This document shows positions 1 to 33,894 of a stretch of DNA of 33,894 bases, one piece after another. Made by a program: the position numbers and the translations under genes. Origin of the DNA: a virus; the IMG/VR virus record IMGVR_UViG_3300046733_000114, positions 1 through 33,894 of that record; one strand, written 5' to 3'. Below the pieces are notes generated by a model. That model ran no database searches and was not told the DNA's origin. It saw nothing but the letters and a program-made list of their open reading frames with translations. Each line of letters starts with the position of its first letter. The stretch's first letter is position 1.

Positions 1-1
1 C

Positions 2-478
2 AAGATTAGGATTGTGGATATACATGGTCAAGATACGTATGCAGTTGAGAACTTAATACGTGCTAACGACCCAGCTATAATAGTTTATGATATGATAGAT
101 AAGATAAGGGGATTTAAAAGTGAAGCTAGGACTGACCTAGCACTAGAAGAGATGTACTCCTGGGCCAGGGAGATTGGTGTCAAGTATGATGCTGTGGGCC
201 TAGCTACATCACAGATAAGTAATGAGGGAGACAACCTTTCATTCCCGTCCCTGGGTATGCTAAAGGATAGTAAGACAGGTAAGCAGGGAGCATGTGACTT
301 CCAGCTAATGATAGGAGCTTTGAATGAGCCGTCCTATGAAGGCTATAGATACTTAGGTCTACCAAAGAACAAGTTACGTAGGGAAGGTGCAGCGAGCTGC
401 CCTAGGTCTACAGTAGCATTTAAACCCCAGATAGCACGCTTCGAGGACTTACCTATTGAAGCAGCGAACTTAGATTAG
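2..478 (+). CDS. DnaB-like replicative helicase, C-terminal part (5'-truncated by window edge)
   Basis: The frame is open to the left edge of the window (K-I-R-I-V precede the GTG at 14), so this is the tail of a longer gene and the GTG is not a real start. It reads as the end of a RecA-fold DnaB/T7 gp4-type helicase: an IIVYDMIDKIRG strand fits Walker B, GLATSQISNEGDN fits the polar sensor segment after it, GACDFQLMIG is the next core strand, and PKNKLRRE fits the arginine-finger region. The family forms hexamers that unwind the fork 5'-3' using NTP. Whether a primase domain is fused at the N-terminus, as in T7 gp4, cannot be seen. Phosphoesterase and DNA polymerase genes follow directly, which suits a replication operon. 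A different RecA-like ATPase is possible but less likely. Confidence 0.8.
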   Translation, partial: KIRIVDIHGQDTYAVENLIRANDPAIIVYDMIDKIRGFKSEARTDLALEEMYSWAREIGVKYDAVGLATSQISNEGDNLSFPSLGMLKDSKTGKQGACDFQLMIGALNEPSYEGYRYLGLPKNKLRREGAASCPRSTVAFKPQIARFEDLPIEAANLD

Positions 479-487
479 GAGATTAAC

Positions 488-1705
488 ATGGGAAAAAGAA
501 AAGAATGGACAGATAAAGAGTTGGCTGATGCTGTTAAGGAATCTAATGGTAACTTAACACAAGCAGCTAGTAAACTTAATCATATATACAAGTCCTTTAT
601 AAGAGCAGGAGAACGTAGTAAGGTATCAAGACAGAACCTTCAGACTTGGATTGACCCAAGCGAAGACTTGTCTGAGCTATCAGATAACTTCTCATTACAG
701 AAAACTAATAGGAAGTTGATGCTAACTAACACAAAGCTGCGAAGGAATTTAAAGGCCGCTGAGACCATTGCTGTGACAAAGGATACAGTACTGCTAGAAA
801 TCAAAAAAGCTGCTCAGGAAGCATCCTTGAGGTCTCTAGGCCCTATCCAGTTACGACCTAACAACTCTAAGGGTAAGGGTATAATCATTGAGCTACTCTT
901 CTCTGACTTACAGATAGGTAAGCTGATGTCTGGGTATGATTCTGATGTAGCCTACCGACGTGTTCAGGAATGGATTACTGTAGCCATGCAGCGTATAGAA
1001 CAGTACAAGACCCTGGGCTATAAGATAGATGGTATAACTCTGGCATTGTTAGGAGATATTATTGAGTCTGATAAGAAACATGGGTTGCAATCTGCCAGAG
1101 CGTGTGATATAGGAACAGCTGACCAGATTAAACGCAGCATAGATATACTATATAATGTAGTGCTGCGAGAACTAGCTACAGTGAACGCGCCTATGAAAGT
1201 TATATGTATTACAGGGAACCATGACTGGGATGGACACGGATTGTTTATGTTCAAGCCAGGGAGAGAGCAGCTATCATGGCCGCTGTATCATGCATTGAAA
1301 GCTATGTGTGAAATAAGTGACATGGATGCTGAGTTCATTATACCTGAGGGAGCATTCCACGTCCACGATATCTACGGAACTAAGGTTCTATATGAACATG
1401 GTGTAGGTGTTGGAGCTGGGTATACTCAGATGAAGAATCACCTAGCTAAAAGAACTGACCAGTTAAAAACGTACATCACTCTATTTAGAATGGGAGACAA
1501 GCATAACATATGTCAGTTCAATAACAACAGGTACGTAGTTAATGGTGCATTCTTTGGTGACAGCAGACACGGGGAAGAGTACTCAGGTATCGTAGGATAC
1601 GATGGTGAACCTGCTCAGATTATGTTCGCACATGTAAAAAGAAAGGACAACCGACGTACAACTATATTCGATAGTTTTGCAATTCAGTTGGGACATATTG
1701 ACTAA
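488..1705 (+). CDS. HTH plus calcineurin-like metallophosphoesterase
   Basis: This 405-aa protein starts 9 nt after the helicase with a good SD (TAGGAGA, 5 nt before ATG). The first ~55 residues look like a helix-turn-helix (K-E-L-A-D-A-V, then L-T-Q-A-A, then S-R-Q-N-L-Q-T-W). A linker follows, then a calcineurin-like fold with SDLQ (D140, Q142), LLGDIIE (D190, E193), GNHD (N244, H245, D246) and EHG (H304). Usual family signatures are D-x-H, GDxxD/H and GNHD/E, so two metal-ligand positions differ (His to Gln, Asp/His to Glu). Members cut phosphomono- or diester bonds and include SbcD/Mre11 nucleases. The place between helicase and polymerase suggests a DNA-directed role, with the HTH giving DNA contact; that is inference. 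Fold call fairly sure, substrate unknown. Confidence 0.78.
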   Translation: MGKRKEWTDKELADAVKESNGNLTQAASKLNHIYKSFIRAGERSKVSRQNLQTWIDPSEDLSELSDNFSLQKTNRKLMLTNTKLRRNLKAAETIAVTKDTVLLEIKKAAQEASLRSLGPIQLRPNNSKGKGIIIELLFSDLQIGKLMSGYDSDVAYRRVQEWITVAMQRIEQYKTLGYKIDGITLALLGDIIESDKKHGLQSARACDIGTADQIKRSIDILYNVVLRELATVNAPMKVICITGNHDWDGHGLFMFKPGREQLSWPLYHALKAMCEISDMDAEFIIPEGAFHVHDIYGTKVLYEHGVGVGAGYTQMKNHLAKRTDQLKTYITLFRMGDKHNICQFNNNRYVVNGAFFGDSRHGEEYSGIVGYDGEPAQIMFAHVKRKDNRRTTIFDSFAIQLGHID

Positions 1706-1917
1706 TGGATATTTATGACTATATAAATAGTAACCTTGAGAATAACTTAAGGAAACAGGGGCGAGTTGCCCGTATCTCTGGCATAGGTAGGGAGGATGAG
1801 ATTATACTATGCGAGACTGAGGCAGAGCCTCTTGAGTATCAAATAGAAAAAATGATACAAGACTTAGAATTAGAATATACTAACACATATTTTGTGATAA
1901 AAATTTTGGAGGAGTAA
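1705..1917 (+). CDS. Small acidic protein of unknown function
   Basis: This 70-aa frame starts on the stop of the phosphoesterase (TAATG overlap) and ends on the base before the polymerase ATG, so it is translationally coupled on both sides. That packing is the main evidence that it is real; only a weak GGGA lies upstream. The protein is rich in Glu, Asp and Ile with no Cys and no membrane segment, and its second half is probably helical (E-Y-Q-I-E-K-M-I-Q-D-L). I recognise no family. Its place beside the polymerase hints at a replication accessory, but the sequence does not show this. Confidence 0.65.
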   Translation: MDIYDYINSNLENNLRKQGRVARISGIGREDEIILCETEAEPLEYQIEKMIQDLELEYTNTYFVIKILEE

Positions 1918-4152
1918 ATGTACTTAGTGTTCGATAGTGAGACCCAGATACATAAGAAGTATAAACGTACTGCTAATCCTTTCATACCTGAAAACTATGT
2001 AGTTGCTAGGGGATGGAAGAAAGAAGGAGATGCACAGAACTCTGTGCAGTTCTACAAACCTTCCCAGGATAACTGGTTAGTAATTGACGATGATGTAACT
2101 GTACTAGTAGGACACAACATTAAGTTCGATTTACTTTACGAGATGCAAGCTGGCAATCCTTATCTACGTGAGTTCTATAAACGTGGTGGTAGTATCTGGT
2201 GTACGCAGTACGCTGAGTACTTACTGAACGCTATGCAGCGACAGTATCACATGAACTCTATGGATAGTATTGTAGAAACTTATGGAGGTAGAAAGAAAAT
2301 AGATGGAATGAAAGCCTTGTGGCAAGCAGGAGTACAGACCGCAGACATTGACCCAGAGCTAGTCAAAGATTACTTGATTGGTACTGAGGCTGAGGGCAGG
2401 AACTCAGGCGACATAGGCAACACTGAACTAATATACCTTGGGCAACTTAAATCTGCCCACGCGCTAGGCATGACAGAATCATTACGTTTACGTATGGATG
2501 GCCTTGCAGCAACAACTGAGATGGAATACAATGGGCTTAAGGTATGTACTACCACAGCCAAGAAAGACTTATCACTTCTCAGTGAACAACTGAAAGCTGC
2601 CAAGGAAGACCTAAGTAAATACATAGCAGATATACCTGAGGAAGTAGGATTCAAATGGTCCTCTACTGTATGTAAGTCTGCTATAATATATGGTGGTTCA
2701 ATACGCTACCGTGTACGTGACACCTACTTAGACGAGAAGACAGGCAAGCTTGCAAGACTTAAGGCTACAGAGAAGTGGCCCCTAGTTAATGCAGTGCCTG
2801 TAAAACCAGAGCTGCTAGGTACACAGACACAAGATGTATTTCTGTCAGGCAAGAACAAGGGCAAGCTTAGGTTCAAGAATGTAGCTGTGAAAGGAGAGCT
2901 GAAGACTAAGCTACAAGATAGATACTATGACTTGCCAGGATATGTTAACCCTACTGAGGTGGGTGCTGAGAAAACTAAGAACACTGATGGCAGGGGTAAT
3001 GTACTTTACTCAACTGACTCAGAGACAATGATTATGTTAGGTAACTCAGACGTACCCTTCCTTAAAGCGTTAGCTGAGAAGATTAGATTAGACAAGGAGA
3101 TAGGTACGTACTACGTAACTGTAGATGCTAATGGTAACATGAAAGGTATGCTGACTTGCGTAAGTCCTGAGGATAATGTCCTGCACCACATGCTTAACCA
3201 TACTACTACAGTAACAAGCAGACTATCTAGTTCTAATCCTAACTGTCAGAACATACCGAAGTCACCTTCGCGTGTCAAAGCTATGTTCGTATCCAGATTC
3301 AAGGACGGTATGGTGGGAGAGATAGATTACTCCCAGCTAGAAGTTGTAGTACAGGGGCTGCTTACTAATGACAAGCAGCTAGTCTCTGACTTGATTAACC
3401 GTGTAGACTTTCACTGCAAGCGTGTATCCGCTAAGTTTAATATAGACTACAAGGATGCTGTGAAGTGGTGTAAGGATGAGACTGACCCTAACTACAAGAC
3501 ATGGCAGCCACGCAGACAAGGTGCTAAGGAGTTTAGTTTCCAACGTACCTACGGTGCAGGGGCTAGTACCATTGCACTATCAACTGGTATGTCCATTCAG
3601 GATGTAGAAGAGTTGATAGAGGCAGAGAATAAACTATACCCAGGCGTTATCAGTTTCAATGCTGATGTAGAGCGTACAGTTACAGCAACGGCTGAGGGAT
3701 TCAGAGACCCGCTTATGGGATACCGAGCATTCAGGAGAGGCGAGTGGCAATCCCCTACGGGTACAATGTATTCGTGGAGAACATATGATGCACCTTCCTT
3801 TCTCAAGAAGCGTGGTATCATAGATACGTTCAGTCCACCTGAGCTTAAGAACTATCCCGTTCAAGGCACAGGCGGTGAGATAGTACAGCTAGTACTAGGT
3901 AAACTATGGCGTTACTTCATGAAGAAAGATAACTGGAATGGTAAAGCGTTCTTAGTTAATACAGTGCATGACTGTGTGTGGTTCGACATGGATGCGTCAG
4001 TCGCAGAAGAAGTCTTAAAGACTGCTAAAATTATTATGGAAGGAGTACCAACTTATCTAAAGAAACATTTTAACATAGACTGTCCTGTCCCATTCCCTGT
4101 GGATGTAGAGATGGGTAGGAATATGTTAGACCTACATCACTTAGAAGCTTAA
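1918..4152 (+). CDS. Family A DNA polymerase with 3'-5' exonuclease domain (T7 gp5-like)
   Basis: The replicative polymerase has 744 aa (T7 gp5 has 704). An N-terminal proofreading domain shows FDSET (D6, E8), GHNIKFD (N66, D71) and a likely third acidic site at D165. The polymerase part has motif A DYSQLE (D470, E475), the O-helix RRQGAKEFSFQRTYG (R533, K537, F541, Y545) and motif C VHDC (H684, D685). F541 matches E. coli Pol I F762 and T7 Y526, the position that controls ddNTP discrimination. Motif C is normally HDE; here Cys replaces Glu. SD GGAGG lies 5 nt before the ATG, which directly abuts the previous stop. A thioredoxin-binding insert like that of T7 could not be confirmed. The call is secure. 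Confidence 0.96.
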   Translation: MYLVFDSETQIHKKYKRTANPFIPENYVVARGWKKEGDAQNSVQFYKPSQDNWLVIDDDVTVLVGHNIKFDLLYEMQAGNPYLREFYKRGGSIWCTQYAEYLLNAMQRQYHMNSMDSIVETYGGRKKIDGMKALWQAGVQTADIDPELVKDYLIGTEAEGRNSGDIGNTELIYLGQLKSAHALGMTESLRLRMDGLAATTEMEYNGLKVCTTTAKKDLSLLSEQLKAAKEDLSKYIADIPEEVGFKWSSTVCKSAIIYGGSIRYRVRDTYLDEKTGKLARLKATEKWPLVNAVPVKPELLGTQTQDVFLSGKNKGKLRFKNVAVKGELKTKLQDRYYDLPGYVNPTEVGAEKTKNTDGRGNVLYSTDSETMIMLGNSDVPFLKALAEKIRLDKEIGTYYVTVDANGNMKGMLTCVSPEDNVLHHMLNHTTTVTSRLSSSNPNCQNIPKSPSRVKAMFVSRFKDGMVGEIDYSQLEVVVQGLLTNDKQLVSDLINRVDFHCKRVSAKFNIDYKDAVKWCKDETDPNYKTWQPRRQGAKEFSFQRTYGAGASTIALSTGMSIQDVEELIEAENKLYPGVISFNADVERTVTATAEGFRDPLMGYRAFRRGEWQSPTGTMYSWRTYDAPSFLKKRGIIDTFSPPELKNYPVQGTGGEIVQLVLGKLWRYFMKKDNWNGKAFLVNTVHDCVWFDMDASVAEEVLKTAKIIMEGVPTYLKKHFNIDCPVPFPVDVEMGRNMLDLHHLEA

Positions 4153-4167
4153 TGCTTCTCTATAGAG
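4149..4167 (+). promoter_or_regulatory. Phage RNA polymerase promoter P1
   Basis: TTAATGCTTCTCTATAGAG differs from the site at 8934 by one base and carries the CTATAG core of T7-class promoters, giving a predicted first base near G4165. It overlaps the end of the DNA polymerase gene and precedes the first sizeable gap in the replication block. It should transcribe the ssDNA-binding candidate, exonuclease, endonuclease VII and the RNA polymerase gene itself, so the polymerase would amplify its own message. Confidence 0.75.
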
Positions 4168-4182
4168 AACGTAAGTTTCTCT
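4164..4182 (+). promoter_or_regulatory. 5'-end stem-loop of the P1 transcript
   Basis: AGAGAA (4164-4169) and TTCTCT (4177-4182) form a perfect 6-bp stem with a 7-nt loop. With the start predicted at about 4165, almost the whole stem lies at the extreme 5' end of the P1 transcript. Such 5' hairpins can protect phage mRNAs from RNase E, as reported for T7 late leaders. Its function here is inference. Confidence 0.4.
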
Positions 4183-4216
4183 TAATTAAAATCAATTATT
4201 ATATAACGGAGCTAAT

Positions 4217-5110
4217 ATGACTAACTCATTACTAAACGACATTAAAGAACTAGCATCTTCTGGTTCATTAGAAAACCAAACAGTAACTAAATCTGCATAC
4301 GTAAGACCTGTAACACCTGAGGGTGTAACTACAGCTAGGCTTATAGGGTATGTTGAATTAGGACACCAACCCCAGAGACCATATCAGGGACAAGAGAAAC
4401 CTGATGCACCTATGGTAACATTAACATGGGAGCTTAACGGACCTGCCTATATGAAGAACGTAGCTAAGGAAGGGGAAGCAGAGAATATAGTACCAACAAT
4501 TCACAGAGAAACAATTAAGCTTTCTACTAATGAACGGGCTAAGTACTTTAAGCTATTTAATAAAATGCGTAGACCTAACTCGAAGGTCCTTCACATGGCA
4601 CAGATGGTAGGGTCAGGATGTATAATAAGAATAAAACATAACACCTCAAAGAAGGACCCTAGTATTAAGTACGCTAACATCTATACTCCTGTAGATGGAT
4701 GGATGGTTTCACCACCTATCGAAACATCTGCAGCTACTAATGAGACAAGGGAAGTTCCTGTACCTGCTGCAGTCGGACCCCTACAAGTATTTATTTGGCG
4801 TGCGCCTAGCATGGACCAATGGAACTCTCTGTACCAAGACGGTACATATACCAGAAAGGTTGACGGTGTTGATGTAGAACTAAGCAGAAACTTCGTACAG
4901 TTTAAAATACTAGGTGCATCTAACCTAAGTGGTTCTAAGCTAGAGAGTATGCTGATTGAGAACAATGCACTCAAGACTACACTTGAAGCCAAGAATATAT
5001 CAGACTCGGCTTACAACAACACTAAGCCTGTTGTAGTAGAGACCCCTGCCCCTGTAACAGTAGCTGCAGAAGTAGAGGATAACCCTCTAGAGTTACTCGG
5101 TCTTGCATAA
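4217..5110 (+). CDS. Candidate ssDNA-binding protein (T7 gp2.5-position)
   Basis: This 297-aa soluble protein is the first gene after promoter P1, with SD CGGAG before the ATG. The central part alternates strands and charged loops: VTLTWELNGP near residue 75, then a segment rich in Lys and Arg, then GSGCIIRIKH and the K-Y-A-N-I-Y strand, which could be an OB-fold-like barrel. The tail is Ala/Val/Pro-rich and ends EVEDNPLELLGLA, mildly acidic but finishing hydrophobic, unlike the classic acidic tip of T7 gp2.5. The call rests mainly on position among replication genes and on the absence of any other SSB candidate in the window. It could instead be an unrelated replication accessory. The stop overlaps the exonuclease ATG. 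Confidence 0.4.
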   Translation: MTNSLLNDIKELASSGSLENQTVTKSAYVRPVTPEGVTTARLIGYVELGHQPQRPYQGQEKPDAPMVTLTWELNGPAYMKNVAKEGEAENIVPTIHRETIKLSTNERAKYFKLFNKMRRPNSKVLHMAQMVGSGCIIRIKHNTSKKDPSIKYANIYTPVDGWMVSPPIETSAATNETREVPVPAAVGPLQVFIWRAPSMDQWNSLYQDGTYTRKVDGVDVELSRNFVQFKILGASNLSGSKLESMLIENNALKTTLEAKNISDSAYNNTKPVVVETPAPVTVAAEVEDNPLELLGLA

Positions 5111-6072
5111 TGACTAACTTGCTAGACCAGATAGACTTCTCTGATTTAGATAACAACGTACACTCTATGGCCCTGGGCAGTTATGCTGCTCAGGTTCCAG
5201 GGAGGGTAGCACATATAGATGCTGACTTCATAGCGTATCAAGTAGCCTGTGAGACAAGAGATGAACTCGATGGATTGAAACCCAGGAGAACTCTAGAGCA
5301 GATGAAAGAACAAGTCAGGTCTATAGCAGACTATCAAACTAAATTAGTAGGAGCAGAGAGCTATGTATTATATATCACTCCACCAGCCTCGACTAAGGGA
5401 GGACGGTCCGATACTGCGGTTGCCAAGGAGTACCAGGGTAATAGGAAAGGACGGGTTAAACCTGAACACCTTGATACCATTAGAGCCTACATGGGTGAAT
5501 CTTTGCCTTCTAACATCTCCCTCAATCAAGAAGCGGATGATGCTTTATGTCAGGCGATGTATAAGGCAATGGAAGAAGGCAATCCAGACCTTCATGTCCT
5601 CTGTTCTAAGGACAAGGATTTAAATATGGCCCCAGGTTATTACTGGGACTACAAAGAAGAACTAGTACTTAACTGTGAAGATACATTCGGATGGATAGGA
5701 TTAGACAGAAGTAAGAAGTCACCTAAGGTAGTGGGCAGAGGAACCAAGTTCTTCTGGGCGCAGCTGTTAATGGGTGATGCAGCAGATAACATAATGGGAT
5801 TACCCAGCTACCATGAGAATGGTAGGGACCATAAGTGTGGCCCTGTTACTGCGTACAACTTCTTGAAAGATGCTAAGTCAAACCTAGAATGCTATGACAT
5901 AGTAAGAGATTTATATAAAGGAAGTAAACATGAATGGATTAATTGGAGAACTGGTAGCAAGACTACTTGCTATCATAGTTTGTATGGTGATGCTCATAGC
6001 CTATGGCTTTTACGTTATCCTGATGACAGTATCAATGCTTTTCTACGGGAGACTCTGGAGGAGAAAGAATAA
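5110..6072 (+). CDS. 5'-3' exonuclease, FEN/PIN-like (T7 gp6-like)
   Basis: The 320-aa protein (T7 gp6 is 300 aa) starts at a TAATG overlap with the gene before. The acidic metal-binding pattern of FEN-type exonucleases is present: HIDADF (D37, D39), EADDALC (E141, D143, D144), SKDKDLN (D168, D170) and GDAADNI (D223, D226), followed by a CGPVTAYNFL segment like the helix-hairpin-helix DNA-binding part. T7 gp6 removes RNA primers and degrades host DNA to supply nucleotides; the same role fits here beside polymerase and endonuclease. Its last ~140 bp also carry a second frame that looks like a membrane protein. Confidence 0.88.
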   Translation: MTNLLDQIDFSDLDNNVHSMALGSYAAQVPGRVAHIDADFIAYQVACETRDELDGLKPRRTLEQMKEQVRSIADYQTKLVGAESYVLYITPPASTKGGRSDTAVAKEYQGNRKGRVKPEHLDTIRAYMGESLPSNISLNQEADDALCQAMYKAMEEGNPDLHVLCSKDKDLNMAPGYYWDYKEELVLNCEDTFGWIGLDRSKKSPKVVGRGTKFFWAQLLMGDAADNIMGLPSYHENGRDHKCGPVTAYNFLKDAKSNLECYDIVRDLYKGSKHEWINWRTGSKTTCYHSLYGDAHSLWLLRYPDDSINAFLRETLEEKE

Positions 6073-6142
6073 TGAAATACGAGAAGCTGAGAACAAGCCA
6101 GATAAAAAGCGTGAGAGCTTTACTATTAAAGAAACAAAATAA
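5930..6142 (+). CDS. Candidate overlapping small membrane protein
   Basis: A 70-aa frame starts inside the exonuclease gene and ends inside the endonuclease VII gene, in a different frame from both. The ATG has a convincing SD (AAAGGAAG, about 5 nt upstream). The protein has a very hydrophobic run of about 32 residues (positions 8-40), then RLWRRK and a highly charged tail ending KETK. This is the positive-inside layout of a small inner-membrane protein with one or two passes and a cytoplasmic tail. A frame that was only a shadow would less often give this architecture plus a spaced SD. It could be an early inner-membrane effector or a holin-like protein; function unknown. Chance remains possible because both flanking frames constrain the bases. 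Confidence 0.5.
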   Translation: MNGLIGELVARLLAIIVCMVMLIAYGFYVILMTVSMLFYGRLWRRKNNEIREAENKPDKKRESFTIKETK

Positions 6143-6470
6143 TACTTGTCCTTTATGTGAGGGTAAGATAGGTACAGCAAGGTCAAAGAAGAGACCTGCC
6201 CTGGACCATGACCATACTACAGGTATAATACGTGACGTGTTATGTATCAACTGTAATGGTATGGAAGGTAAGATATGGAACCTACTAAGACGTATGAAGA
6301 AAGGAGAGGCTAGAAATATTTTAGCCAAGCTACTTGAATATTACGAGCGTCATGACCATATACCACATGGGCCTATACTACATCCCACACATTTAACTGA
6401 CGCAGAGAAGAGAGACAAACGTAACTTAAAGCAGCGCAAGAAAAGAGCTGAGGCTAAAAGGAACAAGTAA
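6072..6470 (+). CDS. Recombination endonuclease VII (Holliday junction resolvase type)
   Basis: The 132-aa protein matches the endonuclease VII His-Me finger family. A four-Cys zinc site is given by CPLC (C26, C29) and CINC (C58, C61); the core LDHDHTTGIIRDVLC (D45, H46, H48) bears the catalytic His and metal ligand; N62 follows the last Cys. The tail is strongly basic and helical. T4 endonuclease VII resolves branched DNA before packaging, and T7 gp3 does that work in T7, so this enzyme probably fills that role. It begins at a TAATG overlap with the exonuclease and ends at a TAATG overlap with the RNA polymerase gene. Confidence 0.92.
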   Translation: MKYEKLRTSQIKSVRALLLKKQNNTCPLCEGKIGTARSKKRPALDHDHTTGIIRDVLCINCNGMEGKIWNLLRRMKKGEARNILAKLLEYYERHDHIPHGPILHPTHLTDAEKRDKRNLKQRKKRAEAKRNK

Positions 6471-8932
6471 TGAAAACCATAGGAGAGCAACTAGACTGGG
6501 AGCACAACATGGCTACTCGCGGAGTCGAAAGATTCCGCAAGCAGCAAGCTGAAGCTACTGAGTCTAGAGGACACGAGACTTCTGCAGGTAGCAGACTTCT
6601 CAAGTCTTACGTCATAACTATATCAGATAGAATTGCTCTTTACTTAGAGGGCAAGCACCCTGAAGGTAGACGTAGGAATAAGTTCAGTAAGTTACTGGCT
6701 ACAATAGATACAGACAAGGTTGCTATGATAGCCTTAAGGAATGTAATAGCATCCGTATTTAAGAATGGCACGGGTATAGCAAGCATATCTATTCAGATAG
6801 GTAGGCAATGTGAGGACGAGCTGCGCTTAAGTAAGTTTCAAACGGAGTACAAAGAATACTATGACAGCCTTATAAGAGACATGCAGCGCAAGAACATAGC
6901 GAACTACAGACACAAGCGAACAGTCCTTACTGCTAAAGGCAAGGACAGAGGCTTACTGTGGGAGAGTTGGTCAGAGCAAGATGCCTTTGGTGTTGGTGCT
7001 TTGGTTATATCTTTGCTTATGGAAGTGTGTGACCTAGTAGAGCGCAATGATGCTCCTGCTAGTAAAGGATACATTAAGGGACAATCTATGTTAGTACCTA
7101 CTCAAGCATGTTTAGATTGGATATCTAATCATGATGAGGTAGTAGAGCTAACTAGTCCAGATAGAATGCCTTGCATAATACCCCCAGCTAATTGGATATC
7201 GGTAACAGACGGAGGCTTCTGGTCTCCTAACTTACGTAAGAGAACGCCCTTGATTAAGTCTAAGCTTATGAGTAAAGAGCGAGAGATTATGTATGCTGAG
7301 GCAGATATGCCTGGAGTACTGGCTGCTGTTAATAAAATGCAAGATACTGCTTGGAGAGTTAACACTAGAGTTAAAGGTGTACTAGATGAAGTGTGGGCTA
7401 ATAACCTGGGCTGTGGTATGCCACGCTCTGAGCCTTATGTATTCCCGCCTTGTCCATTAGAAGAGCACCAGATAGCATCTGAGCTGCCTTACGATAGCCC
7501 TGAGCTTGCTATGTTCAATGAATGGAAAGTAGTTACTAGAGAGCTACATACCCAAGAGAAGGAACGAGTAGCCAAGAACCTAGCTCTCATACGTACTATG
7601 AGATTAGCTAGGGAGATGGAGAAGCATGATAGTTTCTGGTATGTATATCAGTGTGACTTCCGTGGTAGAGTATACGCAGCTAGTGCTGGGTTAACACCTC
7701 AGGGCACAGACCACAGTAAAGCTTTGATTGAGTTCAGTACAGGTGATGCCTTGACTGATGAGAACGGGCTGCGCTGGTTCATGATAAATGGTGCTAACAA
7801 GTACGGCAATGACAAGGTAAGCTATGAAGATAGAGTTGCTTGGGTACAAGATAACAAAGACTTTATTATAGAATGTGCTAATGACCCTATAAGTAACAGA
7901 GGTTTCTGGGCTAACTCAGACAAGCCTTTCCAGTTCCTTGCTTGGGTCTTTGAATGTGCTGATATGTTTAAGCTAAGTAACCCTTATGAGTTCGTGTCTC
8001 ACTTACCCGTAGCATTAGATGGTAGCTGCAATGGACTACAACACTTCTCTGCTATGTTATCAGATGAAGTAGGTGGTAAGTCAGTTAACCTATCACCCAA
8101 CACATTACCTGCTGATATATATCAGGACGTAGCTAACGTGTGCTATGCTAAACTATTAGACCGAGCAAAGCTAGGAGAGGCTCCTGCTATCAACTGGCTA
8201 AAGGCGCTAGGTCCAGGAGGTATGTCACGTAAGCTACCTAAGAAACCTGTAATGACTCTGCCTTATGGGTCAACTCAACAGGCATGTACTACTAGTATAT
8301 ACAACTATGTGACTGACAATCTTTCAGATAAGTTTGATAAGAATACATTCTTTAAACATTCCATATACCTTAACCCATTGCTATGGGCTTCTATAAACGA
8401 GGTAGTTATAGCAGCTAGGGCAGCTATGGATTGGATACAAGAGTGCAGTGTTATACTTGCCAGAAAGAATATACCATTGAAGTACTACAGCCCATTAGGA
8501 TTCCCTGTACTACAAGCTACACAGAAGTACAAGTCTAAGCAGATACGTACACAAATCAATGGTAACTTACAAGTAAGAGTAGCTACTTACACAGACCAAT
8601 TAGATACCAGGAAGCAGCGTCAGGGCAGCAGTCCTAACCTAGTACACCATGTGGATGCTTGTCATATGATGATGGTTGTCAATGCGTGTTCAAGTAACGG
8701 GGTATCTAACTTCGCTATGATACACGATGACTTTGGTGTACCCGCTAAGTATGCAGCCGACCTACAGAAAAACATAAGGCAGCAGTTCGTAGCACTACAT
8801 AACTACAACGACGTACTACAAGACTTTAAAGAGCAACATGAAAATGTTTATGACGTAAAATTACCGAGCCTTCCTAGTAGAGGAAGCTTGGATATAACGG
8901 AGGTACTTAACTCAGACTACTTCTTTAATTAA
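6470..8932 (+). CDS. Single-subunit DNA-directed RNA polymerase (T7 gp1-like)
   Basis: The 820-aa protein (T7 has 883) is a T7-class RNA polymerase. CDFRGRVYA (D396) matches the T7 DWRGRVYA segment; ALDGSCNGLQHFSAM holds catalytic D517 (T7 D537); KKPVMTLPYG (K591, Y599) matches T7 K631/Y639; FAMIHDDFG holds catalytic D753 (T7 D812). The C-terminus, NSDYFFN, corresponds to the T7 'foot' that ends FAFA. The segment RTQINGNLQVRVATYT aligns with the promoter-specificity loop and should read the four promoters listed here. It lies after the replication genes and just before the virion genes, as in phiKMV, and inside the transcript from P1. No T7 lysozyme-like inhibitor (gp3.5 amidase) was seen. 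Confidence 0.98.
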   Translation: MKTIGEQLDWEHNMATRGVERFRKQQAEATESRGHETSAGSRLLKSYVITISDRIALYLEGKHPEGRRRNKFSKLLATIDTDKVAMIALRNVIASVFKNGTGIASISIQIGRQCEDELRLSKFQTEYKEYYDSLIRDMQRKNIANYRHKRTVLTAKGKDRGLLWESWSEQDAFGVGALVISLLMEVCDLVERNDAPASKGYIKGQSMLVPTQACLDWISNHDEVVELTSPDRMPCIIPPANWISVTDGGFWSPNLRKRTPLIKSKLMSKEREIMYAEADMPGVLAAVNKMQDTAWRVNTRVKGVLDEVWANNLGCGMPRSEPYVFPPCPLEEHQIASELPYDSPELAMFNEWKVVTRELHTQEKERVAKNLALIRTMRLAREMEKHDSFWYVYQCDFRGRVYAASAGLTPQGTDHSKALIEFSTGDALTDENGLRWFMINGANKYGNDKVSYEDRVAWVQDNKDFIIECANDPISNRGFWANSDKPFQFLAWVFECADMFKLSNPYEFVSHLPVALDGSCNGLQHFSAMLSDEVGGKSVNLSPNTLPADIYQDVANVCYAKLLDRAKLGEAPAINWLKALGPGGMSRKLPKKPVMTLPYGSTQQACTTSIYNYVTDNLSDKFDKNTFFKHSIYLNPLLWASINEVVIAARAAMDWIQECSVILARKNIPLKYYSPLGFPVLQATQKYKSKQIRTQINGNLQVRVATYTDQLDTRKQRQGSSPNLVHHVDACHMMMVVNACSSNGVSNFAMIHDDFGVPAKYAADLQKNIRQQFVALHNYNDVLQDFKEQHENVYDVKLPSLPSRGSLDITEVLNSDYFFN

Positions 8933-8933
8933 C

Positions 8934-8952
8934 TTAGTGCTTCTCTATAGAG
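8934..8952 (+). promoter_or_regulatory. Phage RNA polymerase promoter P2 (late genes)
   Basis: TTAGTGCTTCTCTATAGAG begins 1 nt after the RNA polymerase stop, with the predicted first base near G8950. It is nearly identical to P1 and carries the CTATAG core. A short leader with a perfect AAAGGAGGT SD and the ATG at 8973 follow, so it is the probable start of the virion transcript that runs to the terminator after the capsid gene. Confidence 0.82.
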
Positions 8953-8972
8953 ATATAACGAAAGGAGGTATT

Positions 8973-9119
8973 ATGTCCTACGCAGATTTATCTAAGGACG
9001 ACCAAGTACTTACTGCTATTAAATTTATAGCCGTAGGTTCAGAGATACCCTTGGAGTTACAAGAAGAATTAGGTTCTGAATTAGTTTACGAGGTAAGTAA
9101 TCCTATTAAAGGAGACTGA
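8973..9119 (+). CDS. Small acidic protein, first gene of late transcript
   Basis: This 48-aa protein begins at ATG 8973, chosen because AAAGGAGGT lies just upstream; the in-frame GTG at 8937 falls inside promoter P2 and is rejected. It is acidic (S-K-D-D-Q, E-E-L-G-S-E-L) with no Cys and no membrane segment. Its end holds the SD of the next gene (AAAGGAG in K-G-D). Being first behind a strong promoter with an ideal SD, it should be made in large amounts. I recognise no family. Confidence 0.68.
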   Translation: MSYADLSKDDQVLTAIKFIAVGSEIPLELQEELGSELVYEVSNPIKGD

Positions 9120-9120
9120 T

Positions 9121-9315
9121 TTGAAAATAGAATCAAAGACTACAGACGGACACGTTAGCCAGTCGGTTAGACGTATCCTGACATTTATGACTGCACCCTC
9201 TATCTTACAACGAGGTGAAGGTGAGTTCGGTATAGGTACGGAACATGCTAAGGCTGAAATAAGAGCAGCTTTATCAGAAGTATTAGGGAGGTACCCGTGG
9301 TACGAAGGGCCTTAG
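9121..9315 (+). CDS. Small protein of unknown function, TTG start
   Basis: This 64-aa protein starts with TTG, supported by AAAGGAG about 6 nt upstream and by the tight join to the previous stop. It has a helical middle (H-V-S-Q-S-V-R-R-I-L-T-F) and a second helix (A-K-A-E-I-R-A-A-L-S-E-V-L), then ends Y-P-W-Y-E-G-P. There are no membrane segments or metal motifs. The stop lies inside the next gene (19-nt overlap), so the two are coupled. No family recognised. Confidence 0.6.
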   Translation: MKIESKTTDGHVSQSVRRILTFMTAPSILQRGEGEFGIGTEHAKAEIRAALSEVLGRYPWYEGP

Positions 9316-9728
9316 TATCAGACGTAGACCATATATTAGATATCGCAGAGGTATTTAATGATGACTATGGACTACCAGAAATAAATACAGAAAGAGCGCG
9401 TACTGCTTTATTAGGTTTTATCAAACATGGTACAGTGTTTTGTTCAGGTGCAGGGGCTATAGTAGGCATGACCTACAAAGACCCCTTCAGAGACAGGACC
9501 CTGCTACTAGAGATAGGCTGGTACGCTGATGGTGGAGGAATGACTGGAGTTAAGTTACTTAACGCATTCATTAAGGAAGCCAAGAAATTAGAGGTAGATG
9601 CAGTTATTATGAGCACCCTAAGCAACAGTGACTTACGAATTGGTAAGTTCCTACAGCGACAAGGCTTCTCGGTAGCTGAAACATCCTACACTTTAGAACT
9701 AGGAGGACATATAAAATGTCTATTATAA
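9297..9728 (+). CDS. GNAT-family N-acetyltransferase
   Basis: The 143-aa protein has the GNAT layout: an N-terminal helix pair, strands around residues 44-74 ending LLLEIGWYA, a glycine-rich turn DGGGMTG (about residues 78-84) leading into the helix VKLLNAFIKEAKKL at the acetyl-CoA pyrophosphate site, then VDAVIMSTLSNSD and the R-Q-G-F turn typical of motif B. GTG 9297 is chosen for its SD (GGGAGG, 6 nt). GNATs move acetyl from acetyl-CoA to amines; the target here is unknown and could be host or virion protein. It sits early in the late transcript before the connector and overlaps the next gene by 13 nt. Confidence 0.8.
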   Translation: MVRRALVSDVDHILDIAEVFNDDYGLPEINTERARTALLGFIKHGTVFCSGAGAIVGMTYKDPFRDRTLLLEIGWYADGGGMTGVKLLNAFIKEAKKLEVDAVIMSTLSNSDLRIGKFLQRQGFSVAETSYTLELGGHIKCLL

Positions 9729-10009
9729 CAGGACTACTTGCTGCAAAGCAAGCTAAGAAAGCTAGAAAAGAACAAGAACAAGCCAACCAAGAGGCAGAGA
9801 CCAGGGCTATAGAAGCCGCTGCTTTATCTGAGACCCAGGAAGATACTGGTGCGGATATAATATTTGGTGCAGCTAAAGGTGGACGGACGTTACTACGTAG
9901 ACGCCCGACACAAGGCCCGACAACAGGCCCTAGACCAAGGCTCACTGGCTTAGGCGGCTTTGGTGGGGGAGACCCTGTCAGAGGCTATAACAATATGAGG
10001 CTGCTATGA
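9716..10009 (+). CDS. Putative minor virion/tail protein at the T7 gp7.3 position
   Basis: This 97-aa protein lies just before the connector gene, where T7 has gp7.3 (99 aa, a small tail protein). The N-terminal half is helical and charged (L-L-A-A-K-Q-A-K-K-A-R-K-E-Q), and the second half is low in complexity with Arg/Pro/Thr repeats and a Gly run (G-L-G-G-F-G-G-G). That order, charged helix then glycine-rich tail, broadly resembles gp7.3, but no clear sequence identity can be claimed by eye. SD AGGAGG is good, and the stop overlaps the connector ATG (ATGA). Position is the main argument. Confidence 0.5.
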   Translation: MSIITGLLAAKQAKKARKEQEQANQEAETRAIEAAALSETQEDTGADIIFGAAKGGRTLLRRRPTQGPTTGPRPRLTGLGGFGGGDPVRGYNNMRLL

Positions 10010-11589
10010 GTACTTATCCAAGCCCTAAGGGAAACATTGGTCAAGTCTGGATGCAGATGTACCAAGAGAAAGGTGACTTACTAGAGCGCAGTGAGGCTTA
10101 TGCTAGATGGACTCTAGCTAATATACTTCGGGCTGATAGAGAGACACACCAACAGAATACAGAGATGACTAAAGGTTCTGTGATGATGGGAGCTAAGTGG
10201 GTTAATCACTTAGCTAATAGAATAGTAGATGTACTGTTCCCCTTATCCAGGCCATTCTTTACTGTAGCTATAACCCCTAAAACTAAAACTGCTTTGGAGC
10301 AAGAGAATACTCCAGACCAATTAGCTGCTGTTAAAGAGCAGATAAGAGAAGCTACTACTAGGATAGAAGAAGAGGCTATAAGAAACCTTAGACTAGTAGA
10401 ATATAGACCTGTAGCCATTGAAGCATGTAAGCATCTTATTATTACAGGTAATGCTTTACTTAGAAGAATGCCGTCAGGCAAAAGAATACTGTACTCTATT
10501 GACCGCTATGGAATTAGACGTGATATAGAGGGTAATGCCATTGAAGTTGTACTATATGACCGAAAGAAGTATTGTACCTTTGACCCAGAAATGCAAGCTA
10601 TGATTAGAGAAGTGCATCCTAAGGTTAAAGATGATGACAAGATGGAATTATTATCTCACTATAAAATGGAAGCTGATGGACGATGGTGCTTTAAGCAAGA
10701 AGTAGAGGGTGTAGCTATAGGTAAACAGATTAAGTATGTTAAGAAAGACTTTGACTTACTTCCTCTAGCCTGGAACTTACCTTCTGGTTTTCATTATGCT
10801 ACTGGTTTAGTAGAAGATAACTCTACTACATTCCATAAGCTAGATGTGACCACAGAGGCTCTTACAGATATGGTAGCTATCGCAGCTGACATTAAGTTCT
10901 TTGTTAGACCAGGCTCTGCCTTAGGTTTACAACTAAGAGAACTTAATAATGCACAGCGAGGTGCTTACTTTGCAGGTAATGCAGAGGACATAGCTGTACC
11001 AGAGATTAACTTACGTGGTGACTTAGATACCATAGCTAATATAGTAGCTAAATGGGAAGGTGATTTATCCAGAGTATTCTTATTATCTAATGTACGTGAT
11101 GCGGAACGTGTTACTGCAGAGGAAATAAGGCTTGTAGCCAGAGAACTAGAGAGTTCCTTTGGTGGATTGTATTCTCAACTTGCTTTACAATGGCAACAGA
11201 AGGAAGCTGATTACGCTTTATCTAAAATGAACGTAGGTTCTGTAGGTAATCTTGATGACCAGTTTGAAGTACTAGTTACTACAGGTCTAGAAAGTTTATC
11301 TAGAGAAGGTCAGATTGATAACCTTAGGTTAGCTATCAGTGACTTGCAGATGTTAGAAGCTGTTCCTGAGGAGATTAGGTCTATATTTAATCCAAGTAGA
11401 TTCGGACAGTTTATCTTTGTAAACAGAGGCGTTGCATTAGCAGACTTCTTGAATACTCCTGAAGAGATGCAAGCTATGCAAGAACAAGAGCTTGCTAAAG
11501 CTGGTAGACAAGCTGAGATAGATACTGCTGCTAATGTAGCACAGTATGCTGGTAAATCAGAAATAGATAATATGGACGGTCAACAATAG
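10006..11589 (+). CDS. Head-tail connector / portal protein (T7 gp8-like)
   Basis: The 527-aa protein matches T7 gp8 in size (536) and position. The N-terminus (S-E-A-Y-A-R-W-T-L-A) and the segment around residues 62-80 with W-V-N-H-L-A-N-R and L-F-P-L-S-R-P-F-F fit podovirus portals, where the latter strand forms part of the wing. A long helical region with V-T-A-E-E-I-R and E-L-E-S-S-F-G-G-L-Y-S-Q-L at about 365-390 is also typical. Twelve copies would form the ring at one capsid vertex through which DNA is packaged by the terminase and leaves through the tail. Confidence 0.94.
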   Translation: MSTYPSPKGNIGQVWMQMYQEKGDLLERSEAYARWTLANILRADRETHQQNTEMTKGSVMMGAKWVNHLANRIVDVLFPLSRPFFTVAITPKTKTALEQENTPDQLAAVKEQIREATTRIEEEAIRNLRLVEYRPVAIEACKHLIITGNALLRRMPSGKRILYSIDRYGIRRDIEGNAIEVVLYDRKKYCTFDPEMQAMIREVHPKVKDDDKMELLSHYKMEADGRWCFKQEVEGVAIGKQIKYVKKDFDLLPLAWNLPSGFHYATGLVEDNSTTFHKLDVTTEALTDMVAIAADIKFFVRPGSALGLQLRELNNAQRGAYFAGNAEDIAVPEINLRGDLDTIANIVAKWEGDLSRVFLLSNVRDAERVTAEEIRLVARELESSFGGLYSQLALQWQQKEADYALSKMNVGSVGNLDDQFEVLVTTGLESLSREGQIDNLRLAISDLQMLEAVPEEIRSIFNPSRFGQFIFVNRGVALADFLNTPEEMQAMQEQELAKAGRQAEIDTAANVAQYAGKSEIDNMDGQQ

Positions 11590-11597
11590 GAGAGTAT

Positions 11598-12422
11598 ATG
11601 ACTGATGAAAGTAACCCACATTCAAATGTTTCAACTGAAGAGCGTAAAGCTGCTGAGGTAGCTGAACAAGCAGCTGCTAAAGAAACCCCAGTTGAAGAAA
11701 CCCCAATACAAGCTGTGTCAAACACAGAGGTCAAGGCTAATCCTGTAGACCCTGAAGCAGATGCAGCCTTGGTAGAAGATGATAAAGAGGAAGGAAAGCC
11801 TGACGATGGTGAGGCTCCTCTTGATACACAAGCTTGGGGAGATACAAATAGCGAAGTAGGAAATAGTGTTCTGAGATTAATACAGAACGCTGGAGGAACA
11901 CCCGAACAGGCGAAGGCATTATTGTTTGACGCTGTACGGGATAATGATATGTCTAAGATAGACAAAGCAGAGCTTACTAATTTAGTAGGTGAATCAAATG
12001 CTACAATCATTATGTCAGGTGCGGCCTCCTATGCTACAGAGATAGCCGCTAAAAACGTAGAGATAGCTAAGACAGTTAATGAAGCCGTAGGTGGCTCAGA
12101 AAACTGGGAAGCTATACAGAACTGGTCAGACAATTCTGACTTGCCTGATGCAGAGAAAGCAGAGTACAATGAACTCTTATCTGCAGGAGGTGCTAAAGCT
12201 AGGTTCGCAGCTACAGAACTATTAAATAAATACAATGCCGATTCTGGCAACACACAAATTACGGACACAAACCGAGTTGACCCTGATGTTGATACAACTA
12301 CCCAGTCCGAAGCTATAACTGCACGCGAATATTATAAGCGTATGGCTATGGCAAACCGTAAAGGTCAAGATACAACAGCTATAAAAGCGGCAAGAGCAAA
12401 AGGCCGTAAGCTAGGTATCTAA
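11598..12422 (+). CDS. Scaffolding (capsid assembly) protein (T7 gp9-like)
   Basis: The 274-aa protein lies between portal and capsid, as gp9 does in T7 (307 aa). The first ~80 residues are very acidic and Ala/Pro-rich (runs of E-E, D-D-K-E-E, D-P-E-A-D-A); the middle is helical, and the last ~45 residues carry Arg and Lys (Y-Y-K-R-M-A-M-A-N-R-K), fitting the basic C-terminal helices that bind coat protein. It directs procapsid assembly and leaves before DNA packaging. SD AGGAG lies before the ATG. Sequence identity is low, as is usual for scaffolds, so position and composition carry the call. Confidence 0.88.
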   Translation: MTDESNPHSNVSTEERKAAEVAEQAAAKETPVEETPIQAVSNTEVKANPVDPEADAALVEDDKEEGKPDDGEAPLDTQAWGDTNSEVGNSVLRLIQNAGGTPEQAKALLFDAVRDNDMSKIDKAELTNLVGESNATIIMSGAASYATEIAAKNVEIAKTVNEAVGGSENWEAIQNWSDNSDLPDAEKAEYNELLSAGGAKARFAATELLNKYNADSGNTQITDTNRVDPDVDTTTQSEAITAREYYKRMAMANRKGQDTTAIKAARAKGRKLGI

Positions 12423-12431
12423 CCTATAAAC

Positions 12432-12445
12432 TGGGAATAATCCCA
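12432..12445 (+). other. Short hairpin in the capsid gene leader
   Basis: TGGGA, ATAA, TCCCA forms a 5-bp stem with a 4-nt loop in the 47-bp gap between scaffold and capsid genes. There is no T run, so it is not a standard terminator. It may mark a processing site or stabilise the capsid message; the SD (AAGGAA) and ATG lie 16-25 nt further on. Confidence 0.3.
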
Positions 12446-12469
12446 CAACATTAAATATAAGGAATTAAT

Positions 12470-13447
12470 ATGCCTATCCCTTCAGACTCAACTCACTTGA
12501 GTGCTCAGGCTACATCAGAAATGATTGAAGAGTATGCTGGCGCAGTGGATTCACAATTCGCTAAGTCGTCCATCATGCGTGGCTTCGTAAACATAGATAA
12601 CCTACAAGGTACAGACACAAAGATTAAGCGTCGTGTCGGACGTACCGTTCTTAAGAAGGTAGTAGCTGGTGTAAGACCCGATGCTGCTCCAACTTCATTC
12701 GGACGTACAGCCGTAACAGTCGATACGATTTCATTAGCTCGCGATAACCGTGACTTATTGAATGAGTTCCAAACAGACTTTAACGCACGTCAACAGTTAG
12801 GTATGGACCACGGTAAAGAACTTGGTAAACTATTTGACCAGGCTCATATTATCGCAGCTATCAAAGGTGCAGCAGCAGCTGCTCCAACAGATGCAGATGG
12901 TACTAACTACAACGGTGCATTTGGTGCAGGTTCAACAACTACAATGGCCGCATCTAATGATGACCTAGACCCAACTAAATTCTATGAAGCTATTGCTGCA
13001 CAGATAACAGCTATGGAAGAAGAAGACATTGACATTGAAGAATGCGTTGTGTTCGTGCGTCCAACATATCAAGACGTACTACTTAATAATGACAAATTAC
13101 TTAACCGTGATTTCTCTTCAGACAACGGTGACTTTGCAAATGGTACATTCAGAACGCTTAAAGGTGTTCCGATTGTTTCTACTACCAGAATACCAACTGC
13201 TGCTATTACTAACCATGTAATGTCTGACGCTAAGAACTCTAACTTCTATAACGTAAGTGCTGCAGAAGCTAGAAGTAAAGCTATCATTATGCACCCTAAA
13301 GCTCTATTCGCTGCAGAGACTATACCATTAACTTCTAAGGTATACTACGACGATAAAGAACTTCAGTGGTTCATCGATTCATACTTAGCATTCGGTGTTA
13401 ACTATGACAGACCAGATTGCGCTCGCGTAGTCCGTTCATTCGACTAA
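12470..13447 (+). CDS. Major capsid protein (T7 gp10A-like)
   Basis: The 325-aa protein (T7 gp10A is 345) follows the scaffold and precedes a terminator, as in T7. It starts L-S-A-Q-A-T-S-E-M-I-E-E-Y-A-G-A-V, has the early strands I-M-R-G-F-V-N-I-D and G-T-D-T-K-I-K-R-R-V-G-R-T, and ends in the beta-rich V-N-Y-D-R-P-D-C-A-R-V-V stretch common in T7-type coats of the HK97 fold. Spelling is cleaner than in neighbours (many GGT, GTA, CGT, AAC codons), as expected for high expression. No slippery extension comparable to T7 10B is possible because the terminator begins about 10 nt after the stop. Confidence 0.95.
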   Translation: MPIPSDSTHLSAQATSEMIEEYAGAVDSQFAKSSIMRGFVNIDNLQGTDTKIKRRVGRTVLKKVVAGVRPDAAPTSFGRTAVTVDTISLARDNRDLLNEFQTDFNARQQLGMDHGKELGKLFDQAHIIAAIKGAAAAAPTDADGTNYNGAFGAGSTTTMAASNDDLDPTKFYEAIAAQITAMEEEDIDIEECVVFVRPTYQDVLLNNDKLLNRDFSSDNGDFANGTFRTLKGVPIVSTTRIPTAAITNHVMSDAKNSNFYNVSAAEARSKAIIMHPKALFAAETIPLTSKVYYDDKELQWFIDSYLAFGVNYDRPDCARVVRSFD

Positions 13448-13458
13448 ATAATTAACGA

Positions 13459-13491
13459 GGCTCTCCTGTTTATTCGGGAGGGCCTTTTTTT
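13459..13491 (+). terminator. Intrinsic terminator after capsid gene (T7 T-phi position)
   Basis: GGCTCTCCT (13459-13467) pairs with GGGAGGGCC (13476-13484), with two G-U pairs and an 8-nt loop, and seven T residues follow. This is a standard intrinsic terminator. T7 has its only major phage-polymerase terminator at exactly this point, just after gene 10, where it reduces tail and core gene expression relative to the capsid. Confidence 0.88.
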
Positions 13492-13499
13492 GTTTTATA

Positions 13500-13536
13500 G
13501 ATTCCTGGGCTTTTGCTCTCCGTGGGTTCGGGAATC
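13500..13536 (+). other. Second hairpin between capsid terminator and tail tube A
   Basis: GATTCC (13500-13505) pairs perfectly with GGAATC (13531-13536), and the stem can extend inward to 11 bp with three G-U pairs. It lies on the read-through transcript just past the terminator and 28 nt before the tail tube A ATG. A processing site such as an RNase III site, or a leader structure, is plausible. No T run follows. Confidence 0.4.
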
Positions 13537-13563
13537 TTTATAACAAAAAAGAAAGGGACTACT

Positions 13564-14196
13564 ATGCCTACAACGGCCAACATTAAATTAAGTTTAATAA
13601 ACAGTATGCTACGCACACTAGGGTCTGCTCCCTTAGCTGGTGCAGATACTTCGCATCCTGATTATATCACAGCTAATGCTGTACTAGAAGAAGTCATAGA
13701 AGATTTCTCAAGTAAACCGCTATGGTTTAACAATTCAATAGAAACTCTATCGCAAGATAACGATGGTAGAGTTCCAGTACCTACTAATGCTGTAGCAGTT
13801 GACCCCACAGATGGGTCTAATCTAGCTGTTGCTGGTAACTTCTTATACAATGTAGATAAGAGAACAGACATTATAGGTAAAGATGTAGAGTGCTACGTTC
13901 ACAGAGAAATAGAACTAGAGCTTATGCCCAGGGAAGCCCTTAAGTTTATTAGGGCAGCTTGTAGATTTAAGTTCTATGCAGACGAAGATGGTGGTGTGCA
14001 GAAGTTACAAGTATATGCTCAGGCTGCACAGTTGTCAGAGCTAGAACTTAACTCTGTAAACATAGCACGTATGGATATGAACTTCTTTGCCTCAGGCTCT
14101 GGAAGAACATTCTTTATACCTAGACCCTCTAACTATCAACACATTGGTAGTAGTGCTGGTTCAGGTGGAGTTAAAACAATATTTCAAACTAGCTAG
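13564..14196 (+). CDS. Tail tubular protein A / head-tail adaptor (T7 gp11-like)
   Basis: ATG 13564 gives 210 aa (T7 gp11 is 196); the longer TTG start at 13513 lies inside the hairpin loop and is rejected, while AAAGGG precedes the ATG. The N-terminus K-L-S-L-I-N-S-M-L-R-T-L-G-S-A-P and the later A-N-A-V-L-E-E-V-I-E-D-F-S, plus W-F-N-N-S-I-E-T-L, fit the gp11 family. It forms the ring joining the portal to the tail nozzle. The gene lies past the terminator, so it depends on read-through. Confidence 0.88.
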   Translation: MPTTANIKLSLINSMLRTLGSAPLAGADTSHPDYITANAVLEEVIEDFSSKPLWFNNSIETLSQDNDGRVPVPTNAVAVDPTDGSNLAVAGNFLYNVDKRTDIIGKDVECYVHREIELELMPREALKFIRAACRFKFYADEDGGVQKLQVYAQAAQLSELELNSVNIARMDMNFFASGSGRTFFIPRPSNYQHIGSSAGSGGVKTIFQTS

Positions 14197-14204
14197 GAGA
14201 AGTC

Positions 14205-16784
14205 ATGGCTGATACAAATACATTAGGAAGTATGTTGCAAGGTATTAGCCAGCAACCTCCTCACATAAGACGCGATGGTAAAGTAACAGAACAAGTTAAC
14301 TTAATGTCAGACGTTGTAGAAGGAATAAAAACTAGACCAGGTTCTAATTTACTGGGCGTAATAGAAGAAGGTACTGAACAGGTTATAATATATAAGCCTG
14401 GTCAAACAGGCCCTGCTACTGTGTATACAGGATTTAGAACTGATGGTAAATTCTATACATTTACAATGGATGGTAACACTTATCAAATAGGTATAAGTAA
14501 ATTTGGTATAGAGATACTAAATAAAGAAGGAACTTTACTTACAACAAACTTAACTACAGCTGCTGAAGATTATATAGATGATATACAAGAAGACTTAGCT
14601 GTATATGTTTATGACAACGGTGAAGAGACAGTTGCGTATGTATTAAACAGAAACAAAATAGTCGCTATGGATAACAGTGCTGCTACTATTGCAGCCCAAG
14701 AAGCTGAGGTAATAAAGGACGTAGGGCTAGTAACTTCTCTAGGTGGACAGTTCTCACATACTTATAGTGTATATGTTAATTATGATGCAGGTAGTTTTAG
14801 TGGGTCATATGCAACACCTAACGGAACAGGAACAGGTCACGCAGCTCAAACAACCTCTGACTACATTGCCAGCCAGTTGCAAATTTCTTTAGCAGCATCT
14901 GCAGCTAATGTTGATGCTAATATTTCTGTAGCTGTTCAAGGGTCAGTAGTAAGTATTACGGGTGCTCCTGGAATAACTATTACAGTATCAGATGGTGAAG
15001 GTGGTGCTACATTAGTAGAATCAAGTAACGTAGCTAAGAACACCGACAAGTTAGCTAACACAGCACCACACGGTACGCTAGTTAAAGTACATGGATTAGA
15101 CGGAACAGCAGATGATTTCTGGATGCGTTTTGAATCTAACTACACTAATACAGTAGGCTCTGGATTTGGAGATGAGGGTATATGGAGAGAGTGGTATAAC
15201 GTATCCGAAGCAGCAGCTTTAGATGCTGGAACTATGCCAATGAAAATGACTCCTAATGCTGCTGGAACTATTATGAATATAGATGTAGCTCCTTGGACAC
15301 GGCGACGTGTAGGAGATTCAGAGACTAATCCTGAACCTGCTTTTGTAGGTAAAAAAATAAAAGATATAAGTGGCTTTCAATCTAGACTTGTTACTGTAGC
15401 AGGACCTGTTACTAACTTCTCTGTTACTAATGAACCAACAGACTTCTTTAAGAACTCTGCTGTGGCTGAGATAGCAACTGACCCGATAGAAATAATATCA
15501 ACAACTGCTGATGAGTTCAGTCTTTTGTATATAGTACCTTTTGATAGGGACTTAATATTGTTTGGGGATAAAGTACAGTTCCTTGTTCAAGGTGGCAGTG
15601 CATTAACTTCATCTAACGCTTCATTAGTACAGACAACTGCTTACGATATACAAGATGGCGTTAGACCTGTAGCTACAGGTAGAACAGTTCTGTTTCCATT
15701 CTCTATAGGAGAATACGGAGGAGTAAAAGAGTTCTATACATCTGGTAACATAGAGGCTAATCAAGCTATATCAATTACATCTAGTGTACCTAAACTTATA
15801 GAGGGTACTATAGAACAGATGAAGTACTCTGATACTGCTGATACATTACTTATAAAGTCTAACTTAAATAAGTGGACATTGTATGGCTACAAACAGTTAT
15901 GGGATGGCGAAAAGAAACTACAATCCGCATGGTTTAAATGGGAGTTCCCTGGAGAAATAATTAATTATAACTTTGATAAGAATAAGTTATATGTATTACA
16001 CTTTAAAGGTGGAGTAACTAGTGGGCATTACGGAGAAGTATGTCAAGTTGTATTAGACTTAGATAGTCCTAATGCAATTGGATTAGATTATCCGTTAGCT
16101 CTAGATTCATATGAAATATATAATGGAGATGGTACACCTGATTACGGTGTTAGTATGGGCAGAACTAATATGCCTAACTATACAGACCCAGATGGTTACG
16201 TTTATTCTGTGTATCAATTCCTAGATAACAACCTAGTTATTATACAAGGTGCTGGGTGTGATAGTCCAGGGCAACCTGCAGAACATTTAACACCTACTGC
16301 TAGTGCATCTAATACTTATACAGATGGTACTGCTATGTGGTATGACTATAAGTTTCCTATTGCTACTGTACCTAAGAACTCTACACTATACGCAGGTTAT
16401 GATATAACCTCTACATTTAAACCTACTATGCCGTTTATACGTGATAGTAATAACATAGTAATAAGATTTATAAGGTTAGTTATATCTAAGTTTATAGTTC
16501 ATTTTAACAACAGTGGTCCTATGACTGCTACCGTAGGTAGTAAGTATAGAAGCGCATCTGCACAGATAACATCTGTACGTACTTTATCAAACGATGGAGT
16601 AGGATTAGCGTTTGACCCAGACGACCCTGAGGGGGACGGAATAAAGAGTGGAAGTTTTGATGTTCCTTTTAGAGAACAATCAGATATTTCTGAATTAACA
16701 ATTACCGCTAATGGTGGTGTACCTATTAACATAAATGAAATAGAATGGGTAGGCCAAGTTCGTGGAGGAAGAAGGAGGTTATAA
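14205..16784 (+). CDS. Tail tubular protein B / nozzle (T7 gp12-like)
   Basis: The 859-aa protein (T7 gp12 is 794) begins with L-G-S-M-L-Q-G-I-S-Q-Q-P-P-H-I-R-R and then Q-V-N-L-M-S-D-V-V-E-G, a hallmark of this family, followed by T-R-P-G-S. The rest is beta-rich, and the end (Y-R-S-A-S-A-Q-I-T-S, then V-G-Q-V-R-G-G-R-R-R) is typical. About 130 residues after position 180 are Ser/Thr/Ala/Gly-rich and repeat-like (A-A-S-A-A-N-V-D, G-S-V-V-S-I-T-G), perhaps an added surface domain. Six copies form the tail nozzle that contacts fibres and receptor. SD AGGAG; the stop overlaps the next start (TAATG). Confidence 0.92.
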   Translation: MADTNTLGSMLQGISQQPPHIRRDGKVTEQVNLMSDVVEGIKTRPGSNLLGVIEEGTEQVIIYKPGQTGPATVYTGFRTDGKFYTFTMDGNTYQIGISKFGIEILNKEGTLLTTNLTTAAEDYIDDIQEDLAVYVYDNGEETVAYVLNRNKIVAMDNSAATIAAQEAEVIKDVGLVTSLGGQFSHTYSVYVNYDAGSFSGSYATPNGTGTGHAAQTTSDYIASQLQISLAASAANVDANISVAVQGSVVSITGAPGITITVSDGEGGATLVESSNVAKNTDKLANTAPHGTLVKVHGLDGTADDFWMRFESNYTNTVGSGFGDEGIWREWYNVSEAAALDAGTMPMKMTPNAAGTIMNIDVAPWTRRRVGDSETNPEPAFVGKKIKDISGFQSRLVTVAGPVTNFSVTNEPTDFFKNSAVAEIATDPIEIISTTADEFSLLYIVPFDRDLILFGDKVQFLVQGGSALTSSNASLVQTTAYDIQDGVRPVATGRTVLFPFSIGEYGGVKEFYTSGNIEANQAISITSSVPKLIEGTIEQMKYSDTADTLLIKSNLNKWTLYGYKQLWDGEKKLQSAWFKWEFPGEIINYNFDKNKLYVLHFKGGVTSGHYGEVCQVVLDLDSPNAIGLDYPLALDSYEIYNGDGTPDYGVSMGRTNMPNYTDPDGYVYSVYQFLDNNLVIIQGAGCDSPGQPAEHLTPTASASNTYTDGTAMWYDYKFPIATVPKNSTLYAGYDITSTFKPTMPFIRDSNNIVIRFIRLVISKFIVHFNNSGPMTATVGSKYRSASAQITSVRTLSNDGVGLAFDPDDPEGDGIKSGSFDVPFREQSDISELTITANGGVPININEIEWVGQVRGGRRRL

Positions 16785-17362
16785 TGTCCCCTGGTGCAAT
16801 ACAAGCGGCTGTTGGTATAGGCACATCCCTAACGGGATATATGCTTGCTAAACAGCAACATAAATCAGCTTTAGAAAATCAAAGACATAGAAATGCTATT
16901 TTAGACATTAATACTATGCTGCAACTTAATGACCTAGAGCTTCAAGAAATAGACCTTAGAAATATAAGCAGAGACGCTAGTAAAAGTATTCAACTGCAAA
17001 CACTACAACAAGAAGGAGTAGCGGAAGTATCCGCTGCTGCTGCAGGAGTTGCTGGTGGTTCAGTTGACGCTGTTATGAGAGGTATAAAAAGAAACTCCAT
17101 GCTTTCACAGGCTCGACGAATAGAAGATACTTCTACTAGTTATAGAAAGTTAGGTAAACAAAGACAGAACATTAACATAAATAGAATTCTTGGTGAAGAT
17201 AGAACTGTTATTCCTGGCCCTACTGTAGGTGGATTATTACTAAGTATGGGTACGTCTGTTGCAGGAGCTTACGCTGATAATACTAGCTTTGGAGATACTA
17301 AATTAGGGAGTTTCTTTGCAACAAAAGAGAATCCATTTAGTAAATTATTAGGAGGTTCGTAA
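16784..17362 (+). CDS. Internal virion protein (T7 gp14-like)
   Basis: Starting at ATG 16784 (SD AAGGAGG; the upstream in-frame ATG 16745 lies inside the nozzle gene), the protein has 192 aa, close to T7 gp14 (196). It begins with an Ala/Gly-rich segment (A-I-Q-A-A-V-G-I-G-T-S-L-T-G), then a long amphipathic helical zone, then S-A-A-A-A-G-V-A-G-G-S and M-R-G-I-K-R-N-S. In T7, gp14 is ejected first and forms the outer-membrane pore of the DNA ejection channel. Position between nozzle and the two large core proteins fits exactly. Confidence 0.82.
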   Translation: MSPGAIQAAVGIGTSLTGYMLAKQQHKSALENQRHRNAILDINTMLQLNDLELQEIDLRNISRDASKSIQLQTLQQEGVAEVSAAAAGVAGGSVDAVMRGIKRNSMLSQARRIEDTSTSYRKLGKQRQNININRILGEDRTVIPGPTVGGLLLSMGTSVAGAYADNTSFGDTKLGSFFATKENPFSKLLGGS

Positions 17363-20300
17363 TGAAAGGTACAGAAAGAAGACAAGACATACAAACTGGA
17401 CAACAGGAATCTCAAAGAGCTGGGTTAGCTTCAGGAGGTGCGCCTACTTTTAGCTCTGGAACTAGAATGAATGAAACTATAAACACTTATACTGCTGATG
17501 TAGTAGGGGCGGTTTCTAATTTTACTAGTAAAGGATTTCAATCTATAATTAATAAGAAACAAGCTGCTAATAAACTTAAAGGTGAAGCAGCTGCTATTTC
17601 AGGTATTGCTTTTGAAGATTTAGATTTCAAAGGAAATAAACATGCCTTAAATGGTTATAAAGTTATGTCTGCTAATAGAACTGCTGCAGAATTAAGAAGT
17701 AATTTACTTACTGACTTAAAAAATGGTGATTATGAATTAGATACAGATGATTATACTACTATGTTATCTGATACATATGAAGCTGCTATAGATGGATTAC
17801 ATCCTGATGTAGCTGCTATGGTTCATGACCAATATGTTAAAGGTTTACCAGAAATAATACATCAACATACTTCACTTAATGCTGACTATAAATTAGGACT
17901 TAATAAAGAAGAATTATCTAGTAGTATAATACAACAGTTAGGCTCTGATAATCTTAACGATACAGATATAAAAGATACTATGACTGTACTAAATACAGCC
18001 TCTGAAGCTTTATCTAAAGATGATAAAAATAGAGTACTAGCAGGCGCTGTTATTAAGAGTTTAGTAGATGGTGATGTAAGTGTTTATGATAATTTTACTA
18101 AGACAGAGGAATATAAAAATCTTCCTAGTGAAATGAAACTACAGATTAGAGGTAACTTTCAAAGCCAACAACAAAGGGCTTTATCTAATTTATCTTTTGA
18201 AAGTAAAGAGGCTATTAAAGTTATTGAAAATAGAAGAGCTAATCTTTCTCTAGACCAATATTCTCGACAAGAATTTTATGATGATTTAAGAGAAGAATTA
18301 AAAAAGAATGAATTACTTCTTAGAGGTGCTATTGCAGGTTCTGCTTATGAATCAGTTAAACTAAGGGAAGATACTACTCAAGCTGAAGCTATTTATAATT
18401 ATAAAAATGCTATGTTTAAGGGCAATACCTTACAAATGGCTACTTTCTTAACAAGTGTAGGTATTATTCCTGATGGAATGTCCCAGGAAGAAGCCACTAA
18501 ATATATACAATCTATGTTTGATGGTGATACTAAACTTAAGATAACAGGTGATATGGATACTGATGAATCAGCTGAGGTTATTATAGCTGCTTTATATGGT
18601 ATAGACGCTGCTAATGATTGGATATCTGACGGTAAAAATAAAACAGATAAGCGTTATGTAAATGCTACTGAAATGTTTAATATCAATTCAGGTACTAAAG
18701 GTATTACTTCTGATAAGAGAGTACCATTACTAGTTTCTGATATAGAAGCTAAAAAAGTTCTTAAAGAAAATGCAGCTGATTTAAATTTTAGAGAGATAAA
18801 AGCTTCTTTGGATTTCCAGTTAAATAATGGTAAGATTAATACAAAAACGTACGAGTCTTTGATAGGTAAAGCTATTAATGCGGCGTTCGTAACTAAGACT
18901 ACTGCTAAATCAGAAGCTGCTATTAATACTGTTTTTGCTCATAAACAAGTTGTTACAAATGATTTTTATGAGCAAAAACTTTCTAAAGCCCTTTCTACGG
19001 CTAACTCACTTGTAAGAAACTATACTAGAAACCAAGAGGATAGAGTTAGTAAAAACATTATTGTTCCTGAAGACGTTTTAACAGAAGAATCTAAAGTTTT
19101 ACAAGACTCCGTTAGAACTGCTTTAAAAGGTTCAGGGATTCCTTCACATCTGATTAATATAAATCAATTAGACGGATTGGTATCTGAACGAGTTGATAAG
19201 GCTGAGATTACACGCAGTAGAACAGAGGCTGAGTTAATAGCTGGTATTCAGGACCTAGACCTTAAGGGTGAAACTACTCCAGAAAGGGAAAATCTTTTAA
19301 AAGACAGTTTTAATTATAACCGCGCTAGTGGTAACATACTTACTTCTGTTAAGGCACAAGGTATTATACCTAAACAAATTGATTTCTCTCCTTCACTACA
19401 AAAGTGGTTTAATTCTACGGATGAACAACCTAATGAAGCTGTAGTAAATGATGTATTAGATTATATTAAGGTTCTTGATGACCCTAAATATACTAACTTA
19501 GCTTCAGACTTATATAAAACAAGTCTAGGTAAAGTACAGATAAATGATATAGTAAAAAGAATACCTGTTGCACAGAGAAGTTCTATTACTCCAGAACTAG
19601 TTAGAGATGCCTTTATGAGTGCTCGTAAAGAACAAACACGTTCTAGATTTGATGTAAGACAAGCTGATGTGATTCCTGAGGACGCGGCAACAAAGGCAGC
19701 TGCTAAAACAGCTAAAACTGCTGTGCTGGATATTAACAGGGCTGTACCTTATGAAAGGGCTGGTGCTACTGATATAATAAATAATGTAAGGCGAACTGCA
19801 ACATATGCGTTAGGTATTCATGACTTTAGTGCTTGGTTTGGTGGACAAGGTAATAGAACTCATAGACAAGAAAATATTCTTAAACGTGATGTTAACAATC
19901 CAGACAGTGAACTCTCTACATTTATTAATACTTCTGTTCCACTTAGAATTGCTGATGAACTGAAGTTAAATAAAGGTATGTCTAAAAATCAAGTAGAACA
20001 GTTATCAATACAATTAGTAAAAGATTATACTGTAGTTGTAGGAGAACAAGCGCTTACTTCTAATGTAAATGGGCCTACTCTTTCAGAGGTTATTTACGGA
20101 GTTAACGCTGCTAAAGTTACAGACCCTAGTATATTTAATAAAGCTGTTTTAGATGTTGTTGGAGAATATGCTAATCAACCTCCAGAAGGTAATCCGTGGT
20201 CTATTCTAAGGGATAGGTCTAAAAAGTTAGCTGCCTTCCTTCCAGGTGGGCGTACTACAGACACTTTAACGGATATATCTACTCAGAAGAACAGAACCGA

Positions 20301-20484
20301 GGGATTACGTAGATTGACTTATTCTATAACAGCTGATGGTAAAGGCTTACAAGTCTACTCAGCACCAGCTGTTGAAAACCCTGAAACACTAGTTGAATGG
20401 ACTGATTACGTAGGTACAATTCCATTAAAGGTTATTGGGGACCATGCTTTTAATAAGTATGTAAAAGAACAAGGCGATAGATAA
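17362..20484 (+). CDS. Internal virion core protein (T7 gp15-like, enlarged)
   Basis: This 1040-aa, mostly alpha-helical protein lies at the T7 gp15 position (747 aa), so it is about 290 residues longer. The start overlaps the previous stop (TAATG) with SD GGAGG. The N-terminal ~45 residues are polar and low in complexity; the rest is charged and helical with few Cys. In T7, gp15 builds the periplasmic part of the DNA-ejection tube with gp16. I saw no lytic transglycosylase or peptidase motif in it. Codons are AT-richer than in the replication genes: 20 of 60 bases are G/C at 17581-17640 against 26 of 60 at 7621-7680. Confidence 0.82.
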   Translation: MKGTERRQDIQTGQQESQRAGLASGGAPTFSSGTRMNETINTYTADVVGAVSNFTSKGFQSIINKKQAANKLKGEAAAISGIAFEDLDFKGNKHALNGYKVMSANRTAAELRSNLLTDLKNGDYELDTDDYTTMLSDTYEAAIDGLHPDVAAMVHDQYVKGLPEIIHQHTSLNADYKLGLNKEELSSSIIQQLGSDNLNDTDIKDTMTVLNTASEALSKDDKNRVLAGAVIKSLVDGDVSVYDNFTKTEEYKNLPSEMKLQIRGNFQSQQQRALSNLSFESKEAIKVIENRRANLSLDQYSRQEFYDDLREELKKNELLLRGAIAGSAYESVKLREDTTQAEAIYNYKNAMFKGNTLQMATFLTSVGIIPDGMSQEEATKYIQSMFDGDTKLKITGDMDTDESAEVIIAALYGIDAANDWISDGKNKTDKRYVNATEMFNINSGTKGITSDKRVPLLVSDIEAKKVLKENAADLNFREIKASLDFQLNNGKINTKTYESLIGKAINAAFVTKTTAKSEAAINTVFAHKQVVTNDFYEQKLSKALSTANSLVRNYTRNQEDRVSKNIIVPEDVLTEESKVLQDSVRTALKGSGIPSHLININQLDGLVSERVDKAEITRSRTEAELIAGIQDLDLKGETTPERENLLKDSFNYNRASGNILTSVKAQGIIPKQIDFSPSLQKWFNSTDEQPNEAVVNDVLDYIKVLDDPKYTNLASDLYKTSLGKVQINDIVKRIPVAQRSSITPELVRDAFMSARKEQTRSRFDVRQADVIPEDAATKAAAKTAKTAVLDINRAVPYERAGATDIINNVRRTATYALGIHDFSAWFGGQGNRTHRQENILKRDVNNPDSELSTFINTSVPLRIADELKLNKGMSKNQVEQLSIQLVKDYTVVVGEQALTSNVNGPTLSEVIYGVNAAKVTDPSIFNKAVLDVVGEYANQPPEGNPWSILRDRSKKLAAFLPGGRTTDTLTDISTQKNRTEGLRRLTYSITADGKGLQVYSAPAVENPETLVEWTDYVGTIPLKVIGDHAFNKYVKEQGDR

Positions 20485-20492
20485 ATAATTAG

Positions 20493-20531
20493 GGGGAGGT
20501 TTTCCTCCCCTACTCACTTTAACTAAAGGAG
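20493..20531 (+). promoter_or_regulatory. Intergenic hairpin plus SD cassette, copy 1
   Basis: GGGGAGG, TTTT, CCTCCCC (20493-20510) is a perfect 7-bp stem without a following T run. The small palindrome CTTTAACTAAAG (20517-20528) and the SD AAAGGAG come next, then a GTG start. The same order occurs at 24417 and 28873. Confidence 0.6.
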
Positions 20532-20537
20532 AGACAA

Positions 20538-23500
20538 GTGTCTTACTTAGAAACTATATATACAGAGGCGAAGAAAGAATTCGACGATGCTAATATTTCA
20601 TCCGTATCTCCTGATACTAGAGGTGATGAATTTAAAATACGACAAGAGAATCAATTAGGATTCGTAGGAAATTTAAGTTTAGCTTTTAAAGCGTCTACAC
20701 ACGTATCTACCATGATTGGTAAATATAAAAGAGAAGCTATTGCTTATAATATATCAAAACAAGAAGATGGTACAGATTATATTAGACAGGCATTCGAAGG
20801 ACTAGCTGGAGTAGTACCAGGTGCTAACACAGAAGAAAACCTGTCAATAAATTACGCAGACTTAAAAACTTACATAGCCCCAACTATTATAGGTCTAGGC
20901 GGTTATGTAGAAGATACATTAGGTTCTATTAATGCTATTTACGGGGGTGCTACCGCTGAAGGGGTACAAGAAGGTTATAAGCCTTCTGAATACTTTGATG
21001 AATTAACTCAAGGAGTAGCCCCTACTAATTTTGAAGCTATATTAGAAAAGACAAGTCTTCCAGCTGCTTTAAGAGCTAGAGATGCTGTTATTAAAAGACA
21101 AGACCAAGAATATTTAATAGGTCAACAAGTAGGCTTTAAGTTTACCCGTTTTTTAGGTATGTTGCCTGATGTAGATGCACCTTTAACAACTATATCATAT
21201 GGTACTACTAAGGCTTTAACAGCTGTTAGAGCAGCTAAGATGGTAGCAGGAAGTACAGAGGCTATTAAACATGCTAAAAAAGCTGAACACATAGCTAACA
21301 GAACTAAGTTAGGTAAGATAAGCGCAGATGTAGCTATAGGAACTAAAGAAGGTCTTAAGGCTGGTGCTGCTATTGGTGTTGGTGAAGCTCTGGCTAGAGA
21401 AGGCAGTGGCTTTGATGAAGCTGTAGTAATGGCTTCTTTAGGTGCTCTTACAGGTGCTATATTATCTGCTCCTATATCATTACTAACAAGTAGTAAACCA
21501 GGGACTTTAACTGTAGAAGAAGCTTTAGATGAAAACCTATTAAGGTCTGTTAATAACGAGCTTAAGAAAGCTGGCGATGATTATGTAGATAGATTAGTAC
21601 TAGGAGAAGAAAAATTAGGTACTGATGCTAGAATAAATGAACCAGGAACTACTGAGTCTGATGTAATAACTGATGATGGATTTGTTCCTTATACAGTTAA
21701 AGATGGTTCAGTAGGTGCTAGACAAACTCCAGGTTCTAAAATAGAAGTAGAAAAGCCTGAAATTGAACTCAAAGATTTAGAAGGAAATAAGATTAAAGGT
21801 GGCACTTTAAATATAATCGAAAGGGCTAGACAGTGGCGTAAGGAATCTAACTTTAAATATAATAGAGAACAAAATGAAGATTCTTTTATTTATAAAGTAG
21901 CTAATAATAAATTTATAGCTAATTTATCTGGTACTCGTATGATAACTAATATGCTTAATACAGAATCAGCTACTCTTAATAGATTAGGTAATGTTATATT
22001 CGCTTCTGCTAATGGTTATAACCGAGCTGGTATACCTACTGCTGCTGCTTTAAAAGAATTATATCATAGAAAAACTATGTCTAAACTAAATGGTATACAA
22101 AGTATAATGCATGAGTATGCTAAAGCTAGAGGTAGTAAACGTATTACAGCTAACACTATAGAAATGGCACATAAAGCTTCTTTTATGAGAGCTATTCGTT
22201 TAGAGCGTAATGCTAGGCGCTTTGGTAGAAAAGGAACTGATGATACTCATATATCCGCTGCTGCTGATATGTATGATGAGTTATTTAAAGAAGCTTATAG
22301 TCAATTAAGTCATAGGAAAAGTAATGATACCTCTAAGGCTGTTGAAGGCTTTGAAGGCGGTAAAAACGAAAATCCTCATTATACTCCTTATATATGGGGC
22401 AAAGAAATATATAATGTTATAACTGGAGCTTCTGATAAAAGAGCTACTAGAGCTGCTATACAGAGAGGTATTGCTAATGCTTATAAAGCTGCAGGACAAG
22501 ATTTTACTGATGAAATAGCTATGTCTATAGCTAATGCTGTTATAACTAGAGCGCTGAATAAGAGTGCTAGGGACGGTGGTGATATGGGTATTGGTACGTT
22601 ATTATCTAAACAAAGTACTGACGAACTAGAAGCTCTACTTAAAGCTGAAGGTATACCTGAAGGTAAAATAAACGCCTTTATGAAAAAGATAGATAAAGAC
22701 CGTACTGAAGCTGGTAAACTAGGTATTGCTAAAAGTAGAAATGAATTAGATTTAGAACATGAAATTGAATTACCTGATGGTAGCGTAGTTCAAGTACTAG
22801 ATTTAATGTCTAATAACTTAGAAGTTGATGCTCATAGATATGTTAGGGCTTCCTCAGGTGCTGCTGCACTAGCGAGACATGGTATCCGTAGTCGTAAAGA
22901 TAGAGCTGATATAATACATGCTGCTACTAAAGAACAAGAAGCTTTAGGTATTACTCCTGGACATGAACATTATATAACTCCACAGCAATTAGAAGCTATG
23001 ATGACTGCATTCGATGGTGGTGCTCAAAAGGGTGTTATTGGAGATGGTGCTTTAGAAGAGCAAGGTCAATATGTAGCGTTAAGTAAACGTATGGTTATAT
23101 TAGCTTGGTTAGATAAATTAGGATTAACTCAATTAGGTGAATCAGGCATTAGTATAGCTCAATTTGGTGCAGCTAACTTCTTTAAGCATGGAATAGAGCC
23201 ATTATTTAATAGACTTGTTAGAGAAGACCAGGAGCGTTTATTAGAAGAATTGTCTTTTTTTACGGGCCATATAGGTAAAGACCATGAAATATTTACTCCT
23301 CATATTGATTTAGATGAAGTATCAGGTGCTGCTAGAGGTAAACTTATGCATGGTATACAACAACACGCAGAGAACTTATCTAATATACAGGCTTATTTAT
23401 CAGGATTTAACTATATTAGAGCTTGGCAACAAAAACTTGCTGCTGCTGCAGCTTCTGACAGTATATTTAGACAGATGCGTAAAGGACATGCAGCTTGGAA

Positions 23501-24413
23501 ACGTGGTGAAGAGTTTATGACTCCAGCCCAGAAAGCTAAGTTCCTAGATGATTATAACTTTAATGACGATGGTATAGATAGATTAATGGGTCTTATTGAT
23601 AACGGTACTATTGAATTTACAACTAAGGGTAAGAATACATTTGTAAACAGGCTTAATGTTAACAAATGGGACCCAGATTTAGCTGATGAATTCGGTGCTA
23701 ATATTGTTACTTCTATTAACCAAACTACTCAGAAATCTTTAGCAGGGGAACAAGACCCCTTTATGTTTACTAAGTTTGGTTCTCTAGGTACTCAGTTAAT
23801 TACATTTCCTATGCTTGCATTTCAGAAACAGACTATACGATATCTTAAACATAAAGATGCTACTTCTGTAGCTGCTGTTGCATATAGTACAGCTACTGCA
23901 GGACTAGTATCTTATATTAAAGCATTACAAGATGATAAAGAAATGAGTCATATGGAACATGCTGGAAGAGCTATTGCTTATAGTAACATGTCGGGCTGGT
24001 TATTTATGATGACTGACCCCTTGGCTAATGCTGTAGGGGCTGATTCTCTTAGATATAATAAGTACAATGATGGTGGAATTAATCCTCCTGTACTAAGCTA
24101 CCTAAGTGATGCTTCTAGACTTCCAGGGGCTTTGTTTCAAGCAGCTAAAGGCACAGCTGATTATAAAGATATGCAATCTGCTAGAGTGCTTCCTTTTACA
24201 GGAATAGCAGGAGCAGCTCATGTTGTTAAATACGTAGCTTCTCGTAACACAGAAGCTTACAAAAAACGTAAAGCTAATGAGAAAGAAGAAAAGGATATTA
24301 AAGAAGCAGCTAATAAAGCTAGGAAAGATAAAGCTAAACAAATTAAGGGCGATGAGGTTTCTTTAACGCCTAAAGAGTTAATGCAATCAGACCTTACTAA
24401 ATTAAATAAATAA
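20538..24413 (+). CDS. Internal virion core protein (T7 gp16-like)
   Basis: At 1291 aa this matches T7 gp16 (1318 aa) in size and place. GTG 20538 is used, with AAAGGAG 6 nt upstream. The N-terminus opens S-Y-L-E-T-I-Y-T-E-A-K-K-E-F; an Ala/Gly hydrophobic patch near residues 270-320 could touch membrane; the C-terminal third has L-I-T-F-P-M-L-A-F-Q-K-Q-T-I-R and G-L-V-S-Y-I-K-A-L, like the ends of gp16-type ejection proteins, then a Lys-rich tail. In T7, gp16 spans the inner membrane, draws in DNA, and has an N-terminal transglycosylase. I see no clear transglycosylase signature here, so wall opening may rest on another protein or a diverged domain. Confidence 0.82.
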   Translation: MSYLETIYTEAKKEFDDANISSVSPDTRGDEFKIRQENQLGFVGNLSLAFKASTHVSTMIGKYKREAIAYNISKQEDGTDYIRQAFEGLAGVVPGANTEENLSINYADLKTYIAPTIIGLGGYVEDTLGSINAIYGGATAEGVQEGYKPSEYFDELTQGVAPTNFEAILEKTSLPAALRARDAVIKRQDQEYLIGQQVGFKFTRFLGMLPDVDAPLTTISYGTTKALTAVRAAKMVAGSTEAIKHAKKAEHIANRTKLGKISADVAIGTKEGLKAGAAIGVGEALAREGSGFDEAVVMASLGALTGAILSAPISLLTSSKPGTLTVEEALDENLLRSVNNELKKAGDDYVDRLVLGEEKLGTDARINEPGTTESDVITDDGFVPYTVKDGSVGARQTPGSKIEVEKPEIELKDLEGNKIKGGTLNIIERARQWRKESNFKYNREQNEDSFIYKVANNKFIANLSGTRMITNMLNTESATLNRLGNVIFASANGYNRAGIPTAAALKELYHRKTMSKLNGIQSIMHEYAKARGSKRITANTIEMAHKASFMRAIRLERNARRFGRKGTDDTHISAAADMYDELFKEAYSQLSHRKSNDTSKAVEGFEGGKNENPHYTPYIWGKEIYNVITGASDKRATRAAIQRGIANAYKAAGQDFTDEIAMSIANAVITRALNKSARDGGDMGIGTLLSKQSTDELEALLKAEGIPEGKINAFMKKIDKDRTEAGKLGIAKSRNELDLEHEIELPDGSVVQVLDLMSNNLEVDAHRYVRASSGAAALARHGIRSRKDRADIIHAATKEQEALGITPGHEHYITPQQLEAMMTAFDGGAQKGVIGDGALEEQGQYVALSKRMVILAWLDKLGLTQLGESGISIAQFGAANFFKHGIEPLFNRLVREDQERLLEELSFFTGHIGKDHEIFTPHIDLDEVSGAARGKLMHGIQQHAENLSNIQAYLSGFNYIRAWQQKLAAAAASDSIFRQMRKGHAAWKRGEEFMTPAQKAKFLDDYNFNDDGIDRLMGLIDNGTIEFTTKGKNTFVNRLNVNKWDPDLADEFGANIVTSINQTTQKSLAGEQDPFMFTKFGSLGTQLITFPMLAFQKQTIRYLKHKDATSVAAVAYSTATAGLVSYIKALQDDKEMSHMEHAGRAIAYSNMSGWLFMMTDPLANAVGADSLRYNKYNDGGINPPVLSYLSDASRLPGALFQAAKGTADYKDMQSARVLPFTGIAGAAHVVKYVASRNTEAYKKRKANEKEEKDIKEAANKARKDKAKQIKGDEVSLTPKELMQSDLTKLNK

Positions 24414-24416
24414 ATA

Positions 24417-24456
24417 GGGGGGCCATAAGGCCCTCCTCAACTTTAACTAAAGGAGG
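24417..24456 (+). promoter_or_regulatory. Intergenic hairpin plus SD cassette, copy 2
   Basis: GGGGGGCC, ATAA, GGCCCTCC (24417-24436) gives an 8-bp stem with one G-U pair and no T run. CTTTAACTAAAG (24441-24452) and the SD AAAGGAGG follow, then the TTG start of the fibre gene. The last 12-15 nt are identical to copy 1 although the hairpin sequences differ, which suggests structure rather than sequence is kept in the stem. Confidence 0.6.
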
Positions 24457-24461
24457 CTAGA

Positions 24462-27400
24462 TTGGCCCTAACTACAGTGGAATACACATACTCAGGACAA
24501 GCGTCATTCGCTATCCCTTTCTCATTAGGTATACTTAATAGAGCGTATGTAACTATTCAAATAAACAATCAGGTAGATGGTTCAGGCGACCCTCTTTACT
24601 ATACTAACTTTACCTGGACTAGTGACAGTGAAGTTGTTATAAACGGACTAACTAACGGAGATATAATTAAAATAGCTAGAACTATACCTAGTAATTTGTT
24701 GCTATCAGATTACACGGCAGGTTCTAACATAACAAGAGATAACTTAAACATAGCTAACAAGCAGCTTATAATGCTTATACATGAAGTGCTAGATAAGAAT
24801 AGTACTCAACAGACTAAGCTAGATACTATTGAACCTAATGCTAAGGATGACCAAACTCCTGCTGAAATAAAAACAGCGTATGAAAGTATTGCTAACACTA
24901 ATGCATTCACAGATGCAGACGAGAGTAAGCTAAATGGTATAGAGGCTGGTGCTGATATAACAGATACAGCTAATGTAACTGCAGCTGGTGCTGTAATGGA
25001 TTCTGAAGTAACAGACCTTGCAGGTATTAAAGCTGTTACTGTATCTACTCTACAAGTAAAACCTTCTGAGGGTGCATTCGTAGATGGAGATAAGACAAAG
25101 CTAAATACTATAGAAACTAATGCTACTGCAGACCAAACAGATGCAGAAATTAGGGACGCAGTAGAAGCAGCAATTAACTCAAACGTATTTACTGATTCAG
25201 ACCACAGTAAGCTTGATTCAATAGAAACTAATGCTGATGTTACTGACACAGCTAACGTAGTAGCAGCTCTAACTGCAGGTACTAATATAACTATAGCGTC
25301 AGATGGTACTATAGCTTCTACTGCTACAGGCGGTGGCGGTGGTGTATCTGATATAGTAGACGACCTTACTCCCCAGCTTGGAGGAGACCTAGACCTTAAT
25401 AATCAGGATATAACAGGTACAGGTAATATAAGTATTACGGGTACAGTTAACACTAGAGATATGGCTGTTGATGGCGCTAAGCTAGATGCAATAGAAGCAT
25501 TGGCTGATGTTACAGATACAGATAATGTTGTAGCTGCCCTTACTGCTGGTACTAACGTAACTATAGCTGCTGACGGTACAATCAGTTCTACAGACACTAA
25601 CACCAATACTACTTATACTATAGGTGATGGTGGTCTTACAACTAATGACTTTACAGACGCTGACCATACAAAGCTAGACGGTATAGAAGCAGGTGCTACT
25701 GCTGACCAAACTAAAGCTGATATAGACGCATTGAATATAGATGCTGATACATTAGACGGGCAACATGGTTCTTACTACACTAGTTATGCTGATACAGCTG
25801 TAGCGGGTATAGTAGACTCTGCTCCTGGTACGTTAGATACGCTTAATGAATTAGCACAGGCTCTAGGGGATGACCCTAACTTTGCTACTACTACAGCTAC
25901 TAACCTTAGTGAGAAGCTACCTAAAGCTGGTGGTACAATGACAGGTGACATACTGTTTAACGACAGTGTTAAAGCTAAGTATGGAACTAGCTCAGATTTA
26001 CAACTCTATCACGACGGTTCACACAGTTGGATAAGAGATGTTGGAACAGGTGCGCTTTTCTTAGACACGAACTCAGCAATACATTTATATGCTAACGGCA
26101 CTGAAAATATGCTATATGCACAACCTAATGCGGGTGTTCAAGTATTTTATGATAACGTTAGGAAACTTCAAACAACATCTACTGGTATAAGTGTAGACGG
26201 TAATATAGATTTAGATTCTGATAATGCTGAGATTAATTTAAAGTCTGGTATTACAGGAACAAGAGGTGCAATTAACTGGACATTCAATACTGCATCTACT
26301 GAATTTGCATCTTTAAATTTAGATTACGATACTAGGTCTACAACAGGATTTCACATTGATAGTGGTTACCCGATAACAATAGATTCTTCTGGCGTAGGTA
26401 CTAGATTTGCGTACGGTGGTACAGAACAAATGCGTCTTTCTAATACAGGGCGTTTGGGCATAGGTACTACAAGTCCTGCACATGAGCTACACATTGAAAG
26501 CACATCACCGACTATTCGTTTAGTTGATTCTGATGGTAGTAATACACTAGATATTACACAAAGTGGTTCGGCTTCTTACTTAACTTTTGATAACAATATG
26601 CGCTTTAGAAACGCATCAAATGTAGAAAAGCTCAGGATTGATTCAGATGGTATAGATGTAACAGGTGTAACAAAGACTTCAGGTAGTGGTTACAACCCTG
26701 CTAATACAGGTTGGGCAACTAATGCGGCATTAACCACAAGTGGTTCATATGGTGGTGGTTTAACCATGATAGATGGCAGTAATGCTTTCTCTGTTCGTGT
26801 AGATACAGGTGGCCTAGCAATGCGAATTGCACAAGGAGCTACAAGTGGTGCGCTTAATTCAGACATAGCAGTCTTTACTAATAATTCTTTAGATGTAAAA
26901 CGTGATATTAATACTACAGGTAACATTTATCTTAATAGCAGTAATCCAGACAGTCCACAAGTAGTATGGCAATCACAAGGTTATGGCGACCAATACATAG
27001 ATAACTATCAAGGTAGACTAAGAGTTGTAAACTCTGGTGCTGAACAACTTGTAATTGAACAGGGCGGTAACACTACACTTAATGGTAACTTAGATGTAAC
27101 AGGTAAGATTACTGTAGCATCCACAGACCCAGAGATATTTCTTACCGACACTTCTACGAGTGTAACTCATTCTATTGATGGTAATAGTGGTGTTGGTAAC
27201 TTATTCATGCATGTTGATAAAGACGAAACAGGTTCAGACCCTAAATTTGTTGTTAATGTTGGTTCGCAAGACAATGTTTTAGTTGTTAAAAGTACTGGTG
27301 TAGATGTAACAGGTACAGTTGAAGCCGATTTTATGAAAATTAGCACACCCGATGCTGGGGGTTCTCCTGCAACAACCGCAATACTTGATATATATGGATA

Positions 27401-28868
27401 TGAAGGCCGTGGCGCAGGTATAAAAATTAGAGACAGTGCTAATAGCGCTAGTGGTGCAAGTAATAGAGAATGGTTTGTTGGTAGTGGCTATAATCAAACT
27501 GGGTTTAATATTGGATATGCCCCCCTTGGTAACAACTCATCTTATGTAAACCAAAGTAAATTAACCATTGATACATCAGGTAACGTAGGTGTAGGTTTAT
27601 CTGTACCAACTGCCAAGATGCATATTAAAGACGTTACAAATACGTCAGGTAGTACAACAGGCTCTACATTACTAAGATTAGATAACGATGTAAATGGTGA
27701 CTTATCACAACAAAAAACATTTATAGACTTTGCACTCTTTGACAGTAATGCAAATGAAGTTCCACAAGTACGAATAGGTGCTGAAGTTGGGCCGAACAGT
27801 GACGCTAACAGCACAGAAAAAGAAGGTGAAGGCGCATTTGTTATTTATACAAATAATGCGACTACAGGCGGAACAACACCTACTGGATTAAATGAACGTA
27901 TGCGTGTTGATTATTTAGGTAACGTGGGCATAAATACTGCCACGCCAGCCGCAAAGCTAGATGTAAGGGGTGATGTTCGTATAGAAGCAGATACTGGTTT
28001 TGCTTTCATGGAAATGGGTGGCCCAAGTGGGGCATTTATCGACTTAAAATCGCCATTCTCTGATGACTATGATTTACGTGTGCAACAAGATGGTGGACAA
28101 TCAAAAATTAGAACAACAGGTAGTTCCATACAGGTTGATACTAACAGTGGTTATTTACTACTAGGTCCACAGAATGCAAGTTATTCACACTTTAGCACTG
28201 ACAGGCCAAAGTTCTACTTCAATAAACAAATTGATGTTGCATCAGGTATCATTAGTTCATACGGTGCAGACCTATCTTTGCGTAGAGGGACGTCAACAAC
28301 GAACGCGCTAACGATTGCTAGTGGTTCAGCAACGTTTGGTGTTCAACTTAATGTACCAACTCTAAATGTTGGTAGTGCTAGTGCAGCAGGTAGTGGATTT
28401 ATTGTATCCCCTGTTACAGGGCCTTCGCGTGCCTTACAGACTGTTGGTAGCGTTAACACTACTCAGACTCATATAGGATTTGAAAATCTTTATGGTGAGA
28501 TAGGTAGAATAGATGTTAGTGCATTTTCAGTAAGTTATGTAACTAGCTCAGATTATAGGCTCAAGACTGATATACAACCTATGCAAGGAAGTATTGACAG
28601 AGTAAAAGCATTGAAGCCTGTTAACTTTGAGTGGAAAGAAGACGGTACTAGAGTAGATGGTTTCTTAGCACATGAAGCTCAAGAGGTAGTACCAGAAGCT
28701 GTTAGTGGAGAAAAGGATGCTACTAAAACTAACAAGGATGGTGTAGAGGTTCCAGACTATCAAGGCATTGACCAGTCTAAACTTGTACCTTTACTTACAT
28801 CTGCACTACAAGAAGCATTAGCTAAAATTGATGACCTAGAGTTACGAATGGCTAATTTAGAAAATTAA
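24462..28868 (+). CDS. Tail fibre with T7 gp17-type N-terminus and C-terminal S74 chaperone domain
   Basis: At 1468 aa this is far longer than T7 gp17 (553). Residues 1-115 (T-T-V-E-Y-T-Y-S-G-Q, F-A-I-P-F, later A-N-K-Q-L-I-M-L-I-H-E) are the T7-type tail-attachment domain. Residues 119-417 hold six K-L-D/N-x-I-E repeats. From about 510 come receptor-side modules (S-S-D-L-Q-L-Y-H-D-G-S-H-S-W, repeated R-I-G/L-G-I-G-T-type strands). The end has SSDYRLKTDI (S1363, K1368), the self-cleaving Ser/Lys site of intramolecular chaperone (peptidase S74) domains, then a coiled-coil tail. Cleavage would release about 106 residues after trimerisation. The start is TTG with SD AAAGGAGG, the hairpin cassette lying just before it. 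Confidence 0.9.
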   Translation: MALTTVEYTYSGQASFAIPFSLGILNRAYVTIQINNQVDGSGDPLYYTNFTWTSDSEVVINGLTNGDIIKIARTIPSNLLLSDYTAGSNITRDNLNIANKQLIMLIHEVLDKNSTQQTKLDTIEPNAKDDQTPAEIKTAYESIANTNAFTDADESKLNGIEAGADITDTANVTAAGAVMDSEVTDLAGIKAVTVSTLQVKPSEGAFVDGDKTKLNTIETNATADQTDAEIRDAVEAAINSNVFTDSDHSKLDSIETNADVTDTANVVAALTAGTNITIASDGTIASTATGGGGGVSDIVDDLTPQLGGDLDLNNQDITGTGNISITGTVNTRDMAVDGAKLDAIEALADVTDTDNVVAALTAGTNVTIAADGTISSTDTNTNTTYTIGDGGLTTNDFTDADHTKLDGIEAGATADQTKADIDALNIDADTLDGQHGSYYTSYADTAVAGIVDSAPGTLDTLNELAQALGDDPNFATTTATNLSEKLPKAGGTMTGDILFNDSVKAKYGTSSDLQLYHDGSHSWIRDVGTGALFLDTNSAIHLYANGTENMLYAQPNAGVQVFYDNVRKLQTTSTGISVDGNIDLDSDNAEINLKSGITGTRGAINWTFNTASTEFASLNLDYDTRSTTGFHIDSGYPITIDSSGVGTRFAYGGTEQMRLSNTGRLGIGTTSPAHELHIESTSPTIRLVDSDGSNTLDITQSGSASYLTFDNNMRFRNASNVEKLRIDSDGIDVTGVTKTSGSGYNPANTGWATNAALTTSGSYGGGLTMIDGSNAFSVRVDTGGLAMRIAQGATSGALNSDIAVFTNNSLDVKRDINTTGNIYLNSSNPDSPQVVWQSQGYGDQYIDNYQGRLRVVNSGAEQLVIEQGGNTTLNGNLDVTGKITVASTDPEIFLTDTSTSVTHSIDGNSGVGNLFMHVDKDETGSDPKFVVNVGSQDNVLVVKSTGVDVTGTVEADFMKISTPDAGGSPATTAILDIYGYEGRGAGIKIRDSANSASGASNREWFVGSGYNQTGFNIGYAPLGNNSSYVNQSKLTIDTSGNVGVGLSVPTAKMHIKDVTNTSGSTTGSTLLRLDNDVNGDLSQQKTFIDFALFDSNANEVPQVRIGAEVGPNSDANSTEKEGEGAFVIYTNNATTGGTTPTGLNERMRVDYLGNVGINTATPAAKLDVRGDVRIEADTGFAFMEMGGPSGAFIDLKSPFSDDYDLRVQQDGGQSKIRTTGSSIQVDTNSGYLLLGPQNASYSHFSTDRPKFYFNKQIDVASGIISSYGADLSLRRGTSTTNALTIASGSATFGVQLNVPTLNVGSASAAGSGFIVSPVTGPSRALQTVGSVNTTQTHIGFENLYGEIGRIDVSAFSVSYVTSSDYRLKTDIQPMQGSIDRVKALKPVNFEWKEDGTRVDGFLAHEAQEVVPEAVSGEKDATKTNKDGVEVPDYQGIDQSKLVPLLTSALQEALAKIDDLELRMANLEN
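24816..25712 (+). repeat. Six degenerate KLxxIE repeats in the fibre shaft
   Basis: Units K-L-D/N-x-I-E begin at residues 119, 155, 212, 250, 340 and 404. Their ends come in two types, D-Q-T (followed by x-A-E-I or K-A-D-I) and T-D-T (followed by A-N-V or D-N-V), which roughly alternate. V-V-A-A-L-T-A-G-T-N follows two of the T-D-T units. The DNA repeats are diverged at synonymous sites, so they are old rather than recent duplications. They probably form a trimeric shaft. Confidence 0.8.
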
Positions 28869-28872
28869 ACCA

Positions 28873-28903
28873 GGGGGCTTCGGCCCCCTATTACTAAAGG
28901 AGG
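28873..28903 (+). promoter_or_regulatory. Intergenic UUCG hairpin plus SD cassette, copy 3
   Basis: GGGGGC, TTCG, GCCCCC (28873-28888) is a perfect 6-bp stem capped by the very stable UUCG tetraloop. ACTAAAGGAGG follows and then the GTG start at 28909. The CTTTA half of the small palindrome of copies 1 and 2 is reduced here to TATTA. No T run follows, so it is a poor intrinsic terminator. Confidence 0.6.
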
Positions 28904-28908
28904 CTATC

Positions 28909-29151
28909 GTGCCTAACTTACCTGAAGAGGATACTCAATTATATATGCTTCTTGGTTCTATGAGTGCTGACTTAAAAACTGTTCTTAATAAATTTACAGC
29001 AGTAGAAGAAAGGTTAAACAATCATTCAAATAGAATCAAGGTATTAGAAAAAGCTAGTTATGCTAGGGCGGTAGTATATACAACTACGGTAACAGTAACA
29101 CCTATTCTATTCACTGCTCTTGGCTGGTTACTAACTAAAACATTTTTATAA
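28909..29151 (+). CDS. Small membrane protein, holin-like (T7 gp17.5 position)
   Basis: The 80-aa protein lies between fibre and small terminase, where T7 has holin gp17.5 (67 aa). Residues 8-50 are a likely coiled coil (M-S-A-D-L-K-T-V-L, V-E-E-R-L-N-N-H, I-K-V-L-E-K); residues 52-77 form one hydrophobic membrane segment ending W-L-L-T-K-T-F-L. That order, soluble coiled coil then C-terminal TM, is like XhlA-type haemolysin/holin partners rather than classic T7 gp17.5. It may time lysis or hold another lysis protein. GTG start with AAAGGAGG 5 nt before it. A second, 3-TM holin candidate lies at 32258. Confidence 0.7.
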   Translation: MPNLPEEDTQLYMLLGSMSADLKTVLNKFTAVEERLNNHSNRIKVLEKASYARAVVYTTTVTVTPILFTALGWLLTKTFL

Positions 29152-29161
29152 GGAGATTATA

Positions 29162-29443
29162 ATGGCAAAAGGAGCTGCAACAGAAAAGAATCTTGGTAAC
29201 TTACATTCAACACTTACAACAATATTTACTAAAGTTTTAGAAAATGAATTAGACCAAGATATTATAGAAACTAGTCCTGCTATGCTATCAGCTATTGCTA
29301 AGTTCTTAAAAGATAATGACATAAGTTATGATTCTGCTCAAATAGATGAACTAAGTGAACTTGAACAAAAGCTTAAAGCTAAGAAAGCAAACAGACCTGA
29401 CTTCTCTAATGTTACTGCGCTACCTTTAACGGGTACTGAGTAG
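29162..29443 (+). CDS. Terminase small subunit (T7 gp18-like)
   Basis: The 93-aa protein (T7 gp18 is 89) sits directly before the large terminase. L-G-N-L-H-S-T-L-T near the N-terminus, the helix P-A-M-L-S-A-I-A-K-F-L-K-D-N, and the K-L-K-A-K-K turn fit gp18-type small subunits, which bind concatemer DNA and load the large subunit. SD AAGGAG lies before the ATG, and only one base separates the stop from the next start. Confidence 0.86.
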   Translation: MAKGAATEKNLGNLHSTLTTIFTKVLENELDQDIIETSPAMLSAIAKFLKDNDISYDSAQIDELSELEQKLKAKKANRPDFSNVTALPLTGTE

Positions 29444-29444
29444 T

Positions 29445-31262
29445 ATGGGGCGTGATGCTAGGGAAATGAATAAAGCAGACCGTATTAAGGAGCTGCTACT
29501 TATTCAGGAGGCTTACCCTAACTTCCAAGACTTTTTATACGACGTTATGGTTAATCTTATGGGATTTAACTGTACCAATAATCAATTAGATATGGCGAAC
29601 TACTTACAGTACGGTCCGTTATATAGAATGATACAGGCGCAGCGTGGCCAGGCTAAGACCACGGCTACTGCTGCGTATGCTGTATGGAGACTAATACATA
29701 ATCCAACAGCTAGGATACTTATTATATCTGCTGGTGATACAATGGCTAAGGAGATTAGTAATTGGATTATCCAGATACTAAATGGTATGGAAGAGCTGTC
29801 ATGTATGCTGCCAGATAAGTCTGCAGGAGACCGAGCATCTGTTACTGCATATGATATACACTATGTACTAAAGGGACCTGAGAAGTCTCCTAGTGTAGCG
29901 TGTGTGGGTATTACATCTAACCTGCAAGGTAAACGTGCTGACGTACTTATTGCAGATGATATCGAGAGTGCTAAGAATGCTTTGACTGCAGATGCTAGGA
30001 TGAAGCTTACGAACTTAACCAGGGACTTTACTTCTATATGTTCACAGGGAGATATTATATATCTAGGTACGCCACAGAGTGTAGACAGTATATATAATGC
30101 TTTACCTGGACGTGGCTTTGATATACGTATATGGCCTGGTAGATATCCTACAGAAAGAGAATTAGATAACTACGGAGAACACTTAGCTCCTATGATATCA
30201 GAGGCAGTTAAGAAAGACCCGTCACTGGCAACAGGTGCTGGTCTACTCGGTAACAGAGGTAAGCCAACAGATAGTGTTATACTAGGAGAAGATATCCTAG
30301 TTAAGAAAGAGATTGACCAGGGAGCTGCTTACTTCCAGCTGCAGCATATGCTAGATACTAGACTTGCAGACGAAGCTAGGTATCCCTTGAAACTAAATAA
30401 ATTAATCTTTATGAATATAAATAAAGGTAGAAGTCCTATACTTCTTAACCACCAACCGTCTATACATAACAGAGTACCGACTCCAAGTGACTATCCTATT
30501 AGAGACCCTATGTATATGTGCTCTGACTTTGGTACTGAGTATGGGGAGTTCACAGGTACACATATGTATGTTGACCCTGCTGGTGGTGGACAGAACGGAG
30601 ATGAGACAGGCTATGCTGTAACTAGGTTTTTAGGTAATAAGGTTTACCTGGTAGCTGTAGGCGGTGTACCTGGAGGACTAGAAGCTTCTGACTTAGAAGA
30701 ACTAACTAGAGTAGCTGTTAAATGGAAACCTAATAAGATATCCATAGAACGTAACTACGGTAATGGTGCTTTGCAAAAAGTATGGGAACCGACTTTATAC
30801 AAGGCGATGAAGGAAGTAAATGCTGGCGTAGAGATAGATGACCCCTGGGAAACAGGGCAGAAGGAACTACGTATAATTGATAAGCTAGAGCCTGTTATAG
30901 GTTCAGGTAGATTGGTTGTAGAGCTAGACCTTATCCAGGATGACTGGGCTTCTGTGCAGAAGTACTCTGCTGTAAACCGAGCTTCGTATAGTTTCTTTCA
31001 CCAGCTTGCTAAAGTAACCAGGGACCGAGGTAGTCTGTCACATGACGATAGACTTGATGCGGTAGCTGGTAGCGTAGGTAACTGGATAGACTTACTAGCT
31101 GTAGATGATTTGCAAGCGCAAGTGGCAGCAGAAGCACAACGATATAGGACTATGATGGAAGACCCGTTAGGAAACGGTAGACCTATTAATAACTATAACT
31201 CAATGTTCGGCTTGAATACTTTAAGTCCGAATGTACTTAATAATTTAAAACAACGATACTAG
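29445..31262 (+). CDS. Terminase large subunit (T7 gp19-like)
   Basis: The 605-aa packaging motor (T7 gp19 is 586) has an N-terminal ATPase with Walker A RGQAKTT (R67-T73) and Walker B DVLIADDIE (D171, D172, E174), then an RNase H-like nuclease with YVDPAGGGQNGDE (D377) and HDDRLDA (D534, D535, D538). The nuclease cuts concatemers into genome units and the ATPase drives DNA into the head through the portal. The SD is weak; tight coupling with the small subunit probably sets expression. Confidence 0.97.
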   Translation: MGRDAREMNKADRIKELLLIQEAYPNFQDFLYDVMVNLMGFNCTNNQLDMANYLQYGPLYRMIQAQRGQAKTTATAAYAVWRLIHNPTARILIISAGDTMAKEISNWIIQILNGMEELSCMLPDKSAGDRASVTAYDIHYVLKGPEKSPSVACVGITSNLQGKRADVLIADDIESAKNALTADARMKLTNLTRDFTSICSQGDIIYLGTPQSVDSIYNALPGRGFDIRIWPGRYPTERELDNYGEHLAPMISEAVKKDPSLATGAGLLGNRGKPTDSVILGEDILVKKEIDQGAAYFQLQHMLDTRLADEARYPLKLNKLIFMNINKGRSPILLNHQPSIHNRVPTPSDYPIRDPMYMCSDFGTEYGEFTGTHMYVDPAGGGQNGDETGYAVTRFLGNKVYLVAVGGVPGGLEASDLEELTRVAVKWKPNKISIERNYGNGALQKVWEPTLYKAMKEVNAGVEIDDPWETGQKELRIIDKLEPVIGSGRLVVELDLIQDDWASVQKYSAVNRASYSFFHQLAKVTRDRGSLSHDDRLDAVAGSVGNWIDLLAVDDLQAQVAAEAQRYRTMMEDPLGNGRPINNYNSMFGLNTLSPNVLNNLKQRY

Positions 31263-31272
31263 GGAGAACCCA

Positions 31273-31650
31273 ATGTCTAAGAAAGACAAACCGACCCAGA
31301 CTAAGCCAACTGTAAGAGTAGTTGGTACTAATTCTAATAAACTACCTTGGCCCCAGGATAACTCAGGCTCAACTCAGGAACTACGTAGAGGTGCTGTACG
31401 CGCCATAGGACGTATCATGGGTTCAGAAGATAATCTAAAGAAAGTACTAGAAACGCTAGAGGTAGCTAGGCTGTATGCTATAGAGCGTATGGAAGAGCAG
31501 CAAGTAGAAATGAAAGTTAAAGTAAAAGCAATGCAAGACCGTAAAGCTCTTAATGCAGAGCTATTGAAAAGTGAACTAAGACAAAGAGTAAAGTCTAAGA
31601 AGGCTGAGATAAAACGTGTTGAGTCTGAGATAAAGAAGTTGTTGAGCTAA
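31273..31650 (+). CDS. Coiled-coil protein of unknown function between terminase and endolysin
   Basis: The 125-aa protein has a polar, disordered N-terminal third (Lys/Thr/Pro/Asn-rich), a short helical segment (R-R-G-A-V-R-A-I-G-R-I-M), then about 60 residues of highly charged helix (E-E-Q-Q-V-E-M-K-V-K-V-K-A-M-Q, K-K-A-E-I-K-R-V-E-S-E-I-K-K). No signal peptide or membrane segment, so it is not an ordinary Rz spanin, although it lies near the lysis genes. SD GGGAGA; the stop overlaps the endolysin start (TAATG). It could be a packaging or virion accessory. Confidence 0.7.
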   Translation: MSKKDKPTQTKPTVRVVGTNSNKLPWPQDNSGSTQELRRGAVRAIGRIMGSEDNLKKVLETLEVARLYAIERMEEQQVEMKVKVKAMQDRKALNAELLKSELRQRVKSKKAEIKRVESEIKKLLS

Positions 31651-32258
31651 TGAACTTAGCAGCATTCTTTGATTCTGTACGTCCCTTTATGAAAGACAGT
31701 AAGCTAACTACTGCACAAGTAGTAGGCTTTGAATGTCTTATAAATTCTTGTTTAGAGTCTGACCTTACATTAGAGCATATAGCATATGTACTTGCTACTG
31801 CTTATCATGAGACAGGTGGACTCATGGAACCTGTAAGAGAAGGGTTCTGTAAGACCGACGCTGGCAGCCGTAAGGCAGTAGCCAGGTTATACGAGAAGGG
31901 TATAATAAGCGCAGATTACAGTTTACCACAGAGTAACGGTAAGAGCTATTATGGCCGAGGGTTAGTACAGCTAACACATCTAAGTAACTATGCAAGTACA
32001 GGACATGCACTAGGGTTAGACCTGGTAACGTATCCAGACCTTATGCTAGACTTAGAGGTATCAGTACGCGCTATGATATGGGGTATGAAGACAGGGAGCT
32101 ATAGAAACAAGCGTCTGTCTGACATGTTACCTTATGAAGAGCCAACGTATGCAGAGTGGACTAAAGCTAGAGGTATTATAAACGGTGACGTAGGAAAGAA
32201 TGGTCCTATGATAGCTGGGTATGCTACTAAGTTCTACACAGCATTGAAGGAGATGTAA
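31650..32258 (+). CDS. Endolysin, GH19 chitinase/lysozyme-like glycosidase
   Basis: The 202-aa protein shows the lysozyme-like GH19 pattern: AYHETGG (E54, the probable catalytic acid), then Y-Y-G-R-G-L-V-Q-L-T-H (residues 100-110) and N-Y, and R-G-I-I-N-G-D near the end. The family cuts the glycan strands of peptidoglycan. No signal peptide, so it needs a holin; a holin gene follows with a TAATG overlap. This differs from T7, whose lysozyme gp3.5 is an amidase that also inhibits the RNA polymerase. Confidence 0.86.
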   Translation: MNLAAFFDSVRPFMKDSKLTTAQVVGFECLINSCLESDLTLEHIAYVLATAYHETGGLMEPVREGFCKTDAGSRKAVARLYEKGIISADYSLPQSNGKSYYGRGLVQLTHLSNYASTGHALGLDLVTYPDLMLDLEVSVRAMIWGMKTGSYRNKRLSDMLPYEEPTYAEWTKARGIINGDVGKNGPMIAGYATKFYTALKEM

Positions 32259-32737
32259 TGGGTATATTTACAACAGGCATCATAGGTGATGTAGTAGGAG
32301 GAGTGTTTGGTATAATAGATGACCTTCATACTTCTGATGAAGAAAAAGCAGCAATGAAGTTCCGTATAACTAAGTTAGCTAGAGAAGCCGACTTAGCACA
32401 GCTTGCTGTTAATAAAGAAGAAGCTAAGAGTGGTAGATTATTTGTATCAGGCTGGAGACCGTTTGTAGGATGGGTATGTGGTATAGCATTAGCCTGGACC
32501 TTTGTAATCTCTAGAGTTATACAGTCTATTGCATTCTATGTAGCTGAGTTCACAGGAACAGAACTAGACCTATCAGGTCTACCTGAGTTTGACTTAGGAA
32601 CATTAATGCCTGTACTACTTGGTATGTTAGGACTAGGGACACTTAGAACCTATGAGAAAGTACAGGGTGCATCACGTAACGACATGACTCCTGATGGAGG
32701 CACTATTAGAAAAGGGAAACAAAGAGATGGCAACTAA
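32258..32737 (+). CDS. Holin, GTA-type with predicted membrane segments
   Basis: The 159-aa protein has a helical soluble N-terminal part (E-E-K-A-A-M-K-F-R-I-T-K-L-A-R-E-A-D-L-A) followed by SGWRPFVGWVCG (about residues 65-76), the signature of 3-TM holins of the gene-transfer-agent/phage group. Hydrophobic segments lie at about 70-95 and 113-130, plus a weaker hydrophobic N-terminus (I-I-G-D-V-V-G-G-V-F-G-I-I). It should release the endolysin. SD AAGGAG lies 5 nt before ATG; it overlaps the next gene by 11 nt. Confidence 0.84.
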   Translation: MGIFTTGIIGDVVGGVFGIIDDLHTSDEEKAAMKFRITKLAREADLAQLAVNKEEAKSGRLFVSGWRPFVGWVCGIALAWTFVISRVIQSIAFYVAEFTGTELDLSGLPEFDLGTLMPVLLGMLGLGTLRTYEKVQGASRNDMTPDGGTIRKGKQRDGN

Positions 32738-32984
32738 GAAACCCCGTAAGGGAAAAGCTAAGGTCAAGATAACTGCTTCTGGTAAGAAAGTTAGTTACGG
32801 CCAGGCTGGTAAAGCCAAGGGAGGTGGCCCCAGGGTTAAGCCAGGTACAAGTAAAGGCGATTCATACTGCGCCAGGTCTGCTGGACAAATGAAGAAGCAT
32901 AGTAAAGCAGCTAAGGACCCGAACTCACCTCTACGTTTATCACGTAAACGTTGGAAGTGCAGCGGTTCTAAATCAAGGAAGTAG
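32727..32984 (+). CDS. Small basic conserved-type phage protein with paired Cys
   Basis: ATG 32727 gives 85 aa (AAAGAG just before it; the longer frame from 32694 would overlap the holin by 44 nt). The protein is strongly basic (K-K-P-R-K-G-K-A-K at the start) with a Gly/Lys-rich middle, G-D-S-Y-C-A-R-S-A and S-R-K-R-W-K-C. Small proteins of this look (G-P-R-V-K-P-G-T-S, then Y-C-A-R-S, then W-K-C) occur in many aquatic podophages and myophages without known function. DNA or RNA binding, or DNA compaction in the head, would suit the charge; this is inference. Confidence 0.72.
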   Translation: MATKKPRKGKAKVKITASGKKVSYGQAGKAKGGGPRVKPGTSKGDSYCARSAGQMKKHSKAAKDPNSPLRLSRKRWKCSGSKSRK

Positions 32985-32986
32985 TT

Positions 32987-33154
32987 ATGGCAGCTAAGAA
33001 AAAAGGATTGTGGGATAACATCCACGCTAAACGTAAACGCATTGCAAAAGGAAGTGGCGAGAAGATGAGAAAACCAGGAACAAAGGGTGCTCCAACACAG
33101 AAAGCACTAAAGAAAGCAAAGGTCCCTAAGCGTAAGAAGAAGAAGTCTTACTAA
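32987..33154 (+). CDS. Small lysine-rich protein, last gene before the end region
   Basis: A 55-aa frame starting 2 nt after the previous stop. It begins M-A-A-K-K-K-G-L-W-D-N-I-H-A-K-R-K-R, goes on G-S-G-E-K-M-R-K-P-G-T-K-G-A-P-T, and ends K-V-P-K-R-K-K-K-K-S-Y. The G-L-W-x-N-I-H-A-K-R and G-E-K-M-R-K-P-G motifs recur in small proteins of marine phages, always of unknown role. About 22 of 55 residues are Lys or Arg. The upstream SD is weak (AAGGAAG 6 nt before ATG). Likely a nucleic-acid-binding or head-packaged protein. Confidence 0.72.
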   Translation: MAAKKKGLWDNIHAKRKRIAKGSGEKMRKPGTKGAPTQKALKKAKVPKRKKKKSY

Positions 33155-33170
33155 GGTCTGTAGACATAGC

Positions 33171-33216
33171 CTAGAAAGCTCTGTAATGCTCACTGAGAGC
33201 GATATGGACTTTCTAG
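33171..33216 (+). other. Long-loop inverted repeat upstream of P3
   Basis: CTAGAAAG (33171-33178) is the perfect complement of CTTTCTAG (33209-33216), with an inner CTCT/AGAG pairing (33179-33182 region with 33196-33199). It follows the last gene by 16 nt and has no T run. A 3'-end structure protecting the late mRNA or a protein-binding site would fit. Confidence 0.45.
33172..33201 (+). repeat. 30-bp imperfect direct repeat, copy A
   Basis: Starts TAGAA, then CTCT, AATG and ends CTGAGAGC. It matches copy B at 33553-33582 at about 22 of 30 positions with no gap, 381 bp apart, in a region without genes. The shared blocks are TAGAA, CTCT, AATG and CTGAGAGC. Confidence 0.45.
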
Positions 33217-33237
33217 GTATACTTGTATATTTATGAA

Positions 33238-33256
33238 TTAGTGCTTCTCTCTGAGG
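33238..33256 (+). promoter_or_regulatory. Phage RNA polymerase promoter P3 (phiOR-like)
   Basis: TTAGTGCTTCTCTCTGAGG shares the first 13 bases with P2 and P4 but ends CTCTGAGG rather than CTATAGAG. No gene lies downstream before P4, so it may serve replication priming or packaging, like T7 phiOR near the right end, rather than gene expression. Confidence 0.65.
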
Positions 33257-33380
33257 ATATAAGCAGCGTTTATAAAAAAATGGTACAAAATTGTGAGGGG
33301 GCATCTACATATAACGTGCGAAAATTTCCCCCATGCCACCCCGCTATACAATATATCTATAAAAAAAGCTGTATCAGCGC

Positions 33381-33423
33381 GTTAATACACTAACATAGTA
33401 ACACAATAGCACGTTAACACGTG
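33381..33423 (+). repeat. Patch of short TAACA/GTTAA repeats with an inverted repeat
   Basis: GTTAATACAC, TAACATAG, TAACACAATAG and GTTAACAC follow one another, and CACGT, TAAC, ACGTG (33410-33423) is a perfect 5-bp inverted repeat. T7 has arrays of short imperfect repeats next to its terminal redundancy; this patch is in the matching place but shorter. Confidence 0.35.
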
Positions 33424-33457
33424 AGCACTATCTCTTTTCAGCACTAGTCCGAATTGC

Positions 33458-33476
33458 TTAGTGCTTCTCTATGAGG
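33458..33476 (+). promoter_or_regulatory. Phage RNA polymerase promoter P4 (phiOL-like)
   Basis: TTAGTGCTTCTCTATGAGG shares 13 starting bases with P2 and P3 and the GAGG end with P3. It lies 220 bp after P3 on the same strand with no gene between. If early genes follow beyond the window, this is the counterpart of T7 phiOL near the left end. Confidence 0.68.
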
Positions 33477-33552
33477 GAAGGATATATATTAAACACACAC
33501 ACCCCCCCCATATAAAATAGAAGTAAAAGAGAAGTAAAGGTTACATAGGGCA

Positions 33553-33582
33553 TAGAAGCCTCTAGAATGGCCGCTGAGAGCC
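33553..33582 (+). repeat. 30-bp imperfect direct repeat, copy B
   Basis: Second copy of the element at 33172-33201, sharing TAGAA, CTCT, AATG and CTGAGAGC. Unlike copy A it is not flanked by the CTAGAAAG/CTTTCTAG inverted repeat. Confidence 0.45.
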
Positions 33583-33703
33583 AAAAGTTGTTTATGGTAC
33601 TAGATGACCTAAAAAGTATTTCCGTTGATTTAGCTATATTTGCCTACCTATCTCATTTTTTTTTATAGTCTAAAAAGCTAAGTATTATGGGGGCTATAGA
33701 AAG

Positions 33704-33712
33704 TTATCCACA
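33704..33712 (+). promoter_or_regulatory. Perfect DnaA-box sequence
   Basis: TTATCCACA is the strict E. coli-type DnaA box. It is followed by AGGT and then an AT-rich stretch (33715-33750). A near-copy, TTATCCATA followed by GGT, lies at 33854-33862. One 9-mer could occur by chance, so binding is only suggested. Confidence 0.4.
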
Positions 33713-33894
33713 GGTAAAATAAAAATAAATTCAATTATTTTGTATTTTTCGCTTGCAATAAAATTCAGTCTATGCTCTAAGTAAATCAACAAATAACAAC
33801 ACAAGGAATTCACATATAGCAGATATTCAATAAATCGGGTTTAGTTTAATGGTTTATCCATAGGTCACCTTAGCATATTAAGACATCACTCGCG

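Follow-up and report, generated by a model that had tools for sequence, protein, structure and literature searches.

A predicted terminal-repeat junction close to the end of an uncultured autographivirus record

The metagenome-derived IMG/VR virus record IMGVR_UViG_3300046733_000114, analysed over its whole length of 33,894 bp (hereafter the window), encodes in this order an exonuclease, a DNA polymerase, an endonuclease VII, an RNA polymerase, the portal and capsid proteins, the small and large terminases, an endolysin and a holin (Table 1). The large genes lying between those for capsid and terminase are presumed to encode tail proteins on the basis of position alone, and the primase and other left-arm genes are missing from the window. 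Analysis of the gene content revealed several traits of the Autographiviridae, namely a single-subunit RNA polymerase gene and terminases, portal and capsid of the T7 type. The source phage is an autographivirus with a phiKMV-like gene order, the left arm of which is missing from the record. PF11123, the family of the small terminase, is presumably that of T7 gp18, and the nearest named large terminase is that of MedPE-SWcel-C56 (61%). The endolysin (31650-32258) carries a glycoside hydrolase family 19 (chitinase class I) domain. IMG/VR contains 20 related loci, with a terminase 97-100% identical in 18 of them and 63% identical in two. Megablast of window positions 1-20000 against named phages gave no match, and the search for a host link through genome contigs yielded 24 pattern matches with no relative among them.

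Table 1. Coordinates of the genes, signals and predicted features in the window.
Feature	Position	Strand	Basis or remark
P1, putative phage promoter, end of DNA polymerase gene	4149-4167	+	23.9 bits
Single-subunit phage RNA polymerase	6470-8932	+	phrog_414, E 8.7e-260
P2, putative phage promoter just after RNA polymerase gene	8934-8952	+	24.2 bits; 3 mismatches to consensus
Small terminase, T7 gp18 kind	29162-29443	+	PF11123 DNA_Packaging_2, E 5.6e-18
Large terminase	29445-31262	+	phrog_17672 and phrog_38
Last right-arm ORF, 55 aa	32987-33154	+	near-identical ORFs in L002 and L008
Hairpin after last late gene	33169-33218	+	-26.6 kcal/mol, z -5.6
P3, putative phage promoter, right end, phiOR-like position	33238-33256	+	exact TTAGTGCTTCTCTNTGAGG
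Terminus box, aligned with Palo, Paso and T7 ends	33277-33334	+	local alignment
Predicted direct terminal repeat (DTR), about 126 bp, single copy	33304-33429	+	terminal signals at both borders
C-run, repeat position 25	33328-33332	+	position rule
Period-8 array (short-repeat patch), inside predicted repeat	33383-33430	+	lag-8 identity 0.68
ATCTCTTTT, resembling the concatemer-junction pause box	33430-33438	+	sole window copy, either strand
P4, putative phage promoter, left end, phiOL-like position	33458-33476	+	exact TTAGTGCTTCTCTNTGAGG
AT-rich left-arm start	33477-33894	+	read by eye; record ends ahead of first left-arm gene

The original prediction had read the end of the window as a T7-like junction between right and left genome ends, and the elements it listed, from the last gene through hairpin, P3, short-repeat patch and P4 to the AT-rich tract, are all present in that order. 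The 19-base consensus TTAGTGCTTCTCTNTGAGG has three matches in the window (P3, P4 and, with three mismatches, the site at 8934), where 0.08 would be expected. A profile trained on P3 and P4 of the window and of seven relatives retrieved four window sites at 23.9-37.6 bits, the next best reaching 9.2; in 100 simulated windows the best score averaged 12.2, with a maximum of 20.8. The sequence thus points to a family of putative phage-specific promoters, an Autographiviridae trait. Copies of P1 and P2 are also present in the related contigs G006 and G010.

None of 200 shuffles was as stable as the hairpin downstream of the last late gene, a structure that may serve as a terminator or processing site; the corresponding piece of L010, cut within the outer stem, gave no stable fold (z 0.1). 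After P4, positions 33550-33581 form a 75% copy of one arm of this hairpin, which was dropped as a second hairpin because its own fold is not stable (z -0.2). The period-8 array exceeds chance, its lag-8 identity being reached at any lag from 3 to 16 in none of 2000 shuffles; it is absent from the output of Tandem Repeats Finder, whose sole entry is 33513-33538. In the left-arm leader, beside an AT-rich stretch, positions 33704-33712 hold the only window copy on either strand of TTATCCACA, which we take to fit the DnaA-box consensus without mismatch; this stretch is shared by L010.

The left border of the predicted repeat lies at 33303/33304, where GGGGGCA is followed by TCTACATATAACGTGCGAAAATTTCCCCCATGCC. 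Annotated repeats were available for three relatives, Paso (371 bp), Palo (260 bp) and Lullwater (196 bp, both ends), those of Paso and Palo being PhageTerm predictions according to their records. They begin with TCT or TCC and carry TTTCCCCC(A/G)TAGG about 20-22 bases inside. The repeats of T7, phiKMV and SP6, recovered by comparing both ends of each record, harbor a box of the same kind, in SP6 as a variant. In the window, TTTCCCCC occurs once, with no other copy on either strand. When the known ends were locally aligned with the P3-P4 interval, the scores were 55 for Palo, 39 for Paso and 35 for T7, against shuffle means of 18.0, 17.4 and 19.4; the real score was matched by 0/300, 0/300 and 1/300 shuffles, respectively, and by none of 330 other plus-strand pieces of the window. 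The similarity extends over some 60 bp at the left border for Palo and Paso and is weaker for T7. The predicted end of MedPE-C56 scored 41, a value equalled by none of 300 shuffles and 330 pieces, while the ends of phiKMV, SP6 and Lullwater did not align with the interval above chance. When 678 pieces from both strands were compared, the junction scored highest for Palo (55, against 30 for the next non-overlapping piece) and Paso (39, next 26) and narrowly so for T7 (35 versus 34); the ends of phiKMV, SP6 and Lullwater picked other places.

Comparison of the known repeats also revealed a rule of position. All 12 of them (Paso, Palo, Lullwater, T7, phiKMV, SP6, T3, K1-5, LKA1, gh-1, P-SSP7 and Syn5) have four or more consecutive C beginning at repeat position 24-29, and in the window the run begins at position 25, the background elsewhere in the same records being 36 of 6000 positions. 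The last six, added once the pattern had already been noticed, have an exact repeat at both record ends and a C-run at 25-27. The first three bases of the repeat vary (TAT in P-SSP7, GCT in Syn5, CCT in gh-1). No earlier description of this rule was found in open-access titles and abstract openings, a scope outside which most of the older papers on T7 and T3 packaging sites fall. A short two-block profile was also built from six known ends. It recovered the true start in three of three cases when one end was left out (Paso, Palo, Lullwater), and among seven other named records its top match fell in the gap between right and left arms in four (MedPE-C56, Atu_ph02, RHph_X3_9 and RHEph02), its second match in ParMal1, and no match there in Cd1 and Paku. 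In the window it ranked 33304 first, yet the score of 13.95 did not exceed the best scores of 200 simulated windows, which averaged 14.0, and the profile missed the border in G006, which has a different repeat interior. As this profile did no better than chance and failed in G006, we relied on the longer alignments and the position rule.

At the other side of the predicted repeat, ATCTCTTTT is one base off the 7-base consensus ATCTGTT, described as the class II terminator consensus and found too at the concatemer junction of phage DNA (PMC11617373). In six of the 12 known repeats (T7, SP6, Palo, T3, K1-5 and Syn5), ATCTGTT starts at the distal border or no more than one base away from it; related boxes are present at or near this border in Paso, Lullwater, gh-1 and P-SSP7, LKA1 has a CTCTTTT box, and no ATCTGTT-like box was seen at the distal border of phiKMV. 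All eight relatives that reach this point contain ATCTCTTTT, 122-126 bp past the left border. It recurs 132 bp past the border of the sister contig G011 (76% terminase identity), and ATCTGTTT is found 400 and 491 bp past the borders of G013 and G012. With a left border at 33304 and ATCTCTTTT at 33430, the repeat would thus measure about 126 bp, its right border being predicted at about 33429/33430 with a few bases of doubt. Both border signals fall inside the interval from about 33257 to 33457 to which the repeat had been assigned, but the size of about 200 bp implied by that interval is not retained, and the short-repeat patch, which had been placed between the repeat and P4, sits instead at the distal end within the repeat. 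A real junction with a longer repeat that includes P4, for example from 33304 to about 33519, would accommodate both the near-identity with at least six relatives, which persists to about 33505-33519, and the size of known repeats, mostly longer (160-414 bp). We nevertheless consider it very unlikely, given that ATCTGTT marks the distal border in half of the known repeats, corresponding here to 33429, and that the sister contig has the same box at a similar distance.

The related contigs reveal what follows the end of the window. Nine contain P3 and eight of these also P4, 217-229 bp apart, the ninth stopping before P4; eight contigs cross the junction. Past it, L002 and L008 encode small unknown ORFs, then a Toprim primase and the large chain, with a glutaredoxin domain, and small chain of a ribonucleotide reductase; the families of these left-arm proteins were assigned from L002 alone. 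In G001 and G005, the sequence leads on from the left border through left-arm DNA that includes the primase and both reductase chains, and arrives at the counterpart of window position 1 after about 9.0 and 10.0 kb, respectively, with no late gene beyond the junction. The right arm therefore meets the left arm there in the relatives, and the expectation that early and not late genes would follow was borne out in these contigs only. From the arm lengths of G001 and G005, the window would lack some 8.4-9.4 kb, provided its own left arm is alike, and on the same proviso the unit genome would amount to about 42-43 kb plus one extra repeat.

Ten more distant records were also searched, and stretches of seven were compared. 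The border motif is present in the junction of G011, G012, G013 and G019; G014 has an alignment match only and G018 a weak match, and G016, whose contig ends about 2 kb past the terminase, has no border match. Distal boxes are clear in G011, G012 and G013 only. The motif also has a match at the opposite end of G013, which was attributed to chance. In the distant relative G018, a long array built from units of roughly 10 bases (GTAAGAAYAG) is found near both contig ends (L086 and L087).

Given the terminal sequence similarity, the promoter family, the layout conserved in relatives and the left-arm genes found past the junction in relatives, we conclude that the stretch is very probably the concatemer junction of a T7-type autographivirus, made of the right end, one copy of the repeat and the left end. 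A circularly permuted genome packaged by a headful mechanism, in which the region would act only as intergenic control DNA containing two phage promoters and a start site of replication, appears extremely improbable. Contigs do pass through the region unbroken and no record was found with two repeat copies, as such a genome would have it, but the terminal signals of fixed-end phages sit at the expected places, both terminases are of the T7 kind, and P-SSP7, too, had been considered permuted before its ends were sequenced (PMC3350473). A search for relatives repeated at both contig ends found no end-repeat class given for any of 21 records, and no record examined carries two copies. End overlaps of 99 bp in MedPE-C56, 127 bp in ParMal1 and 90 bp in RHEph02 were excluded as repeats, since they look like assembly k-mer overlaps or arbitrary cuts.

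The concatemer-junction reading leaves room for two origins of the single copy. It may reflect genuine concatemer junctions from infected cells instead of, or besides, collapse by the assembler, and an origin in which collapse is not needed is a serious possibility, if somewhat short of an even one. At usual read lengths, single reads can span a repeat as short as 126 bp, and eight contigs cross it; on the other side, collapse at a small k-mer size produces an identical contig, and the stop of L013 fits a physical end, although several other contigs also end in the vicinity. The last base of L013 corresponds to window position 33421, so that 8 bp separate it from the predicted right genome end, and this contig end may be physical or due to chance.

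Comparison of the junction in nine relatives (L002, L003, L004, L007, L008, L010, L013, L014 and L015) revealed a mosaic repeat. Before the left border, they are 88-100% identical to the window, but in the first half of the repeat identity falls to 42-57% in eight of the nine, L003 remaining at 100%. Among otherwise nearly identical phages, at least three divergent versions of the interior are thus present between nearly fixed borders, an arrangement that an exchange of interiors as cassettes could produce. The joint reading, that T7-type phages share a terminal grammar, with a C-run starting 24-29 bases into the repeat and a box like ATCTGTT marking its far border, and that in this genus the interior is a swappable cassette, is one for which we see the chances as evenly balanced. 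If true, terminase and polymerase would control only the borders, and read data would not be needed to call termini in uncultured phages.

In T7, transcription runs across the repeat until it pauses at the distal box, which is also where the concatemer is cut by terminase. By analogy, we infer that the phage RNA polymerase would start at P3, transcribe through the repeat and pause at ATCTCTTTT on the distal border. A terminase of the T7 type would then cut concatemers at the ATCTCTTTT border and at the GGGGGCA/TCT border by the C-run box, and cutting at both would yield virions with one repeat per end. P4 would be located a short way inside the left end, where T7 and T3 have phiOL. Even for T7, completion of the other repeat copy is described as not fully understood (PMC3350473).

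A terminal-repeat junction at this place would be ordinary phage biology, and the likely ends appear to be readable from sequence alone. For an uncultured phage genus, the probable physical genome ends can in this way be placed within a few bases from nucleotide data only, and the record end at 33894 is an arbitrary stop, not a genome end. The terminal rule could help to correct circular or fragmentary autographivirus records, a correction for which P-SSP7 needed experiment.

Among known systems, the Rhizobium phages Palo and Paso share with the window the phiKMV-like gene order, the location of the repeat (predicted in the window) right after the last late gene and a closely similar left-border box; ATCTCTTTT at the predicted right border of the window also resembles the ATCTGTT-type box that adjoins their repeats, but these repeats are longer (260 and 371 bp) and their hosts differ. 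The repeats of T7 (160 bp) and T3 (231 bp) have the C-run at position 26 and ATCTGTT at the right border, with phage promoters, like the putative ones of the window, on both sides of the junction in T7 and on the left-end side in T3. Unlike in the window, these promoters lie further from the repeat and phiOR is ahead of gene 19.5; the original prediction had assumed the T7 order to be gene 19.5 then phiOR, which the T7 record contradicts (phiOR at 39229, gene 19.5 at 39389-39538). The RNA polymerase gene, which lies early in T7, follows the replication genes in the window. MedPE-SWcel-C56 (Kafavirus) has the same terminus box predicted at 574, in an intergenic gap, and a pause-like box 196 bp on, but it is a circular metagenome record without mapped ends and its terminase is about 39% divergent. 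The Prochlorococcus phage P-SSP7, marine and T7-like, has its C-run at 27; unlike those of the window, its ends were verified by experiment, and its repeat starts with TAT rather than TCT. Its genome was assembled as a circle until end sequencing revealed a 206-bp repeat, a history indicating that assemblers do close such genomes into circles (PMC3350473). Short terminal repeats, of 159-173 bp, are also described for cultivated marine cobaviruses (PMC6775973).
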